Assembly (NCBI GenBank): GCA_021199235.1
Contig: JAJQIL010000138.1
Span: forward strand, 1 to 64,000
Direction of reading: 5' to 3'
Origin: Lachnospiraceae bacterium
GTDB taxonomy: Bacteria > Bacillota > Clostridia > Lachnospirales > Lachnospiraceae
DNA length: 64,000 nucleotides
Shown: positions 1-64,000 of the stretch, in pieces
How the letters are laid out: each line of letters starts with the position of its first letter
Position numbering within the stretch: the stretch's first letter is position 1
Notes under the pieces: generated by a model
Databases searched by the model: none
What the model was told of the DNA's origin: nothing
What the model saw: the letters and a program-made list of their open reading frames with translations, nothing else
Program-made: the position numbers and the translations under genes

Positions 1-193
1 CGAACACATCCCGGATGATCTGCTCCTGCCAGGGCAGCAGCTGGAACTTCTTCCCCGCCCATCTGCCCTTTGTATGGCTCAGCTGCTCAATAAACATCAC
101 GACAAAATCTGCCGCATTTTTATCATAAGAAGACCCGGCTGCCATGAAACGTGTCGGCTTATACTTTTTTAATTCTTCTGCGGCCATACTCAT
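1..193 (-). CDS. Phage terminase large subunit, N-terminal part (cut by window edge)
   Basis: The 64 visible N-terminal residues contain the stretch FIEQLSHTKGRWAGK followed by FQLLPWQEQII, typical of the start of Terminase_1-type large subunits, the ATPase-nuclease that packages phage DNA. The Walker A motif would lie beyond the window edge. The ATG at 193 is preceded by AGGAAAGAAGG; a second in-frame ATG at 187 is possible. It is the last visible gene of the minus-strand phage module and is separated from its upstream neighbour by a perfect hairpin. The family is fairly sure from the N-terminus; whether the gene is intact is unknown. Confidence 0.75.
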   Translation of the reverse strand, partial: MSMAAEELKKYKPTRFMAAGSSYDKNAADFVVMFIEQLSHTKGRWAGKKFQLLPWQEQIIRDVF

Positions 194-213
194 CTGCCTT
201 CTTTCCTAAAATA

Positions 214-251
214 AAAATGAGACTATTGGTTTTTGCCCAAAGTCTCATTTT
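214..251 (-). terminator. Perfect 11-bp hairpin between small ORF and terminase
   Basis: AAAATGAGACT (214-224) is exactly complementary to AGTCTCATTTT (241-251), with a 16-nt loop. The A/T-rich ends give U-tracts on both strands, so it may act as a weak bidirectional terminator just before the terminase large subunit. Confidence 0.5.
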
Positions 252-274
252 CACATCTTTAAAATTTCAAATTC

Positions 275-418
275 TTATGCCATCGTCTTAATGGCATACA
301 CGGCTACTACTGCAAACGAAATGGAAAACAAAGCCGCCGCTGCAGGCCATCCTTCCAGATGAAAGGAAAAAGAAGAATTCTTCGCCAATTCCGGGACACC
401 CTGAGTCAGATTATCCAT
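275..418 (-). CDS. Small single-pass membrane protein, 47 aa
   Basis: This 47-residue reading frame has a polar N-terminal half and one hydrophobic segment at about residues 24-45 (WPAAAALFSISFAVVAVYAI). The ATG at 418 lies 10 nt after the TAA of the upstream gene, whose last codons supply a GGGAGG ribosome site, so the two are probably translationally coupled. The product is not recognised. Its size and single transmembrane segment would fit a small phage membrane protein or toxin-like peptide, but no family assignment is justified. Phage genes lie on both sides. Confidence 0.55.
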   Translation of the reverse strand: MDNLTQGVPELAKNSSFSFHLEGWPAAAALFSISFAVVAVYAIKTMA

Positions 419-425
419 AGACACA

Positions 426-884
426 TTACCTCCCTTCCTTCAGGATAGCAAGGATCCGGCCAATCTGATCCATTGCCTCATCATCTGATCTTTCAAGAAG
501 TTTGGTAAAATCCACAATCGCCTCCAGACGATCCACCGTAGCCAATTCATTGGTTTTCACCTCTGGCGCTGGAATTTCAGTATAAGTAAGTAATCTCTTT
601 CCCACAACATACTGGTCATATCTGCCATCGCATCTCTTGAGCAGATAGGAAGCAATTCCTCTTAAGCGGTTTCCCACAGCAAAATTGTCAGCCATCTTAT
701 CCGGAACTTTAACTTCAACAATTACCTTGCCATCTACTGCCATCGGCATCTGAAGCTGCACATCATAACGGGAATACAAGTTCAATCCAGCATTTTCTGC
801 AGCCTTTCGGATGTCATAAATAGCGTCAACCGCCTTGATCTGTGGATCAGCAAACTCAATCTGAACCATTTTTGATATAAGCAT
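426..884 (-). CDS. Unrecognised phage-module protein, 152 aa
   Basis: The chosen start is the ATG at 884 (MLISKMVQIEF), with GGAAGGAG about 10 nt upstream; a longer frame runs to 965 but would cross the promoter region. The protein is soluble-looking and charged, with a strand-rich centre (GKVIVEVKVPDK), a basic segment (NRLRGIASYLLKR) and an acidic C-terminus (LLERSDDEAMDQ). I do not recognise the family. It is transcribed from a near-consensus promoter at 934-962, unlike the rest of the packaging module, which suggests it and the 47-aa protein form their own unit, perhaps expressed in the lysogen. Confidence 0.6.
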   Translation of the reverse strand: MLISKMVQIEFADPQIKAVDAIYDIRKAAENAGLNLYSRYDVQLQMPMAVDGKVIVEVKVPDKMADNFAVGNRLRGIASYLLKRCDGRYDQYVVGKRLLTYTEIPAPEVKTNELATVDRLEAIVDFTKLLERSDDEAMDQIGRILAILKEGR

Positions 885-933
885 ATTCCATACGCTCCTT
901 CCGTTACCGTTTGTTATCGGTTCCACTAATATA

Positions 934-962
934 CTTATACCACTGTTCTCGCAGGATGTCAA
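934..962 (-). promoter_or_regulatory. Sigma-A promoter for the 884-275 gene pair
   Basis: On the minus strand TTGACA (957-962) is followed after exactly 17 bp by TATAAG (934-939). Copies of the octamer GTTATCGG or close variants lie on both sides (near 913 and near 993) and could be operator half-sites. Confidence 0.7.
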
Positions 963-1002
963 CAATATTTTTATTTCTTCTTTTAGTTTTTATTATCGGT
1001 TA

Positions 1003-2058
1003 TTATTTCAGCCACTGCTCATACACCTCCCGCGCAATCTGCGCCATCATCACCGGCGGCACGCTCATCCCGCAGATGTACTGCACGCCCTGATCCCCGA
1101 AGTCATAATCCTCCGGGAAGGTCTGCGTGGCGATAAAATCATGCGCCGAATATTTCTCCCCATCATAGAAACGCGCCAGAGCGCCGCTGGCCGTATTGGT
1201 CGGCGCCACCAGATCATCCGAAGCCAGCCGATCGGTAAACATGGATCTCTTTCCCCGCTCCCGCATGGAAATGTCTGCAAAGCAGGTATCTCCCTTTTTG
1301 CGCCGCGCCACCAGATCCGCCATCATCCTCTGTTTGAACGGGACGCCGCGCTCACTCCTGACATCCCCGAATTTAATCTGCGGCTCATCGAAATGCAGCT
1401 TTATTTTCGGCAGACCCAGATCCGAGCGCCTTGCAAGGAAGAACACCCGCTCCCGCCTCTGCGGGACGCCCATCGTCCTGGCATCCAGAAGGAAAATCTG
1501 CACGTCATACCCGGCCGCCTTAAACGCCCGGATGATCTCATTCACATATCCCTTCGCATTCCCGCGGACAAGCCCTTTCACATTCTCCGCAATGACCACC
1601 TTCGGCCGCAGGATCTCCGCCGTATGGATGAAATGCAGGAACAGGTCATCCAGCCGCTGCTTTTTCTGGCCCTCGCGGAAGGATTTTTCCTTGCCCCACG
1701 CTTTCTCCCGGTCGCCCGCGTCAGAGAACACGCTGCAGGGCGGCGACCCGTCCAAAATATCCAGGTTTTTCAGTTCGTCCGGGAACACCTGCAGGCGGTT
1801 AAATTCCCGGATGTCCATCAGGTAGGTATGCGCCGGATGATGGTTCTGCACATAGATTTTCTCCATGTCCGGATCAATCTCACAGTTCCCCACCACGTCA
1901 TACCCGGCCAGCTTATAGCCCATCGAAGACCCGCCGCCGCAGGAAAAACAGCTGAACACCGTTTTCCCGTTCTTCTCCACCTTTTTCAGGTCAGACAGCT
2001 TCCATCTCCACGGGAACCGGTGCTCAGTTGAACCGGAACCCGCATCTGGGGCATTCAT
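1003..2058 (-). CDS. Phage DNA (cytosine-5) methyltransferase
   Basis: C5-cytosine methyltransferase with the family motifs in order: FSCFSCGGGSSMGYKLAG (motif I), a DGSPPC loop carrying the catalytic cysteine (motif IV), VIAENVKG (motif VI, ENV), QRRERVFFLA (motif VIII) and a C-terminal ATQTFPEDY region. No restriction partner is adjacent, so it is an orphan, probably protecting phage DNA from host restriction. The in-frame ATG at 2058 overlaps the upstream ParB-like gene by 35 bp. A tryptophan codon stands just upstream of KLSDLKK, where I would have expected a start, so the true start may differ (a GTG further downstream is possible). Confidence 0.85.
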   Translation of the reverse strand: MNAPDAGSGSTEHRFPWRWKLSDLKKVEKNGKTVFSCFSCGGGSSMGYKLAGYDVVGNCEIDPDMEKIYVQNHHPAHTYLMDIREFNRLQVFPDELKNLDILDGSPPCSVFSDAGDREKAWGKEKSFREGQKKQRLDDLFLHFIHTAEILRPKVVIAENVKGLVRGNAKGYVNEIIRAFKAAGYDVQIFLLDARTMGVPQRRERVFFLARRSDLGLPKIKLHFDEPQIKFGDVRSERGVPFKQRMMADLVARRKKGDTCFADISMRERGKRSMFTDRLASDDLVAPTNTASGALARFYDGEKYSAHDFIATQTFPEDYDFGDQGVQYICGMSVPPVMMAQIAREVYEQWLK

Positions 2059-2536
2059 GCTCGAATTCCTCATCCCCGAACTCCTCCTCATCGTATTCCT
2101 TATTCTCCGCCGGACGCCCTTCCACATCCACCGAGAACAGCTCCACAATCTCCTTGTCGTTAAAGCCGGTCAGTTCCACGTTGAAATCCACACCCTGCAG
2201 ATCCGCGATCTCCACCTTCAGAAGTTCATTGTCCCATCCGGCATTCAGCCCGATCCGGTTATCCGCCAAAATGTACGCGCGCCTCTGTGCCTCCGTCAGA
2301 TATTCCTCCTTGATGCAGGGGACCTGTTTCAGCCCCAGCTTCTGCGCCGCATAGAAGCGGCCATGCCCGCAGAGAATCGTGTTATCCTTCGCAATGATGA
2401 TGGGCGAAAGGAAACCGAATTCCTGGATGCTCGCCGCAATCTGCGCGATCTGTAATTCGGAATGTGTCCGCGCGTTTCTCGCGTAAGGGATCAGCTTCTC
2501 CACATCCTCCATGTAATACTGTGTCTTTTTCTCCAT
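2024..2536 (-). CDS. ParB/sulfiredoxin-fold nuclease-like protein next to methyltransferase
   Basis: A 170-aa protein whose N-terminal 90 residues match the ParB-like nuclease fold: PYARNARTHS, then SIQEFGFLSPIII, then LCGHGRFYAAQKLGL. The GHGR element is the characteristic nucleotide-binding turn. The C-terminus ends in an acidic run and a CPRCGF zinc-ribbon-like half. In phages such proteins are commonly placed before or fused to DNA methyltransferases; here the gene overlaps the cytosine methyltransferase by 35 bp, so coupled translation is likely. It is not a chromosome-partition protein: the HTH domain of true ParB is absent. Its biochemical role (nuclease, CTPase or methylation accessory) cannot be read from the sequence. 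Confidence 0.8.
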   Translation of the reverse strand: MEKKTQYYMEDVEKLIPYARNARTHSELQIAQIAASIQEFGFLSPIIIAKDNTILCGHGRFYAAQKLGLKQVPCIKEEYLTEAQRRAYILADNRIGLNAGWDNELLKVEIADLQGVDFNVELTGFNDKEIVELFSVDVEGRPAENKEYDEEEFGDEEFEHECPRCGFRFN

Positions 2537-2548
2537 CTCTACCTCCCG

Positions 2549-3088
2549 TCACTGTCCTGCCCTCGTTCGGAGCAGCCGTTCCATCACATCATCCTGCGGC
2601 GTGGCGCCCTGCCACTCCACGGAACAGTTTTCTTTCACCACCTGGTAAATCTGATACCAGATCTGGTTTACCTGCTTCATGTACTGCTGGGACATGGAAA
2701 CATACGGGGAAGCAATCGCGTTCCCTGTCGTCGGATGCTTCGCCAGAAACCCGTATTCGGAAATACATTCCTCACACTGGATCCATCTGGACACCGACAT
2801 GGCATACTGCTCCACAAGCTGGGTGCTCACCAGCCGGTCACACCCGCGCTCCTTCAGCCATTTCCATGTGTCTGTGAAAACCTCCGCCGCACACAGATCC
2901 TTCCCGTCCTTCTGTTTTGCTTTTAAGAATTCCCGGACCGGCGGCATATCCGCACCTTCGATGGAAGCCGGCGCGGGCAGTTCCACAACCTTTGCCTCCC
3001 GGCCGGTCTCAATCTTTTCCGTCAGCGCTTTCGGCTTCCGTCCCGCGCCCGGCCTTGCACCGCCGCGTCTGGTCCCGTCCTTCGCCAC
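2549..3088 (-). CDS. Phage terminase small subunit, P27 family
   Basis: 179 aa beginning with the basic RPGAGRKPKAL element typical of P27-type small terminase subunits, followed by a helical DNA-recognition region (FTDTWKWLKERGCDRLV) and a conserved-looking QIWYQIYQVVKENC segment. The small subunit recognises phage DNA and recruits the large subunit (1-193). The start is GTG at 3088, with GAGGGAAG just upstream. The ParB-like and methyltransferase genes lie between the two terminase subunits, an arrangement seen in other Firmicute phages. Confidence 0.85.
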   Translation of the reverse strand: MAKDGTRRGGARPGAGRKPKALTEKIETGREAKVVELPAPASIEGADMPPVREFLKAKQKDGKDLCAAEVFTDTWKWLKERGCDRLVSTQLVEQYAMSVSRWIQCEECISEYGFLAKHPTTGNAIASPYVSMSQQYMKQVNQIWYQIYQVVKENCSVEWQGATPQDDVMERLLRTRAGQ

Positions 3089-3272
3089 CTTCCCTCACCA
3101 CCTTTGATTTCTTTGAATTGTTTGATTTCGTTTGATTAATACCCTGTTTGAATTCCGGTTTTTCTGCACGACACCCCCGCACCGTTCCCTGGAGAAATGG
3201 CCGCAGAGATTTTACCCGCCCCTGGCCGTCAGACAGCCGCCCGCCGGAGACAGGCGTGTGTATGCACACTGC

Positions 3273-3647
3273 TCACGAATTTTCCGGTTTCCTCTGCTTC
3301 CACCGATCACCGCGCTCCGCATGGATCCGTGAATGGCACGGCTTGCAGAGTGCAATCAGGTTGGCTCTGTCATGTGTGCCGCCCTCGCTCAAAGGCAGCT
3401 TGTGGTGGATCTCCTCGGTTGGAACATAGATTCCCTTCGCAAGGCAGACCTCACACAATGGATGCGCCGCGGCATAGCTGTCCCGGATCCGCTTCCATGA
3501 ACGGCCGTACCGCTTCTTCGTCTGCGGGTTCCGGTCATATTTCTCGTATCTTTTATTTTCCATCTTCTGGTGCTCCTCGCAGAACCGCCCGTCTGTCAGG
3601 TTCGGACAGCCCGGAAAAGAACATGGCCGCTTCGGTCTTCTCGGCAA
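3273..3647 (-). CDS. HNH endonuclease of the phage packaging module
   Basis: About 124 aa with a Cys-rich N-terminus (CSFPGCPNL, then FCEEH) and a classical HNH nuclease core: CEVC, EEIHHKLPLSEGGTHDRANLIALCKPCHSRIH, with HH as metal/catalytic residues and the second C-x2-C pair completing the zinc site. HNH enzymes just upstream of terminase genes assist DNA packaging in many phages. The preferred start is TTG at 3647 (MPRRPKRP), because GGAGG lies 8 nt upstream of it; an ATG at 3662 is the alternative. About 185 bp without a convincing gene separate it from the terminase small subunit. Confidence 0.85.
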   Translation of the reverse strand: MPRRPKRPCSFPGCPNLTDGRFCEEHQKMENKRYEKYDRNPQTKKRYGRSWKRIRDSYAAAHPLCEVCLAKGIYVPTEEIHHKLPLSEGGTHDRANLIALCKPCHSRIHAERGDRWKQRKPENS

Positions 3648-3824
3648 TCTCCACACCTCCATTCGCAATCTGCCGCCTGTCACGGCTGCCCCTCCGCAAA
3701 GGGAACAGGCTAAATTTCACCTCAGCAAAAACGCCCCAAAGGATTTCTCCCTCAGGGCGCAGTACCATTTTCCAATTTCGTCAGCCTAACATTATCATAA
3801 AGGCCGGCTGTAAATCTCTGTATT

Positions 3825-4256
3825 TTACTGTACGCTTTCCGGAATCCGGATCAGATCCAGCGCTTTCCTGTGCAGCTTGAATACGTTGTCAATCCCGTAG
3901 TTCAGTTCTACCGCGATCTGCTCCCAGCTGGAATACGACACGTACCGCATTTCCAGAAGTGTCTGGAGCTCCGGATCGTCCATCTTCGCAATGGCGTCCA
4001 GAATCTGCCGCTTCAGTTCAATCAGCTGGACCATATCCTGTTTCAGGCGTTCCTCCAGATCCAGGATCCTTACAATCACATCTTCCTTTCTATGGACATC
4101 GCGCGTGGCGCATCCCGGCATATCCGAGATGGTTGACGTGGCTTTCAGCGCCATGTCATTCAGGGACGCGATCTGCTCTATCCTTGTATTGGTCCTCTGG
4201 TCCACGCGGTATGCCTTCATCAGGAAATTCTTCGCCGCTGTCTGCTGTCTGTTCAT
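3825..4256 (-). CDS. DUF1492/ArpU-like phage late transcription regulator
   Basis: 143 aa, mostly helical: a coiled-coil-like middle (ILDLEERLKQDMVQLIELKRQILDAI) then a sigma-region-4-like HTH at the C-terminus (LRYVSYSSWEQIAVELNY-type segment with KLHRKALDLI). This fits the DUF1492 family, proteins placed directly before HNH/terminase genes in Firmicute phages and thought to activate late gene expression. It follows the 94-aa gene by 6 bp, in the same operon. Regulatory function is known only by analogy with ArpU/RinA-type proteins. Confidence 0.75.
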   Translation of the reverse strand: MNRQQTAAKNFLMKAYRVDQRTNTRIEQIASLNDMALKATSTISDMPGCATRDVHRKEDVIVRILDLEERLKQDMVQLIELKRQILDAIAKMDDPELQTLLEMRYVSYSSWEQIAVELNYGIDNVFKLHRKALDLIRIPESVQ

Positions 4257-4262
4257 AATGCT

Positions 4263-4547
4263 CTACCTCCGACTGGATTTATTTTTTATCCCACGGATTG
4301 ACTCTGATTGTCTGATTTCATCCTGCAGCCTCCGGACCAGGTACTCGCCATCCACCTTCGTCAGCATCTCATACCACTGTGACCGGAAGAAGTTCTCCAG
4401 CTGCAGTGCCTCGTGTATGGCATCCTTACTTCCCGGATTATGCTTCACCTTTTTTAACGCCGCCCGGTAATCCGCCACGGCCTGCAGCACAATGGCATTC
4501 GCCAGCCGTTCATAAGGATTTTCCGCCAGATTCTTATTTGCTGCCAT
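4263..4547 (-). CDS. Small phage protein of unknown function, 94 aa
   Basis: A highly charged, helical 94-residue protein (NPYERLANAIVLQAVADYRAALKK, then a basic tail GIKNKSSRR). It overlaps the helicase gene by 14 bp at its start and precedes the DUF1492 regulator by 6 bp, so it belongs to the replication-to-packaging operon. I cannot assign a function; proteins of similar size and composition sit at this place in related prophages. Confidence 0.65.
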   Translation of the reverse strand: MAANKNLAENPYERLANAIVLQAVADYRAALKKVKHNPGSKDAIHEALQLENFFRSQWYEMLTKVDGEYLVRRLQDEIRQSESIRGIKNKSSRR

Positions 4548-5910
4548 GCTTCCCCACCTCCGCCTTTACGGCATCAATCAGTGCCGCCTGTGTGCCGTCT
4601 TTCTGTTCCAATGCTTTCAGCACGCGCTCATCAATCGTTCCGACGGTTATGATATGCTGCACCACAACCGTCCCGGATGTCTGCCCCTGCCTCCAGAGGC
4701 GCGCCACCGTCTGCTGGTACAGCTCCAGGCTCCATGTCAGCCCGAACCACACCAGTGTGCTGCCGCCGCTCTGCAGGTTCAGCCCGTGCCCGGCAGAAGC
4801 TGGATGGATCAGGCCAACGGCGAACTCGCCGCGGTTCCACATCTCAATACTTCCCGGAGAAGAAATCCTTGCATATTCCACCGTCAAAGCATCCAGTCGT
4901 CTGGTGATCCGCTCCAGGTCATGCTTGTACCAGTAGGCCACAAGCACCGGTTTTCCGTTCGCCGCTTCCAGAATGTCCTCCAGTGCATCCAGCTTCCGGT
5001 CATGGATATCCTCCACACCTCCGGCATCCGAATACACCGCACCGTTCGCCATCTGTAAAAGTTTCCCGGACAGGGACGCCGCGTTCGCAGCCGTGATTTC
5101 CCCTTCCGGCAGCTGCAGCACCAGGTTCTGCTTCATTTCCTCATAGTGCTGCTTCTCCTTCTCGTCCATGTAGACTGGATACTCCGTACTGATCAGCTCC
5201 GGCATTTTCAGGTAGTCCGTCCCCTTCATGGAAATGGTGATGTCAGAGATTTTGTCATAAATCCGCTGCTCCGCTCCCGGACGCAGCTTGTAGCTGTAAA
5301 CCACCGGCCCGTTCATCTTATCCGGCGTAAAATAATCCACGCGGTACTGCCCGATGAACCGTCCCAGGCGTTCCCCCATGTCCAGGCACCGGAACTCTGC
5401 AAACAAATCCATCAGACCATTGGAAGAAGGCGTACCGGTCAGCCCCACGATCCGCTTCACCTTCGGCCGCACCTTCATCAGCGATCGGAAGCGTTTTGAC
5501 TGCCAGTTCTTAAAGGAACTCAGCTCATCAATCACCACCATGTCGTAATCAAACGGCATCCCGGACAACTCCACCAGCCACTGCACGTTCTCCCGGTTGA
5601 TGATGTAAATGTCCGCATCCTTTTGGAGTGCTGCTCTCCGCTCCGCCGCAGATCCCACTGCCACGGAATACCGCAATCCATGCAGATGGTTCCATTTTTC
5701 TATTTCTTCGCCCCAGGTATGCCGCGCCACCCGCAGGGGCGCGATCACCAGAACCTTCTGCACCTCAAAGCGCTCATACATCAGCTCCATAACCGCCGTC
5801 AGGGTAATGGAACTTTTGCCCATTCCCATATCCAGGAATACTGCAGCCACCGGATGCTGCTTTATAAATTCAATCGCATATTTCTGATAATCATGAGGAT
5901 TGTATCTCAT
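4534..5910 (-). CDS. Phage SNF2-type DEAD/DEAH helicase
   Basis: 458 aa from the ATG at 5910 (MRYNPHDYQKYAIEF), which has GGAGGG 8 nt upstream. Superfamily 2 motifs: Q-like PHDYQ, Walker A DMGMGKSS (residues 27-34), Walker B variant VVIDELSSFKN, motif III LTGTPSSNGL, and motif VI in QQTVARLWRQGQ. The SAGHGLNLQSGG segment is typical of SNF2 helicases. It probably acts with the D5 primase-helicase and VRR-NUC in phage genome replication or recombination. It overlaps VRR-NUC by 20 bp and the next gene by 14 bp. Confidence 0.9.
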   Translation of the reverse strand: MRYNPHDYQKYAIEFIKQHPVAAVFLDMGMGKSSITLTAVMELMYERFEVQKVLVIAPLRVARHTWGEEIEKWNHLHGLRYSVAVGSAAERRAALQKDADIYIINRENVQWLVELSGMPFDYDMVVIDELSSFKNWQSKRFRSLMKVRPKVKRIVGLTGTPSSNGLMDLFAEFRCLDMGERLGRFIGQYRVDYFTPDKMNGPVVYSYKLRPGAEQRIYDKISDITISMKGTDYLKMPELISTEYPVYMDEKEKQHYEEMKQNLVLQLPEGEITAANAASLSGKLLQMANGAVYSDAGGVEDIHDRKLDALEDILEAANGKPVLVAYWYKHDLERITRRLDALTVEYARISSPGSIEMWNRGEFAVGLIHPASAGHGLNLQSGGSTLVWFGLTWSLELYQQTVARLWRQGQTSGTVVVQHIITVGTIDERVLKALEQKDGTQAALIDAVKAEVGKHGSK

Positions 5911-6172
5911 CCAGAATCCCTCCAATCTGTTCCGCTCCGTCCAGTATGTAAGTGCGGAACCCCAAAGCCGCCAGAAGCCTGTGCCTGGATTCCTGCAGCG
6001 GCCTCGGCTTTTTACCCGGAGCCTTTACCTCCACAAATCCGATATGCCGTCCCGGCAGCAACACAATCCGGTCGGGCATCCCGTCAAATCCCGGTGACAC
6101 CCACTTCGGGCAGATCCCGCCGCGCCTTTTCACTTCCGAAACCAGTTTCTTCTCAATGCTCTTTTCCCGCAC
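5891..6172 (-). CDS. VRR-NUC domain nuclease
   Basis: 93 aa from a GTG at 6172 with GGAGG 7-8 nt upstream. The compact PD-(D/E)XK virus-type replication-repair nuclease fold is visible: EKKLVSEVKRRGG, then the GFDGMPDRIVL strand with the catalytic Asp, then FVEVKAPGK (E-x-K) and RPLQESRHRLL. Enzymes of this family cut branched DNA. It sits between the primase and the SNF2 helicase, as in many Firmicute prophages. A 176-bp gap before the primase gene holds an AT-rich imperfect hairpin around 6232-6254 but no other gene. Confidence 0.85.
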   Translation of the reverse strand: MREKSIEKKLVSEVKRRGGICPKWVSPGFDGMPDRIVLLPGRHIGFVEVKAPGKKPRPLQESRHRLLAALGFRTYILDGAEQIGGILDEIQSS

Positions 6173-6348
6173 CGCCACACCTCCGTCAAAGCTGCCGTGA
6201 CGATGGGTGATACCCCACACATAAACCTCTCTATAAGGGATTTTTAAATTTCCCTATATGGGGTTTTATATACAGCTATCACCTCTCGTCACTTTCAGCT
6301 GTTTCTTAATCAGGGATAGTTTTGTCCCTGCCCGTCACTGACCGCCAC

Positions 6349-8619
6349 TTACAGGAAATCCTGCCCGTCTTTCAGCTTCAGGCCATGTACAATCATCCCT
6401 TTGTTCGTCTTGTGCTTCCAGAATCCCGCCTTTTCCAGTGCGGAATAAAAATCACTGTTGCTTCTGGTAAACTCACCATTGGACACGGCATACTCCCGGT
6501 ATCTCTGGTAAAGCTCCCCGGATTTTTCCGTAAGCGCGTCGCCCACGTCACATCGTTCATTGACGAAATGCCCCAGCCAGTCATTTTCTTCCCGGTATGC
6601 TTCAATGGCATCAGCCACGCATTTCGGGAAGGTTGTCCGGAACCCGGCGGCTATCGCCTTTTTCGCTCCCTCAATAATCCACTTCAGGATGTACGGTGCC
6701 GCATTCTCATACAGGTAATCCGCATAGTTCTTTATATCCCTGCTGCCCTCAATCCTCGCATTAAAAGGAATCACGATCAGCCTCCGCCAGATCCCGTCGT
6801 CATTCGCACCCACCCGCGGCAGGTGGTTCGTATACAGGACCAGTGTGTGGCTGGGCGTAAATGCGAACGGCGCCTTATATTTTTTCTCCGCGAAAACATC
6901 ATCCGTGGAGCAGAGCTGTTTCACAACCGACGTATTCAGCCGCATCCCCTCCTCCATCTCAGAGGCGATGATGAGGCGCTTGCCCTTCAGTTCAGCCATT
7001 TCAGGCTTCACATTCCGTTTGCATCCGACTGTCAGCGTCTCTGCGGACAGCTTTCCGGAGTACGTCCCCATCACCCTGGAAACTGTGTTCCAGAACGTTG
7101 ACTTTCCATTCGCACCGCCGCCATAAGCGATGATGAGATGCTCCTGGTACACCTTCCCGACAGCCGCCATCCCGACTACCAGCTGCACATAATCCATCAG
7201 GGCATGATCCCCGCAGAAAAACAGTTCCAGGGACTGCATCCACAGCTCCTTGCCCTCATCTCCAGGAGAGCAGCTCGTGATTTTGGTAATCAGATCATAT
7301 GGATCATGTGCACGTTCCCCTGCCATTCCTTTGGTAAGGTCATAAGTGGCCATCGGCATATTCAGCAACCGCTCATTCCGGTCCAGCGCATTCACACTGA
7401 CGGCCAGCATCGGCTTCGCCGCATTCATGGCGGAAATTACATATTTGAAGTCCCGGCGTTTCATCACAAACGCCAGATAGGATCTTGCCGCCAGGTAAGT
7501 GCAGAACAGGGAATACTGTTCCATGCCAACAGCCTTTTCCAGTTCCTTTCCGCCCGCATTCACCGTCTTCTCTGAAAGTCCGGCAACCACCAGTGCCTTC
7601 TTCGCCAGTTCCAGGCATTCCTCCGCATCCGCAAGCTGCAAATCCAGGAATTCCTCCATTGCGCCGACTGCAAGCTGCCGTTCCTCAATCCAGGCATCCC
7701 CGTCATAACGAAGGTAATCCGTGGCCTCGGAAAATCGCAGCTCCTCGCCATATTCCTTTGCCAGGGCTTTCGCCTGTCCGATATCGGAATAATCCTCCGG
7801 TTTAAAACATCCCGCCTTGAAATCATCATTGTATTCATCCGGCGGCACATAGCCTTCCTGCGTCTGCACCGTGTTCCGGAAAAATTTCAGCGCGGAGTAC
7901 CAGATGGTACGCAGCTCCCCTTCATCCAGCGGCGGATCACATTTTGCAGCCTCTTCCATAAAAATCTTATAGGCCTTGTCCGTTTCCCCGAAGCGTTTCA
8001 ACGCCTTCCCCGCAAAATGGGACAGCGTCCTGTTTCTGGAGCCCTGCGGAATCGTCCCGCCGCTTTTCGTATAATCCTCATGCTCGTCCTCATCAGAAAA
8101 AGGAACCACCTCGTCGATCGTCACCCAGCCCTCATGCCAGACAGCATCCCCGGCATCCGCACCAAAGATAAACCTGGCCGCATCCAGCGCGTTCCTGTCA
8201 AAAAACGAATACTGCCGCTGTACCGCCCGTTTCAATCTGGCGTAATAATCCGCGTCCGTCGTCTCATTGATTTCAAAATAGACATGGAACCTCGGCCTGA
8301 TTCCCTTCCCGTTCTTCGCCAGCATGTGGTGTCGGCTGGGCACGACTGCAAAAGAAATTTCCTCAAAAATCTCCTCCAGCTTATCCAGCGTAATCCAGTC
8401 CTCCAGATTCTCTGAATGGTCATTGTCACAGTCCATCACAATCACATCTGACCGGATAAAATTTGAAACGCTGCGGTAGTTTCCTTTGTATTCTGCGCAC
8501 ACATGGTCATTCCTGGCTGCCCTGCTCAGCTGCTCCGCGTTCATAACCGTCACTGTATTCGGATAGCGGCAGTTCTTCGCATCCGATACAAGAGGCGCTG
8601 TCTGTAAAACAAACTTCAT
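6349..8619 (-). CDS. Phage D5/P4-type primase-helicase
   Basis: 756 aa. The N-terminal third has primase-like features (VIVMDCDNDHSENLEDW, then PRFHVYFE). The C-terminal half is a superfamily 3 helicase: D5_N-like region, Walker A GGGANGKST (residues 500-508), Walker B LIIASEMEE, sensor LVLYTNHLPRV and the arginine-finger region GIWRRLIVIPF. It probably primes and unwinds the phage genome during lytic replication. It follows the DUF4406 gene by only 4 bp and is the largest gene of the minus-strand replication operon. Confidence 0.9.
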   Translation of the reverse strand: MKFVLQTAPLVSDAKNCRYPNTVTVMNAEQLSRAARNDHVCAEYKGNYRSVSNFIRSDVIVMDCDNDHSENLEDWITLDKLEEIFEEISFAVVPSRHHMLAKNGKGIRPRFHVYFEINETTDADYYARLKRAVQRQYSFFDRNALDAARFIFGADAGDAVWHEGWVTIDEVVPFSDEDEHEDYTKSGGTIPQGSRNRTLSHFAGKALKRFGETDKAYKIFMEEAAKCDPPLDEGELRTIWYSALKFFRNTVQTQEGYVPPDEYNDDFKAGCFKPEDYSDIGQAKALAKEYGEELRFSEATDYLRYDGDAWIEERQLAVGAMEEFLDLQLADAEECLELAKKALVVAGLSEKTVNAGGKELEKAVGMEQYSLFCTYLAARSYLAFVMKRRDFKYVISAMNAAKPMLAVSVNALDRNERLLNMPMATYDLTKGMAGERAHDPYDLITKITSCSPGDEGKELWMQSLELFFCGDHALMDYVQLVVGMAAVGKVYQEHLIIAYGGGANGKSTFWNTVSRVMGTYSGKLSAETLTVGCKRNVKPEMAELKGKRLIIASEMEEGMRLNTSVVKQLCSTDDVFAEKKYKAPFAFTPSHTLVLYTNHLPRVGANDDGIWRRLIVIPFNARIEGSRDIKNYADYLYENAAPYILKWIIEGAKKAIAAGFRTTFPKCVADAIEAYREENDWLGHFVNERCDVGDALTEKSGELYQRYREYAVSNGEFTRSNSDFYSALEKAGFWKHKTNKGMIVHGLKLKDGQDFL

Positions 8620-8623
8620 AAAT

Positions 8624-9022
8624 TCAAACCTCCCTCATATCTTCCGTAAAATAACGGATCCTCATCTGCTTCTTTTCCGCCCTCGCAATCTCCGCTTTCA
8701 TCCCGGAAGAAATCCTCTCGCCGAACATCCACACCTCCAAGCAGTGCCCCAGAAGTACCATGCCCATGAACAGCGCAAGCTCCCGTTCCGATCTTTCTTC
8801 CATAAACTGCGGAAACAGCAGATGCGGCGCCAGCGGGATCGCTCCCTGATCCACCGCGAAACGGCAGAACTGTCTGGCCTTTGCCGCATTCCCATCCTCA
8901 TCCCCCTGGAACGGGGAACAGATGTAAACCAGCGGCCGGTACTTCCTGCTTTCCTGATCCATTTTCCTTGCCGCCGCATAAGGCACCGGATCACTGTACC
9001 CTTCGGCATTTCTGTAGCTCAC
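8624..9022 (-). CDS. DUF4406-like (nucleoside deoxyribosyltransferase fold) protein
   Basis: 132 aa starting from a GTG at 9022. The core VYICSPFQGD, then ARQFCRFAVDQGAIPLAPHLLFPQFM and LEVWMFGERISSGMKAEI, matches the Rossmann-like DUF4406 / nucleoside 2-deoxyribosyltransferase superfamily found in phages. These are thought to act in nucleotide or DNA-base metabolism, but activity is unproven for this group. It is the first gene of the minus-strand replication operon and faces the plus-strand early module across the 270-bp palindromic region. Confidence 0.75.
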   Translation of the reverse strand: MSYRNAEGYSDPVPYAAARKMDQESRKYRPLVYICSPFQGDEDGNAAKARQFCRFAVDQGAIPLAPHLLFPQFMEERSERELALFMGMVLLGHCLEVWMFGERISSGMKAEIARAEKKQMRIRYFTEDMREV

Positions 9023-9079
9023 CCCATAAAAACCACCTCTTCCTGTGAACAGTAAGGAGCAGATTGCTCCTCCTACTGC

Positions 9080-9214
9080 CCAAAGGAGTCAACAGCCATG
9101 ATTTTTTGACTTCTTCCTGAATTATTTAAAAAGGACTGCACACAGCAGTCCCGATAAAACAGTCAAAAAAATTTTCCTGTCAGGTCAAAAAATCTGCCGC
9201 CATGACTCCTTTGG
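9080..9214. repeat. 135-bp nested inverted repeat between divergent phage modules
   Basis: Outer arms CCAAAGGAGTCA (9080-9091) and TGACTCCTTTGG (9203-9214), and inner arms ATTTTTTGAC (9101-9110) and GTCAAAAAAT (9184-9193), are exact complements. The spacers between outer and inner arms are 9 nt on each side, so the structure is symmetric. A further perfect hairpin sits in the centre. No gene fits here. It could be a bidirectional control region, an origin-like structure or an inversion scar. Confidence 0.75.
9128..9151 (-). terminator. Central hairpin with U-tract on the minus strand
   Basis: GGACTGC (9133-9139), a 5-nt loop, GCAGTCC (9145-9151). On the minus strand the stem is followed directly by TTTTT. 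This intrinsic terminator lies upstream of the minus-strand operon starting at 9022, so it would end a short leader RNA (attenuator) or block transcripts entering from the plus-strand side. Confidence 0.6.
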
Positions 9215-9292
9215 CATCAGAGAGGCGCAAAGCCACTCAGGATTCAAAACACATCAGTTGCTTATGAAAAATCAGGAAAGGAGACAGACAAG

Positions 9293-9655
9293 ATGAGCAA
9301 AATGAGTGAATTATCCATGTTACTCGATGACCTGATCACCTGCGGAAACAGGCTGTCAGAAACAGCCCAGGCGCTGAAGGAATTCTATTCCGCGCCGGAT
9401 GAAGACAAGCCGGCAGCACCACCGCCGGAGAAAAAGAAGGAAGCGGCGCCCGCACCTGCGGAACCCGCAAAACAGTATTCAAAGGAAGATGTCCGCGGGA
9501 TCCTCGCCCGCAAGGCGAACGAAGCCGGAGGCCAGTACAAGGTACAGGTCAAGGCACTCGTCAGAAAATACGGAAACGGCGGCAGCCTGACGAGCGTCCC
9601 GGCGGAAAGCTATCCGGATCTTGTGAAAGAAGTGGAGGGATTGACTGATGCTTAA
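9293..9655 (+). CDS. Small acidic phage protein preceding DUF2800 gene, 120 aa
   Basis: The ATG at 9293 has AGGAG about 10 nt upstream. The protein has a helical N-terminus (LDDLITCGNRLSETAQALKEF), a low-complexity Pro/Ala/Glu/Lys linker (about residues 38-60) and a C-terminal helical part with a DVRGILARKANE segment and GGSLTSVPAESYPDLVKEVEGL. The tail resembles SAP-like or rRNA-biogenesis-like small phage proteins that precede DUF2800 genes, but I cannot assign a function. It overlaps DUF2800 by 8 bp and opens the plus-strand early operon. Confidence 0.7.
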   Translation: MSKMSELSMLLDDLITCGNRLSETAQALKEFYSAPDEDKPAAPPPEKKKEAAPAPAEPAKQYSKEDVRGILARKANEAGGQYKVQVKALVRKYGNGGSLTSVPAESYPDLVKEVEGLTDA

Positions 9656-10769
9656 CCACGCATTCCTCTCCGCATCCGCAAGCCACCGGTGGCTGAACTG
9701 CCCGCCCAGCGCGAAGCTCTGCGCTTCCGTCAAGGATGAGGGCAGCCCCTACGCACAGCAGGGAACCGACGCCCACGCACTCTGTGAATACAAAGTGCTG
9801 CACGCCATCGGCCAGCCCGCACAGGATCCCACCCCGGATCTCACCTGGTTCGACCAGGAAATGGACAGCTGCACGGACCAGTATTGCTCCTATGTGATGG
9901 AGCAGTTGGAGGAAGCCCGTACATACTGCCCGGATCCGCGGGTACTGGTAGAACAGAGGCTGGATTTCTCCAAATGGGTACCGGACGGCTTCGGCACCGG
10001 CGACTGCCTGATCGTCGCAGACCACACGCTGCACATCATTGATTTCAAATACGGTGTCGGCATCCTTGTGGATGCAGAACAGAACCCGCAGATGATGTGT
10101 TACGCCCTCGGCGCCCTGGATACCTATGACGGGATCTACGACATTGATTCCGTGAAGATGACCATCTTCCAGCCGCGCCGCGAAAACATCAGCACCTGGA
10201 CCATCAGCAAAGACGACCTGCTTGCCTGGGCGGAAGAAACCTTAAAGCCAACCGCGCAGCTCGCCTACGACGGCAAAGGTAATTTCAAGGCCGGCGACCA
10301 CTGCCAGTTCTGCAAGGTCAAGGCTGCCTGCAGGAAGCGCGCGGAGTACAATCTGGAGCTTGCCAGATACGACTTTGAAATGCCCGCCGCCCTGGACGAC
10401 ACGGAGATCGCCGCCATCCTCTCAAAGGTGGATGAGCTGGTCGCCTGGGGAAACGACATCAAAGAATATGCCCTACGCCAGGCACAGTCCGGCATCCATT
10501 ATGAAGGCTGGAAGGTTGTGGAAGGCCGGTCAAACCGCAAATACACGGATGATGCTGCAGTCGCAGCCACCGTCACCGGCGCAGGGTATGATCCTTATGA
10601 GAAGAAACTGATGGGAATCACCGCCATGACATCCCTTCTGGGGAAAAAGAAATTTGATCAGCTGCTGGGCAGCCTTGTTTACAAGCCGCCCGGAAAACCC
10701 ACGTTAGTGCCGGAAACCGATAAACGCCCGGCCATGAATACCGCACAGGATGATTTCAAAGAAGATTAA
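9648..10769 (+). CDS. DUF2800 phage PD-(D/E)XK (Cas4/RecB-like) nuclease
   Basis: 373 aa. The N-terminal SASASHRWLNCPPSA motif and the nuclease core GTGDCLIV, then HIIDFKYGVG (D-x-K pair) and QNPQMMCYALGA are those of RecB/Cas4-like nucleases of the DUF2800 family. A cysteine set (CQFCKVKAAC plus an N-terminal Cys) could ligate an Fe-S cluster as in Cas4. Its neighbours, a DUF2815 single-strand-binding candidate and a family A polymerase, suggest roles in phage recombination-dependent replication. Confidence 0.85.
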   Translation: MLNHAFLSASASHRWLNCPPSAKLCASVKDEGSPYAQQGTDAHALCEYKVLHAIGQPAQDPTPDLTWFDQEMDSCTDQYCSYVMEQLEEARTYCPDPRVLVEQRLDFSKWVPDGFGTGDCLIVADHTLHIIDFKYGVGILVDAEQNPQMMCYALGALDTYDGIYDIDSVKMTIFQPRRENISTWTISKDDLLAWAEETLKPTAQLAYDGKGNFKAGDHCQFCKVKAACRKRAEYNLELARYDFEMPAALDDTEIAAILSKVDELVAWGNDIKEYALRQAQSGIHYEGWKVVEGRSNRKYTDDAAVAATVTGAGYDPYEKKLMGITAMTSLLGKKKFDQLLGSLVYKPPGKPTLVPETDKRPAMNTAQDDFKED

Positions 10770-10782
10770 GGAGGACAAGATT

Positions 10783-11346
10783 ATGTCAAAGATTATGAAC
10801 CCGACGAAAGTAATTACAGGACCGAGAACCCGCTGGAGCTATGCCAATGTCTGGGACCCGAAGAGCATCAACGGCGGCGCGCCGAAGTACAGCGTCAGCC
10901 TCATCATCCCGAAGTCTGACACAAAGACCGTGGAGAAGATCAATGCCGCGATCCAGGCAGCCTATGAGGAAGGCCAGAGCAAGCTGAAGGGCAACGGGAA
11001 ATCTGTCCCCGCGCTCTCCATCATCAAGACGCCGCTGCGTGACGGCGATCTGGAGCGCCCGGATGACGAAGCCTACAAGAACAGCTATTTCATCAACGCC
11101 AACAGTGCCAATGCTCCCGGCATCGTGGACGCGGACCGCAACCCGATTCTGGAACGCTCGGAAGTCTATTCCGGCGTCTACGGCAGGGCATCCATCAACC
11201 TCTACGCCTTCAACACGAACGGCAATAAAGGGATCGCCTGCGGCCTGAACAACTTGCAGAAGATCTCTGACGGGGAACCGCTCGGCGGCCGCTCCAGGGC
11301 AGAGGATGACTTCGACACCGACGATGAGGATGATTTCCTCGACTGA
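10783..11346 (+). CDS. DUF2815 single-stranded DNA-binding protein candidate
   Basis: 187 aa from the ATG at 10783, with AAGGAGG 8-9 nt upstream. The protein starts with NPTKVITGPRTRWSYANVW and has GGAPKYSVSLIIPKSD and VYGRASINLYAFN strands typical of DUF2815, an OB-fold group related to phage single-strand-binding proteins. It ends in an acidic tail (DDFDTDDEDDFLD), the usual protein-interaction tail of SSBs. It lies between the DUF2800 nuclease and the polymerase, consistent with service in phage replication. Confidence 0.8.
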   Translation: MSKIMNPTKVITGPRTRWSYANVWDPKSINGGAPKYSVSLIIPKSDTKTVEKINAAIQAAYEEGQSKLKGNGKSVPALSIIKTPLRDGDLERPDDEAYKNSYFINANSANAPGIVDADRNPILERSEVYSGVYGRASINLYAFNTNGNKGIACGLNNLQKISDGEPLGGRSRAEDDFDTDDEDDFLD

Positions 11347-11371
11347 TCTGTAACACAAACCACCCTCAACC

Positions 11372-11398
11372 GGCGGCAGTTCGGAAACGACTGCCGCC
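11372..11398 (+). terminator. GC-rich hairpin between SSB and polymerase genes
   Basis: GGCGGCAGT (11372-11380) pairs perfectly with ACTGCCGCC (11390-11398) around a 9-nt loop. No U-tract follows, so it may act as an RNA-stability or processing element rather than a full terminator inside the operon. Confidence 0.5.
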
Positions 11399-11428
11399 AT
11401 TCTGTATAGGAAAAGGATATGAGAATCT

Positions 11429-13417
11429 ATGAAAATAAAAGAAATGTCAATCGACCTGGAGACCTACAGCGAAGTGGACATCTCCAAATGCGGCGCGTAC
11501 AGGTACGCAGAATCAGAAAACTTTGAGATCCTGCTTTTCGGTGTCTCCGTCAACGGCGGCCCCGTCACAGTCTATGACCTTGCCTGCGGCGATACCATCC
11601 CGGATGAAATTCTCGCTGCCCTTGCGGATGAATCCGTCACCAAATGGGCGTTCAATGCGTCTTTTGAGCGCGTCTGCCTTTCCAACTGGCTGTACAATCA
11701 CCACCCGGAATATTTCAAAGGCTACAGCATCCCCGGCGACCCGGCCGGCAGCTACCTGGATCCGTCGTCATGGAAATGCACCATGATCTGGTCTGCCTAT
11801 CTGGGGCTGCCACTGAACCTTGCTGGGGCTGGCGCCGTCCTCGGCCTGGAGAACCAGAAACTGACGGAGGGCAAAGACCTGATCCGCTATTTCTGCTCCC
11901 CCTGTAAACCGACCAAAGCAAACGGCGGGCGCACCCGGAACCTCCCGCATCACGCCCCGGAAAAATGGGATCTGTTCAAAAAATACAACCTGCGCGACGT
12001 GGAAGTGGAAATGTCCATCCAGAAGCGCCTGTCCAGATATCCCGTCCCGGAACAGGTCTGGGATGAGTACCATCTGGATCAGGAAATCAATGACCGCGGG
12101 ATCCTGCTGGACATGGACGTGGTCAATAACGCCATCGCCTTTGACGCGCGTTCCCGGTCTGCCCTGATGGAAACCGTGCAGAATCTCACGGCGCTCGATA
12201 ACCCAAACAGCGTCGCGCAGATGAAGCTGTGGCTTTCCGCCAACGGTCTGGAGACCCAATCTCTCGGCAAAAAGGACGTTGCAAAGCTCATCCCGGATAC
12301 GGAAGGATCCATCCGGGAAGCCCTGCAGCTCCGGCTGCAGCTGGCAAAATCGTCTGTGAAAAAATACCAGGCCATGAAGAACGCCGTCTGCCGCGACGGA
12401 CGGGCGCACGGGATGTTCCAGTTCTACGGCGCCAACCGATCCGGGCGGTGGGCTGGCCGCCTGATCCAGCTGCAGAACCTCCCGCAGAACCACATGCCCG
12501 ACCTCGCGGAAGCCCGCGAACTCGTCCGCGCCGGAGATTATGACACGCTGGAACTTCTGTATGACGACATCCCGGACACACTCTCCCAGTTGATCCGCAC
12601 GGCGTTCATTCCCCGTCCCGGATATAAATTCGTGGTCAGCGACTACAGCGCCATCGAAGCCCGCGTCCTCTCCTACCTCGCCGGAGAAAAATGGCGCTCC
12701 AGAGTCTTCGCGGAAGGCAAGGACATCTACTGCGCTTCCGCCAGCCAGATGTTCGGCGTTCCCGTGGAGAAACACGGCGTCAATTCCCATCTGCGCCAGA
12801 AAGGCAAGATTGCGGAACTCGCCCTCGGCTACGGTGGATCCGTCGGCGCCCTCAAATCAATGGGTGCCCTGGAAATGGGATTGACCGAAGATGAACTGCA
12901 GCCGCTGGTAGATGCGTGGCGCTCCGCAAATCCGAACATCGTGCAGTATTGGTGGGATGTGGACGCCGCAGTCAAAACCACCGTCAAACAGCGGATCAAC
13001 ACAAAAGTGGGCAGTATCCGCTTCCAGTACAAAAGCGGGATGCTTTTCATCCATCTCCCATCCGGCCGCACCCTCTCCTACGTCAAGCCAAAGATGGGAG
13101 AAAATCGTTTCGGCGGGGAATCCGTCACCTATGAGGGAGTCGGCTCCAACAAAAAATGGCAGCGGATCGAATCCTACGGTCCGAAGTTCGTGGAGAACAT
13201 CGTCCAGGCAATCTCCCGCGACCTCCTCTGCTTCGCCATGCGAAACCTGTCCTTCTGCTTCATCTGCGGCCATGTCCATGACGAAGTCATCATAGAATGC
13301 AGCCAGGATGTCTCCGTGGACGCGATCTGCTCTATCATGAGCCGCTCGCCAGACTGGATGCCGGATATCCTGATCCGCGGAGATGGATATGAGACGGAAT
13401 TCTACAAAAAAGATTAA
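11429..13417 (+). CDS. Phage DNA polymerase, family A
   Basis: 662 aa. An N-terminal 3'-5' exonuclease domain starts with SIDLET (D9, E11). The polymerase domain shows motif A DYSAIEARVLSYLAGE (D405), motif B HLRQKGKIAELALGYGG (around 452-468) and motif C HVHDE (615-619, catalytic D618). There is no 5'-3' exonuclease domain, as is usual for phage enzymes. It ends the plus-strand early operon and runs into a strong bidirectional terminator. Confidence 0.93.
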   Translation: MKIKEMSIDLETYSEVDISKCGAYRYAESENFEILLFGVSVNGGPVTVYDLACGDTIPDEILAALADESVTKWAFNASFERVCLSNWLYNHHPEYFKGYSIPGDPAGSYLDPSSWKCTMIWSAYLGLPLNLAGAGAVLGLENQKLTEGKDLIRYFCSPCKPTKANGGRTRNLPHHAPEKWDLFKKYNLRDVEVEMSIQKRLSRYPVPEQVWDEYHLDQEINDRGILLDMDVVNNAIAFDARSRSALMETVQNLTALDNPNSVAQMKLWLSANGLETQSLGKKDVAKLIPDTEGSIREALQLRLQLAKSSVKKYQAMKNAVCRDGRAHGMFQFYGANRSGRWAGRLIQLQNLPQNHMPDLAEARELVRAGDYDTLELLYDDIPDTLSQLIRTAFIPRPGYKFVVSDYSAIEARVLSYLAGEKWRSRVFAEGKDIYCASASQMFGVPVEKHGVNSHLRQKGKIAELALGYGGSVGALKSMGALEMGLTEDELQPLVDAWRSANPNIVQYWWDVDAAVKTTVKQRINTKVGSIRFQYKSGMLFIHLPSGRTLSYVKPKMGENRFGGESVTYEGVGSNKKWQRIESYGPKFVENIVQAISRDLLCFAMRNLSFCFICGHVHDEVIIECSQDVSVDAICSIMSRSPDWMPDILIRGDGYETEFYKKD

Positions 13418-13420
13418 AAA

Positions 13421-13465
13421 ACAGCGGCCTTCGGTAGCCTGCCGATCCCGCCGCTGTCTTTCTTT
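13421..13465. terminator. Bidirectional terminator between polymerase and NACHT gene
   Basis: ACAGCGGC (13421-13428) pairs with GCCGCTGT (13450-13457). CTTTCTTT follows on the plus strand and a run of six T follows on the minus strand, so it can end both the converging polymerase and NACHT transcripts. Confidence 0.85.
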
Positions 13466-13474
13466 CAATACCGT

Positions 13475-16024
13475 TTACTCTAACCCATCAAAAAGTTCAT
13501 CATCATCTGCGATTTTCTCATACATCCTTTTCAAACTGTCATAATATGCCAGGAATCTTCTGTATTCTTTTTTCATAGGGAAAGATTCCTGCTCTATTAT
13601 GTCACAAAATTCCTCATACATGTCCGGATTGTTTATAATTTCCGAAACTTCAACCTCAAGGTTACAACCTTCAACATCCGGTTCCCCATATCGGTCTATA
13701 TATAATTCGTCTACCTCATCTACATCGACAAGACTCCAGTTTTCCTCTTCTTCCTGTTCCTCCCAATTTTCATTGACAATTACATAGCGATGAGTAATCA
13801 ACCCTTCATCGTATGGAAGATCAAAAATGTACTTCTGCTCTAGCAAATCATGTGTTTTCCCAATAAATTCATACAGATATTCCCCCGGTTCATTTCCATA
13901 ATCATAAGCGGTTTCTCCATTTGAATAATAAATGCAGGGATACACTTCTTCAAGGAAAGACCAGTACCCCTTTTCCTGTTCCCATTTCTGAATCCGTTCC
14001 TGTAGATACGGAAAGAACATATACTCCTCAACCTTATTTCTAATCATGTTGTAAAGCATTTCAAAAGTTTGGTCTGTTGCCAAGCGATTTCTTTTCCTGT
14101 TGAAAAAATCTCCTATTTTCTTTAAGTGCTTATCTTTCTGCCTGGAAAAATACAAAGCACAAAAATACTCCTGAAACGACCGGTGAATAAAAAGATAAGC
14201 ATCCCCATCTTTATACATCAAGCAGACTTTATCTTTCATGTCATCCCTAAATTCCACATATGAAAAATCAGGCTGATTCCGCTTTACAAGGTTCATTCCA
14301 TTAAAGAAATGCTGAATTTCCAGATCAACCAGTTCAAATTTTTCTTCCTTATAAGTCCTTGCGCAGAATTCAGATAAATACTTTTCAAAATCATCCAAAC
14401 TGAGTTTGGTATTTAATTCTCTCTTGAAAGCGCCTTTTGTCGCATCATGTTTTGATGCTAATGTTTCATACGCCTCACGGTAGAACAAATGCTTTTGATC
14501 CGGTATTTCCGCAAAGCGATCATACGTCATCAGTGTAATCGTCAGTAAAAGCGGATTTCCAATAAACTGTGGATGCGTATAATATAAGCCGTTATTGATC
14601 GCATTAATAAATCTTGTTTTAATATCTGCATCATATTGCAATTTTCTGACCATACTTATAGCCTGCGGTCTCGTTAAATGACATAATTCCAAAACAACAA
14701 AGCTTCCTAAATTGATGAACGAAAATGCCGGTCTGCTCGACATAACAAACTGGTTCTTATGGAAGCGATCAATAAATATTTCTATTTCTACATCAAAGCT
14801 ACTTCTCTCGTCGTTTTTAATCTCATCATACCCATCCAAAAGCAGCAGGCATTTTCCTGCTCTCAGTAAATCAAAGAAATCTTCTTTATCCACATTAAAC
14901 CCAGATGATTCAACACTCTCATATATAAAATCGCCGAGATGCTTTTTATGTGAATAATCCTTTAGCGACACCAGTACCGGTAAAATTCCAGTTTTTTCAA
15001 ATGATGATACCGCAGAAAGCAATAAATGCTTCATCATCATAGATTTTCCAAGTCCTCCCACCCCGGAAATGATAAAACATTTTGCGATATCCGGAAGTTG
15101 TTCTGCAGTAATATTCGAATAAGTTTCAAATTGATAAGATTCGGATTTTTTGATGTATACTCTCCTCCGCAAATTGTTGCACTCATAGAAGCTATAAAAA
15201 TCCGTTGGCTCATTTGCATAAAGTAACGTCTTAATTTTTTCAGTCTTACTTTGTACTTTTTTCAGATATTCGGAATAGATCCGAGCTCTTTCTGTTACTC
15301 GTGATTGTTCTACAATAAAATCTTGATCCGTAACAACCTCTATTTGCTCATATGTAGAATTATCACCCTCACCTTTCTCATAAACCATAGTTATAGCTCG
15401 ACGGGGATACGATTTTCCAATATCACTGGCAAACTTGCCTTTCTGATCAACCCATGAAATATATGTATCCTCGCCAACTGTGTTATCCACCTGGTGATCT
15501 ATGATATAAAACCAAATTCCCAGCATTAACGCTGGAAAATAAATTTCCTGTTCTTTGTTTTCCAGAAAATCTTTCTTCTTTACAGAGCTTCCATTCGATC
15601 TGAAAAACAATTCTGTATCTGGCAAAATCTCCTGATCATTTTCTAACAACTCCAAAAGCGCATGCCCAATCCAGTTATCCCTATCAGACACGCGTAAATA
15701 AGCCTCCACAAAACATTTCATTTTCTCAAGGCAAGAGCCAAATTCTTTATCCATTTTCAGCCGCGCGCGTTCTGCATATTCCGGCCGTTGTAGATTCAGC
15801 ATTCCCGTATTATTTGACTTACAGGCTTTATAATTCGATGTCGTAACCGCAGCTGTATTCCTTACAAAAACACCTTTCGGTACATCATCAAAAATCTCCG
15901 CAAGCCCCCTAAGGTACACTGAATTCGGATATTCCTTGCCTGTACTTCGATTAATCTTTTTTTCCTGTAACAAAAGGTTCAGGAAGGTTCCCCCACACAA
16001 GCGAGGATAACTCACATCCTCCAT
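13475..16024 (-). CDS. NACHT-domain NTPase (bNACHT-like antiphage protein)
   Basis: 849 aa from the ATG at 16024 (MEDVSYPRLCGG), preceded by AAAGGAG. The NACHT P-loop is GVGGLGKS (321-328) and the Walker B is LLLLDGYDE (393-401), with the small residue and second acidic group after the Asp that are typical of NACHT. A sensor-like FVMSSRPAFSF follows, then a helical region ending in FIHRSFQEYFCALYF, also classic for NACHT NTPases. The first ~300 residues and the acidic C-terminal ~200 residues are not recognised and may be the effector and sensing parts. Bacterial NACHT proteins protect against phage; this use here is inference. The gene stands alone, is more AT-rich than the phage genes, and has phased ATTAA repeats upstream. 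Confidence 0.85.
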   Translation of the reverse strand: MEDVSYPRLCGGTFLNLLLQEKKINRSTGKEYPNSVYLRGLAEIFDDVPKGVFVRNTAAVTTSNYKACKSNNTGMLNLQRPEYAERARLKMDKEFGSCLEKMKCFVEAYLRVSDRDNWIGHALLELLENDQEILPDTELFFRSNGSSVKKKDFLENKEQEIYFPALMLGIWFYIIDHQVDNTVGEDTYISWVDQKGKFASDIGKSYPRRAITMVYEKGEGDNSTYEQIEVVTDQDFIVEQSRVTERARIYSEYLKKVQSKTEKIKTLLYANEPTDFYSFYECNNLRRRVYIKKSESYQFETYSNITAEQLPDIAKCFIISGVGGLGKSMMMKHLLLSAVSSFEKTGILPVLVSLKDYSHKKHLGDFIYESVESSGFNVDKEDFFDLLRAGKCLLLLDGYDEIKNDERSSFDVEIEIFIDRFHKNQFVMSSRPAFSFINLGSFVVLELCHLTRPQAISMVRKLQYDADIKTRFINAINNGLYYTHPQFIGNPLLLTITLMTYDRFAEIPDQKHLFYREAYETLASKHDATKGAFKRELNTKLSLDDFEKYLSEFCARTYKEEKFELVDLEIQHFFNGMNLVKRNQPDFSYVEFRDDMKDKVCLMYKDGDAYLFIHRSFQEYFCALYFSRQKDKHLKKIGDFFNRKRNRLATDQTFEMLYNMIRNKVEEYMFFPYLQERIQKWEQEKGYWSFLEEVYPCIYYSNGETAYDYGNEPGEYLYEFIGKTHDLLEQKYIFDLPYDEGLITHRYVIVNENWEEQEEEENWSLVDVDEVDELYIDRYGEPDVEGCNLEVEVSEIINNPDMYEEFCDIIEQESFPMKKEYRRFLAYYDSLKRMYEKIADDDELFDGLE

Positions 16025-16045
16025 CTCATTTTCTCCTTTGAAAAT

Positions 16046-16112
16046 ATTAACCTTCATTAACCCCATTAATGGTCATTAATCAACATTAACGATTGCAGAA
16101 AAATCCCATTAA
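16046..16112. promoter_or_regulatory. Helically phased ATTAA repeats upstream of NACHT gene
   Basis: ATTAA occurs at 16046, 16056, 16065, 16075, 16085 and 16108, mostly as CATTAA. The first five are spaced 10, 9, 10 and 10 bp, i.e. one helical turn. A possible minus-strand promoter overlaps them (TTGATT, 17 bp, TTAATG). The pattern suggests an operator bound cooperatively on one DNA face, or an intrinsically bent tract. Confidence 0.6.
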
Positions 16113-16168
16113 TTGTTTACTTACCTTGCAACAAATAAATCCAGATCCTGCACCCGGAAAGGAGGATT

Positions 16169-16207
16169 ATGAATATTATTCGTTCACCTAGCTCTGCGGA
16201 AAAATAA
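16169..16207 (+). CDS. Possible 12-codon leader peptide
   Basis: AAAGGAGG followed by an ATG opens a 12-residue frame (MNIIRSPSSAEK) upstream of the 16432 gene. The ribosome site is excellent but the product is tiny. It could be a regulatory leader peptide; the 407-bp stretch 16025-16431 otherwise holds only the ATTAA repeats and the inverted repeat at 16267-16396. Confidence 0.3.
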   Translation: MNIIRSPSSAEK

Positions 16208-16266
16208 ACCGCAGCCCGCACTTTTACAACAAAATCTGATTGCTTTGATCTAAGCACGCATAAGCA

Positions 16267-16396
16267 GGAGGATGCACATATTGTTTCGAACCAATCCATC
16301 AGGACAAGTCCGAAACAAAGTGCTTTACCTCTTTGTTTGTGTGCCTTTTTTTCAGGCTCCAAATCTCTGACAGGTTAGCGCTCATGTGCATCCTCC
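16267..16396 (+). repeat. 13-bp inverted repeat in the leader of the 16432 gene
   Basis: GGAGGATGCACAT (16267-16279) and ATGTGCATCCTCC (16384-16396) are exact complements, 104 bp apart, just upstream of the gene at 16432. The left arm contains a GGAGG and an ATG opening a 32-codon frame (16272-16370), so pairing would hide that start. This looks like an RNA switch or an operator pair. Confidence 0.55.
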
Positions 16397-16431
16397 GATT
16401 TCAGGCAATCGCCATGAAATGGAGAATTCAC

Positions 16432-17136
16432 ATGAAAAACAATTGTTCAGAGACAACCAACGACAAAAAGTTCTATGTGCTTTTTGAAACAGATACCGAA
16501 GGTATCCGCCAGTATAACGCCCTCCCCGATGACGAAAAGACCGGCACGTCACTTTGCAAAATGCGTGTGGAAGGCAAAACAGTCCCCGCTATAAAAGCTG
16601 AAGTAAGCAAACAGACCTATGACGCTTTTAAGCGCGATCAGTGGATGGCGGAATACCACTATAAAACTGAAAACCGCTGTATCATCAGTGGGGCAAATGG
16701 AAAATCCCGTATCTGCCCCGGCAGGATTCCGAATCCGGAATATGATGGATCCAAAGATGTTCCAAAGACCATCGTTAACGACTGCTCCAGCTGCCCGTAT
16801 TCTCAGATGTTCAAATCTTTCAAAGGTAAAGTTCTTTTCTCTTCACTCACCCTTGTAGATGAGCAGGGAAATGAAGATCCCTTTGAGCCTGCAGCTACGA
16901 TGGACATATACGCAACCAGTCACTATATGTCACTGCTGTACGGATGGATCGCCTATATCAAAGAACATTATCCAAAGTACGCCAGATACACAGAGCTCGT
17001 GGAACTACTCGGCCACGAATTCACGCTAAAAGAAGCTGCTGCAATTCTGAACAAGCCGCAGCGCACCCTTTATGGCTGGACCAAAACACTTCGGCCAATC
17101 TTTACAGAATACATGCAGACGATTGATATCATCTAA
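16432..17136 (+). CDS. Unassigned protein with Cys motifs and C-terminal HTH-like segment, 234 aa
   Basis: The ATG at 16432 has GGAG 8 nt upstream; the upstream in-frame extension to 16333 has no ribosome site. Visible features are an N-terminal beta-rich part (KFYVLFETDTEGIRQYNAL), a cysteine set (RCIISG, ICPGRIPNPEYDG, CSSCPYSQMF) that may bind metal, and a C-terminal HTH-like segment (TLKEAAAILNKPQRTLYGWTKTL). I do not recognise the family. It is the only plus-strand gene in the defence island, between the NACHT and AIPR genes, and could be a regulator. A terminator follows. Confidence 0.7.
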   Translation: MKNNCSETTNDKKFYVLFETDTEGIRQYNALPDDEKTGTSLCKMRVEGKTVPAIKAEVSKQTYDAFKRDQWMAEYHYKTENRCIISGANGKSRICPGRIPNPEYDGSKDVPKTIVNDCSSCPYSQMFKSFKGKVLFSSLTLVDEQGNEDPFEPAATMDIYATSHYMSLLYGWIAYIKEHYPKYARYTELVELLGHEFTLKEAAAILNKPQRTLYGWTKTLRPIFTEYMQTIDII

Positions 17137-17143
17137 GGATATG

Positions 17144-17173
17144 GCTCCACCTGTCTTTCCGGGCAGGTGGAGC
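17144..17173. terminator. Terminator between the 234-aa gene and AIPR gene
   Basis: GCTCCACCTG (17144-17153) pairs with CAGGTGGAGC (17164-17173), followed on the plus strand by TTATATAATT. The genes on both sides converge here. Confidence 0.8.
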
Positions 17174-17196
17174 TTATATAATTAATCACCCCTACT

Positions 17197-18885
17197 TTAT
17201 AAAAACTCTGCTTTAAGGCTTTCTACAAGCGCAGCATTTTTAGTTGATTCTGTGCTATTAACATCTGCTACATATTTGTCTATCAGAGAAGTCAGCCTAT
17301 TCACTTCCTCTGTTAAACTCGCATTGTTTTTTGCAATCGCAAGTATCTTTTCACAGAAATTATCCATTTTGTTTGCATTCATTTCAGGAACTTTTTCTTC
17401 TGCCAAATCATACTTAATCATCATCAATATAAAAAATTTAAATTTTCTATACTGAGTTGGCAAAGCCTTATTCCTGAAAAGATATTCAAGCCTATATAAC
17501 ACAAACGCACTCGTATAATAAGGCAGATATTTGTGATTATCATTGAATATCCCATCAATTGACTTTAATAATCTTCCATAATATCTACTGGCCAGATGCG
17601 GTTTATCATAAAACATAGAGGCAACAGCTTTGATCTGCGTTCCTATCGAAACTATACGAACTTTCTCAATACTTGTTCCGTAATTGTATTGCTTCGATCT
17701 GCGTTCATAATAAAGGCGATCTGTACCAGAAAATGTTTCATAAAAGGCTTCCAATTTTCTATGAAACTCATTCAATGCAATAAGCTGTTCATCTGATACT
17801 TCCGTCTGACGATTGGTTGCTTTTATAATATTATTAACTGTATCATCATCGTCTGTCTCTATCAGCTTTATCGGCAATTGAGTCCCTTCACTAATATTAT
17901 CCTTATTATTAAATAACACATGGCTTGTTTGACATCCATTTACAATTTGATAATCGGTGAGTGTAAATTTATTTCCAACGTTCGTAAGATTTTTACAAAT
18001 AACAGTAACTCCGTTATTATACAGAACAAATTTATCTGAATCTGTTTGCAGAGTCTGTGCCATTTCATGGTTTACAGGGTTATCCCCCTGATAATCTCGA
18101 ACATTATCATAAAATACACTCTTGATTATTTCGCCATTCTCTCCTGTAATCAACTTCAAGTATGACTGATAGCTAATATATCCTAAATATGACTGTTTTA
18201 CTTTGTTTATCTCCGGCAGTAATACTTTATTGCTAAATTCTACTTCCTTCTCAATTACATCAATCGTATTCCGATAGTACTTCTGTAACAAATCCGCATC
18301 AACAGGAGTATAGATCACGTCACTAAAAAGATTTAAATTCATCAAATCATTTTTGGCAATCTCCATTCTTGCCACACAGTTTTGATCATCAACCCACTTC
18401 CCGGTTGTTATGTAGTATAAATAGCAGGTCGGTTTTCTTTTGATATAGGTTGCCCTTGAAAAAATATATTCTACAAGTTTACTTTTCTCCTTAACTGCGT
18501 CATTTCTGACCATTTGTGGACGATCCGAGAAGAAATCACGAACCCCGGAACCAAATGTTCCCATATCACCATAATCGAAATTAGACGAAGATTTAGCCTG
18601 CACAAATATAAAACTGATCTCTGACAATTTATTATTTATCTCCAACAGATCCTCTATTTCGTCAGAAGACGTTATCATCGTTCCGTTTGCAATTATTGCA
18701 ATGGCATCGATTCCACAATCTCCACCATCACCGATAACAATATCCTCTAAATTATAGCTTTCCGAATACAATTGTTCTACAGCGCAATAAGAAGCAAACA
18801 TTTCAAATTGTTTACTGGTATCTTTCTCTTCTATCTCTTGAGACTCCAAAAATGAAGTCACATAACTCTGTACAATTCTATCCAC
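17197..18885 (-). CDS. AIPR-family (abortive infection phage resistance) protein
   Basis: 562 aa. The C-terminal two thirds match the AIPR family: YNNGVTVICKN, then YQIVNGCQTSHVLF, then INATNRQTEVS-type segment. The N-terminus has a restriction-nuclease-like signature, GDGGDCGIDAIAI (D60) and FIFVQAKSSSN (Q96, K98), i.e. D...QxK of a PD-(D/E)XK fold. AIPR proteins are known from phage-resistance loci; target and mechanism are poorly known. The start is GTG at 18885 with GGAGG 10 nt upstream, 80 bp behind the DUF499 gene on the same strand, so it may be the last gene of the defence operon. AT-rich compared with its upstream neighbours. Confidence 0.85.
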   Translation of the reverse strand: MDRIVQSYVTSFLESQEIEEKDTSKQFEMFASYCAVEQLYSESYNLEDIVIGDGGDCGIDAIAIIANGTMITSSDEIEDLLEINNKLSEISFIFVQAKSSSNFDYGDMGTFGSGVRDFFSDRPQMVRNDAVKEKSKLVEYIFSRATYIKRKPTCYLYYITTGKWVDDQNCVARMEIAKNDLMNLNLFSDVIYTPVDADLLQKYYRNTIDVIEKEVEFSNKVLLPEINKVKQSYLGYISYQSYLKLITGENGEIIKSVFYDNVRDYQGDNPVNHEMAQTLQTDSDKFVLYNNGVTVICKNLTNVGNKFTLTDYQIVNGCQTSHVLFNNKDNISEGTQLPIKLIETDDDDTVNNIIKATNRQTEVSDEQLIALNEFHRKLEAFYETFSGTDRLYYERRSKQYNYGTSIEKVRIVSIGTQIKAVASMFYDKPHLASRYYGRLLKSIDGIFNDNHKYLPYYTSAFVLYRLEYLFRNKALPTQYRKFKFFILMMIKYDLAEEKVPEMNANKMDNFCEKILAIAKNNASLTEEVNRLTSLIDKYVADVNSTESTKNAALVESLKAEFL

Positions 18886-18965
18886 GTTTAGATTTCCTCC
18901 TCACTCAACTCCGGATCCCGATGAAATAATGCTAATATGAACTGTTTATGCAAAGCATTGTCCCA

Positions 18966-21900
18966 TCAATCCTCAAACCCAAAATCCGTGATCTTAAGCG
19001 TCCTGCAGTTCTCCGAAACTGTCCTCACTGTCGCAGACGGGATCCCCTTAGGTGCCGTAACTTCGACTTCCAGCTTCATCTCTACATCTGCGCCATCAAC
19101 CGTCGTCAGATGCTGAATAACTTCCTGCCAGTAGTTATAGATGTCCCGGCTCATCCGCGTATTATCCAACTTCACGGACATATAAAAATGCTTATTCTCC
19201 GGAGTATCCTCACTCTGACCTTCCCCTGAAGCGCCACCTGTGGCAGTCCCGCTTCCAGAACCGCCGTGTCCTGGATCCTCTGTATTCCCGCCTGGCACTG
19301 ACCAAGGATCATCCGAGCCACCGGATGCATTCTCCTCATCACGTTTTTTCTCTGCTTCTATTTGCTTTCTAGCCACTTCTGCTTTCACAAGCAAATCTGA
19401 CTGGTTGATGGAAAAGACTGTCTGGTTATATTTCAGATCCACATAGCGGTCATTCGAATATGCGGCCGCAAGTGCAAAATATTCTGTAGAAGCAATCCCC
19501 TGACAGATTGTCTCTTCCAACACCGAATAGCTGGACAGCCTCGGCAAATAACAGTATGTACTCAGATACTCCCAAAGTTTCTTTATGGAAATATCATTCG
19601 AATCCCTCCAGAGCAGATCATCCAGGCTCATCTGCAGCAAAGCCGGCGCCCACTTTGTAATGATCTGTTCCGCTTGCAGCATCTTACGCGCGGCTTTTGC
19701 CACAATACTGTCAGTGCCGCCTCCCAAATCGCTGATCTCCCACTGGATTGTCTTCATATCCTCATACTGGTCAATGAACGGAACCAGCAGCCAGCAATAC
19801 GTTTCTTTCAGCTGCGAATCTACCGTATTGTTGCTGCGCGTCAGATTATTATCAGTCTCCCGGATCTGCCCGCCATCCAGATTCAAATCATCTTTATCCG
19901 ACATGATGGAAGTCCACGCAAGGAACCGCTTTACTTCCTGTTCCAGGGAACCAATCTTATTAATATCCGGTGCCACAAATGCCAGCATGTTCCGATAAAT
20001 ACGCGGAGATGTCCCGCGGTTATTTAAAATATCTGTCACTCGTTCCATTGCTGCGCTCTTCGCGCTGTTTCTCTTATAGGTATCCTTTGAGCGGAGAATC
20101 ACAAGCCGCACAGCCTGATCATCCGGGACATCATTGGAAGATGCCGGACAGGGATGCACACCGGCAAACGGATTCTCTTTCCGGATCTTTTTCAGCCGGT
20201 TCTCAATCTCCATCTCCACATCCGCCTGGGAAATCTGTGACGCGCGGTCTTCCGCTGTCTTGCGAAGCGTCGGCTTCGTGTCATACCAGAAGCGGTTCCC
20301 GTTCGGATTATTATATAAATAAGACAGTGAGCCATGCAGCGTATTCAAGGCGTCCTTAAAATTCGCAATATTTTCCTCCGGCTGCACCGTGCCCAGCAGA
20401 ATACGTGAAATCTCCAGGCCGCGGATTCCCTGATCGCGAATGGCTGACGTGCTGGGTGCGCTCCCAAGCATAATCGTCCGTGCGATTCTTCTGGAAGCCA
20501 AAATATGGCCGTACCGAACCACAGCCTTATCCTTCTGATAGGGGATGGAATCCTTGCCGTCAACCTCTCTGTCAATAATGCTGTTCCATGTATCCGGCAG
20601 ATGACGCACCAGTTCATCCCGCACCGTCGGCACATCAAGCGGGATAGATCCCGGCATGATCATGGCACTCGCATCGTTCGCCATCCAGAGTTCATGAATG
20701 ACTGCTGCCATCAGACGAAGAACGCCGCGCGTCCTCTGGAAACGTTCCAGCGTTGCCCAGTCGCCATAAAGCCTGTCAAAAACCTCCGGATGGATCGGAT
20801 AGCAGGAAATCAAACGGTTCTTATATTCGACTTCCTTTGCTTCCAGCGGGAAATCCGTTTCATTTTCCTGGTACATCCTGCTGAATGCATCACAGACGGC
20901 CTCCCGTGCATCCGGATCCTTACAATCCAGGAACAGTCTGCGCCGGACAACCTCAAAACCTTCGTTCGCCGCCACCGGCTTCCAGATGGATTCCATACGT
21001 CCAAACGTATGCTCTATGGTATCCAGCACCGTTTTTCCCGCTTCTCCGCCAATCTCAATTTCAGATTCCGGGATAGAAGCCACCACGATGCTGTTTTCCG
21101 ATGCTCGCGCTGCCTCTGTAATCTCCTGAATAAAAGTGACAAAATTATCGTAAGATCCAGCCGGCAGTCCGTTCACGCCATAAATCTTCTTTGTATAAGC
21201 GACAAGCTCGTCCATCAGAATCAGGCACGGACCACATTCATTGAAGAGATTCTTCAAATTCTCCGAACCCGGAGATACGCCTTTCCTGTCCGCCTCGCGG
21301 ATATACTTTGCATAAAGTTCCGGTTTCTCAGCTGACGTAACGAGCTGATACGCCATCTCTCCCCAGATTGTGCTGACCGTGTAACCGGGAAGATTTGCCG
21401 GATTCTTTTTGCGGGTAGGATCCAGGGCCGTCCCTACCAAAACTGCCACATTAGCCTTCGGCAGTTCTTCCAGCCCCGCCCGCTCCAAAACCGGTTTCAG
21501 GCTCGGTATGTATTCAATCGAAGTCTTCCCATGAACCATATGGTAAAGCGCCAGCATACTATGTGTTTTGCCGCCGCCAAAAGCAGTCTTAAGCTGGATC
21601 ACAGGCTCTCCACCCTGTCCGGAAATACGCTGCAGAGACTCCACCAGAAGTCCTGCCATGCCCTCTGTCACATAAGTGCGTGCAAAAAACTCCACTGGAT
21701 CACGGTACTCATAGGCTCCTTCTCCTCGCGCCACCTGTGCCAGATCCGCTGCAAATTCCGCCGCGCGGTAACGCCCTTCCGCCACATCCGGATGGGGCTG
21801 CATCACGTCACGCCAGCTGGGCAGATTTTTTCCGACATTTCTGGTAAGAACAGCCGCGGATGCTTTTTTCTTTCCCGCCGGTGTCGGCGCCGTATTTTCT

Positions 21901-22364
21901 GTCACTGCCGTGGATCCCTGTTCCGAACCATACCGAGCCTTGCGGTACAAAGCACGGATTTCCTCCGTTGCCTCCGGATCAATCGACTCACAGAGAAGCG
22001 CCATGGTATCCAGTGCCCGCTCCGTGTAACCCTGCTGAAAATCATTCGCGCCAATGTGGGACGCGTCATTCCGCACACCCATCAACTCAGAAGCCCAGTT
22101 CCTGTGGCTCTTTGACATCTTCATACTGAAAACATCGCGCCATCTGCGGTCAATCAGCCGCAGGCAGTTGGCGATGTCCAGGGAATCCAGCAATTCCCCA
22201 TAATCACCGCTGTATGGCAGATCCCTCTGGTCACTTAACGCATCCAGAATTTCATTCCACCAGTCATCATGATAGACTCTTGACATCTCCTGTCCGATAT
22301 AAACCGCCAGCTGAGGGAGAAGAATCCGAAATCCTTTTTGGACAAGCTCATAATTTTCCTGCAT
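18966..22364 (-). CDS. DUF499 P-loop ATPase with N-terminal Swt1/HEPN-like domain
   Basis: 1132 aa from the ATG at 22364 (MQENYELVQKGF), which has GGAGG 8 nt upstream and lies 2 bp after the DUF1156 stop. Residues 1-130 look like a Swt1-type HEPN domain (RNDASH resembles the HEPN RxxxxH motif). The DUF499 core has Walker A GGGKTHS (263-269, K266) and Walker B CLILMDELVAYTKK. A Gly/Ser-rich linker (GGSDDPWSVPGGNTEDPGHG) leads to a C-terminal ~90-residue domain. DUF499 proteins recur beside DUF1156 methyltransferases in defence islands; the ATPase probably drives sensing or restriction. If the HEPN residues are active, RNA cleavage on infection is possible. This is inference. Confidence 0.85.
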   Translation of the reverse strand: MQENYELVQKGFRILLPQLAVYIGQEMSRVYHDDWWNEILDALSDQRDLPYSGDYGELLDSLDIANCLRLIDRRWRDVFSMKMSKSHRNWASELMGVRNDASHIGANDFQQGYTERALDTMALLCESIDPEATEEIRALYRKARYGSEQGSTAVTENTAPTPAGKKKASAAVLTRNVGKNLPSWRDVMQPHPDVAEGRYRAAEFAADLAQVARGEGAYEYRDPVEFFARTYVTEGMAGLLVESLQRISGQGGEPVIQLKTAFGGGKTHSMLALYHMVHGKTSIEYIPSLKPVLERAGLEELPKANVAVLVGTALDPTRKKNPANLPGYTVSTIWGEMAYQLVTSAEKPELYAKYIREADRKGVSPGSENLKNLFNECGPCLILMDELVAYTKKIYGVNGLPAGSYDNFVTFIQEITEAARASENSIVVASIPESEIEIGGEAGKTVLDTIEHTFGRMESIWKPVAANEGFEVVRRRLFLDCKDPDAREAVCDAFSRMYQENETDFPLEAKEVEYKNRLISCYPIHPEVFDRLYGDWATLERFQRTRGVLRLMAAVIHELWMANDASAMIMPGSIPLDVPTVRDELVRHLPDTWNSIIDREVDGKDSIPYQKDKAVVRYGHILASRRIARTIMLGSAPSTSAIRDQGIRGLEISRILLGTVQPEENIANFKDALNTLHGSLSYLYNNPNGNRFWYDTKPTLRKTAEDRASQISQADVEMEIENRLKKIRKENPFAGVHPCPASSNDVPDDQAVRLVILRSKDTYKRNSAKSAAMERVTDILNNRGTSPRIYRNMLAFVAPDINKIGSLEQEVKRFLAWTSIMSDKDDLNLDGGQIRETDNNLTRSNNTVDSQLKETYCWLLVPFIDQYEDMKTIQWEISDLGGGTDSIVAKAARKMLQAEQIITKWAPALLQMSLDDLLWRDSNDISIKKLWEYLSTYCYLPRLSSYSVLEETICQGIASTEYFALAAAYSNDRYVDLKYNQTVFSINQSDLLVKAEVARKQIEAEKKRDEENASGGSDDPWSVPGGNTEDPGHGGSGSGTATGGASGEGQSEDTPENKHFYMSVKLDNTRMSRDIYNYWQEVIQHLTTVDGADVEMKLEVEVTAPKGIPSATVRTVSENCRTLKITDFGFED

Positions 22365-22366
22365 CC

Positions 22367-24604
22367 TTATACCTCCTCGGTCTGCGCATCCGCAGCATGT
22401 ACATCTAAATAGTCCCTTATCTCCTGATGGATCAAACACAGCGCATCGTGAATGCTCATGTCCGAACCATCCGCATTGATTACCTTTTTGTATCCCGTAA
22501 ATATGGATAATCCGCTGCCCAGTCCTGCAATCGGCTTATCCTCATCCTCTATATCCTCCGAAAAAGAAATATCCAGCATGCCAGGCAGCTCCCGCTTCAT
22601 CGTATTGATGAAACCTCTGCGTGTCGCCCCTTGCGCATCTTCTTTCTTTTTCCGAAACACAACTGCAATTCTTACCGAATCAAATCGTGGATTCGCCTTT
22701 TCTGTCCGGACCGGCCACACACCCGTAACCATAAATCCTGCTTGGATCATGCTATCCAGCAACTGCTCAAACGGCGTCATTTTTTCCATTTTTCCATCGG
22801 AGCGAATGGCTTCCTCGTCCTGTTTGCTATATTCAAAAAACAAAACGGAAGGATATTCTTCAGCAGCCGCCTGGTGGAAGTTTTGCAGCATCCGCCTGAT
22901 CCCGTTTTGATATTCTCTGACTGCCTCTGCACTGTCTCCATCAAAGTGCTCCGGGATAGAAGAAAGTTCTTCCTTCGAAGTCACAACCTTCTCAAAAAGC
23001 TGCGGATAAACATTCTTTAAACATCTTCTCAACCAGATATAAAAATAATCAGACAGATCCGCATATCCCACGTTATCGTAATAAGGAAGCTCCGTAAACA
23101 AAACAGAATCTTTCGGGAATTCCATGGTCACTGCATTCGCCTGCTCCACTTTCGCAGGAACTGCCGCAGATAGTCCGGCAACCGACTCCACCACGTTCTG
23201 CAGCATGGTATTAAAATTTCCCGTGACAGTCGAAAATGGATTTCCTTCTCCAAAAACCCATGCCATCGGAATTGCCTGCCTGGTAAACGCCGCCCGAATA
23301 TTTCCTTTTCGATTATCCCATGTACAGATCGAAGACTGAAAATTTGCCAGTTTTCCAATCACAAGCGCAAGATAAACGCCAACCGCCTGGCCATATGCAT
23401 AGGCTCCTGTGCCTCCTTCCGACAACGGAACCTTATCCTCTGTCATTCCCGCTGCAATGGCATCTTCGGATACCTGTGACATAACCTCAGGAAGCAAATC
23501 ACACAGGGTTGTCATCAAAAGCAGCTGCCTCGGCGTATATAAATCTGTATATTCTGTCAGTCCAAATCCAGGCGGACTAAACCATCTGGTATTATTCGGG
23601 AGCGAACCAATCGGTAATTCATCCGGAAGTAATGTTTTAGCCGCATCCATCTGTCGCTGATCCGGCTCCACGTACATTCTTCCATCTTTCGTCTGCACGC
23701 ATACCGCCATCAGCTGGATCTCCAGCCCGCCTTCTTTCCCCGTTTTCTTTACAAATTCATCCTTTGTAATCTCGCCGCACACCGGACACTGAAATTTTGC
23801 CCCTGCACTCCCATGCTTATTTGTCTCTTTCTCCTTCGGGCAAATCCCCTGATGGATTTGAAACCGGATCTTTTTATCCAGGATCTCCGGTTCTGCCCAA
23901 TACTCATGCCCTGCTGTTTTCGACAAGACATAACTGCCCGCCAGAGGCATCCTGCAGCCACAGGCCGGATTCGGGCATTTCATCGTCCTCACCCAAATCC
24001 AGGCATAGGCCGGCGCTTCCTCTTTTGTTCCCGGTATCTGCACGGGCGGATACTCATCCTTCATCTTATATTCAACAGCATCCCGAAGCCATTTCCCATA
24101 ATGCGCGACATCCGCAGCCAGACCTTCCGCACCAAAGTAAAACTTATTCTCCGCATCCGGGTGAACCGCTTTTTCATTCAAAAACCGGGCAGGTATCTCC
24201 GCCGCTGCTTTTGTAAGCAGACAAGCCACTGCATTCAGATCTCCCGCCTGAACCTGAAGCCCAACCTTCTGCGCCGCAATCGTAAGGCCTCCAAAACCGG
24301 AAAATGGATCACACACAACCGGAGGCTTCTCCAGATTTTGGACGGCGGAAAGATTTCCCTTGCCTCCTGCAATCTGGCATAGTTCGGCGGATATTTGCTT
24401 TCTTTTCTCATCCTCCTCATCTGCCGGATCATCCAGAATATCCGCCGCCAATAAAGCCGCTGATGAATCTACAGGACTCCGGTTCCACCACAAGTGCATA
24501 TTGCCCGGATGTCCTTTATGCGCCTTATCTCCCATCGCAGAAACGCTTAGTGCCTTCAAAGGGAGCGCAGTTTCTATTATTTTTCTTTTTTTACTATAAC
24601 CCAT
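22367..24604 (-). CDS. DUF1156 DNA methyltransferase paralogue with altered catalytic motif (ELPY)
   Basis: 745 aa. The N-terminus has the DUF1156 signature (IETALPLKALS, HPGNMHLWWNRSP), followed by the SAM-binding motif DPFSGFGGLTIAA, two Cys clusters (CPNPACGCRMPLAG, CPVCGEI) and GTGAYAYGQAVGVYLAL. Motif IV, expected as DPPY, is ELPYYDN (E505-N511, bases 23072-23092). The paralogue at 26146-28929 keeps DPPYYDN. Loss of the Asp and first Pro would be expected to cripple adenine or cytosine N-methylation, so this subunit may recognise DNA or regulate rather than methylate. It overlaps the AlbA_2 gene by 28 bp and is 2 bp from DUF499, so the three are co-translated. Confidence 0.85.
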   Translation of the reverse strand: MGYSKKRKIIETALPLKALSVSAMGDKAHKGHPGNMHLWWNRSPVDSSAALLAADILDDPADEEDEKRKQISAELCQIAGGKGNLSAVQNLEKPPVVCDPFSGFGGLTIAAQKVGLQVQAGDLNAVACLLTKAAAEIPARFLNEKAVHPDAENKFYFGAEGLAADVAHYGKWLRDAVEYKMKDEYPPVQIPGTKEEAPAYAWIWVRTMKCPNPACGCRMPLAGSYVLSKTAGHEYWAEPEILDKKIRFQIHQGICPKEKETNKHGSAGAKFQCPVCGEITKDEFVKKTGKEGGLEIQLMAVCVQTKDGRMYVEPDQRQMDAAKTLLPDELPIGSLPNNTRWFSPPGFGLTEYTDLYTPRQLLLMTTLCDLLPEVMSQVSEDAIAAGMTEDKVPLSEGGTGAYAYGQAVGVYLALVIGKLANFQSSICTWDNRKGNIRAAFTRQAIPMAWVFGEGNPFSTVTGNFNTMLQNVVESVAGLSAAVPAKVEQANAVTMEFPKDSVLFTELPYYDNVGYADLSDYFYIWLRRCLKNVYPQLFEKVVTSKEELSSIPEHFDGDSAEAVREYQNGIRRMLQNFHQAAAEEYPSVLFFEYSKQDEEAIRSDGKMEKMTPFEQLLDSMIQAGFMVTGVWPVRTEKANPRFDSVRIAVVFRKKKEDAQGATRRGFINTMKRELPGMLDISFSEDIEDEDKPIAGLGSGLSIFTGYKKVINADGSDMSIHDALCLIHQEIRDYLDVHAADAQTEEV

Positions 24605-26001
24605 TTTCCCTTTTTCCTTGATCCCTCATGTACCACAATATTTTCTTTCTGAAATTTTGCCAATAGCCTCTTAACTGTTGCATCTGAAACACTCAGGGCT
24701 TCGCTATATTTTTTTCGTGTCCATTCCGGATGTTGATGAATAACAGCCAATAATTTTGACTGAATGTCCGCATTTTCATCAAACTCCCATTCGTTTATTG
24801 GGTCATTTATTGGGTCATTTATTGGGTCATTTATTGGGTCATCTGTTAATGTTGACGTTTCCCCACTATTTTTTTTCATTAACTGCAAATATAAATCACA
24901 GGCATTGCACAAAACCATGACTCCGCCTGAAAACTCATATTTCGGAAGTGGGCCGCCATACTCTTCGCAGCCTCTCCGGATCTTATCAAATCCGCGCCCC
25001 CACGCCTCAATCATTCCACTTTTGAAAAAGGTATTTGCCAGCTTCGGATTGTACGGTTTGGAAGAATGCTTCTCAAAAAGCTTTTCCGTAGAATCCAGTT
25101 CTTCCGGCATTTTTCCTTCATTCCAGATGTACATACGATCCTCGTAGACGCTGATCTGAATCGGATTGCAGCTCTCATATGCCTTATGGATGACGGCGTT
25201 AAGCAAAATTTCCCTGCAGGAATCCGGGTGAAAGAAGAATCTTTCTATACGCTGTATTCCCTGATAGGTAATCAGAGCCTTCATGTATTTTGTATAGATC
25301 AGATCCATCGTCTTATCAATTTGCTCAATCAAAGGCCCATGAATCTCATCCTGGTACAGTAAATCTGAATCAGATTCTCCAAAAAATCCAATCTTAATAT
25401 AAGCCCCGGTAATCCACCGTTCCGGATCCGGATAAAACGCAAGCGCCGCAGCCCTCGTCAAATATCCGTCATCGTCATACAAGCGCAGGTTTTCCATCAG
25501 CACCTGATCGGAAACCTTCGTTTCTTCCTCTGTGAGTCGTCCCCGCCCAATTGCCTTCTTTTTGAAAAGAGCAATCGCGCTCTGGCTCAAATCTTCCACT
25601 TTCAGCCTCGGAACCGGCATACCATCCCATGTCCTGCCCTGGGCACGAAGGATTGCCCGATCCAGTTCTTTGCCTGTAATCGTGCGCATCGTACTTCCGG
25701 AACGATAATAGTACACTCCGTGAAAACTGATCATCGTCGGATATTTGTCCACAACAATTTCAAGATAATCCAGCCCATCTTTGTTGCATAGATTCACATC
25801 GACAATAATCCCCATCGTGTCGGTCACCTGATTCGGAATCTTTTCTAACAATTTCTTCGCATTATTGATTCCTTTCAAGTTTCCACGATCATCTATTCCA
25901 ATATATAAGGTTCCCCCGCTTGCGTTGGCATAACCACAAATCCATTTTAAATAATCGTCCTGCCAGGACTCTTTCCATTCCACATTCTGACTTTCTGCCA
26001 T
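24577..26001 (-). CDS. Schlafen/AlbA_2-domain ATP-binding protein with winged-helix end
   Basis: 474 aa from the ATG at 26001 (MAESQNVEWKESW); a GTG at 26013 is possible. The AlbA_2/Schlafen-like domain covers residues ~8-120 (EWKESWQDDYLKWICGYANASGGTLYIGID). The middle matches the RecG-like/GHKL-like C-terminal ATP-binding half (CREILLNAVIHKAYE, IEAWGRGFDKIRRGCEEYG). Then come four tandem DPIN units and a winged helix (WTRKKYSEALSVSDATVKRLL). Such proteins are usually called transcriptional regulators, but AlbA_2 domains are also nucleases in defence. Its place inside the methyltransferase operon, overlapping the next gene by 28 bp, argues for a role in the same system. Confidence 0.85.
   Translation of the reverse strand: MAESQNVEWKESWQDDYLKWICGYANASGGTLYIGIDDRGNLKGINNAKKLLEKIPNQVTDTMGIIVDVNLCNKDGLDYLEIVVDKYPTMISFHGVYYYRSGSTMRTITGKELDRAILRAQGRTWDGMPVPRLKVEDLSQSAIALFKKKAIGRGRLTEEETKVSDQVLMENLRLYDDDGYLTRAAALAFYPDPERWITGAYIKIGFFGESDSDLLYQDEIHGPLIEQIDKTMDLIYTKYMKALITYQGIQRIERFFFHPDSCREILLNAVIHKAYESCNPIQISVYEDRMYIWNEGKMPEELDSTEKLFEKHSSKPYNPKLANTFFKSGMIEAWGRGFDKIRRGCEEYGGPLPKYEFSGGVMVLCNACDLYLQLMKKNSGETSTLTDDPINDPINDPINDPINEWEFDENADIQSKLLAVIHQHPEWTRKKYSEALSVSDATVKRLLAKFQKENIVVHEGSRKKGKWVIVKKEK
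24794..24841 (-). repeat. Four in-frame 12-bp tandem repeats in the AlbA_2 gene
   Basis: A TTTATTGGGTCA unit occurs four times without spacing and encodes (DPIN)n on the minus strand. It forms a flexible linker before the winged helix. Since the unit is a multiple of 3, copy number can vary without a frameshift. Confidence 0.9.
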
Positions 26002-26053
26002 CTGCTCAGCCACCTGCCTTTCTGATCATCATCTCCAACATATCACTTTAAAT

Positions 26054-26124
26054 ATCAAACGACTTTATGTCGTTTGATCGCGCCGACCGCGAAGCTGCAC
26101 AAGCAGCTATCCCTTGCGCGGTCG
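26054..26124. promoter_or_regulatory. Palindrome and nested hairpin between MTase A and AlbA_2 gene
   Basis: ATCAAACGAC (26054-26063) and GTCGTTTGAT (26069-26078) form a perfect palindrome with a 5-nt loop. Next to it CGACCGCG (26084-26091) pairs with CGCGGTCG (26117-26124), enclosing AGCTGC/GCAGCT (26093-26098, 26103-26108). The palindrome ends 53 bp before the AlbA_2 start and could be its operator; the nested stem may end or attenuate the methyltransferase transcript, though no clear U-tract follows. Confidence 0.6.
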
Positions 26125-26145
26125 TGTGCATCATTTTATCTTATG

Positions 26146-28929
26146 TCAGTCCGATTCCATCAGATCAAACAGACTCATCTGCTGCGGCACCTCTGCTTTC
26201 AGTTCCGCCGCCTTTGACTGAATATCCGGCCAGGAAACCACTAGCGCATTGTAAGCATAGGCTTCATTCGCCCACTTTTTCTGCTCTGCTATTGTATACA
26301 GACGGTAAGCAAGATCTTTTGCATACTCTGCGTTACTGCCAAACAAATCTGCCACAATTTTGGCACAGGCTTCTATTCCACCTTTTTCCATTGCGTACGT
26401 CAGCTGTTGTGTCAAAAGCCAAATATTTGCCTCGTTGTTATCAACCTTTTCCGGAAGGCCCTTTCTCTCCAACAAATGTACAATGCCCGCTTTCGCATAA
26501 AGCATTCCATGAGAGGCCATCATCGGGATAGATGTTCCTTTGGCGTTTGCTAGCACCTCCGCTTCTCCATATTTGATGTCATTATAAGCATATTGTGTAT
26601 AAAGGTCTACGCAGAAACGACTGGCTGCATCAATGTTTCCAACCTGCTCATTGAAATACAGGTCAATCTCTTCATTGATAATCTGCAATGCGCTACGCAC
26701 AGTCATTGGTGTACCGTCCGCTTCAAGGACGCGACGGTATTTTGAATATACAGCCATGCCAGGGCCAATCGCAGATTGAGCGAGGTCAACAGGAGCAATG
26801 TTACTCTCCTGAAGTTTTTTCAAGGCAGGACGTAATTCACGACGCAATGCAGCAATTAGGTTACGTCGAGTGGTCTGAGGAGCATCTTCCGAACGTTTTC
26901 GGCAAACAAGGACGATGGATGAGGCAAGAGCATTAGTTCCAAGCCCAACATTTCTTGCCGCTCTTTCAGTCCTCACTGGCCAAGTTCCTGTAATTGAAAA
27001 GCCTGCATTTATAATTGCGGAAAGCATTGTTTCCCATCCCGAAGATGCCGTACTTTTAGATTCATCATTAGTATCACTCTGCTTATACGCATAATAAATA
27101 GTAACAGGCATGTCTTCTCGTGCATACTTATATAATTGCCGACAACTTTCCAACATGCCATTTTCAAAAAAATGTTTTGCTTCTTCCGTGCTCCCTTCAT
27201 GACGAAATGGGGTTGCAATAAGTTCTTCTGTTTTTGGCACCAACATAGTTCCAAATAATTTCGGATAAATATCTTTCAATGACTGCCTTAACCATACATA
27301 AAAATAATCAGATAAATCTGCATATCCTATGTTGTCATAATAAGGCGGATCTGTTGAAATCATAATATTTCGAATACCGCAATCTTCTTGAGCATTAAAT
27401 TGAGAAACCTCAGATGCTTCCGATGCTGGTAATTCAACTAAACACTTTTCAATCCATTCTAACATGTTACTAAAACAACCTGACGAACCACTAAACGGAT
27501 TGGCTTCTGCAAAATCCCAAACCATTGGAATGGCTTGACGTCCAAAGGTATTCCTTAATCCATCCCTAGGCGGATTCCAAGAACAAATCGTTGACAGGTA
27601 ATCTGCCATTTTATCAATCGCAAATGATAAATAAACTCCCACAGCTTCACCGTATGCTCTTGCTCCTGTCCCACCTTCTGCAACGGAGAGATGATCATTT
27701 TTTAATCCAACGGCAACTGCATCTTTTTCTACTAATTTCTGCACATCAGATACGAGTGAACAAAATGTTGTTAAGGCGGTTAATTGTCTATTTGTAAAAA
27801 GTTTTTTATGCTGATCCATCCCATATGCTTGCACTCTAAATCCAAGTGCTTGTTGAGGAAGGTAACTTTGAGGCGCATCTGCCGGCTCCTCAACCTTCGC
27901 TGCCAAAACCTGTTCTTCCGAAGGTGAACAGTATACTCTACCTTTATCAGCCTCACCAACCACAGCCATCAAAGAGTATTTAATCCTATTTGACTTACCT
28001 TCGCTACGAATATAATCAAAAGAAATCGGTTCACCACAACGCAAACACTTTGCACCAGTTCTTTCAACTGTACCATCATTCTTCGAATTGACTTTTCCTT
28101 TTTTTACAGAAAAATCTGCCTTTCCACCCTCTTTATAATTACAATCAACATAATACTCAGCACCCTTTTTAGTAGATAACTTAAATGTTCTTGCCAAAGG
28201 GGCTTCACAAGCACACGCTGGATTCGGACATTTTACTGTCCGAGCCCAAATCCACGCAATTACTGTTGTTTCTCCGCCACCCTGTTCCCTCGGAACTTTT
28301 ACTTTCGGATACAGATGTCCGATGCGTTTGAAAGCTTCCTGTTTCATCCACTCCCCGTAATAGCGAACATCTTCAGCCAATCCCTGTGCCCGTTTCCATC
28401 CTTCGGTTGTACTCGAAACTCTTGCATCAGGATTCACAGGTGGCATTCCCGCAAAGCACGGTGGAATCTCTATCATTGCCTTATTAATCATCACTGCAAC
28501 CGGATTCAGGTCGTGGGCATGGGCTTTCAATCCCAGTCTCTGCGCCTCCAGAGGAATTGCACCACCACCGGCAAAAGGATCCAATAGTTCTGGCGGATTG
28601 CCATTAGTAGAACGCAAGATTTCATTCTTTGCAGCATTCAAGACTTCCTCATTATTGGAGTTTTCCCACACTACAAGGTCTTCCAGAATTTTGAACAATC
28701 GCTGTCTCTCGGTATTCTGTGCCTCCTCAGTCGGAAACTTTTCTGGATGAGAAGAGGGATCATCTACAAGGCTGGACCAGATCACTGCACGTGCCGTGGC
28801 AAGTGGTCGTCTTGCCCACCATAAATGAAGTGTGGACGGATGACCATGACGAATCGACTTTTCCCTTGCAGATTCTTCATTTATCTTTTCCAGTGGCAAT
28901 GCCACTTCAATCAATTTTTTGTTTGCCAT
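26146..28929 (-). CDS. DUF1156 DNA methyltransferase with intact DPPY motif
   Basis: 927 aa. DUF1156 N-terminus (IEVALPLEKINEESAREKS, HPSTLHLWWARRPLATARA), SAM motif I LLDPFAGGGAIPLEA, then VKCPNPACACEAPLA and CLRCGEPI cysteine clusters, and catalytic motif IV STDPPYYDN (D527-N533, bases 27331-27351) followed by IGYADLSDYFYVWLR. It should be an amino-methyltransferase on adenine or cytosine. The extra ~180 C-terminal residues, absent from the shorter paralogue, could be a target-recognition part. The ATG has GGAGAAGG upstream and lies 10 bp behind the helicase. The middle (about 27.0-28.3 kb) is visibly more AT-rich than either end, hinting at a mosaic gene. Confidence 0.88.
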   Translation of the reverse strand: MANKKLIEVALPLEKINEESAREKSIRHGHPSTLHLWWARRPLATARAVIWSSLVDDPSSHPEKFPTEEAQNTERQRLFKILEDLVVWENSNNEEVLNAAKNEILRSTNGNPPELLDPFAGGGAIPLEAQRLGLKAHAHDLNPVAVMINKAMIEIPPCFAGMPPVNPDARVSSTTEGWKRAQGLAEDVRYYGEWMKQEAFKRIGHLYPKVKVPREQGGGETTVIAWIWARTVKCPNPACACEAPLARTFKLSTKKGAEYYVDCNYKEGGKADFSVKKGKVNSKNDGTVERTGAKCLRCGEPISFDYIRSEGKSNRIKYSLMAVVGEADKGRVYCSPSEEQVLAAKVEEPADAPQSYLPQQALGFRVQAYGMDQHKKLFTNRQLTALTTFCSLVSDVQKLVEKDAVAVGLKNDHLSVAEGGTGARAYGEAVGVYLSFAIDKMADYLSTICSWNPPRDGLRNTFGRQAIPMVWDFAEANPFSGSSGCFSNMLEWIEKCLVELPASEASEVSQFNAQEDCGIRNIMISTDPPYYDNIGYADLSDYFYVWLRQSLKDIYPKLFGTMLVPKTEELIATPFRHEGSTEEAKHFFENGMLESCRQLYKYAREDMPVTIYYAYKQSDTNDESKSTASSGWETMLSAIINAGFSITGTWPVRTERAARNVGLGTNALASSIVLVCRKRSEDAPQTTRRNLIAALRRELRPALKKLQESNIAPVDLAQSAIGPGMAVYSKYRRVLEADGTPMTVRSALQIINEEIDLYFNEQVGNIDAASRFCVDLYTQYAYNDIKYGEAEVLANAKGTSIPMMASHGMLYAKAGIVHLLERKGLPEKVDNNEANIWLLTQQLTYAMEKGGIEACAKIVADLFGSNAEYAKDLAYRLYTIAEQKKWANEAYAYNALVVSWPDIQSKAAELKAEVPQQMSLFDLMESD

Positions 28930-28939
28930 ATCCTTCTCC

Positions 28940-31900
28940 TCATTTCTGATACAGGACTTCTGATTCTGCGATCAAATCCTGTATATCGTAATTTACACTG
29001 GTCGCCGTAAAGTCTGGTGCATTCTTAAACGGCTGTTTCAGATAAATCGTGTGTGTATCACTACCATCCACTTCCACGATCGCCAGGATGAATTCATCCG
29101 GTTTATTGAGTGCCGTCAGGATCTCGTTTTTACTGACAGTGACTGTAGTGGAGCCTTTCGCTCGTCCTTTCACTTCGATAAACCGCAATGCGTTCGCATA
29201 TGCAGCCATGCGCTTCCTCATCCCTTCCGGAACATAAGATTCCACATCATAGCCACACTTCGATGCGCTCACATCCGTCGGCCGGTATCCCAGCGATGTC
29301 TCAATCTGGATGACCGCATTCATGGCTGCGTACTCAACACTCTGCCTGTCTCCATGTCCGAAGAGATCTCCGGATGAAGTCGCGGTCAGCTTATGAATCA
29401 ATCCTCTCGGAATCACCAGTGCTCCACCCGTAATTATCGGCGGCATTGGTGAAATCCTGCGTTCCTTCTCGATTTCCGCCAGGCGGCTCTGCATCCGGTT
29501 TTCCAGTTCCTCCGCCCGCCTTGCTGCCAGCTTTGAATTTAACCTGGAATTTGGTTTCCCTGCGGCTTCCTTTTGCGAAAGGTCTGCAGCACGATAGTCC
29601 CAGTATTGGATCTCCGCTGTCAGACGATCCTTGACAGCTTTTTCTGTCTTATCCAGCATCGCTTCCTTACGGTTTTTTACCTCCGCAAAGTGTTCGGGAA
29701 TCAATTGCTGGATCGCATAGCCCTTTGCAATTCCTTCCACATCCTTACACAACCAGTCCTGTGATTTCATCCAGTCATGAACCGCTTTGTACTCTTCATC
29801 CGTCGCTGCCCGATAATCCAGATACGGCGCATACCCGGCGCCTGATGCTGTTCCGTCTTTTTTTATCTCCACAAAATGAACATGTTTGGAAATCGTCCTC
29901 CGTGTTCCATCCTTTAACGTCACTCCATCCTGAACCGCATCCTCTATGTAGAAAAGGAGCCTTGCCTCCTCACTGAAATCACTGTCATCAATAAACACTG
30001 CGCCGCGCTTCATAACATCTACATTCTTTTCCCGGATCAGGTCAATTGTCGCCTCCAGAAGCGGATACCCCGGGCAGATCAGTTCCGCCTGTGCCTGTCC
30101 CGGAATCACACAGTATTCTTTGTCAAAGCAGACTCTTTCGTACCGTTTTAAAACAGGCTCTCCATAGCCAATCTGCATATCCCGGTTGCGCACTGCATAC
30201 GGGACGGATGTGATCTGATATCGTCCGGTTTCCTTCTTACGAATCTTTCCTCCAAGTGACTGGAAGGCTTCCAGGAAAAATGATTCAATAAAATGCGGCT
30301 GCAGCTTATGTGCTTCGATGCGCTCCATATCTTCGCGGATCGCATTGACGGAATGAACATCCATCACATCATCCGTCAAGGCCTGTTCTTTGATCAGCTC
30401 CTTAAATTTATCCGGGTTCATGGAGTGATCCACGACCTGGTTCAGCCTTGCGCGTACTTCCGGATCGTTCCCGTACCGCACAGCCTCGATCAGCAGATCC
30501 CGTAGGGATTTATTTTCAAAGGACATTTTCCCAAGGATGTCAAAAACCTTGCCGCCCAGGGCTTGTCGTTCTTCTTCCAACTTCGCAAACAATCTCTGGA
30601 AAACAAAGCCTTCTCTGGTTTCAGACGCCACCAGGTTCCACAGATGGCACACTTCTGTCTGCCCGATACGATGGATACGGCCAAATCTCTGCTCCAAACG
30701 GTTCGGATTCCACGGAAGATCATAATTGATCATCAGATGCGCCCGCTGCAGGTTGACGCCTTCTCCCGCGGCATCCGTGGCAATCAGGATCCGGACTCCC
30801 ACATCCTGTTTGAACAGTTCTTCTACCTTTCGTCTCTCATCCCGGAGCATTCCTCCATGAATGGTCACAACTGCCTCGTCATTTCCGAGCAAAGACCGTA
30901 TCTTACCCGCCAGATAATTTAGTGTATCTTTATGTTCGGTAAAAATGATCAGCTTCTCCCTCTGACCGTCTTCTCCAAACATTGCCCCCCTATCCTGAAG
31001 CAGCCTGGACAGCTCATCCCACTTTCGATCCACACCGCTCGCCCGGACATCATTCGCCATATTTTCCAGACGTTTCAGTGTCCGGATCTCCGCTTCCAGT
31101 TCCGCGATCGTAGCCGCCGCAGATGCATGATCCACGACCTGCTCTTCCATCTGCTCCTGCTCCTCTGCTGGCAGGTCATCCTCATCCATGTCATCCCATT
31201 CGGAATTCCGATATTCCGCAGCTCTCTTTCCCAGCCGTTCCTCAGCCAGCCTGTGCTCCAGGCGTTCGCGCCTGCGGCGAAGTGACTGATAAATAGCTTC
31301 CGGAGAGGACGCCAGACGGCGCTGCAGAATCGTCAGCGCAAATCCGACTGTATTTTTACGTTCATTATTCAGATTATCCGCGCGGTTAAACTCTTCCTGC
31401 ACATACTCTGTCACAGCCTGGTAAAGCTTCGACTCCTGTGGAGAAAGACTGTAATTTACCGTATAGGCTATGCGCTCCGGGAACAGAGGCTTGCCATCAA
31501 ATTTCAACAGTTCTTCTTTTACCAGATGGCGCATCACATCGCTGACATCTACTGCCTGCTGCGATGAATGATGCGTTCCTTCAAAACGATCCGGATCTAC
31601 CAGCGACAAAAACAGATGGAAATCCTCTTCTTTTCCATTATGCGGCGTTGCAGTCAGAAGCAAAAAGTTCCTTGTAATATTCGATAACAGCCGTCCCAAC
31701 TGAAAGCGTCTGGTATATTTGACTTCTCCGCCCCATACCGTCGCGGACATTTTATGCGCCTCATCCACAACGATCAGATCCCACTCGGAGACCTTCAGCT
31801 TCTCCTGCAGTTCATCATTCCTGGCCAGCTTGTCCAACCGACAGATACAGCGATCCACTTCCGTAAAAATATTTCCGGTCACAGCGGACTCCATCCGATC

Positions 31901-32452
31901 ATTGGTCAGAATCTCAAATTTCAGATGGAACTTTGAAAAAAGCTCATCCTGCCACTGCTCCGCCAGACTTCCTGGTGAGACAATCAGACATCTTTTCAGA
32001 TCACCCCTGGCTATCAATTCCTTAATGTACAGGCCGGTCATAATCGTTTTTCCTGCACCCGGATCATCCGCCAGCACATAGCGCAGCGGCACCCTCGGCA
32101 GCATCTCCTGATAAACTGCGGAAATCTGATGCGGGAGCGGCTCCACAGCCGATGTATGCACAGCCAGATACGGATCAAACAAATGAGCCAGGCTGATACG
32201 GTATGCCTCCGATGCTAGCTTCATCTGTTCTGCGTCCGCATCGAAGCTCCAGGGCAGATGCTTCGACAGCACTTCAAGTCCCGGCTCGCTCTCCCTGTAT
32301 AGCAGCTGCGTTCCCGGAACTCCCCGCGTATCTTTATATGTAATTTCCAGCACATTGCTGCCATACCACTGAACCGCAACAATGCTGACCGGCTCATTGC
32401 CCACAATGCCCTTCACTGTACTTCCGACAGTGATATCCTCTAATTTGTTCAT
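28940..32452 (-). CDS. SNF2-type helicase with C-terminal DUF3883 domain
   Basis: 1170 aa from the ATG at 32452 (MNKLEDITVGSTVKG). Helicase motifs: Walker A DPGAGKT (130-136, K135), VVDEAHKMS, LLTATPHNG, ATDAAGEGVNLQ and QRFGRIHRIGQ. A long charged coiled-coil-like insertion lies between the RecA lobes (MEEQVVDHASAAATIAELE). The C-terminal ~130 residues are DUF3883-like, with RFIEVKGRAKG holding an E-x-K that resembles a nuclease-fold core. Helicases of this layout accompany DUF1156/DUF499 genes in defence islands, as translocases in restriction-type systems. A TTG 27 nt upstream of the chosen start is an alternative. The gene is followed by MTase A after 10 bp. Confidence 0.88.
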   Translation of the reverse strand: MNKLEDITVGSTVKGIVGNEPVSIVAVQWYGSNVLEITYKDTRGVPGTQLLYRESEPGLEVLSKHLPWSFDADAEQMKLASEAYRISLAHLFDPYLAVHTSAVEPLPHQISAVYQEMLPRVPLRYVLADDPGAGKTIMTGLYIKELIARGDLKRCLIVSPGSLAEQWQDELFSKFHLKFEILTNDRMESAVTGNIFTEVDRCICRLDKLARNDELQEKLKVSEWDLIVVDEAHKMSATVWGGEVKYTRRFQLGRLLSNITRNFLLLTATPHNGKEEDFHLFLSLVDPDRFEGTHHSSQQAVDVSDVMRHLVKEELLKFDGKPLFPERIAYTVNYSLSPQESKLYQAVTEYVQEEFNRADNLNNERKNTVGFALTILQRRLASSPEAIYQSLRRRRERLEHRLAEERLGKRAAEYRNSEWDDMDEDDLPAEEQEQMEEQVVDHASAAATIAELEAEIRTLKRLENMANDVRASGVDRKWDELSRLLQDRGAMFGEDGQREKLIIFTEHKDTLNYLAGKIRSLLGNDEAVVTIHGGMLRDERRKVEELFKQDVGVRILIATDAAGEGVNLQRAHLMINYDLPWNPNRLEQRFGRIHRIGQTEVCHLWNLVASETREGFVFQRLFAKLEEERQALGGKVFDILGKMSFENKSLRDLLIEAVRYGNDPEVRARLNQVVDHSMNPDKFKELIKEQALTDDVMDVHSVNAIREDMERIEAHKLQPHFIESFFLEAFQSLGGKIRKKETGRYQITSVPYAVRNRDMQIGYGEPVLKRYERVCFDKEYCVIPGQAQAELICPGYPLLEATIDLIREKNVDVMKRGAVFIDDSDFSEEARLLFYIEDAVQDGVTLKDGTRRTISKHVHFVEIKKDGTASGAGYAPYLDYRAATDEEYKAVHDWMKSQDWLCKDVEGIAKGYAIQQLIPEHFAEVKNRKEAMLDKTEKAVKDRLTAEIQYWDYRAADLSQKEAAGKPNSRLNSKLAARRAEELENRMQSRLAEIEKERRISPMPPIITGGALVIPRGLIHKLTATSSGDLFGHGDRQSVEYAAMNAVIQIETSLGYRPTDVSASKCGYDVESYVPEGMRKRMAAYANALRFIEVKGRAKGSTTVTVSKNEILTALNKPDEFILAIVEVDGSDTHTIYLKQPFKNAPDFTATSVNYDIQDLIAESEVLYQK

Positions 32453-32521
32453 TTTCAGCAATCGCTCCCAGTTTGTCAACTTATCCTTATATTAGCATAA
32501 CGGATGTCCCATAAAACGGAC

Positions 32522-32710
32522 TCAGATTGCGCTCTTTCCGCTTTTTATCCACTCATCCAGCTCCGACCTTTTAAATTTCCACAGCTTTCCAACCTTATGC
32601 GCCGGAATATCCGTTTTCTTTATCCAGTTTCGCACTGTATCTTTTGTAACACCCATATATGCAGCGGCTTCTTCCAGATTAATCCAGTTGTCCTGATACA
32701 CTTCGCTCAT
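32522..32710 (-). CDS. Excisionase/MerR-like HTH protein, 62 aa
   Basis: A complete excisionase-family DNA-binding domain: WINLEEAAAYMGVTKDTVRNWIKK (winged HTH) followed by IPAHKVGKLWKFKRSELDEWI. The family includes excisionases and small regulators. It has its own promoter (32753-32782) and lies 69 bp upstream of the helicase, so it could regulate the defence operon, or be the Xis of the mobile element. Operon context favours the former; proximity to the element edge leaves the latter open. No integrase gene was found in the window. Confidence 0.85.
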   Translation of the reverse strand: MSEVYQDNWINLEEAAAYMGVTKDTVRNWIKKTDIPAHKVGKLWKFKRSELDEWIKSGKSAI

Positions 32711-32752
32711 ATTTCCGTCTCCTTAAAAAATTTCAACGTGCCACTAACCTAC

Positions 32753-32782
32753 ACTATACCAGACATGGATTCCTTTCGTCAA
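32753..32782 (-). promoter_or_regulatory. Promoter of the HTH gene and probably the defence operon
   Basis: On the minus strand TTGACG (32777-32782) and TATAGT (32753-32758) are 18 bp apart, 43 bp before the HTH start codon. No stronger promoter was seen between the HTH gene and the helicase, so this may drive the whole operon. Confidence 0.7.
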
Positions 32783-32825
32783 CTTGTTTTCCTATGATTT
32801 GATGGTAATTTGGGTTGATTTTCAT

Positions 32826-32856
32826 AATTGTTTTGTTGCATTTCAACAAAACAATT
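32826..32856. repeat. Perfect 13-bp palindrome upstream of the HTH gene
   Basis: AATTGTTTTGTTG (32826-32838) and CAACAAAACAATT (32844-32856), loop CATTT. It lies about 45 bp upstream of the -35 of the HTH promoter. No GC-rich stem is present, so an operator is more likely than a terminator; a recombination site is another option. Confidence 0.6.
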
Positions 32857-32907
32857 AAGCAAAAACACAGTAAACCCTCACATCTATTTGTTTCCACCAC
32901 GAAAAGA

Positions 32908-32935
32908 AGCGCTACCGGATTCTTCCGATAGCGCT
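32908..32935 (-). terminator. Terminator of the par operon
   Basis: AGCGCTA (32908-32914) and TAGCGCT (32929-32935) with further pairing inside (CCGG/CCG). On the minus strand it is followed by TCTTTTC, directly after the last gene of the ParA-ParB operon. Confidence 0.8.
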
Positions 32936-32940
32936 GCTCC

Positions 32941-33312
32941 TTATTCCTGTATTCTCTTTCCGCTGCCGCGTCTGCCGTTCATCTGATACCTGTCATGCTT
33001 GCGGATGCTCCTTATCGCCTGCCGCAGGGTATTGCTCCGTCCATGCTGATGATAGGGATGGGAAGCCTTGTGTTTATGAAATATCACGCAGCTTCCCGGC
33101 AGCGGATACTCCGGAGCGTCAGCCAAACGCGAAGCGTTTTTAAAATGGCTGACGCGACCTGCCGCCGAACGGATGTGAGGGGGCGTTTCCACATTATGGA
33201 TATACCACACATGCCCCGTGTTCTTTGACATTACCGTAACGTCATAATCATCCACATGGATGATGGCGAAATAATCCGGATCCAGGCATTGTAAATCTTC
33301 CTTATGAAACAT
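32941..33312 (-). CDS. Conserved-looking small protein after ParB, 123 aa
   Basis: The ATG at 33312 overlaps the ParB end by 11 bp, with GAGAGGG upstream, so it is co-translated with ParB. The N-terminus has an acidic beta-like part (CLDPDYFAIIHVDDYDVTVMSKNTGHVWYIHN); the rest is rich in His, Arg and Lys (FHKHKASHPYHQHGRSNTLRQAI) and ends in a basic tail. I do not know the family. Its place suggests a role in maintenance or transfer of the mobile element. The His-rich basic tail could bind nucleic acid. Confidence 0.7.
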   Translation of the reverse strand: MFHKEDLQCLDPDYFAIIHVDDYDVTVMSKNTGHVWYIHNVETPPHIRSAAGRVSHFKNASRLADAPEYPLPGSCVIFHKHKASHPYHQHGRSNTLRQAIRSIRKHDRYQMNGRRGSGKRIQE

Positions 33313-34276
33313 TCTCTGCCCTCTCTCTGAAATACTGCTCCAGAGCCTTTTCCAGAACGTTTGGCACATCTGCCGCTGCTGTGTCTGAAAAATATCTCCG
33401 GAATGTCTCTGCCGACAATTTTACACTGACCATAGCTTTCTGCTTTTTCGGCTCCTGCCGGAACGCCTCCTCTGCATTTTCTTTTGTGATTTTCCCCACC
33501 ATTTTTCTAAATCCTGCTGCCTGTCTTGCCTGGATCTTCCTTCCTTCTGTCTCAGATGCATGATGGATCAGTTTCTGTTCCTCATCCGATAAATAAGACA
33601 GATCCACAGCCGCCACCAGCGGCAGAGCTCCGCTATCCACAGCAGCCTTAAATTCCGGGATCAGCTTATCCAGCCGCATATAGCGGGCGATATTTCTTCC
33701 TGTCATTCCATACTCATCTCCAAGCCCGTCACGGCTTCTCTGAGACTTGTGGACATCATGTCCACAAGTCCCGCTTATGTCCTCCAGTGCAGCAATTTCA
33801 CGCAGGATATCATTCCGTTTTCCCTGACTGCTGATCTTCTCATAACGTTCCGTCAGGACCGCCGCCTTTTCCGACGGAAGCAGATCCGTAAATGATCTCT
33901 GCACAAGATTTGTCTCAATCACATAGACATAAGCATCTTCCTCTGACAGCCCATCCTTCACGATCGCCGGGATCTCTTTCAATCCTGCCAGCCTGGCTGC
34001 ATTTACCCGATTATGCCCCGCCAGCATTTCATATCCGTTTTTCTCCACCCGCACAATCACCGGATTTAGGATCCCGTGCTCCCGGATGCTTTCCACCATG
34101 TCATCCAGGCGTTCCCCTTCATAGAGGCGGAATGGATGGTCATGAAACGGCTTAATTTTTTCAATCGGAAGCATCATAATTTTATTCTGCGCCACGGCCT
34201 CTTCCACAGCCATATCCTCAGTCAGCAGATCCAGCGCATCCTGAAACACCTTCCTTTTCGGTGCATTCGCTTTCAT
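33302..34276 (-). CDS. parB: ParB partition protein of mobile element
   Basis: 324 aa from the ATG at 34276, with GGGAGG upstream. ParB N-terminal domain: LPIEKIKPFHDHPFRLYEGERLDDMVESIREHG, then the CTP-binding MLAGHNRVNAARLAGL, then IETNLVQRSF. A central HTH (GMTGRNIARYMRLDKLI) and a C-terminal domain follow. The start overlaps the ParA end by 59 bp. Elements of the ParA-ParB type integrated into clostridial chromosomes use the pair for stabilisation of the excised circular form; that role here is inference. Confidence 0.9.
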   Translation of the reverse strand: MKANAPKRKVFQDALDLLTEDMAVEEAVAQNKIMMLPIEKIKPFHDHPFRLYEGERLDDMVESIREHGILNPVIVRVEKNGYEMLAGHNRVNAARLAGLKEIPAIVKDGLSEEDAYVYVIETNLVQRSFTDLLPSEKAAVLTERYEKISSQGKRNDILREIAALEDISGTCGHDVHKSQRSRDGLGDEYGMTGRNIARYMRLDKLIPEFKAAVDSGALPLVAAVDLSYLSDEEQKLIHHASETEGRKIQARQAAGFRKMVGKITKENAEEAFRQEPKKQKAMVSVKLSAETFRRYFSDTAAADVPNVLEKALEQYFRERAENVS

Positions 34277-35051
34277 TTCCGACCACCTCCCTCGCCAGAT
34301 TTCGATATGCTGTACACGCCTTGCTCCCCGGAGCATATTCCAGAAGCGGCTCACTGTAATAAATGGATTCCCCCACCTTAACTGTATTCGGGATCACGCT
34401 CCGGAAAATGCGGATCTGTCCCTCAAAAGTCTCTGTCACCTGCTCCGTGATCACTTTGCAGAGATTTGTTCTGGCATCACACATGGTAAACAGAATCCCC
34501 GCAATTTCCAACCTGTCATTCAGGCGACTCCGAACTTTCTTTACCGTCCGGATGAAATCCTGCAGGCCCATCATCGCGAGAAGCTGCGGGTTCACCGCAA
34601 TCAGAACTTCATCAGCCGCTGTCAGCGCATTGATGGTCAGTGTTCCAAGCGAAGGGCAGGTATCCAGAATTATATAATCATATCGCTCTCTCAGGGGCTC
34701 CAGGATGCCCGAAAGCATCCGTTCTGCGCCCATTTCCGTCCGCAGTCTGCCTTCCACAGCAGAAAGCACCATGGATGACAGAATAAAGTCCACACCATTC
34801 CGACTTCGGATGTAATCCTCCGCATCCGGCAGTTCCTCATCCTCCAGCCGGTCCATCATCAGATGACCGATTGTAACCGGGACAGCCGCCGTATCCTCGA
34901 TTCCAAAGCAGGTTGAAAGATTTGCCTGGCTGTCAAAATCCACGGCCAGAACCTTCTTTCCCATCTCTGCCAGAGAATATGCCAGATTCCAGGAGCTGGC
35001 TGTCTTGCCAACTCCCCCTTTGAATGAACCACACATCAGAATCTTTGCCAT
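34218..35051 (-). CDS. parA: ParA partition ATPase of mobile element
   Basis: 277 aa. Deviant Walker A at the N-terminus (GSFKGGVGKTASSWNLA), Walker A' VLAVDFDSQANLS, Walker B YIILDTCPSLGTLTINAL. It is the ATPase partner of the ParB gene, which it overlaps by 59 bp. The ATG at 35051 overlaps the stop of the SymE-like gene (TGATG), and AGGGGG lies upstream. A GTG one codon earlier is also possible. Confidence 0.92.
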   Translation of the reverse strand: MAKILMCGSFKGGVGKTASSWNLAYSLAEMGKKVLAVDFDSQANLSTCFGIEDTAAVPVTIGHLMMDRLEDEELPDAEDYIRSRNGVDFILSSMVLSAVEGRLRTEMGAERMLSGILEPLRERYDYIILDTCPSLGTLTINALTAADEVLIAVNPQLLAMMGLQDFIRTVKKVRSRLNDRLEIAGILFTMCDARTNLCKVITEQVTETFEGQIRIFRSVIPNTVKVGESIYYSEPLLEYAPGSKACTAYRNLAREVVGNESECTEKEGVSGCAGSAD

Positions 35052-35311
35052 CACTTATTCCCCCTTCCGTATCTGACTTCCTTCTCAGCCACACAGCAGA
35101 CCGGCACCTGCGCCTCCGCTGTCTCTGCTTCTATCCGCGTGATCGTCAGCTTTCCATCTTCACACTGCACCTGGATCTGCGTCCCGATTTCAAATCCCAT
35201 CATCTCCAGCCACTGTCCTTTGAGCGTGATCGTCGGCGTCGCCTTGTACTTATATCCGCTCTGCTCATAAACCTTCATGTTTCTCGTCGTCTTCACATTT
35301 CTCGTTGTCAT
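35051..35311 (-). CDS. SymE-like AbrB-fold protein, 86 aa
   Basis: The core TITLKGQWLEMMGFEIGTQIQVQCEDGKLTI matches the SymE toxin domain, which derives from the AbrB DNA-binding fold. SymE of E. coli is an SOS-induced RNA/DNA-condensing toxin; many Firmicute mobile elements carry SymE-like proteins of unknown role. It is the first gene of the par operon, with TGATG coupling to ParA and AAAGGAG upstream of its ATG. It may serve as an addiction factor or as a regulator of the operon. A 14-codon frame with a strong GGAGGAGG site (35360-35404, minus) lies just upstream and could be a leader peptide. Confidence 0.7.
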   Translation of the reverse strand: MTTRNVKTTRNMKVYEQSGYKYKATPTITLKGQWLEMMGFEIGTQIQVQCEDGKLTITRIEAETAEAQVPVCCVAEKEVRYGRGNK

Positions 35312-35442
35312 AGATTTGGCTCCTTTCAGATTTTTATTTTTCGTAGAATTTCAGATGTTTCACAGTTCCCATTTTTCCATGCCGTTTTTCATGCGCACTC
35401 CCATAGGCACCACCTCCTCCAAGCGCTTTCCGTAAAAGAAAA

Positions 35443-35483
35443 GAAGCTGCTGACACGTAATTTTCTTACGCATCAACAGCTTC
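35443..35483 (-). terminator. rlmD terminator at the mobile-element edge
   Basis: GAAGCTG (35443-35449) pairs with CAGCTTC (35477-35483), with inner CGTAA/TTACG pairing. On the minus strand the stem is followed by TTTTCTTTT. It lies about 30 bp after the rlmD stop codon. Confidence 0.8.
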
Positions 35484-35513
35484 CGCTTTGATTCAGTGTA
35501 CTATTTTCAACAT

Positions 35514-37178
35514 TTATTCAGGTTTTTCTTTATTTTCTGCATTATCCCTGATCCGGTAATAATCTTCCATATCAATCCCGATCTTCACCGTAGCGTCAGG
35601 TTTCGGCAGACGGTGGTTGCCCAAGAGACACACAGTCTCGACGTGTACGCTGTTCGCGAACATCTCCGTCGGACAAACCTTTTTCAGCTCATACCCGCCC
35701 GCGCACAGATATTTCAGATCCCGCGCAAGTGTTGCAGAATCGCAGCTGACATAAACGATCCGTTGCGGAGCGATTTTGAGCATGGTATCGAGCACGCTCT
35801 GTTCGCAGCCCTTGCGGGGCGGGTCGACGACAATGACATCCGCGTGGATTCCTTTTTTTTCGTATTTTTCAGGCAGGACTTCTTCGGCCTTGCCGACGAA
35901 AAATTCCGCATTTGTGATGCCATTCAGCTCCGCATTCTGGCGGGCGTCGCGGATGGCGTCCGGTACAATTTCAACGCCATACACGCCACGGGCGTTCTGC
36001 GCGAGGAAAAGCGAGATGGTGCCGATCCCGCAATAGAGATCCCACACGGTTTCCTGACCGGTCAGCTCCGCGTATTCAAGCGCTTTGGCATAAAGCTTTT
36101 CGGTCTGGCGGGGATTGACCTGATAGAAGGAGAGCGGGGAAATGCGGAAGCGTATGTTTCCAATCGTGTCTTCTATATATTCCTTTCCCCAGAGTAACTT
36201 CAGCTGCCTGCCCATGATGACATTGGTACGCTCACGGTTGATGTTCAATGTAATGCTGGTCATGCCGGGAATCGCACGAAGCGCCTGAACCAGACAGTCG
36301 CTTTTCGGCAGGGAGGCTCCGTTTATGACAATGCAGACCATGATCTGACCGCAAGCTGCATTTGAGTCGAATGCTGCATCTGCTTTTCTTTGTTCTGTTT
36401 CGATCAGGAAAGCACTGTCAGCCTCACCATGCTCTGGTTCTGCCGCGGGCACACGATCCGATTTTTCATTCATCTTTTCCAGCAAAGCCGCAAGTTCTGT
36501 CTCTCCCAGTGCTTCTTTCCCCACCCGTATCATCACATGCCGCACGAGTCCCTTTCCAGTTGTCTCATCGTAGGGCTCGATTCCATATGTTTCCATGTAA
36601 TTCAGCACAATATCAAGGATAGTCTTATTGACTTTCGCGCCAAGAAGGCAGTCGCGGCAGTCGATGACCGTATGCGTGCGGCCCGCGTAAAAGCCTGCAA
36701 CGAGTTTTCCGTTCTTGTCTCTGCTGATGGGATACTGTGCTTTATTTCGATAGCGAAATGGAGATGACATCCCGATGATGGGCTCCATGGGCGGATCGGC
36801 AAAACCGCCGATACGCTGCAGGTTGGCCCGCACTTTCTGCTCTTTAAAGCGAAGCTGAGCCTCGTATTTCATCTCCTGAATCTGGCAGCCGCCGCACGGG
36901 CGGGCGACCGGACAGGGAGCCGTGATCCGGTCCGGACTGGGCGTGATGATGCGCAGCAAACGGGCGTAACCGTAGGTCTTTTTCATTTTCATGACCTTCA
37001 CTTCCGCCACGTCACCGATGACCGTATCTTTAACAAATAAAACCGGGCCGCTCTTTGTAATTGTTTCTGGAGCCGCATCAGCCAAAGAAAGGTCGGGAGC
37101 ATTTTCGATGTACCCGACCCCAAGTCCTTCGCTGCTGAAATCTTCGATTCTTACTGTGATAATGTCGTCTTTTTTCAT
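35514..37178 (-). CDS. rlmD: 23S rRNA (uracil-5-)-methyltransferase, RlmD/RumA family
   Basis: 554 aa. N-terminal TRAM domain, then an Fe-S site CPVARPCGGCQIQ, the SAM-binding WDLYCGIGTISLFLA, the VDPPRKGCE motif and the catalytic VYVSCDSATLARDL. It methylates C5 of uridines in 23S rRNA (U1939 and, in Gram-positives, sometimes U747). It has an unusual acidic insertion of about 50 residues (roughly 240-290: AAEPEHGEADSAF and following), making it longer than the ~450 aa typical of the family. The 3' end is a known insertion site for integrative elements in Firmicutes, and here mobile-element genes begin right after it. Confidence 0.92.
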   Translation of the reverse strand: MKKDDIITVRIEDFSSEGLGVGYIENAPDLSLADAAPETITKSGPVLFVKDTVIGDVAEVKVMKMKKTYGYARLLRIITPSPDRITAPCPVARPCGGCQIQEMKYEAQLRFKEQKVRANLQRIGGFADPPMEPIIGMSSPFRYRNKAQYPISRDKNGKLVAGFYAGRTHTVIDCRDCLLGAKVNKTILDIVLNYMETYGIEPYDETTGKGLVRHVMIRVGKEALGETELAALLEKMNEKSDRVPAAEPEHGEADSAFLIETEQRKADAAFDSNAACGQIMVCIVINGASLPKSDCLVQALRAIPGMTSITLNINRERTNVIMGRQLKLLWGKEYIEDTIGNIRFRISPLSFYQVNPRQTEKLYAKALEYAELTGQETVWDLYCGIGTISLFLAQNARGVYGVEIVPDAIRDARQNAELNGITNAEFFVGKAEEVLPEKYEKKGIHADVIVVDPPRKGCEQSVLDTMLKIAPQRIVYVSCDSATLARDLKYLCAGGYELKKVCPTEMFANSVHVETVCLLGNHRLPKPDATVKIGIDMEDYYRIRDNAENKEKPE

Positions 37179-37314
37179 ATATGCCCTGTCTTTTCACTCT
37201 ATACGCCCGCGCCATCTGGCCGATACATATTCTTTCGACTGTCTTAACATTCATATACATTTTCTTATTCTGTCTGCAACAGCTAAACGCATATGACTAT
37301 TCCAGATATCAGGT

Positions 37315-38262
37315 TCAGAACTCCGACGTCTTCCTCAGATTCGACTCAAACAGCCGGTTGTAGCCGAGCCATTCGTTGTTGTCTCCGGCGTTTTTCAGAA
37401 CCTCGCGCATGGTCTCCAGCTTGGCGTCCGTGTCGTCCGCGTAGTTGAGCGCCAGAGCCTCCGCGAGCGCGGGCTTTTTGGGAGAGCCGTATTCAAGCTC
37501 GCCGTGATGCGCCAGGATGCAGTGCTGCAGCTCGCTCATCAGTTTTTTCGGAAAGCCTTTGATGTGACGGCAGCCAAAACCGACCAGCTCGCTGCCCATG
37601 ACGATGTGACCGAGAAGCTGTCCGTCGTCGGTGTAATCGTTTTCCGGGAAATTGGATATCTCTTTCAGCTTTCCGACATCGTGGAAAAGCGCCGCAGTAA
37701 ATAAAAGGTCCTTTCGCAGGAACGGGTACTGCTTTACATAAAAATCGCAGAGCTTTACGACGCTGAGCGTGTGCTCCAGCAGGCCGCCGACAAAGCTGTG
37801 ATGCACGGTCTTGGCCGCCGAATGATTTTTGAACGCAATGATAAAGGCTTCGTTATCCACAAAGTACATCTGGAGCAGCTTCTGAAGATACGGATTCTCA
37901 ACCTGACGCACGTAACCTAAAAGTTCCTCGTACATCTCATCGATGTTTTTCTCGCTGACCGGAAGGTAATCCGCAGCCACATACTCCGTTTCCTGTGCTT
38001 TGCGGGCGCGGCGGATGCTCATCTGCAGCGTTCCCTGAAAATTGGAAATGTCGCCGCTCACAAAGACGTAATCCAACACGCCGAATTCCTCGATCCCGGA
38101 CGAATTCGGATCCCAGATCTTCGCATCGATCGTGCCGGTCTTATCCTGTAAAACTACATTTTCATAAAGCTTGCCGTTTTTCGCGGTCGCAGACTGCTTG
38201 TATTTGCACAGATAAATCTCGTTGATCTTGTCGCCCTCGCGAAATGTATTGATAAATTTCAT
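37315..38262 (-). CDS. yhaM: 3'-5' exoribonuclease YhaM
   Basis: 315 aa. An N-terminal OB-fold region (KNGKLYENVVLQDKTGTIDAKIWD) is followed by an HD phosphohydrolase domain with GGLLEHTLSVV and LFHDVGKLKEI. This OB-plus-HD layout and length match YhaM of Firmicutes, which trims RNA 3' ends. It lies between rlmD and dCMP deaminase on the same strand, 12 bp after the deaminase gene, so these are probably co-transcribed. Confidence 0.92.
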   Translation of the reverse strand: MKFINTFREGDKINEIYLCKYKQSATAKNGKLYENVVLQDKTGTIDAKIWDPNSSGIEEFGVLDYVFVSGDISNFQGTLQMSIRRARKAQETEYVAADYLPVSEKNIDEMYEELLGYVRQVENPYLQKLLQMYFVDNEAFIIAFKNHSAAKTVHHSFVGGLLEHTLSVVKLCDFYVKQYPFLRKDLLFTAALFHDVGKLKEISNFPENDYTDDGQLLGHIVMGSELVGFGCRHIKGFPKKLMSELQHCILAHHGELEYGSPKKPALAEALALNYADDTDAKLETMREVLKNAGDNNEWLGYNRLFESNLRKTSEF

Positions 38263-38274
38263 AGTTCCTCCTCT

Positions 38275-38760
38275 TTATACTGTAATCTGCAGCTCTCTCC
38301 CGCTCCTCTGGTAACGATAATAGCGCACCCCGGCGGCGTCCATCATACGCTTGGATGTCAGAACGGAAAGCGTGCCCTCATACTTATCATCATCGTAGAC
38401 CACCGTCTTGATTCCGGCCTGGATGATGGCTTTCGCGCATTCGTTGCACGGAAACAGGGAAACATACAGCTTGGCGCCCTCGAGACTGCCGCCGCGGTAG
38501 TTGAGAATCGCATTCAGCTCGCTGTGTACAACATAAGGATATTTCGTAGCCGCTTCGTCTCCCTCGCGCTCCCACGGGAATTCATCATCCGAGCAGCCCA
38601 TGGGGAATCCGTTGTAGCCCATTGACAGGATTTTGTTGTCCTCGCTGACGATGCAGGTCCCTACCTGCGAGTTCGGGTCCTTTGAACGCATACCTGCCAG
38701 CTTCGCCACAGCCATAAAATATTCATCCCAGGTGATATAATTCTCACGTTTCCCTGCCAT
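38275..38760 (-). CDS. comEB: Deoxycytidylate (dCMP) deaminase
   Basis: 161 aa. Zinc deaminase motifs HSELNAIL (H-x-E) and PCNECAKAIIQAG (PCxxC), plus the N-terminal WDEYFMAVAKLAGMRSKDPNSQVGT signature of dCMP deaminases. It converts dCMP to dUMP for thymidylate synthesis. The ATG has GGAGG upstream. The upstream 275-bp gap holds only the terminator hairpin at 38906-38961. Confidence 0.9.
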   Translation of the reverse strand: MAGKRENYITWDEYFMAVAKLAGMRSKDPNSQVGTCIVSEDNKILSMGYNGFPMGCSDDEFPWEREGDEAATKYPYVVHSELNAILNYRGGSLEGAKLYVSLFPCNECAKAIIQAGIKTVVYDDDKYEGTLSVLTSKRMMDAAGVRYYRYQRSGRELQITV

Positions 38761-38905
38761 AGCGGTCCTCCGATCTTTTATCCCGATTTCTGTTTTGCGT
38801 TATCTTTTCCTGCAAAATATATTTTCCTAATGATTCTACCACACTCTATCCATTTTGGGGAGTAGTAAAATTGCGCATGAAAAAAGAATAAACGCCCCGC
38901 TGAAA

Positions 38906-38961
38906 AAAAGCGAATCATAAACACCCCGCCGAAAAAAGCGGAGCGCTTATGATTCGCTTTT
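38906..38961. terminator. Long bidirectional terminator hairpin
   Basis: AAAAGCGAATCATAA (38906-38920) is exactly complementary to TTATGATTCGCTTTT (38947-38961). A smaller CCGC/GCGG hairpin lies within the loop. It separates the ABC-transporter operon end from the dCMP deaminase promoter. Confidence 0.85.
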
Positions 38962-39035
38962 ATGGCAAGACATACCCGAACCGGATATAGTCTCAGAGAA
39001 TCTCAACAAACCATCGTACGGTTGTGTTCTGTATT

Positions 39036-39818
39036 TTACAGCCCCCGCTTCTTCAAAATACGCCGCTCCAGCGTGGAAAAAACCAGACGGTCAATGAGGA
39101 TTCCGATCAGGATGATGACCAGCATCACCGCCATCACCTGATTGATGTCCGCCATGTCGCGCCCGGCCATCAGCGTGTAGCCCAGACCGACGTAAGCGGA
39201 CATGACCTCGCCGGACATCAGTGCCCTCCAGGCAAAAGACCAGGACTGCCGCAGTCCCGCCAGAAACCCCGGCAGCGCCGCAGGGAAAATGACGTTGGTG
39301 TACATCTGAAGCTTTCCGGCTCCCATGGTCGCCGCCGCCCTTTTGTAGATAGGCGGAATCGTCTGGATGGCATTTTCAATCGCCAGCGCCACGCTGAATG
39401 TGGAACCGATGACCACGACAAACAGGATGGCCGACTCATCCAGGCCAAACCAGAGGATGGCAAACGGCACCCAGCAGACGCTGGGAAGCGACTGAAATCC
39501 GTTCATCAGCGGCTTTAAATTGCGGTTTAAAAATGAAAAGGAGGAAATCAAAAGTCCCAGTACAGTTCCGATCAGCAGCGACAATGCAAAACCGATAACC
39601 ACACGCCGCAAACTGTAGATCACAGCCTGCCAGAGAGTGCCTTTTACAATCAGTTTTTCCAGACTCTCCACTACGCCAAGCGGCGATGGCATGGCGTAGG
39701 ATTTCCACCAGCCGAGCGGGCCGGTACCGAGAGTGTAGATGACCTGCCAGAGGATGATCAGCACTGCATAAAAACAGATGCCCGAAAGAATTTTATTGAT
39801 CGTATTCTTCTTTTGCAA
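39036..39818 (-). CDS. ABC transporter permease, SsuC/TauC type
   Basis: 260 aa with about six membrane segments and the permease EAA loop (AAATMGAGKLQMYTNVIFPAALPGFLAGL). It belongs to the nitrate/sulfonate/taurine/thiamine-precursor permease family. The gene overlaps the ATPase by 26 bp. Together with the ATPase and lipoprotein it forms an importer of a small anionic or aromatic solute; the substrate cannot be read from sequence alone. Confidence 0.9.
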   Translation of the reverse strand: MQKKNTINKILSGICFYAVLIILWQVIYTLGTGPLGWWKSYAMPSPLGVVESLEKLIVKGTLWQAVIYSLRRVVIGFALSLLIGTVLGLLISSFSFLNRNLKPLMNGFQSLPSVCWVPFAILWFGLDESAILFVVVIGSTFSVALAIENAIQTIPPIYKRAAATMGAGKLQMYTNVIFPAALPGFLAGLRQSWSFAWRALMSGEVMSAYVGLGYTLMAGRDMADINQVMAVMLVIILIGILIDRLVFSTLERRILKKRGL

Positions 39819-40563
39819 GCTTCTCCACCTCCCTCTCTACGCAGGATAAAATCTTATGACGCACGGCCAGGAATTCCGGAGAATCGATTTCCCGCGGTCT
39901 CGGCAGATCTACCGTGAAAATGTCTTTGATGCAGCCCGGATTGTTCGAAAGAACCACGATCCGGTCCGCCAGAAACACCGCTTCCTCCACGCTGTGCGTG
40001 ACAAAAACGATGGTTTTTTTCGTCTCCTCCCAGATCTGCTCCAGATCCGAGCGCAGCTTGTTGGTCGTCTGCTTGTCCAATGCGGAAAACGGCTCGTCCA
40101 TCAGAAGTACCGGGCTGTTCAGACACAGAGCCCGCGCAAGCGCCGTCCGCTGTTTCATGCCTCCGGAGATCTCGTGGATCCGGTACTCGCGGAATTCCCA
40201 CAGACGCACCATTTTCAGATAGTGCTCCGCGCGGCGGTCCTGCTCCTCTTTCGGCACCTTTGCAAGCTTCATGCCAAATTTTACATTGTCGATCACGTTC
40301 AGCCACGGGTAGAGAGCGTGTTCCTGAAACATCATCGCGCGATCCGCACCCGGCCCGGCAATCGGTGTGCCGTTCATAAGAAGCTCTCCCGAAGTCGGCC
40401 GGTCAAGTCCGGCGATGATATTCAGAAGTGTGGATTTCCCGCAGCCCGACGGGCCAACGAGGCAGACAAATTCTCCGTCCTCCACGGTCAGCGTGATCTC
40501 TTTCAGCGTCTCCCTGACCGAGCCTTCAAAAGAACGGGTGATATTTTTTAATTCTAGTGACAT
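39793..40563 (-). CDS. ABC transporter ATPase, SsuB/TauB type
   Basis: 256 aa. Walker A GPSGCGKST, Q-loop MFQEHALYPW, signature EISGGMKQRTALARAL, Walker B VLLMDEPFSALD and H-loop FVTHSVEEAVFLAD. It energises the neighbouring permease. The C-terminus is short, with no regulatory domain. The lipoprotein gene is 56 bp upstream on the same strand. Confidence 0.93.
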   Translation of the reverse strand: MSLELKNITRSFEGSVRETLKEITLTVEDGEFVCLVGPSGCGKSTLLNIIAGLDRPTSGELLMNGTPIAGPGADRAMMFQEHALYPWLNVIDNVKFGMKLAKVPKEEQDRRAEHYLKMVRLWEFREYRIHEISGGMKQRTALARALCLNSPVLLMDEPFSALDKQTTNKLRSDLEQIWEETKKTIVFVTHSVEEAVFLADRIVVLSNNPGCIKDIFTVDLPRPREIDSPEFLAVRHKILSCVEREVEKLAKEEYDQ

Positions 40564-40619
40564 GATTACGATATCCCCTTTGTATATGATTTCTTCCTGC
40601 GGATGTCAGCATCAACGCT

Positions 40620-41702
40620 TTACTCCGCTTCCTGCAGGCTCTCCAGTATGGAAAGATCCGTCAGCGCATCCTCGCCCGGCAGTTCATCGATAAAGTCCTG
40701 CTCATACGAGGTCTGCGCGAATTCCCACAGCGCGTCCTCATTGAGTTCTGTTGTGACTACCGTTTTCTCAAACGAGCCTAAAACCACATCCTTATCGTAG
40801 GCCGTACCGGTGACCGTCTCAATTTCCTCAATCATCGCGTCCACCGAACCATCGAGATCCGCATTGATCGCATCCGTGGTGTCAATGTGCACCTGCAAAA
40901 ACGTCTCCACGACCTCCGGATATTCCTCCAGGAAATCTTTGCGCACAACGACCACCGCGACTGGATAATCACCGTCCAGATAAATGTCCTGATAGTCCAG
41001 AAGCAGATCAATATTGTCAGAAGCGGTCAGGATCGTGCCCCATGGTTCCGGAACAAGGGCCGCATCGATACTTCCCTGGTCAAACATATTCTGCACATTG
41101 GAATTGTCCACCGCCACGACTTCCACTGTTCCGCCCTCGGAGACCGGTGAAAGGTCATTTTCTGATAACAGATTCAAAAGGCAGAGGTGCTGGGTATTGC
41201 CGACCTGCGGGATTGCCACGGTCTTTCCATCCAGATCCGCTACGGAAGATATCCCGGAATCTGCACCCACGACCAGAACTGCACCTGCATTCGACGCATT
41301 GGCAATCACGATCACGTCCCCGTCTGATTTGACATTACCGTTGACTGCCGGTACGGGACCGATATATCCGATATCAATCTCTTTCGCAAAAAGCGCTTCC
41401 ACTTCAGAGGAACCGGCGGTAAATGACGTCCACGACACGTCATATCCGTCTCCTAATGCTTCCTCCAGAGAGCCCTCATTCTTCATCACCAAAGCCTGCG
41501 CATGTGTAATATTGGGAAAATAGGCCATACGCACTTCCACTGTCTCCGTGGAAGAAGTGACTTCTGCCTCCGACGCAGAGGATGAGGAATCCGAACCGGA
41601 TGCAGTATCGTTATCGCCGGATGCGCCGCATCCGGTAAGCAGCCCGGCAAGCAGCAGAAGGGCAGCGAGTTTTGTGCAAACGTTTGCATACTTTTTCTTC
41701 AT
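40620..41702 (-). CDS. Solute-binding lipoprotein of SsuA/NMT1-like ABC importer
   Basis: 360 aa. A lipoprotein signal peptide ends in LLTGC (cysteine at about residue 25), followed by a Ser/Asp/Glu-rich spacer. The mature part is an NMT1/SsuA-like binding protein: VRMAYFPNITHAQALVMK, IDIGYIGPVPAVNG, VAIPQVGNTQHLCLLNLL, DAALVPEPWG. It is the first gene of the SBP-ATPase-permease operon. A palindrome identical to one upstream of the promoter lies inside codons ~5-9, suggesting repression by DNA looping. Confidence 0.9.
   Translation of the reverse strand: MKKKYANVCTKLAALLLLAGLLTGCGASGDNDTASGSDSSSSASEAEVTSSTETVEVRMAYFPNITHAQALVMKNEGSLEEALGDGYDVSWTSFTAGSSEVEALFAKEIDIGYIGPVPAVNGNVKSDGDVIVIANASNAGAVLVVGADSGISSVADLDGKTVAIPQVGNTQHLCLLNLLSENDLSPVSEGGTVEVVAVDNSNVQNMFDQGSIDAALVPEPWGTILTASDNIDLLLDYQDIYLDGDYPVAVVVVRKDFLEEYPEVVETFLQVHIDTTDAINADLDGSVDAMIEEIETVTGTAYDKDVVLGSFEKTVVTTELNEDALWEFAQTSYEQDFIDELPGEDALTDLSILESLQEAE
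41676..41687. promoter_or_regulatory. LacI-family operator inside the lipoprotein gene start
   Basis: GCAAACGTTTGC, a perfect 12-bp palindrome extended to 14 bp by T/A (41675-41688). It has the central CG typical of LacI/PurR/CcpA-type sites and is identical to the site at 41909-41920, 233 bp away. Confidence 0.7.
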
Positions 41703-41868
41703 ATGAATTCTCCTTTGTATTCATCCTGTTTTATAAACCACAGCGTATAATCCTGATCTGCAAAATCCGCCCGAAAAAAATACATGATACTACAATTTTA
41801 ATCTGCGCCGATACAGGTCATTTTCATGCGTCTGTCAGGACTTTTTTACTGATATTTTTATAGAGTGC

Positions 41869-41897
41869 ATCATACACGAATACCGGGATTTTTTAAA
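41869..41897 (-). promoter_or_regulatory. Promoter of the ABC importer operon
   Basis: Minus-strand TTTAAA (41892-41897), 17-bp spacer, TATGAT (41869-41874). It sits between the two GCAAACGTTTGC palindromes. The rest of the 410-bp gap 41703-42112 holds this operator pair, a terminator and a tandem repeat. Confidence 0.55.
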
Positions 41898-41908
41898 GGA
41901 CTTTTTAC

Positions 41909-41920
41909 GCAAACGTTTGC
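41909..41920. promoter_or_regulatory. LacI-family operator upstream of the importer promoter
   Basis: GCAAACGTTTGC, ending 11 bp before the putative -35 element of the importer promoter. It is identical to the intragenic site. Confidence 0.7.
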
Positions 41921-41940
41921 AGGCACACTGCATAAGAAAA

Positions 41941-41963
41941 GCGAAGGGCACTCGTCCCTCCGC
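41941..41963. terminator. Aquaporin transcript terminator
   Basis: GCGAAGGG (41941-41948) pairs with CCCTCCGC (41956-41963) with one G-T wobble. It is followed by TTTTT on the plus strand and TTTTCTTAT on the minus strand, insulating the importer operon from the aquaporin gene. Confidence 0.75.
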
Positions 41964-42068
41964 CTTTTTCTCATACCGCAAATTACAAATGGGTACCTGT
42001 TCAAAACAGCAGGCCACAGACCTCTAAATTCCTGCCACAGCCATACGCCTTAAATCGGTTTACTTCGT

Positions 42069-42104
42069 TTACAATCAATACTTTGGTTACAATTAATACT
42101 TTGG
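42069..42104. repeat. Tandem 18-bp direct repeat after the aquaporin gene
   Basis: TTACAATCAATACTTTGG (42069-42086) is repeated at 42087-42104 with one change. It ends 8 bp before the aquaporin stop codon position on the minus strand. Function unknown. Confidence 0.8.
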
Positions 42105-42112
42105 CTAAAAGA

Positions 42113-42781
42113 TCAGTCCTCAAGGAATCCATATACCACTGCAGCCAGCGCACCGCCAATCAGCGGACCAACAATGAAGATCCAGACCTGTGAAAGTGCC
42201 GTGCCGCCTGCAAAGAGTGCGGGCATCAGGCTTCTCGCCGGGTTCACGGAGGTACCTGTCAGAGCGATACCAAGGATATGTACCAGAGTCAGGGTCAGGC
42301 CGATCACCAGTCCGGAGACCGCGCTGTTCTCTACCTTACTTGTCACACCAATGATCGCGATCACAAATACAAATGTCAGAACGATCTCCACCAGCAGTGC
42401 TGCCGGTACCGAGCCGTTCGTCCAGCCTTCCTGGATCTGGTTCGCGCCAAATCCGCAGTCAAAACCAAACACGATGCCGAGAATGACACATCCGATCGTT
42501 GATCCGATCAGCTGGGAAACCACATAGCCGATAAAATCTGTGACACTCAGTTGTCCGCGAATCAGCATGGCAATCGAAACTGCCGGATTGATGTGGCAGC
42601 CGGAAATATTTCCGATGCTGTAAGCCATCGCGACGATCACAAGACCAAACGCGAGTGCTGTCAGCAGATAGCCGCTTCCCGCCTCACTGGAGCAGCCGAC
42701 CGCGACCGCCGTCCCACAGCCAAAGGTGACGAGCACACACGTGCCGATCACTTCAGCAAGATACTTCTTCATGCTCTCCAT
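42113..42781 (-). CDS. Aquaporin / glycerol facilitator (MIP family)
   Basis: 222 aa, six membrane segments and both NPA half-helices: GCHINPAVS and GTSVNPARS. The second NPA is followed by R-S, and overall length and the ISGCHINPA sequence fit water channels of the AqpZ type rather than long GlpF proteins. The ATG at 42781 has AAGGAGG 8-9 nt upstream; an earlier ATG at 42805 would place that site inside the gene. It stands alone between a MATE gene and the ABC importer. Confidence 0.9.
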   Translation of the reverse strand: MESMKKYLAEVIGTCVLVTFGCGTAVAVGCSSEAGSGYLLTALAFGLVIVAMAYSIGNISGCHINPAVSIAMLIRGQLSVTDFIGYVVSQLIGSTIGCVILGIVFGFDCGFGANQIQEGWTNGSVPAALLVEIVLTFVFVIAIIGVTSKVENSAVSGLVIGLTLTLVHILGIALTGTSVNPARSLMPALFAGGTALSQVWIFIVGPLIGGALAAVVYGFLED

Positions 42782-42867
42782 AAAACATACCTCCTTGCGC
42801 GTCATTTAGCGCATGAAAAACCGGCGCCGCCGCTTCATATTCCGCCGCAGCGTCTTAACCGTACGCG

Positions 42868-42893
42868 CAACTGATCAGTCTTCTCACAGTTAC
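42868..42893. repeat. Dispersed palindromic repeat, degenerate copy
   Basis: CAACTGATCAGTCTTCTCACAGTTAC-type copy of the family with consensus halves GTAACTGTTCAG and TTCACAGTTAC. It lies upstream of the aquaporin gene. Confidence 0.5.
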
Positions 42894-42957
42894 CCGTTCC
42901 CAACAAATCCAGTATAAAGAGCGGACAGGTAAAAGTCAAGTCAGAAGTAATATCTGT

Positions 42958-43020
42958 CATAACTGTTCAGCTGCCGAACAGTCAGCATCTGCCGTAACCA
43001 TTCAGCAGCCGAGCAGTTAC
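42958..43020. repeat. Two degenerate copies of the dispersed repeat after the MATE gene
   Basis: ATAACTGTTCAG...GAACAGT near 42958-42982 and GTAACCATTCAG...GAGCAGTTAC at 42994-43020. The second copy ends 6 bp before the stop of the MATE gene at 43027 and is a likely 3'-end hairpin. Confidence 0.55.
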
Positions 43021-43026
43021 CATCTG

Positions 43027-44400
43027 TCATTCATAGCTTCGAATCAGCCTCCGCTTCACGTAAAAATAGCAGATCAGATGCACCGTTTCCGTAACAATCC
43101 AGGAAACCGGATAGGAAAGATACAATACTGTCAGTGTGTGATGCGAAGCAAATATAGTATAAATCCAGATGATGCGGAGCACACAGGAGCCGAGCAGCGA
43201 GACGATCATCGGCAGGACGGATTCTCCCATCCCGCGCAGTTCGCCTGACACTACCTCCATGATGCCGCAAAGGCAATAGGTAGTGGCAATCACTGCTAAT
43301 CTCATCACGCCAAATTCAATCGCTGCCGCATCCCCGGGCAGATAGATTCCGAGGAGGGCATCTCCTAGCCGGTATGCCAGCTGTCCGAGGATCAGACCGG
43401 TCGCAGTCACCATCAGAAAACAGCGCAGAAACACCTTGCCGATCCGGTCGAATTTACGTGCGCCGACGTTCTGGCTGGTGAAGGTCTGTGCAGCCTGATA
43501 AAAAGAATTCATTGCAATATAAATAAATCCCTCAATATTCCCCGCGGCTGAATTCCCCGCGACAGCCACTTCGCCGAAGCTGTTCACAGAAGACTGGATC
43601 AGCACATTCGACAGAGAAAAAACCGTAGACTGCAGTCCCGCGGGCAGACCGACCCGCATGATACGCATCAGCTTAGGACGGGAAATCCGGACCTTTTTCC
43701 ATTCAAGATTCATCTCCGGCTCCAGCTGTGTCAGACAGCGCAGCACCAGCAGCGCGGAAACCGTCTGCGAGACTACTGTCGCGATTGCGACGCCCGCCAC
43801 GTCCAGACGGAATACCGCGACCAGAGTAACATTCAGTACAATATTAATCAGACCCGCTATGATCAGATAATAGAGTGGCCGTCTGGTATCCCCCAGAGAA
43901 CGGAGGATCGCGCTTCCGAAATTATATACCGCCATGGACGGCATCCCCAGGAAATAAATCCGCAGATACAGCTGCGACAGCCCGATGATACCCTCAGGTG
44001 TAGCCATCATCCGCAGCAGGATGGGGCTTAAAACGATTCCAACAACTGCGGTCACCACTCCGCCCAGCAGGCTGATCGCGATGGACGTGTGTATCGTCTC
44101 CTTCACCTGGTTCATCTCCTGTGCGCCGAAGAAATAAGCAGTCGCCACACCCGAACCGACAGAAAGGCCGATCAGAAGGTTCACGATCAGGTTGATCAGC
44201 GCTCCGTTTGAACCGACTGCCGCCAGAGAATTGCTCCCCGCAAGCCTTCCCACCACAATGATATCCGCCGCATTAAACAGCAGCTGCAGAATACCGGCCA
44301 ACATGACCGGCAGCGTAAAAATCAGGAGCTTCCCTGACAGGGGCCCCTGAGTCATATCCATCGTCCTTTGATGGAGCGTATTCTTATTGTTGTTTCCCAC
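43027..44400 (-). CDS. MATE-family multidrug/Na+ antiporter (first copy)
   Basis: 457 aa with about 12 membrane segments in two halves. MATE signatures include the N-terminal GPLSGKLLIFTLPVMLAGILQLLFNAADIIVVGRLAG and the matching second-half SVNSFGEVAVAGNSAAGNIEGF. The start is GTG at 44400, with GGGAGG 9 nt upstream. It exports cationic drugs or metabolites; the substrate is unknown. A strong promoter lies at 44520-44547. Confidence 0.9.
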   Translation of the reverse strand: MGNNNKNTLHQRTMDMTQGPLSGKLLIFTLPVMLAGILQLLFNAADIIVVGRLAGSNSLAAVGSNGALINLIVNLLIGLSVGSGVATAYFFGAQEMNQVKETIHTSIAISLLGGVVTAVVGIVLSPILLRMMATPEGIIGLSQLYLRIYFLGMPSMAVYNFGSAILRSLGDTRRPLYYLIIAGLINIVLNVTLVAVFRLDVAGVAIATVVSQTVSALLVLRCLTQLEPEMNLEWKKVRISRPKLMRIMRVGLPAGLQSTVFSLSNVLIQSSVNSFGEVAVAGNSAAGNIEGFIYIAMNSFYQAAQTFTSQNVGARKFDRIGKVFLRCFLMVTATGLILGQLAYRLGDALLGIYLPGDAAAIEFGVMRLAVIATTYCLCGIMEVVSGELRGMGESVLPMIVSLLGSCVLRIIWIYTIFASHHTLTVLYLSYPVSWIVTETVHLICYFYVKRRLIRSYE

Positions 44401-44519
44401 GCGTTTTATCCTCCCGCATATCTTTCTTCACAGCCCGCCCAAACTCTTTCCCGTTTTCCTTTCCGGCATATCAGCTGCTTCAAACTTTTTCGCCGCTCCT
44501 CCGGCGATAATCCGGCTAC

Positions 44520-44547
44520 AGTTTATCACATTTTTTTCTTCTGTCAA
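44520..44547 (-). promoter_or_regulatory. Promoter of the first MATE gene
   Basis: Consensus TTGACA (44542-44547), 16 bp, TAAACT (44520-44525) on the minus strand. The 410-bp gap 44401-44810 holds this promoter, the ppdK terminator and a degenerate dispersed repeat near 44706-44727. Confidence 0.7.
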
Positions 44548-44633
44548 TACAAAAGATGCCCCATCGCTGTGACTGTGACCGATCAGAAGACAGCCTGCCG
44601 GCTCCTGATCGCCTGCGCATAAAAAGGCAGCAA

Positions 44634-44668
44634 AAAGTCCGGCCACCCATGAAAGGCAACCGGACTTT
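44634..44668 (-). terminator. ppdK terminator
   Basis: AAAGTCCGG (44634-44642) pairs with CCGGACTTT (44660-44668). On the minus strand the stem is followed by a T-tract. It lies about 140 bp after the ppdK stop. Confidence 0.8.
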
Positions 44669-44810
44669 CTCTTTTGTCATTCCGTGTATCTTATCTTTAG
44701 GAGCTGTAACTGTACAGTACCTCGCAGCAAGTGCAAGTACTGTACTTAATAATTACCAGAAGCTTAGTAACTCACAGCTTTTTCGAATCAGTCAATCCGC
44801 TGCAAAGGCC

Positions 44811-47441
44811 TCACGCATTGCGTTCTGCAATCGCTGCCTGTGCCGCCGCCAGTCTCGCGATCGGTACGCGGAACGGTGAGCAGGACACATAGTCAAGACC
44901 GATCTTGTGGCAATACTCTACGGAAGACGGATCGCCGCCATGCTCGCCGCAGATGCCGAAGTGCAGATCCGGGTTCACCGGACGACCAAGCTCAATCGCC
45001 ATCTCCATCAGCTTGCCGACGCCGTTCTGGTCGAGCTTCGCAAACGGGTCGTTCTCGAAGATCTTTGCGTCATAGTAGGAGGTCAGGAACTTGCTTGCGT
45101 CGTCGCGGGAGAAGCCGTAGCACATCTGCGTCAGATCGTTCGTGCCGAAGCAGAAGAAGTCCGCTTCCTTCGCGATATCGGATGCCGTCAGTGCCGCACG
45201 CGGAATCTCGATCATCGTGCCGACTTCATACTTCAGATCTGAGCCAGCCGCTTTGATCTCAGCGTCTGCTACCTCTACAACCGTTGTCTTGACATATTTC
45301 AGCTCCTTGGCGTCGCCAACGAGCGGAATCATGATCTCCGGTACAACTGTCCAGTCCGGATGTCTCTTCTGCACATTAATCGCTGCACGGATGACCGCCA
45401 TCGTCTGCATGCGGGCAATCTCCGGGAACGTGATGTCCAGACGGCAGCCGCGGTGACCCATCATCGGGTTGAACTCTTTGAGTGCGTCAATCTGCTTGCG
45501 GATATGCTCCATGCTCTTATGCTGCGCGTCTGCGAGCTTGCGGATGTCCTCTTCCTCGGTCGGTACGAACTCATGAAGCGGCGGATCCAGGAAACGGATG
45601 GTGACCGGATTGCCTTCCATCGCCTCATACAGAGCCTCGAAGTCTGCCTGCTGATACGGAAGGATCTTTGCCAGAGCAGCTTCACGCTCTTCGGTCGTCT
45701 CCGCGCAGATCATCTCACGGAACGCGTCGATACGCTCCCCGCCGAAGAACATATGCTCAGTACGGCAAAGGCCGATGCCCTCTGCGCCCAGTTCACGTGC
45801 CTTGCGCGCGTCTCTCGGCGTGTCGGCGTTCGTTCTTACTTTCAGCTTGCGGTACTGGTCCGCCCATGTCATGATGCGTCCAAACTCACCTGCGATCGTA
45901 GCATCCACGGTCGGGATCAGACCCTCATAAACATTACCGGTCGAACCATCGATGGAAATCTCATCGCCCTCATGGAACTCCTTGCTGCCGATCGTGAATT
46001 TCTTGTGCAGCTCGTCCATCACGATATCGCCGCAGCCGGACACACAGCAGGTCCCCATGCCGCGGGCAACTACTGCCGCATGGCTGGTCATACCGCCGCG
46101 AACGGTCAGAATGCCCTGTGCGCTCTTCATGCCCTCGATATCCTCCGGGGATGTCTCCAGACGCACCAGAACGACCTGCTCGCCTCTCGCCGCCCAGGCT
46201 TTTGCATCCTCAGCTGAGAACACGATCTTGCCGCACGCAGCTCCCGGGGAAGCTCCGAGGCCTCTGGTCATCGGCACTGCCTTGTGAAGGATGTAGGAGT
46301 CAAACTGCGGATGAAGCAGCGTATCCAGGTTTCTCGGATCGATCATCGCCACTGCTTCCTCCTCGGTGCGCTTACCCTCATCCACGAGGTCGCACGCAAT
46401 CTTGAGAGCCGCCTGTGCCGTTCTCTTACCGTTACGTGTCTGAAGCATGTAGAGCTTGTTGTTCTCTACGGTAAACTCCATATCCTGCATGTCTCTGTAA
46501 TGGTCTTCCAGAATCGTGCAGACTTCTTTGAACTGCCTGAATGCCTCCGGGAACTTCTGCTCCATCTCGGAGATATGCATCGGCGTACGTACGCCTGCCA
46601 CTACGTCCTCGCCCTGTGCATTGGTCAGGAACTCGCCAAACAGACCTTTCGCGCCGGTCGCCGGGTCACGCGTAAACGCAACGCCCGTGCCGCAGTCATC
46701 GCCCATGTTGCCGAACGCCATCATCTGTACGTTCACAGCGGTACCCCAGGAATACGGGATATCATTGTCGCGGCGGTATACATTCGCACGCGGGTTATCC
46801 CAGGAACGGAATACAGCCTTGATCGCCTCGACCAGCTGTACCTTCGGGTCAGTCGGGAAATCACTGCCGATCTTCTCTTTATACTCTGCCTTGAACTGGT
46901 TCGCCAGCTCTTTTAAGTCGTCCGCATCGAGCTCCACATCGTGCACAACGCCCTTTTTCGCTTTCATCTTGTCGATCAGTTCTTCGAAATACTTCTTGCC
47001 GACTTCCATAACAACATCGGAGAACATCTGGATGAAACGGCGATAGCAGTCCCACGCCCAGCGCGGATTGCCTGATTTTGCAGCAAGCACTTCCACAACC
47101 TGCTCATTCAGTCCGAGATTCAGGATCGTGTCCATCATACCCGGCATGGAAGCTCTCGCACCGGAACGGACGGAGACAAGCAGCGGATTCTCAATATCGC
47201 CGAACTTCTTGCCGGTGATCTCTTCCATCTTGCCGATCGCCTCTACGATCTGTCCCATGATCTCATCATTGATCTGACGGCCGTCCTCGTAATACTGGGT
47301 GCAGGCTTCCGTCGTAATTGTGAAGCCCTGCGGCACCGGCAGGCCCAGATTGGTCATCTCAGCAAGGTTTGCGCCCTTGCCGCCGAGCAGGTTCCGCATA
47401 TTGGCGTTGCCCTCGGTAAACATATAGACCCATTTGTTCAT
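44811..47441 (-). CDS. ppdK: Pyruvate, phosphate dikinase
   Basis: 876 aa, the family's usual length. The ATG at 47441 (MNKWVYMFTEGNANMRNLLGGKGANLAEM) has AGGAGG upstream. An N-terminal ATP-grasp domain (RSGARASMPGMMDTILNLG) is followed by the phosphohistidine swivelling domain with GGMTSHAAVVARGMG (catalytic His) and the PEP-binding TIM barrel (GIGLCRTEHMFF, GTNDLTQM, CGEHGGDP). It interconverts pyruvate + ATP + Pi and PEP + AMP + PPi. With the PPi-dependent pfp gene next door it forms a PPi-linked glycolytic pair. Confidence 0.96.
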   Translation of the reverse strand: MNKWVYMFTEGNANMRNLLGGKGANLAEMTNLGLPVPQGFTITTEACTQYYEDGRQINDEIMGQIVEAIGKMEEITGKKFGDIENPLLVSVRSGARASMPGMMDTILNLGLNEQVVEVLAAKSGNPRWAWDCYRRFIQMFSDVVMEVGKKYFEELIDKMKAKKGVVHDVELDADDLKELANQFKAEYKEKIGSDFPTDPKVQLVEAIKAVFRSWDNPRANVYRRDNDIPYSWGTAVNVQMMAFGNMGDDCGTGVAFTRDPATGAKGLFGEFLTNAQGEDVVAGVRTPMHISEMEQKFPEAFRQFKEVCTILEDHYRDMQDMEFTVENNKLYMLQTRNGKRTAQAALKIACDLVDEGKRTEEEAVAMIDPRNLDTLLHPQFDSYILHKAVPMTRGLGASPGAACGKIVFSAEDAKAWAARGEQVVLVRLETSPEDIEGMKSAQGILTVRGGMTSHAAVVARGMGTCCVSGCGDIVMDELHKKFTIGSKEFHEGDEISIDGSTGNVYEGLIPTVDATIAGEFGRIMTWADQYRKLKVRTNADTPRDARKARELGAEGIGLCRTEHMFFGGERIDAFREMICAETTEEREAALAKILPYQQADFEALYEAMEGNPVTIRFLDPPLHEFVPTEEEDIRKLADAQHKSMEHIRKQIDALKEFNPMMGHRGCRLDITFPEIARMQTMAVIRAAINVQKRHPDWTVVPEIMIPLVGDAKELKYVKTTVVEVADAEIKAAGSDLKYEVGTMIEIPRAALTASDIAKEADFFCFGTNDLTQMCYGFSRDDASKFLTSYYDAKIFENDPFAKLDQNGVGKLMEMAIELGRPVNPDLHFGICGEHGGDPSSVEYCHKIGLDYVSCSPFRVPIARLAAAQAAIAERNA

Positions 47442-47554
47442 TTTGCCTTTCCTCCTGAAATATCTTTTCTTATAAGCGCCGAAAATCACGGAGAACCATT
47501 TTCTGCGGCAAAAATTTCTCTGCCCGGTCTCCGTGGTCAGCGTTACTATCAATC

Positions 47555-47582
47555 ATTGTAACATATTTCCAACGTCAGTCAA
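47555..47582 (-). promoter_or_regulatory. Promoter of ppdK
   Basis: TTGACT (47577-47582), 16 bp, TACAAT (47555-47560) on the minus strand, about 110 bp before the ppdK start. The gap up to 47740 is AT-rich with no further feature seen. Confidence 0.7.
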
Positions 47583-47748
47583 GAAATTCCTTGCCCAAAT
47601 TGTATATTTTTTGTGCAAAATCTTTGAAAATCCTGTGTTAATCTGTTATAAAATTGTCAGAATCGTGAATTCTTTCGAAATTTCTTTTGTGCACTCATTT
47701 TTACTCGCAGCGCAACTGCCCATCAGGCCCTGTGATTTTCTTAAAAGA

Positions 47749-47781
47749 GACAGGCCCGTGCAGCGTGTGCACAGGCCTGTC
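47749..47781 (-). terminator. pfp terminator
   Basis: GACAGGCC (47749-47756) pairs with GGCCTGTC (47774-47781), with inner TGCA pairing. On the minus strand it is followed by TCTTTT. Confidence 0.8.
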
Positions 47782-47798
47782 TGGAACTGTCACCTTTT

Positions 47799-47825
47799 GT
47801 AACTGCCTGATACCTTCACAGTTAC
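47799..47825. repeat. Dispersed palindromic repeat after pfp
   Basis: GTAACTGCCTGATACCTTCACAGTTAC-type copy; the outer GTAACTG and CAGTTAC pair. It lies 8 bp after the pfp stop. Confidence 0.7.
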
Positions 47826-47833
47826 CCTTTTTA

Positions 47834-49081
47834 TTATTTTCTGTAAGCGCTGCGGTTCAGCACAAGGTGCTTCGGCACGCCGTTCACCATCAGCGGGGTC
47901 AGCTCACCCAGGATCAGCGGACGCGCATACTCTACGTAGCCTTCGCCGATGTCGGTGCCGTCATTGATGATCCACTCAGCCGGAACCGGTCTCTCCACGT
48001 TCGCGATCGCGTGGATATCATAGATGCTGTAACCAACCTGATACGGGCTGCGCTCCTTGACATCGATCGTGATCATCATGCCGGTCTGTCCCTCGTCAGC
48101 AGCCTTGCATGCAAGATAACCAACGTTGAACGCTTCGTTGATATCGTTCAGGGAAGCGATGTGCGTACCTGCTCTCTGCAGAGTGGAAAGCTCGATTGCG
48201 CGGGTCTTCAGGCCTGTCTCAGCCGCGATCTTATTCGCCAGAACAACCGCGCAGCCGGAGAGCTGCTTGTGTCCGAACGCATCCACATAGTCAGAACCAG
48301 CGCCAAGCTCACATACGAAGCGTCCGTCCGCGATCTTGATACCCTCGGATACCGCGATCACCACCGAACTCTTCTTTTCGGAGAGGTCTTTTACTCTGGC
48401 TACAAAATCATCCATGTCAAACGTAGACTCCGGAAGGTAGATCATATCCGGGCCTTCGCAGTCCTCATCTCTGGAGAGCGCTGCAGCAGCGGTCAGCCAG
48501 CCTGCGTTGCGGCCCATGATCTCCACGATACATACGGTCGGCTTCTCGATACCGAAGCTTGCGTTGTCGCGGATGACTTCCTTCAGAGAAGTCGCGATGT
48601 ACTTCGCAGCGGAACCATAGCCCGGGCAGTGGTCCGTGATCGGAAGGTCATTGTCGATGGTCTTCGGAACGCCCATGAATCTCTGGGGCTTGCCCTTGAG
48701 CGCCGCATAATCGGAAAGCATCTTGATCGTATCCATTGAATCGTTGCCGCCGATGTAGAACAGGCACTCGATGTTGTACTTCTCAAGAATCTCAAAAATC
48801 TTGTCATATACCGCCTCGTTGCCCTCGATCTTCGGCAGCTTGTAGCGGCAGGAGCCAAGGAACGCCGACGGAGTTCTCTTCAGAAGCTCGATGTCCTTAT
48901 CCTCTTTGATGTAATCACGCATATCCACAAGGTCTTCATTCAAAAAGCCCTGGATGCCGTGATGCATACCGTAAATCTTCTCAACGCCCAGCTCTCTCGC
49001 CTTGCTTACCACACCGGCCAGAGATGAGTTGATGACCGCTGTCGGTCCGCCGGACTGGCCTACTACAATATTTCCTTTCAT
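47834..49081 (-). CDS. pfp: Pyrophosphate-dependent 6-phosphofructokinase
   Basis: 415 aa from the ATG at 49081 (MKGNIVVGQSGGPTAV), with AGGAGG 8-9 nt upstream. The phosphofructokinase active site reads YIGGNDSMDT, with Asp after GGN as in PPi-dependent enzymes, and PKTIDNDLPITDHCPGYGSA supplies the lysine and catalytic TIDND. ATP-dependent enzymes carry Gly in place of that Asp. It phosphorylates fructose 6-phosphate using PPi, which ppdK can regenerate in the gluconeogenic or glycolytic direction. Confidence 0.95.
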   Translation of the reverse strand: MKGNIVVGQSGGPTAVINSSLAGVVSKARELGVEKIYGMHHGIQGFLNEDLVDMRDYIKEDKDIELLKRTPSAFLGSCRYKLPKIEGNEAVYDKIFEILEKYNIECLFYIGGNDSMDTIKMLSDYAALKGKPQRFMGVPKTIDNDLPITDHCPGYGSAAKYIATSLKEVIRDNASFGIEKPTVCIVEIMGRNAGWLTAAAALSRDEDCEGPDMIYLPESTFDMDDFVARVKDLSEKKSSVVIAVSEGIKIADGRFVCELGAGSDYVDAFGHKQLSGCAVVLANKIAAETGLKTRAIELSTLQRAGTHIASLNDINEAFNVGYLACKAADEGQTGMMITIDVKERSPYQVGYSIYDIHAIANVERPVPAEWIINDGTDIGEGYVEYARPLILGELTPLMVNGVPKHLVLNRSAYRK

Positions 49082-49164
49082 TGTAACTTCCTCCTGTGAT
49101 TCTTTCTGTGTTCCGCGACTGAGACGGATTTTCAAAATTACAGTGCCGGCATCGTTCTTTATTC

Positions 49165-49191
49165 GTAACTGTTCAGTACCTTCACAGTTAC
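49165..49191. repeat. Dispersed palindromic repeat upstream of pfp, consensus copy
   Basis: GTAACTGTTCAG (49165-49176) and TTCACAGTTAC (49181-49191). This is the clearest copy of the family: the ends pair over 7-8 bp. Confidence 0.8.
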
Positions 49192-49299
49192 CTTTATTCT
49201 TCCGCCAGCGTATTCACTGCCATTTTTACTCCTGCAGCCGCGCTTTTTATTCACGAAAACCCGGGAATTCATATCCTGTCCCCGATTTTCCCGCAAAGA

Positions 49300-49328
49300 A
49301 GTATAGCAGACTTTTTTCATTGCCGCAA
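49300..49328 (-). promoter_or_regulatory. Candidate pfp promoter
   Basis: TTGCGG (49323-49328), 17 bp, TATACT (49300-49305) on the minus strand. The -35 is weak. The transcript would carry the dispersed repeat in its 5' leader. Confidence 0.5.
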
Positions 49329-49345
49329 GGGTGAATACAAAGATT

Positions 49346-50677
49346 TCAGCGGTTTCCGGCCTTCCACTCTTTGATTTTCTCCAGCCTGTCTTTATAAGCA
49401 GCCTCCTGCCCCTGTCCCGCCGGGCGGTAATACTCGCGGCCAAGCAGGGAATCCGGCAGGCACTGCATATTCGTCAGCTTTTCCTCGGTATCGTGCGCGT
49501 ACTGATAGCCCTCGCCGTATTTTTCATCCCGCATCAGCTGTGTAACGCCGTTGCGGATGACAAGCGGCACCGGCTCGGCAAGCTGTGTCAGCGCATCTTC
49601 TCTCGCCTCGCCATAGGCCACATAAAGGGCATTCGACTTGGGTGCGAGCGACAGGTAGACTACCGCCTGTGTCAGATGTACGTTGCACTCCGGCATCCCC
49701 AGATAATGGCAGGCCTGATAAGCCGCGATTGCCTGGGGAAGCGCCTGCGGATCAGCCAGACCCACATCTTCGCTCGCAAAACGCACGATCCGGCGCGCCA
49801 CATACAGCGGGTCCTCTCCCGCCTCCAGCATCCGCGCCAGCCAGTAGACGGCCGCATCCGGGTCGGAGTTGCGCATGGATTTGTGCAGGGCGGAGATCAG
49901 ATTATAATGCTCTTCGCCTTTTTTGTCATAAAGCAGAGATTTCTTTGAGATGCACTGCTCCAGCGTCTCGCGGGAGACACGCACAACGCCGCCCTGTTCC
50001 CCATCTATCTCGCCGTTTAAGATTACCATTTCCAGCGTAGAGAGGGCCGCACGTGCGTCGCCGTTCGCAAAATTCGCGATCAGCTCCGGCATATCCGGCT
50101 CCATCTCTATCTTCTGGCTGCCAAATCCGCGCGGATCGCGCAGCGCCCGCTGCAGGATCTCGACCAGCTCCTCCGTGCCGAGCGCATGGAGCACAAACAC
50201 CTTGCAGCGCGACAAAAGCGCCCCGTTGATCTCGAACGACGGGTTCTCCGTGGTCGCCCCGATGAGGATGATGCTGCCCTTTTCCACAAACGGCAGAAAC
50301 GCGTCCTGCTGCGCCTTGTTGAAGCGGTGAATCTCGTCCACGAACACGATCGTTCGCTCTCCGTAACGGCGGTTCTCCTCCGCCTGCTGCATCACCTGCC
50401 GGATCTCCTTTATTCCGCTCGTGACGGCGGAAAAATCGATAAAGGATGCTTTCGTGTGGCTGGCAATGATACGCGCCAGCGAGGTCTTGCCGCTTCCGGG
50501 CGGCGACCAGAAGATCATGGAAGAAATCTGGTCGCTCTCGATCATTTTCCGCAGTACCTTCCCCGGCCCCAGCAGGTGCTTCTGTCCCACAAATTCCTCC
50601 AGCGTCCGCGGCCGCAGCCGCTCCGCCAGAGGCTGCATTTCTGTATAAAGAAAATCTCCAAAATTCATCTGATCCAT
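49346..50677 (-). CDS. rarA: Replication-associated recombination protein A (RarA/MgsA)
   Basis: 443 aa. AAA+ motifs: PLAERLRPRTLEEFVGQKHLLG, Walker A SPPGSGKTSLARI, Walker B TIVFVDEIHRFNK, sensor 1 IGATTENPSFE. The C-terminal half carries the RarA-specific KSMRNSDPDAAVYWLARML and the tetramerisation region. It acts at stalled forks. The chosen ATG at 50677 follows the tcdA stop by 4 bp with AGGTGAT upstream, so the two genes are co-translated. Confidence 0.95.
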   Translation of the reverse strand: MDQMNFGDFLYTEMQPLAERLRPRTLEEFVGQKHLLGPGKVLRKMIESDQISSMIFWSPPGSGKTSLARIIASHTKASFIDFSAVTSGIKEIRQVMQQAEENRRYGERTIVFVDEIHRFNKAQQDAFLPFVEKGSIILIGATTENPSFEINGALLSRCKVFVLHALGTEELVEILQRALRDPRGFGSQKIEMEPDMPELIANFANGDARAALSTLEMVILNGEIDGEQGGVVRVSRETLEQCISKKSLLYDKKGEEHYNLISALHKSMRNSDPDAAVYWLARMLEAGEDPLYVARRIVRFASEDVGLADPQALPQAIAAYQACHYLGMPECNVHLTQAVVYLSLAPKSNALYVAYGEAREDALTQLAEPVPLVIRNGVTQLMRDEKYGEGYQYAHDTEEKLTNMQCLPDSLLGREYYRPAGQGQEAAYKDRLEKIKEWKAGNR

Positions 50678-50681
50678 GCCA

Positions 50682-51407
50682 TCACCTGCTTTCTTCCGCC
50701 AGATCCCGCACAACCTCACCTGCGATAATCAGTCCCGCAACAGCCGGTACAAACGCGTTGCTTCCCGGCACCTGACGGCGCTGCCTTTCACTTTGCCCGG
50801 ACTCTGTATTGCCTTCGGGCTCCATCGCCGGTTCTTTTGAATAGACGACCTTCAGTTTTCTGATACCGCGTTTTTTCAGTTCGCGGCGCATTACGCGGGC
50901 GAGCGGACAGATGCTCGTCTCGTAAATATCTGCAACTTCCAGCGCCGTGGCGTCCATTTTATTCCCGGCGCCCATGCAGCTGATGATCGGCGTTCCGGCC
51001 GCCTGAGCCTGCTCCACGAGGGCAATCTTGCCGGTCACGGTATCAATCGCATCCACGACATAATCATACTGTGTAAAATCAAACTGTTCCGCCGTCTGCG
51101 GCATGTAAAAAGTCCTGTATGTGTTGACCTTTGCTTCCGGATTAATCTGTCCGATGCGTTCCTTTGCCACATCCACCTTATACTTTCCGATCGTATTGTG
51201 GAGCGCATAAATCTGCCGGTTCAGATTTGTCAGGCAAACTGTATCATTATCAATCAGGTCCAGCGTCCCAATCCCGCTGCGCGCAAGCGCTTCCACGGTA
51301 TAGCCGCCCACGCCGCCGATGCCGAACACCGCCACCCTCGCTCGGAAAAGCTTCTCCATGGAATCCTTTCCCAGCAGAAGCTCTGTTCTTGAAAACTGAT
51401 CTGGCAT
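50682..51407 (-). CDS. tcdA: tRNA threonylcarbamoyladenosine dehydratase (ThiF family)
   Basis: 241 aa. E1-like fold with FGIGGVGGYTVEALARSGIG (ATP-binding glycines), DNDTVCLTNLNRQIYA and the YDYVVDAIDTVTGK strand. C-terminal SICPLARVMRRELKKRGI is characteristic of TcdA/CsdL. It dehydrates t6A37 in tRNA to the cyclic form. It is upstream of and co-transcribed with rarA. Confidence 0.93.
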   Translation of the reverse strand: MPDQFSRTELLLGKDSMEKLFRARVAVFGIGGVGGYTVEALARSGIGTLDLIDNDTVCLTNLNRQIYALHNTIGKYKVDVAKERIGQINPEAKVNTYRTFYMPQTAEQFDFTQYDYVVDAIDTVTGKIALVEQAQAAGTPIISCMGAGNKMDATALEVADIYETSICPLARVMRRELKKRGIRKLKVVYSKEPAMEPEGNTESGQSERQRRQVPGSNAFVPAVAGLIIAGEVVRDLAEESR

Positions 51408-51479
51408 AGCACTTCTCCTCTGCTTATGTATTTATTCTGAGCAGCAAGCTGTTCTCGACTGTTTTTATTCTACAAAAAA

Positions 51480-51508
51480 ACATTGCAAAGTCAATCCCTT
51501 TGCAATGT
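51480..51508. terminator. Terminator upstream of tcdA
   Basis: ACATTGCAAAG (51480-51490) pairs exactly with CTTTGCAATGT (51498-51508). A run of seven T follows on the minus strand and TTTTCGTT on the plus strand. It shields tcdA from the toxin locus and the transporter operon. The rest of 51408-51687 is AT-rich with no gene seen. Confidence 0.8.
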
Positions 51509-51687
51509 TTTCGTTGTTTATCTGCGTTTCCAGAATCTTTCCCTATATCCACAAATACAAAAAGAATCTTGATATTTGTTCCTGTAAAACCGGAAAAATA
51601 TATATTATATTTGCAAAAAACAACTGGAGTTTTATTGATGACTATGATAGTATAAGAGACAGGGCAACCGTGTTGCAAGGTGGTAAG

Positions 51688-51712
51688 TCTCCCAAACTGA
51701 AAAGATGGGAGG
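51688..51712 (+). promoter_or_regulatory. Hairpin hiding the toxin ribosome-binding site
   Basis: TCTCCCA (51688-51694) pairs with TGGGAGG (51706-51712), the latter being the Shine-Dalgarno of the toxin. Such 5' stems that block translation of the full-length mRNA are known in Fst/TxpA-type toxins. Confidence 0.65.
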
Positions 51713-51720
51713 TGGTGCTG

Positions 51721-51816
51721 ATGGATACATATGAGGTTCTAAGCCTGCTGTTTCTTGGTGGGTCATTCCTGATAGCGCTGCTTGCCTATATTGATAGGGT
51801 AAACAAGCGAAAATAA
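51721..51816 (+). CDS. Type I toxin, TxpA/Fst-like small hydrophobic peptide, 31 aa
   Basis: The 31-residue peptide begins MDTYEVLSLLFLGGSFL and ends in a basic tail DRVNKRK. One membrane segment at residues ~5-23, the YE-LSL start and the basic tail fit the 'putative holin-like toxin' group of Firmicute type I systems. GGGAGG lies 8 nt before the ATG. A convergent promoter and a shared hairpin downstream define a likely antisense RNA. It stands between a chromosomal rarA-tcdA operon and a peptide transporter. Confidence 0.8.
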   Translation: MDTYEVLSLLFLGGSFLIALLAYIDRVNKRK

Positions 51817-51904
51817 ATAAGCCTACCTTGTATCTTGGCCGGATCAGGTAGGCTTATCATGCAATAACAACGAGGCTAACCACTTTGTGGGCGGTTGTTC
51901 CTGT
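51817..51904 (-). ncRNA. Predicted antitoxin antisense RNA
   Basis: A minus-strand promoter, TTGTGT (51934-51939), 17 bp, TATATT (51911-51916), would start an RNA near 51904 running toward the toxin. It would end at the perfect hairpin ATAAGCCTACC (51817-51827) / GGTAGGCTTAT (51847-51857), followed by T-rich sequence TTATTTATTTT on the minus strand. Overlap with the toxin mRNA 3' end matches the RatA/TxpA layout. RNA boundaries are inferred. Confidence 0.55.
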
Positions 51905-51961
51905 AAAGAGAATATATCATATCTTACCGCAAAACACAATGCTTTTTTGCCTGTAAAAAAC

Positions 51962-53872
51962 TTACAATACTGCCCCAAGCAACTGCTTCGTATATTCGTT
52001 CTGCGGATGACGCAGGAGTTCCCCGGTCTCCTGATATTCTACACAAACTCCATCCTTCATCACCAGAACATGGCTGCAGACAGTGCTCACAAGGGCAAGA
52101 TCATGGGAAACAAACACGACCGCCATTCCTCTCTCTTTGACAAGCCGAACCAAAAGTTCGATGATGCGTGCCTGCACAGAAACGTCCAGTGCGCTGGTAA
52201 TCTCATCGCAAAGCAGCACCTTCGGACGAACGGCAATTGCCCGGGAAATCGCGGCTCTCTGACACTGGCCTCCGCTTAATTCGGAAGGGTAACGGTCTTT
52301 TAATTCTGCGGACAATCCGGTCTGTTTCAGGAGTTCATTTATGTCCGATTCCCTGCCCCAGACATTTCTCCGGCAAAGATTTTTCTGATTTTCCAGAATT
52401 GATTTCCCAATACGAATTCGCGGATCAAAAGAAGCTGACGGCTCCTGAAAAATCATCTGCATCCTGCGGTAATCTTCTTTTGTACGCTTTGCGGCAAGAG
52501 GTTCCCCGCCAAACAGAATCTCTCCTCCATCCGGTTTTTCCAGACCGACGATCTGCCGAAGCAACGTACTTTTCCCGCTTCCGCTCTCACCGACGATTCC
52601 CAGAAATTCTCCTTCACGAACCGCAAAGCTGATATCCCGGACTGCGTGAATGTTCCGGCGTCCCTGATGATAGATTTTTTCGAGATGCCGTACATCAAGA
52701 ATGGGGGATGTATGTAAACCCTCATTCTTTTCTTTATTCTCAAAACCCCGTTCCTCTGATTTGCTGCCTGAAAACCTGCTGTGAAATTTCGTTGCATTCT
52801 GTACGGCGGCCTGCAAATCCAGGGAATCGGCTGACGAATACAGCCCCATATTCCGCGCAGTCTTTCTATTCTCCGGAATCTGCGGCGACACAGTCCGCAT
52901 ATTCTCCGGAATCTGCGGCACCGCCGCCAGCAATTCTTTTGTGTAAACATCTTCCGGCGAGTGCAGGACTCCCTCAGCGCTTCGGCATTCCACAAAGCGG
53001 CCTTCACGCATCACAGCAATCCGGTCCGCCATTTTCGCGGCCACTCCCAGATTGTGCGTGACAAGCAGAATCGCGGTTCCATAGAGTTCTCTGGCACGCA
53101 GCAGTTCATCAAACACCTGCTCCTGCAGCGTGACATCCAGCGCACTGGTCGGCTCGTCTGCCAGGATCAGGCGCGGGCGAAGCAGCATGGTAAGCGCGAT
53201 CGCAATCCGCTGGTTCATCCCGCCGCTCATCTCATAAGGGCAGCTGTCCAGTATCCGCTCGCCATCCGCCAGTCCCAGTGAATCAAGCATACGCAGAACC
53301 TCCTGCCAGGTCTCCTTTCCCCGGAACATGCCGTTACTTTTCAGAGTCTCCTGAAACTGTTTGCGGTATGTGCGGATGGGATTGAACGAGGCCCCCGGAT
53401 TCTGAAAAATCATGCCGGTTCTTCCTGTATTTCCATTTCCGGCTTCTTTTCCGCTTTTATTCCTGTTGTTCCTTTTATTTCTGGTGTTCCCTGCCCGGCG
53501 CTGCCCATTGCCGCCTCGTCTGGCAGCATTCCCGATATTTTCGTCATCCGCGACCCGCTTAGCGATATCTCCCTCATCTGTTACCCGTTTACTGATAATT
53601 TCCTCATCTGTAAGCATCTCAGAGAATAATTTCCCGCCGCAAATCCTCACACCGAACTCCTCCGGATTCATGATTGCTTTCAGCAGCGTACTTTTTCCGC
53701 TTCCGCTTTCACCTACGATGCAGAGAATTTCTCTGGGCGCGATCGAGAAAGAGACGTCCGAGACGACCGGTGCCGCGCTGCCATAGCCAAGACTTAAATG
53801 TTCTGCCGTGATCAGATATTTCCGGACTTCATCGTTCTCATTTGCTGTCCCGTCCACCTTTTGTATCGTCAC
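51962..53872 (-). CDS. Fused double ATPase of peptide/nickel-type ABC importer
   Basis: 636 aa with two complete ABC domains, equivalent to DppD plus DppF. Domain 1: Walker A GESGSGKSTLL (residues ~54-64), Q-loop MIFQNPGASFNP, signature MSGGMNQRIAIAL, Walker B LILADEPTSALD. Domain 2 (from ~residue 390): GESGSGKSTLLRQI, QMIFQEPSASFDP, ELSGGQCQRAAIS, VLLCDEITSALD. Between Walker A and the Q-loop of domain 1 lies an extra ~65-residue insert (residues 84-151) with three near-repeats of ten residues (DEEIISKRVT, DEGDIAKRVA, DDENIGNAAR) and an Asn/Arg/Gly-rich tract. The last gene of the transporter operon. Confidence 0.92.
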   Translation of the reverse strand: MTIQKVDGTANENDEVRKYLITAEHLSLGYGSAAPVVSDVSFSIAPREILCIVGESGSGKSTLLKAIMNPEEFGVRICGGKLFSEMLTDEEIISKRVTDEGDIAKRVADDENIGNAARRGGNGQRRAGNTRNKRNNRNKSGKEAGNGNTGRTGMIFQNPGASFNPIRTYRKQFQETLKSNGMFRGKETWQEVLRMLDSLGLADGERILDSCPYEMSGGMNQRIAIALTMLLRPRLILADEPTSALDVTLQEQVFDELLRARELYGTAILLVTHNLGVAAKMADRIAVMREGRFVECRSAEGVLHSPEDVYTKELLAAVPQIPENMRTVSPQIPENRKTARNMGLYSSADSLDLQAAVQNATKFHSRFSGSKSEERGFENKEKNEGLHTSPILDVRHLEKIYHQGRRNIHAVRDISFAVREGEFLGIVGESGSGKSTLLRQIVGLEKPDGGEILFGGEPLAAKRTKEDYRRMQMIFQEPSASFDPRIRIGKSILENQKNLCRRNVWGRESDINELLKQTGLSAELKDRYPSELSGGQCQRAAISRAIAVRPKVLLCDEITSALDVSVQARIIELLVRLVKERGMAVVFVSHDLALVSTVCSHVLVMKDGVCVEYQETGELLRHPQNEYTKQLLGAVL

Positions 53873-53979
53873 CTTCGTCTCACCGCCTTTCTGTCACCAC
53901 ATCTGCCTGCCGCATCTTTGCCGCCCAAATATCCCGCTTGAAGTGCGGGACGCCGCGGCCCGTCAATGGTACTTTACCT

Positions 53980-54006
53980 GTAACTGTTCAGTCTCTTCAC
54001 AGTTAT
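53980..54006. repeat. Dispersed palindromic repeat between permease and ATPase genes
   Basis: GTAACTGTTCAG (53980-53991) followed by TTCACAGTTAT (53996-54006), touching the stop codon of the permease gene. Confidence 0.75.
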
Positions 54007-54824
54007 TACTTAGCCTTCACATCCATAAGTTCCTGCACAGAATCACCCAGATAATTAAATATCATCACCGTCAGCACCATGGCTGCGCCGGGCGCAAGCA
54101 CCGCCCACGGGGCCAGCTGCATATATCCGCGCGCTTCATTGATCATGCTGCCCCACTCTGCGTTCGGCAGCTGTACGCCAAGCCCCAGAAATGACAGTCC
54201 GGCGAAACCCATCATAGTGACGCCGATCTGGGTCGTCGCGTTCACAAGCAGAGGCGGCAGGATATTTGGCAGAAGATGCCGGAAAAGAATTTTCGCATCG
54301 CTGCATCCGCCCAGCCTGGCCGCCAGGATATACGGTTCTTTTTTCATGGCAAGCACCTGGCTGCGTGCCAGCCGGGCGTAGAGCGTCCATCCGGTAATGC
54401 CGAGCGCCGCCATGGCGTTTCCCATGCCGCCGCCAAGGATACCGGCAACAGCGATTGCGAGCACCATCTGTGGAAAAGCCAGCATCGTATCCGCCAGCCG
54501 CATCACGATGGTATCCAATATTCCGCCGTAAAATCCGCATAGCATCCCCAGCACCGTTCCGATCAGAAATGTAATCGCCACCAGAAGCAGCGCGGAAAAG
54601 ACCGACGTCCGCGCCCCCATCAGCACTCTGGAACACACACAGCGCCCCAGGCTGTCCGTGCCAAACGGAAACTGCCGGCATGGAGCGGCTTTCATATACA
54701 GCGCGTTCGTCGCGTTCGGGTCGTTCGGGCACAGCCACGGAGCCAGAATGCTGACCATAATCAGGAGAAACGCCAGCACGGCAAAGAAAATCGTCCGCTT
54801 TTTTGCTTTCTTTTTCGATGTCAC
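54006..54824 (-). CDS. Peptide/nickel-type ABC permease, DppC/OppC type
   Basis: 272 aa from a GTG at 54824, which has GGAGG 8-9 nt upstream; the frame stays open further upstream but without typical sequence. A first membrane segment at the N-terminus, then the FGTDSLGRCVCSRVLMGARTS signature of the DppC/OppC/NikC subfamily and the EAA loop AARLGGCSDAKILFRHLLPNILPPL. It pairs with the DppB-type permease immediately upstream. Confidence 0.9.
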   Translation of the reverse strand: MTSKKKAKKRTIFFAVLAFLLIMVSILAPWLCPNDPNATNALYMKAAPCRQFPFGTDSLGRCVCSRVLMGARTSVFSALLLVAITFLIGTVLGMLCGFYGGILDTIVMRLADTMLAFPQMVLAIAVAGILGGGMGNAMAALGITGWTLYARLARSQVLAMKKEPYILAARLGGCSDAKILFRHLLPNILPPLLVNATTQIGVTMMGFAGLSFLGLGVQLPNAEWGSMINEARGYMQLAPWAVLAPGAAMVLTVMIFNYLGDSVQELMDVKAK

Positions 54825-54936
54825 GCGCCGTGCCTCCTCTCCTGGCCGTTTCCTGCATTTACTGCATCCCCCGCCATTATCTGAGCATTCTTTTCCAAAA
54901 TACTGTGCGTTACCCGTATACCTGGCACCCTTCCTT

Positions 54937-55872
54937 TTAGCTTTCCACGTCCCGCATCCGCGGATCAAACACCCGGTAGCAGATATCGATCACCAGATTG
55001 ATGCCGACATACAGCACCGCCATCAGGATCACGAAGCCCTGTATCACCGGGTAGTCGCGAGCCGTGATGGAATCCATGACCAGCTTTCCCAGTCCCGGCC
55101 ACATGAAAATCGTCTCAATGACTACGCTTCCGCCCATCAGCGTCCCCACCGACAACCCGACGATGGTAAGAATCGGCATCATGGAATTATGCAGGACATT
55201 ACAGAACAGGATCAGATGCTCCTTCACGCCGCGCACCCGCGCGCCGATCACGTATTCCTGAGACAGCTGTTCGAAAAATTCCGCACGGAACTGCCGGATG
55301 AAGCGGCTGATCAGCGGAATCGCCAGGGCAAGCGTCGGCAGAAACAGTCCCTGAACAGTTCCTTTTGCGATGACCGGAAACCATTTCAGACGGATACAGA
55401 AGAAATAAATCAGGAGCACCGACAGGAGGAAGCTCGGCACAGAATTTCCGGTAAAACTCAGGAAGCGGATCAGATAATCAGAAAAGCGGTTCTTTCGCAC
55501 CGCAGTATAGAGCGCCAGCGGAACCGAAACAAAAAGAGCAAGGAAAAGACTCGCAAGGGAAAGGAGGAGTGTATTCCCCATCCCGTCTGTAAGCTTTTCT
55601 GCTACCGGCCGCTCGTCCTTGTAGGAAGTCCCGAGGTCGCCGTGCAGCGCGTTCAGCAGCCAGTCGGCGTATTGAACAGGAAAGGGGCGGTTAAGCCCCA
55701 TTTCTTCCCGTACCTGCTCCACGATCTCATCGCTGACCGCGACACCCTGCGCCTTCAGCTTTTTCTCCGCCGGGTCGCCCGGCGAGAGATACAGCAGAAG
55801 AAATGTCAGGAATGTCAGCCCCAGCAGGACCGGTATCATTTGTAATAAACGTTTTCCGATGTATTTTGCCAT
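54937..55872 (-). CDS. Peptide/nickel-type ABC permease, DppB/OppB type
   Basis: 311 aa. N-terminal MAKYIGKRLLQMIPVLLGLTFLTFLLL membrane segment, then LSPGDPAE, GLNRPFPVQYADWL and GDLGTSYKDERPV, typical of DppB/NikB, and the EAA loop YVIGARVRGVKEHLILFCNVL. It forms the channel with the DppC-type protein. The gap of 112 bp to the next gene is larger than usual and the following GTG start has its own ribosome site. Confidence 0.92.
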   Translation of the reverse strand: MAKYIGKRLLQMIPVLLGLTFLTFLLLYLSPGDPAEKKLKAQGVAVSDEIVEQVREEMGLNRPFPVQYADWLLNALHGDLGTSYKDERPVAEKLTDGMGNTLLLSLASLFLALFVSVPLALYTAVRKNRFSDYLIRFLSFTGNSVPSFLLSVLLIYFFCIRLKWFPVIAKGTVQGLFLPTLALAIPLISRFIRQFRAEFFEQLSQEYVIGARVRGVKEHLILFCNVLHNSMMPILTIVGLSVGTLMGGSVVIETIFMWPGLGKLVMDSITARDYPVIQGFVILMAVLYVGINLVIDICYRVFDPRMRDVES

Positions 55873-56041
55873 CGTTCTTGCCGTTACCCTTTCGTCTTAC
55901 CTCGAACTATCAAGTCTCTGGTTTTTTTGATTTGCTATGCCCTGTCAGATACCTGGCTTTCTTTCGGATGCCGCCGGATCATCTGCATGTTCTTTTATTT
56001 CCTGTCATCTGACGTTATATCTGATCCCGACTTGCTTCCTC

Positions 56042-56068
56042 GTAACTGTTCAGTTCCTTCACGGTTAT
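56042..56068. repeat. Dispersed palindromic repeat between binding protein and permease genes
   Basis: GTAACTGTTCAG (56042-56053) followed by TTCACGGTTAT. It lies in the 271-bp gap of the transporter operon and may affect mRNA levels of binding protein versus channel. Confidence 0.75.
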
Positions 56069-56143
56069 ACTTCTTCCTTATGCCTCCCGGCTGCCTGCCG
56101 TACAATATATGCCGTAAAACCACATGCATATTTTGTCAGTTCC

Positions 56144-57679
56144 CTATTGCTCCGCCGCAATATCCGTCCCCGCGTCAACCGCGTAAAAATCAAACGGGCT
56201 CGTCTCCGCGAATCCGCTCACACCGCTTCGCATCACGGTCGTCTTGTTGAACAGCCCGACATATCCGAATGCGTTGTCGTCAATGGCAATCTGAACGATC
56301 TCATTTGCCAGCTCCGCGCGGCGATCCGTGTCCGTCTCATACTGAAGCTCGTTGATCAGGCTCTCACATTCCTCGCTTGCAAAGCCGCCGCAGTTTAAGG
56401 CCGCGCCGTCGCGCAGGGTGGAATCAATAAAATAATATGGATCGCCTGCTTTGTCCGAGATCATGCAGTACAGCGCGATGTCAAAGTCGCCGGTAGAGAT
56501 ATAGGTCGCGTCCGGGTCTTCTTCCACGTAAAGCTCCACATTCACGCCGATGTTTTTCAGCTGCTCCTGCATCAGAAGCGCCAGCGTATCCAGACTGCGG
56601 GAGGCGTAATAATACAGGCTCAGAGTCAGCGTCTCGCCGTCTTTTTCATAGAACCCGTCTCCGTTTAACGTATAACCGTCTGCTTCCAGGAGTGCTTTTG
56701 CCGCATCCGTATCTACAGCCGGTACCGTCACCTGCCCGTACGTGGTCGAGGAGGAAAATGGTCCGTCTGTCGCACTGACCGTGCCGCCCAGATAAGAAGC
56801 GATCATCTCCGCGTCTACTGTCAGGTTGATGGCTTCCCGCACATTGTCGTCCAGTGTATTTTCATTTAAAATATAAAACTGCAGACGTGTCGCCGGAATC
56901 ACTGTCAGCTGATACGTATCCGGATCCATCGAATAAATCTCCACAGCTGCCGCGGTCACGCTTGTATAGCAGTCCACCTCACCGGACTGCATCGCCGCCA
57001 GCTTCGTATCGTCGTCCTGCATATAGTAGAACACCGCGCCGTCCAGCTGCACCTCGCCGCCCCAGTAATTCTCATTTTTCGCCACGGTCACCGTACCCTC
57101 CGGCTCAAAGGTATCGACCACGAACGGACCTGTGGCGATCGGCGCATTGTCAAAATCCTCTGTATTGTCCAGATCCAGAATTCCCAGCTCCGGACTCGCG
57201 AGATCGTTCTGCATGGTCGGGTAGACCGATGGTGTGGTGATGGTCAATGTCTGCTCATCCACCGCTTCCATCTCATACTCCGCAAGATAAGCAAAACGGG
57301 CATTCACCTCAGCTACGCGCTGCAGATTGCGCACTACCATCTCTGCAGTCACCGGCTCTCCATTGGAAAATGCCGCTCCATCCGCCAACGTGATCGTCCA
57401 GGTCAGACCGTCGTCACTTACCGAGACCTCCGAAGCCAGCCATGGCTCCACCGACGAGTCGTCACCCATCTTAAAAAGCGTTTCCGTCACTCCATAGAGG
57501 GACGTCATCCATCCGTAATATTCCTTGTGCGCATCCAGACTCGCGTAGGAAAAGTCCTCCGCCACATACAGAATTTTTTCCTCTGAAGCTTCCGCAGCCA
57601 CTGCCGCTGCATTCGTCAGTCCCAAAACCAGACTGCATGTCATAAGTGCCGTAAAAATTGCCGACCATATCTTTTTCAT
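56144..57679 (-). CDS. Family 5 extracellular solute-binding protein
   Basis: 511 aa from the ATG at 57679 (MKKIWSAIF), with GGGAGG upstream. A signal peptide ends near TNAAAVAAEA without a lipobox cysteine, unusual for a Gram-positive binding protein, which would normally be lipid-anchored. The mature part matches peptide/nickel-type SBP_bac_5: TETLFKMGDDSSVEPWLASE, LTWTITLADGAAFSNGEPVTAEMV, AINLTVDAEMIASYLGG, then NCGGFASEECESLINEL. The substrate (peptide, nickel, or other) is not readable. First gene of the operon. Confidence 0.9.
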   Translation of the reverse strand: MKKIWSAIFTALMTCSLVLGLTNAAAVAAEASEEKILYVAEDFSYASLDAHKEYYGWMTSLYGVTETLFKMGDDSSVEPWLASEVSVSDDGLTWTITLADGAAFSNGEPVTAEMVVRNLQRVAEVNARFAYLAEYEMEAVDEQTLTITTPSVYPTMQNDLASPELGILDLDNTEDFDNAPIATGPFVVDTFEPEGTVTVAKNENYWGGEVQLDGAVFYYMQDDDTKLAAMQSGEVDCYTSVTAAAVEIYSMDPDTYQLTVIPATRLQFYILNENTLDDNVREAINLTVDAEMIASYLGGTVSATDGPFSSSTTYGQVTVPAVDTDAAKALLEADGYTLNGDGFYEKDGETLTLSLYYYASRSLDTLALLMQEQLKNIGVNVELYVEEDPDATYISTGDFDIALYCMISDKAGDPYYFIDSTLRDGAALNCGGFASEECESLINELQYETDTDRRAELANEIVQIAIDDNAFGYVGLFNKTTVMRSGVSGFAETSPFDFYAVDAGTDIAAEQ

Positions 57680-57709
57680 GAAAACCGTCCTCCCATTGTA
57701 CGATATTTT

Positions 57710-57736
57710 GTAACTGTTCATTATTTTCACAGTTAT
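57710..57736. repeat. Dispersed palindromic repeat upstream of the binding-protein gene
   Basis: GTAACTGTTCAT (57710-57721) followed by TTCACAGTTAT. It lies about 30 bp before the binding-protein start codon, in the mRNA leader or promoter region. Confidence 0.75.
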
Positions 57737-57834
57737 CATTTCGAACTGTCAGGGAAAATTATAATTCGCTCCAAATGTTGAAACAAGCCCCACGGGGGGA
57801 TGCGGAGCTATTCGAATTTTTTATGGATGTCCAT

Positions 57835-59196
57835 TCATTTTTTGCATGGTCTGTGCACAGGCAATTGTTTTTGAAAGTAAAAATAACACATTATAAAAGA
57901 AAGCGCAGCCAGCCCCCAGGTGAGCGGATAGACGGATGCTATCCCCTGTATCGTACGCACATATCGAAGCAGCAGTCCAAGCAAAACCACTCGCAGTATA
58001 CACAACGTTCCCATGACGACCGCCATCGACTGCAGTGTTTTTCCCATTCCCCGGATGAGACCGCCGGTGACTTCCTGTATGGCATACAAAAAATACAATG
58101 GAAAAGAAATGGTGATGATCTTCAGCCCTTCAGCGACCACATCCTCATCCGAGCAGAAAAGTCCAAGGATCTGCCGGCCGGAAAGAAGAAAAACGAAAGC
58201 AAGCGCTGCCGTTACTGCCGCCGCCAGAAAGTTGCAGAAAAACGCGCTTTTCCGGATGCGTTCATACTTGCCTGCCCCCATATTCTGTCCGGTAAAAGTG
58301 ACCATCGCCTGTCCAAACGCCACGATTGGCAGATAGAGCAGATTCTCCACTCTAAAATAAACCGTGAAAGCAGCAATCGCGTTCTCGCCAAAACCATTGA
58401 TCGCACGCTGCACAAAAATATTGGATAGCGTGAGTACCATAGACTGGATGCCGAGAGGAAAGCCGGTCTTTAAAATGTTCCGCAAAAGTCCGGTCTCAAT
58501 CCTCCAGCGTTCTTCCATCAGTTTTTCACGGATAAACAGGTATCCGGTCAGCACTACAGCCGTAAACGTCTGGGAGATGGCCGTTGCGAACGCCGCGCCT
58601 GCCACTCCCCACCGCAGCAGAACAATAAACGCCGCGTCCATGCAGACATTCAGAACGCCTCCCGCCGCCAGCACAAGAAACGGGCTTCGCGAATCCCCCA
58701 TAGCCCTTAACAGTTCTGCCGACATATTATAAAGAATCATGGGAACGATCGCAAAGATATAGATCCTGATATAAACAAGCGCCTCTGTGAGAATGCTATC
58801 CGGGGTATTCAGTGCACGCAGCATCCACCCTGACATCAGTTCACTTAAGGCCGCCAGCACACAGCCGCCGATCAGAGCAAACAACAGAGAATTACAGATA
58901 CAGCGCTTCACACGCTCTTTCTCCCCTGCACCCCAGAAGTGCGAAGCTACGACACCGGCTCCAACAGAAATACCCGTAAATAACCCGATCATACAGGTGA
59001 CCACGATCCCGCTCGCTCCTACCGCCGCGGCAGAATTTTTTCCCATAAAATTTCCGATATAAAGCAGGTCAACTGTACTGTAAAGCTGCTGAAACAAACT
59101 TCCAAACAAAAGCGGCAGCGCGAATAAAAGAAATCCTTTCAGAATGTTTCCATCTGTCAGGTCATGTCCGTTCTTCATATCATTTCTGCTCTTCAT
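57835..59196 (-). CDS. MATE-family multidrug/Na+ antiporter (second copy)
   Basis: 453 aa, about 12 membrane segments. N-terminal GNILKGFLLFALPLLFGSLFQQLYSTVDLLYIGNFMG and second-half INGFGENAIAAFTVYFRVENL are MATE features. It is a paralogue of the gene at 43027-44400 but clearly divergent. The nearest upstream gene on the same strand is a LysR regulator, 54 bp away, which suggests LysR may control it. The ATG at 59196 is taken; 59178 is possible. Confidence 0.9.
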   Translation of the reverse strand: MKSRNDMKNGHDLTDGNILKGFLLFALPLLFGSLFQQLYSTVDLLYIGNFMGKNSAAAVGASGIVVTCMIGLFTGISVGAGVVASHFWGAGEKERVKRCICNSLLFALIGGCVLAALSELMSGWMLRALNTPDSILTEALVYIRIYIFAIVPMILYNMSAELLRAMGDSRSPFLVLAAGGVLNVCMDAAFIVLLRWGVAGAAFATAISQTFTAVVLTGYLFIREKLMEERWRIETGLLRNILKTGFPLGIQSMVLTLSNIFVQRAINGFGENAIAAFTVYFRVENLLYLPIVAFGQAMVTFTGQNMGAGKYERIRKSAFFCNFLAAAVTAALAFVFLLSGRQILGLFCSDEDVVAEGLKIITISFPLYFLYAIQEVTGGLIRGMGKTLQSMAVVMGTLCILRVVLLGLLLRYVRTIQGIASVYPLTWGLAALSFIMCYFYFQKQLPVHRPCKK

Positions 59197-59250
59197 TTAT
59201 TCTTCCGACTTTTCATTTATCCTTCCGGCTCCTCATTTGCCGCATCGGCA

Positions 59251-60291
59251 TCAGGTTCTGACACGATCGATCGGGAGGCGGCCTGCGTCAGCCGGAAAAC
59301 TCCCTGCGCAGTCCTGCCCATCAAGTCTCTGCCTGATAAATTCCACGAACATCTCTGCCTTTTCCGAAAGGCTTTCCCCATGCCGTCGAACGAGACCAAA
59401 AGCTATCCGGTCTTCCCGCAGGCCTTCCATCGGGATCCCGGTAATATCAGAGGAGTGCCCAACGGAAAGATAATCCGCGCTGATGTTGCAAAGATCACCT
59501 GTCTGGAGAATTCTTGTCATGATATATTCACTGTTCGTCGTTACAACCGTCTCCGCTTTCTCAACGGTATTTCCATACAGATCAATAAGTTCCCGATAAT
59601 TATCAGAAGAAAACTCATCCGGAAAACGCTGAATCAGGCGCATCCTGGAGATATTATTTCCAAAATTGGAGTCAGCCGCCTGATCGGAAAGTATCTCATC
59701 GCCGGATGCCCTGTTGAAATGACGGTCGTCTTCCCTTTTCTCTTTTCCCGAAAAAAGCATCAGACGGGTTTCTTTCAGCGGAAAGAATTCCAGATAATTC
59801 CGCTTCAGGTAATATTGAAACGCTGAGCTCTGGTTTCTCATTACGTAGACAAACCCCATGTCGTCTGTCCGCTTCTCCAAACGAGCTGCAATTTCGTGTA
59901 TTCCTGCCGTGTAAATCTGATAGTGCAGTCCGTCCTCCCTGTGGTCCAGATAAAAATCCAGAAACGCATCCGCGAACCAGGAACTGGGATTTGCGCAAAT
60001 ACGCAGAGTCTCCGTTTGTCTTTCCTCAGCTGCTAACTGAATGTCCCTCAGATTATCCAGAATTGCCTTCGCATATGGATAGACAGCCTTTCCCTGCGGC
60101 GTCAGAACCGTTCCTCTGACACATCTTTCAAAAAGCTGTACACCGAGAGTGTCTTCCATCGACCGGATAGCCTTGCTTACACTTGGCTGCGACATATGAA
60201 GCCGGGCGGCTGCTCCACTGATAGAACCGCTCTGAACGCAGGCAGCAAAGCATTCAATTTGTCTGAAATCTGTCAGATTCCTGTAGCTCAC
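59251..60291 (-). CDS. LysR-family transcriptional regulator
   Basis: 346 aa. The N-terminal winged HTH reads FRQIECFAACVQSGSISGAAARLHMSQPSVSKAIRSMEDTLGVQLFER; the C-terminal part is a periplasmic-binding-fold effector domain. It starts with GTG at 60291, with GGAGG 9 nt upstream. Probably regulates the adjacent MATE exporter; the effector is unknown. Its leader region contains three tandem copies of the dispersed repeat. Confidence 0.9.
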   Translation of the reverse strand: MSYRNLTDFRQIECFAACVQSGSISGAAARLHMSQPSVSKAIRSMEDTLGVQLFERCVRGTVLTPQGKAVYPYAKAILDNLRDIQLAAEERQTETLRICANPSSWFADAFLDFYLDHREDGLHYQIYTAGIHEIAARLEKRTDDMGFVYVMRNQSSAFQYYLKRNYLEFFPLKETRLMLFSGKEKREDDRHFNRASGDEILSDQAADSNFGNNISRMRLIQRFPDEFSSDNYRELIDLYGNTVEKAETVVTTNSEYIMTRILQTGDLCNISADYLSVGHSSDITGIPMEGLREDRIAFGLVRRHGESLSEKAEMFVEFIRQRLDGQDCAGSFPADAGRLPIDRVRT

Positions 60292-60315
60292 TTCCTGGCG
60301 CCTCCGAATTTATTT

Positions 60316-60410
60316 GTAACGGTTCAATGCCTTCGCAGTTTCATTTTTCGTAACTGTTCAGTACTTTCGCAGTTTCATTTTTCATAACGGTTCAGTACCT
60401 TCACAGTTCC
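60316..60410. repeat. Three tandem copies of the dispersed palindromic repeat
   Basis: Copies start at 60316, 60350 and 60384 (34-bp period), each of the form GTAAC-G/T-GTTCARTRCYTTCRCAGTT. They fill the gap between the methyltransferase stop (60421) and the LysR start (60291). Confidence 0.85.
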
Positions 60411-60420
60411 ATTTTTCTCT

Positions 60421-61209
60421 TTACTTCACGCCCCGCAGCATAAACATCGGGCGGGAGGCAAAATTCACCTTTTCCTCCTCATCCCAGACCCGGTCCCCGA
60501 TCTGCTCATCCGTATAGATCAGCCTGAATCCGGCGCGGCGCATCAGCTCAATATCCGTCTGCGGCCTCTTGCAGCGGCTCAGGATCAGATTGCGGGAAAT
60601 GGCTTCCATCTTGTCGCTCTCCGAATACTCCTCGTAATCCTTGATCTGCGCGTCCTTTACCCGTTTCCGGTCCTCCTCAAAGGACTGTGCCTTTTCGTCG
60701 TCAAAAAGATAACTGTACCAGCCCGCGTCAAAATTCAGCAGAACACCGCCCTTTTTCAGCACACGGTGCCATTCCCGGTAGGCCTCCGCCGGATGTTCCA
60801 GATTCCAGGTCAGGTTTCTGGTGACGATCGCGTCAAAGCCCGCGTTGTCAAATTCAAGATTCTGCGCATCCATCTGTAAAAAGGTAATTTTTTCCGCCAG
60901 CGATCCTGCGTTCTTTTTCGCTTCCTCCAGCATATTTGGGGTATAATCCACGGCCGTCACCTGATACCCCCGTTTTGCCAGACCAATGGCAAAAAAGCCC
61001 GGGCCTGTGCCGATATCCAGAACCTTTTTCCCCGGAATTCCTTTTAAATACTGCTCCAGCACGTCCATCCACGCCCGCTCATTGTCATGCTCCATCTCAA
61101 AACGCACATTTTCCGAATAGCTCTCGGCGCGCTTATTCCAGTATGCCTCAATTTCCTGCAGCATGCTTATATTTTCATTTTCATTTTCATTGAGTAGTGT
61201 TGCTCCCAT
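60421..61209 (-). CDS. Class I SAM-dependent methyltransferase
   Basis: 262 aa. SAM motifs: VLDIGTGPGFFAIGLAKRGYQVTAVDYT, then FLQMDAQNLEF and AIVTRNLTWNLEHPAEAYREWHRVLKKGGVLLNFDAGW, as in Methyltransf_11/UbiE-like enzymes. The small-molecule substrate is unknown. The N-terminus holds a short hexanucleotide tandem repeat (around 61170-61190) encoding alternating Asn-Glu residues, which may vary in length. The upstream 244-bp gap shows no other gene. Confidence 0.88.
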   Translation of the reverse strand: MGATLLNENENENISMLQEIEAYWNKRAESYSENVRFEMEHDNERAWMDVLEQYLKGIPGKKVLDIGTGPGFFAIGLAKRGYQVTAVDYTPNMLEEAKKNAGSLAEKITFLQMDAQNLEFDNAGFDAIVTRNLTWNLEHPAEAYREWHRVLKKGGVLLNFDAGWYSYLFDDEKAQSFEEDRKRVKDAQIKDYEEYSESDKMEAISRNLILSRCKRPQTDIELMRRAGFRLIYTDEQIGDRVWDEEEKVNFASRPMFMLRGVK

Positions 61210-61453
61210 GCGATCTTTCTCCGTTTCAAACTTTGTCTATTTTTTATCAGGCAAAAGGAGTATAAACGGAATCTTCAGGCCGCGCAAGCCCCGTGGGGGG
61301 ATAAAAATTGCCAAAAACAAATCTGGAAAATCGGGATAAGCAGCCATGAAAATTGCATTTCAGGTATGGTAAGAAGTCGGACTGTGTGCTATACTTACTG
61401 CATAATAAAATCCGTGAATATTCAAAGCGTCTGGAAAGGAAAGGTGCAGTCAT

Positions 61454-63034
61454 ATGGCGAAAGTTTTTAATGTAAATGGTGCCTGCAGACCTCAAAAGCA
61501 TTATATGGTTGATCTGGGATCACGGTTGGAAGCGATTAAAAAGATGGTAGATGACGGGGACTACTTTACGATCAACCGTGCGCGGCAGTTTGGAAAGACG
61601 ACTACACTGAATGCGCTTGCGGTATATTTGAAAAAAAATTATCAGGTGATCAGTCTGGATTTTCAAACCATGGCTGCTTTATCGTTTGAGAGTGAACAAT
61701 CCTTTGTTGCTGCATTTTCGGAGGAGGTACTGGATGCGATTGATGAGTTTCCGGACGGAATCGAGGAAAAACTGACTGCGTTTGTAGAGGGTACAGCGCG
61801 GGTAAACTCTCTGCAAGCGCTGTTTAAGGTCATAAAGACGTGGTGCGGGAAGCTGGAAAGGGAGCCGGTACTGATCATAGACGAAGTGGACACTGCGACG
61901 AATAATCAGGTGTTTATTGATTTTCTTGCACAGCTGCGGGCCTACTATCTGAAACGGCCAAATACGGCCACATTCCAGTCAGTAATCCTGGCAGGCGTAT
62001 ATGATGTCAGAAATATTCAAAGAAAGATTCGCCCAGATGAAGATCACAAGACAAACAGTCCATGGAACATTGCAGCTAAATTCCGTGTGAATATGAGTTT
62101 TGCGACAGATGAGATCGGTCTTATGCTGAGGACATATGAGGAAGATTATCATACAGGCATGGACATTGATGGAATGTCGAAACTGCTCTATGATTATACT
62201 TCCGGGTATCCGGTATTGGTTTCGACCCTGTGTAAGTATATGGATGAAGAGATTGCCGGCACTGAGAGATTCCCGAATAAACGTGATGCCTGGACAAAAG
62301 AAGGGTTTCTGGAAGCGGTAAAGCTTTTGACAAATGAGCCAAATCCATTGTTCCTGTCTATGAAGGGAAAAGTGGAGGATTATCCGACGCTGCGTGCGGT
62401 TCTATATGATCTGCTTTTTGCCGGGAAGCCAATCCCTTATGTAGCACTGAATGACAGTATTGAGATTGCCTCGATGTTTGGTTTTGTCAGAAATGAGAAC
62501 GGAAAGGCTGTTATTTTCAACCGTATCTTCGAAACTGTCCTGTACGACTGGTTTATGTCGGATGAGTATGGAACAAGTAAGCTTTATGATGCCGGGCTGA
62601 TTGAAAAGAATCAGTTTGTCTCCGGTGGACATCTGAATGTAAGGCGGATTCTGGAGCGTTTCGTAGAAAGCTTTGACGACCTGTATGGAGATCGGGATGA
62701 AACCTTTCTGGAAGATGTCGGAAGAAGATATTTCATGCTGTTCTTAAAGCCAATCATCAATGGCACAGGCAACTGCTATGTGGAGGCTGAGACACGCAAT
62801 CGGGAGCGAACAGACTTAATCATTGATTACCGTGGAGAGCAGTTTGTGATTGAACTGAAGCTGTGGAGGGGCAATGCATACAAAGAAAGAGGCGAAGAAC
62901 AGCTTTTGGAGTATCTTGATCACTATCATTTACAAAAAGGATATATGCTCAGTTTTAACTTTAATCAAAAGAAAAAGATTGGAGTTAAAGAGGTTGTTCT
63001 TGGAGATAAGGTACTTGTAGAAGCAGTGGTTTAA
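61454..63034 (+). CDS. AAA-ATPase-like protein with C-terminal PD-(D/E)XK nuclease domain
   Basis: 526 aa. The N-terminal AAA-ATPase_like domain begins GACRPQKHYMVDLGSRLE and has a P-loop variant NRARQFGKTTTLNAL (residues ~41-55) and Walker B VLIIDEVDTATNNQ. The C-terminal DUF1703-like domain has ERTDLIIDY and QFVIELKLWRG (D...ExK), a PD-(D/E)XK core, followed by GEEQLLEYLDHY. This two-domain family is abundant in gut Clostridia and Bacteroidetes, often in many copies, with unknown function; a role in defence or mobile-element biology is possible. A TATACT -10-like element lies at 61390-61395. Confidence 0.88.
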   Translation: MAKVFNVNGACRPQKHYMVDLGSRLEAIKKMVDDGDYFTINRARQFGKTTTLNALAVYLKKNYQVISLDFQTMAALSFESEQSFVAAFSEEVLDAIDEFPDGIEEKLTAFVEGTARVNSLQALFKVIKTWCGKLEREPVLIIDEVDTATNNQVFIDFLAQLRAYYLKRPNTATFQSVILAGVYDVRNIQRKIRPDEDHKTNSPWNIAAKFRVNMSFATDEIGLMLRTYEEDYHTGMDIDGMSKLLYDYTSGYPVLVSTLCKYMDEEIAGTERFPNKRDAWTKEGFLEAVKLLTNEPNPLFLSMKGKVEDYPTLRAVLYDLLFAGKPIPYVALNDSIEIASMFGFVRNENGKAVIFNRIFETVLYDWFMSDEYGTSKLYDAGLIEKNQFVSGGHLNVRRILERFVESFDDLYGDRDETFLEDVGRRYFMLFLKPIINGTGNCYVEAETRNRERTDLIIDYRGEQFVIELKLWRGNAYKERGEEQLLEYLDHYHLQKGYMLSFNFNQKKKIGVKEVVLGDKVLVEAVV

Positions 63035-63046
63035 GCAAAATATGCG

Positions 63047-63088
63047 GAAAACCGGCCCTGTCACACGATCGTGGGAGGGCCGGTTTTC
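63047..63088. terminator. Strong terminator after the AAA/nuclease gene
   Basis: GAAAACCGGCCCT (63047-63059) pairs exactly with AGGGCCGGTTTTC (63076-63088), with GTTTTCG after it. It serves both converging genes. Confidence 0.88.
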
Positions 63089-63131
63089 GTTTTCGACAGG
63101 GAGGATAATCAAATCCCCCCTGTCTGATCGT

Positions 63132-63890
63132 TTACTGGAAATCAATAATCTCGGTCCACCTGCGGAGGAACGCTTCCTCCTCCGGAATGCCCTTGGTCAT
63201 CTGCGCCGCCGCGGCGATTGGAAGCCATTTCTGCACGTACTGCTTCGCGGTATCGCTCTTTTTGCAGAAAAGATCCAGATACAGATCCGCTTTCTTCTGG
63301 TTCTTCAGTGCGAATTCCAGGTATGTAATCGCGGCGTCGCCGCTGGCATTGCCCTGTGTCGCGTGCGCCCAGTCCACGATGGCCATGGTGCCGTCCTCTT
63401 TCACGATGACGTTGCTTGGGTTGAAGTCGCCGTGGCAAAGCTTTGTGTGGTTCGGCATAGCGTTCAGGCGGGTGTTCAGCTCATAGCGCGTGGTCGCGTC
63501 GATCTTATCCTTCAGGCTGTCGATCTTGCGGGCAAATTTGTCCTTCTGCAACGTCAGCCGCGGCGCTTTTTTCGCGTGCATGGAAAGCTGCGCGTCCACG
63601 AACTGCCCCATGTAGGTCTCGATGTTCAGCGGGTCGTTTTCCATCTTCTGCTCCAGCGTCTCCCCTGCCACATACTGAATCGCCAGCGCCCACTCACCGT
63701 CGATCTGCGTCACCTCCAGCACCGGAGGAATATCCAGTCCGCTCTCCTCGACACGCGCGGTGCAGAGCGCTTCGTTAAATACGTTTGCTTTGCCATGCTC
63801 TACCGTGAACACCTTGACAATGCGGTCGCCGTCCTGATAGACCACCTTGTAGGGACGGGTCGCCAGTACTTTTTTATCCTTTAAATTCAT
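63132..63890 (-). CDS. APH-family phosphotransferase (kinase)
   Basis: 252 aa. Catalytic loop LCHGDFNPSNVIV (HGDxxxxN) and metal-binding IVDWAHATQGN mark the aminoglycoside phosphotransferase / choline kinase-like fold. The N-lobe has YKVVYQDGDRIVKVFT with the conserved Lys. The substrate is unknown; sequence does not show that it confers drug resistance. The ATG at 63890 has AAGGAGG upstream. Confidence 0.88.
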   Translation of the reverse strand: MNLKDKKVLATRPYKVVYQDGDRIVKVFTVEHGKANVFNEALCTARVEESGLDIPPVLEVTQIDGEWALAIQYVAGETLEQKMENDPLNIETYMGQFVDAQLSMHAKKAPRLTLQKDKFARKIDSLKDKIDATTRYELNTRLNAMPNHTKLCHGDFNPSNVIVKEDGTMAIVDWAHATQGNASGDAAITYLEFALKNQKKADLYLDLFCKKSDTAKQYVQKWLPIAAAAQMTKGIPEEEAFLRRWTEIIDFQ

Positions 63891-63924
63891 GGTTTAGGCC
63901 TCCTTATAATCCTTTCCGTAATTT

Positions 63925-63994
63925 GTCCGTGATTTGCACAGCAAATCATGGACGCAGGCCGCGCGTCGCGCTTCTGCGCGATTTTTAATCGCGC
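63925..63994. repeat. Two hairpins upstream of the APH gene
   Basis: GTCCGTGATTTGC (63925-63937) pairs with GCAAATCATGGAC (63941-63953) around a 3-nt loop, one G-T wobble. GCGCGAT (63976-63982) pairs with ATCGCGC (63988-63994). They lie upstream of the APH start and may be part of its regulation or end an upstream transcript. Confidence 0.55.
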
Positions 63995-64000
63995 GGCTCT

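What the first reader, a model, noticed from the sequence alone, without database searches (positions are those of the whole stretch)
17197..32710. Seven-gene candidate defence system with two DUF1156 methyltransferases
Seen: same-strand genes in order HTH, SNF2/DUF3883 helicase, DUF1156 MTase A, AlbA_2/Schlafen protein, DUF1156 MTase B, DUF499 ATPase, AIPR protein, mostly with gaps below 80 bp or overlaps. Known: DUF1156, DUF499 and DUF3883 helicases recur in defence islands as modification-type systems; AIPR is a phage-resistance family. Inferred: MTase A plus helicase plus DUF499 form the core, while the second methyltransferase, AlbA_2 and AIPR are additional parts. I know of no named system with this exact set; it lacks the hallmark genes of DISARM (drmA, drmB) and BREX (pglZ, brxC).
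Basis: partly seen in the sequence, partly recalled or inferred. Interest (0 to 1): 0.88.

Follow-up and report, generated by a model that had tools for sequence, protein, structure and literature searches.

The report
Defence operon with a dead methyltransferase
This is a known kind of bacterial anti-phage gene cluster (Hma) in an unusual version that also keeps a second, apparently non-working copy of its DNA-methylating enzyme, probably as a helper subunit, with other defence genes swapped in and out around it.

Summary
The genes are there as described, but the core is not unnamed. PADLOC models identify helicase, methyltransferase (MTase) A and DUF499 ATPase as HmaA, HmaB and HmaC: the Hma system of 2021, reclassified in 2026 as Type-1 BREX-related. 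HEPN and helicase-nuclease motifs are intact. What appears new is MTase B: not a second working methyltransferase but a conserved, catalytically degenerate HmaB paralogue. In all six B proteins with the motif visible, DPPY has become ELPY (5) or TLPY (1); 32 of 32 other DUF1156 MTases aligned keep DPPY. B lacks the C-terminal 165 residues yet is under purifying selection (dN/dS 0.12-0.17). Its recognition-domain equivalent is its best conserved part, the reverse of A and of single HmaBs, without overlap. B forms one clade and branches like A when the recognition region is left out. Best reading: a non-catalytic partner of A. Schlafen and AIPR are exchangeable cassettes. Carrier: apparently a polA/parAB prophage family. 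Few B proteins are known, and no dimer, methylation or phage assay exists.

The parts
32753..32782 (-). Promoter-like TTGACG-18-TATAGT with TG before the second hexamer, ahead of the HTH gene
   Evidence: 10 of 12 matches, one of four such on the - strand and the only one with TG; the total of promoter-like sites is at chance level
32826..32856 (.). Perfect 13-bp inverted repeat (5-base spacer) upstream of the promoter; possible operator
   Evidence: Read from the sequence; function inferred
32522..32710 (-). Small HTH_17 protein, 62 aa, likely regulator; not found in the other dual loci
28940..32452 (-). HmaA: SNF2 helicase with C-terminal NOV_C nuclease domain, GYD and EVK residues present
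26146..28929 (-). HmaB (MTase A), 927 aa, intact motif I and DPPYY
27337..27354 (-). Codons of TDPPYY (motif IV) in MTase A, residues 526-531
26014..26145 (-). A-Schlafen gap with an approx. 80-bp hairpin-rich insert not present in L010
24577..26013 (-). Schlafen AlbA_2 + HATPase_c_4 protein, 478 aa; cassette in the A-B slot
22367..24604 (-). MTase B: degenerate HmaB paralogue, 745 aa, without A's C-terminal 165 aa
23078..23095 (-). Codons of TELPYY in MTase B (residues 504-509), in place of TDPPYY
18966..22364 (-). HmaC: HEPN_Swt1-DUF499 ATPase; HEPN Rx4H, Walker A and B present
17197..18885 (-). AIPR/AbiU-type protein, 34.1% GC; exchangeable downstream cassette, not core
13475..16066 (-). 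Neighbouring NACHT-SNaCT14 protein (separate gene of the same island)
33302..35054 (-). ParB and ParA of the carrier element

Best explanation
The locus is a Type-1 BREX-related/Hma system of a distinct two-HmaB subtype. HmaA (helicase-nuclease), HmaB-A (active N6-adenine MTase, carrying sequence specificity in a fast-changing target recognition domain, TRD), HmaB-B and HEPN-DUF499 work together. B is a pseudo-methyltransferase: it keeps the fold, most of the SAM-site signature and a strongly constrained central domain but lost the catalytic D and P of DPPY. I propose that it replaces one protomer of an HmaB dimer: A recognises and methylates, B is an invariant DNA- and ATPase-facing partner that couples the MTase to DUF499 and helicase. 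That is the division of labour of the two Mod subunits of EcoP15I, but with two specialised genes. Unmodified phage DNA would be attacked by the helicase-nuclease; HEPN and, when present, Schlafen or AIPR would be backup effectors. Shown: gene identities, motif loss, constraint, similar branching order, cassette exchange. Inferred: dimer, docking, defence.
Against: Only six B proteins, three of them near copies. L011's B also departs at motif I (DPFSSFGG). B_L065 is a long branch, so the deep end of the clade may be an artefact. The first tree, with all columns, puts the A proteins of L012 and L049 together (92) and does not hold A_L065 with them. SH-aLRT support only, no bootstrap. The pairs are not independent. 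The window-L010 difference in A is not confined to the TRD: A's N-part is 93% aa but 82% nt identical. In L010 the ORF before A is not the helicase. Models are mediocre (mean pLDDT 71.4 and 73.8; B residues 1-92 and 508-518, among others, under 50). No complex was modelled. The subtype is rare in the sampled genomes.
Confidence: 0.55

Rival explanations
1. B is a modification reader or brake: it binds the target without methylating it and licenses or restrains HmaC and HmaA, rather than forming the MTase dimer.
For: SAM-site signature largely kept while DPPY is lost; most constrained region is the TRD-equivalent; B is 2 bp from DUF499.
Against: No reader pocket shown; the similar branching of A and B suits direct partnership equally well.
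Confidence: 0.22
2. B is an active methyltransferase with an atypical motif IV and adds a second specificity.
For: Motif I D-P-F..G and PYY kept; MTase fold.
Against: D and P of DPPY replaced in 6 of 6, present in 32 of 32 others; TRD not diversifying as in active enzymes; 43 of 211 near-invariant HmaB columns lost in all B.
Confidence: 0.12
3. B is a decaying duplicate without function.
For: Truncated, fast-evolving, motif lost.
Against: Purifying selection in three close pairs, long open frame in all six, same L-P-Y-Y across 37-96% identity.
Confidence: 0.04
4. All seven genes, including HTH, Schlafen and AIPR, are one obligate system.
For: Same strand, short gaps.
Against: AIPR replaced in L010 and absent in L011 at the same slot; Schlafen absent between A and B in L012 and L065, and replaced there by QatABCD + HEC-02 in G725, whose Schlafen relative (38%) lies after DUF499; AIPR GC 34.1% against 51.3% for DUF499.
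Confidence: 0.07

Closest known systems
Hma (helicase-methylase-ATPase), PADLOC 2021, PMC8565338
   Same: HmaA, HmaB, HmaC present in order, models matched over nearly their whole length
   Different: A second, degenerate HmaB between HmaB and HmaC; cassettes between core genes
Type-1 BREX-related (BR) systems, PMC12839542
   Same: HEPN-fused DUF499, DUF1156 N6-MTase, SNF2 helicase with C-terminal REase; Schlafen genes linked
   Different: No second or inactive MTase met in the passages and term look-ups made; supplements not read
EcoP15I Mod2Res1 (Type III R-M), PMC4490356
   Same: Works-like analogy: one Mod subunit recognises, the other methylates
   Different: There two copies of one gene product, beta-class; here two diverged genes with the TRD before motif IV; not claimed as a member
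METTL3-METTL14 (recalled)
   Same: Active plus inactive MTase pair, EPPL in place of DPPW
   Different: Eukaryotic RNA enzyme; analogy only

Membership tests
Hma / Type-1 BR | HmaA SNF2 helicase | tested here: met
   PDLC00659, 1673.3 bits over 10-1174
Hma / Type-1 BR | HmaB DUF1156 N6-MTase with DPPY | tested here: met
   MTase A: PDLC00660, 1155 bits, DPPYY
Hma / Type-1 BR | HmaC DUF499 ATPase | tested here: met
   PDLC00662, 1055.8 bits; Walker motifs
Hma / Type-1 BR | C-terminal nuclease on helicase | tested here: met
   NOV_C 9e-20; GYD in 11 and GWD in 1 of 12 helicases, EVK in 12 of 12; motif meaning recalled
Hma / Type-1 BR | Phage defence | not testable with these tools
   No assay
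HmaB family, applied to protein B | Homology to HmaB | tested here: met
   PDLC00661, 579.7 bits
HmaB family, applied to protein B | Catalytic motif IV DPPY | tested here: not met
   ELPY in window; 6 of 6 B lack DPPY
HmaB family, applied to protein B | C-terminal region of about 165 aa | tested here: not met
   B ends where A has reached about residue 762 of 927
BREX | pglZ and brxC in the locus | tested here: not met
   8 proteins scanned: no PglZ hit listed, BrxC only 17 bits on DUF499; for the helicase 25 of 57 PADLOC families were shown
DISARM | drmA and drmB in the locus | tested here: not met
   8 proteins scanned: none is best matched by DrmA or DrmB; the helicase scores HmaA far above DrmD and DrmA, 25 of its 57 families shown

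The most novel reading that the evidence does not exclude
A lineage of Hma systems has evolved an obligate two-gene DNA methyltransferase, one catalytic and specificity-bearing, one conserved dead subunit: a bacterial DNA counterpart of METTL3-METTL14. By fixing the interface in the dead subunit it lets the active one swap specificity freely, while the gap between the two genes accepts whole defence systems (Schlafen, Qat, HEC-02).
Probability: 0.4. Interest if true: 0.75.

Novelty: new variant of a known kind. Interest (0 to 1): 0.6.

Why it matters
How Hma/BR systems couple modification to restriction is, as far as I know, not worked out. A conserved dead MTase subunit is a natural separation-of-function experiment: it makes testable whether the MTase works as a dimer, which subunit talks to the ATPase, and whether non-catalytic MTase folds act as sensors in phage defence. 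It also warns annotation pipelines that count two HmaBs as two methyltransferases.

Tried and rejected
Unknown system: rejected, the core is Hma. B as a second specificity or a pseudogene: see rivals. AIPR as core: rejected. ORF 12857-13468 as a gene: rejected, it overlaps polA on the other strand and matches all 80 polA loci. Two apparent double DUF1156 loci (L159, L175) were checked and are one gene each in two pieces: A residues 3-599 and 599-924, and 4-752 and 777-922. Scans that gave nothing or little: viral contigs with alignment A1 and with a TELPYY pattern gave no relative; an LPYYD pattern gave only the L065 contig, P0007 likewise. Phage records: 5 with a match, none covering 80% of B. 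Plasmids: 168 records with a match, of which the 40 best were listed; 1 of 40 had two places and its annotated neighbourhood shows one DUF1156 gene. PDB sequence searches: no relative of A or DUF499 at E 0.1; the profile gave only weak hits, best 0.026 to a tRNA MTase. Fold search in 'pdb' was not run because the machine was busy; DNA MTases do not appear among the 50 rows shown by VIA-align, which excludes nothing. dN/dS failed or was saturated for more distant pairs and is not used; one search also used a wrong DUF499 start for the window, corrected.

Rows dropped: the 31-row tree left out nine of the 38 sequences (L026, L035-L042, as short or distant) and added two of L065. and 114 further set aside six distant singles (L029-L034). 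In one search, 'near-invariant' allows one exception among 19. Papers: PMC12839542 seen as passages, section 29, part 1 of section 35 and part 3 of the references; PMC8565338 passages; PMC4490356 abstract and section 8; the Halomonas helicase paper (Liu 2024) only as a reference title, not held. 'Not in print' rests on searches and term look-ups; one search held 741 papers of which 20 were listed, none of these 20 with an inactive-methyltransferase term, so it is inconclusive; preprints and supplements were not seen.
Full report
What is there. The seven genes exist at 17197-32710 on the - strand, in the order given. HTH 32522-32710; helicase 28940-32452; MTase A 26146-28929; Schlafen/AlbA_2 24577-26013; MTase B 22367-24604; DUF499 18966-22364; AIPR 17197-18885. 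One of four 10-of-12 promoter-like matches on the - strand, the only one with TG before the second hexamer, precedes the HTH gene, with a perfect 13-bp inverted repeat upstream. Promoter matches overall are no more frequent than in shuffles (27 against 28.3), so this is a weak hint of one transcription unit.

The core is known. PADLOC models match over nearly their whole length: HmaA 1673 bits, HmaB 1155, HmaC 1056. Hma was defined in PMC8565338 as a three-gene operon, 1,638 instances. PMC12839542 reclassifies it as Type-1 BREX-related: DUF499 ATPase often with N-terminal HEPN, DUF1156 N6-MTase, SNF2 helicase usually with C-terminal nuclease. These features are met: HEPN_Swt1 with Rx4H, present in 6 of 6 dual and 8 of 10 single DUF499 proteins compared, and Walker A and B in 16 of 16; NOV_C with GYD in 11 and GWD in 1 of 12 helicases and EVK in 12 of 12. 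The meaning of these motifs is recalled. The paper also reports Schlafen RNases linked to BREX and BR loci in at least 1,017 taxa.

The second DUF1156 protein. B is a HmaB homologue (580 bits) of 745 aa, 36-38% identical to the window's A, lacking A's C-terminal 165 residues. At motif IV A reads TDPPYY, B TELPYY. A scan of the species-genome collection (84,980 species) with B gave four relatives: L010, L011, L012 and the fragment L013 (this kind of scan finds close relatives only). The genus search with DUF499 gave matches in 5 of 47 genomes: the window's own, G703 (a contig of the same length as L010's, with the same matches, counted once), G725, and two fragments. IMG/VR gave one more, L065. 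Motif IV is visible in six B proteins: TELPYY in window, L010, L011, L012, G725/L049; TTLPYY in L065. Of 33 other DUF1156 MTases aligned, the four A proteins included, one lacks the region and 32 of 32 read DPPY. In a DUF499-led scan of IMG/VR, 36 loci were found; a DUF1156 ORF is visible in 22, and 1 of 22 is dual (the L065 contig, seen before); DPPY was read in 21 of the 22, the 22nd (L166) being a fragment without the region (the contigs of L065-L067 are among them).

B is maintained, but under a different constraint. dN/dS is 0.12-0.14 for window/L010, 0.12-0.13 for window/L011 and 0.17 for L010/L011. Of 211 columns near-invariant in 19 DPPY-type HmaBs (14 single, 5 A) within B's span, B proteins all keep 82 and all lose 43; kept are D-P-F..G of motif I, the D-x-N acid and PYY, lost are D and P of DPPY and several residues of the later NALASSIVLVC stretch. 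L011's B also has S in place of a motif I glycine. Identity in the TRD region divided by identity in the flanks is 0.57-0.82 for 91 pairs of single HmaBs, 0.55-0.81 for 10 pairs of A, and 1.03-1.32 for 15 pairs of B. So A's TRD diversifies as expected of a specificity domain, while in B the same region is the best kept. Between window and L010, A's middle is 54% aa and 61% nt identical, its N-part 93% and 82%, its C-part 96.5% and 90%; B's middle is 98% and 98%, DUF499 96.7% aa. So a different A allele sits beside nearly the same B and ATPase; its divergence at DNA level is not confined to the TRD. The pairs share branches and are not independent.

History. With all columns, the six B form one clade (ultrafast bootstrap 100). 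With TRD and motif IV removed, B is one side of a branch (SH-aLRT 96) and A is one side of a branch (99), and both branch as L065, then L049, then L012, then window/L010. Against this: B_L065 is a very long branch, the program warns that such joins may be false, and the all-column tree orders the A proteins differently (window with L010, L012 with L049, A_L065 weakly placed). The DUF499 proteins of dual loci group together (100) with L155, whose upstream part is off its contig; the helicases of window, L012 and L065 group at 89. This fits one duplication followed by loss of catalysis before the split of these loci.

Cassettes. The A-B gap holds Schlafen in window and L010, nothing in L012 and L065, and in G725 a complete QatABCD plus HEC-02AB, with a Schlafen relative (38%) after DUF499. 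The helicase stands directly before A in window, L012, G725 (79% identical) and L065. In L010 the 389 bases before A encode no part of it but an open frame that looks EVE-like by eye; the contig ends there, so the helicase of that locus was not seen. After DUF499, the window has AIPR; L010 has another 689-aa protein there while flanking DNA is 95.8% and 88.5% identical on either side; L011 has neither AIPR nor the next gene there. AIPR was found in 0 of 5 other dual loci (only 0.8 kb is held after DUF499 in L012). AIPR is 34.1% GC against 51.3% for DUF499. The HTH gene is not found in the other dual loci at E 1e-5. Inserts between core genes also occur in ordinary Hma loci on plasmids, so the slot is not unique to this subtype.

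Carrier. Window 1-13.4 kb is phage-like (small terminase, D5 primase, DUF2800, ssDNA-binding, polA). The IMG/VR contig L089 has the same backbone: SNF2, D5, DUF2800, ssDNA-binding and polA at 72-89% identity, then NACHT (30%), ParB (55%) and ParA (71%), without Hma. L072 has helicase-A-B-DUF499-g267-NACHT-polA. Hma thus appears to be cargo in the polA-parB interval of a prophage family; integration ends were not determined.

How common. Matches at the stated E-values: family 1 of 299 and 1 of 397, order 3 of 392, class 2 of 391, phylum 60 of 398 (samples overlap and each includes the window's own genome). The two other genomes of the order and the other one of the class carry DPPY HmaBs. No further dual locus was recognised, but of the phylum's 60 genomes only loci of the best 30 matches were inspected.

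Mechanism. Established knowledge: amino-MTases of this kind use [DN]PP[YFW] to hold the target base (recalled); in EcoP15I one Mod subunit recognises and the other methylates (PMC4490356). I infer that A and B form such a pair, with B as fixed partner of A and of the neighbouring HmaC. Steps shown: gene content, motif loss, constraint pattern, similar branching. Steps inferred: dimer, docking, methylation by A, restriction by HmaA, backup RNase action by HEPN and Schlafen.

Novelty. No text mentioning a second or inactive HmaB was met in the searches and look-ups named under Tried and rejected; supplements and preprints were not seen. I rate it a new variant of a known kind.

Noticed in passing
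window 13475-16066: NACHT-SNaCT14 protein whose gene ends next to polA; in L010 its homologue matches in two overlapping pieces in different frames
   Followed up: partly
L049 3065-9434: Complete QatABCD and HEC-02AB nested between MTase A and MTase B
   Followed up: yes
window 1-13417: Phage-like replication module (C5 MTase, small terminase, SNF2, D5 primase, DUF2800, ssDNA-binding, polA); polA has 332 IMG/VR matches
   Followed up: partly
L010 1-389: Open frame before MTase A in place of the helicase, EVE-like by eye; EVE domains are reported beside DUF499 systems
   Followed up: partly
window 35051-35311: SymE-like toxin gene between ParA and an RNA m5U methyltransferase (35514-37178), a possible element border
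   Followed up: no
window 26014-26145: Hairpin-rich insert of about 80 bp in the A-Schlafen gap, absent in L010
   Followed up: partly
L010 10386-12455: 689-aa protein without Pfam or PADLOC hit in the AIPR slot; looks like a GHKL ATPase by eye
   Followed up: partly
window 16000-33500: Terminator-like hairpins are more frequent than in shuffles (27 against mean 14.8, sd 4.8), mostly inside genes
   Followed up: no
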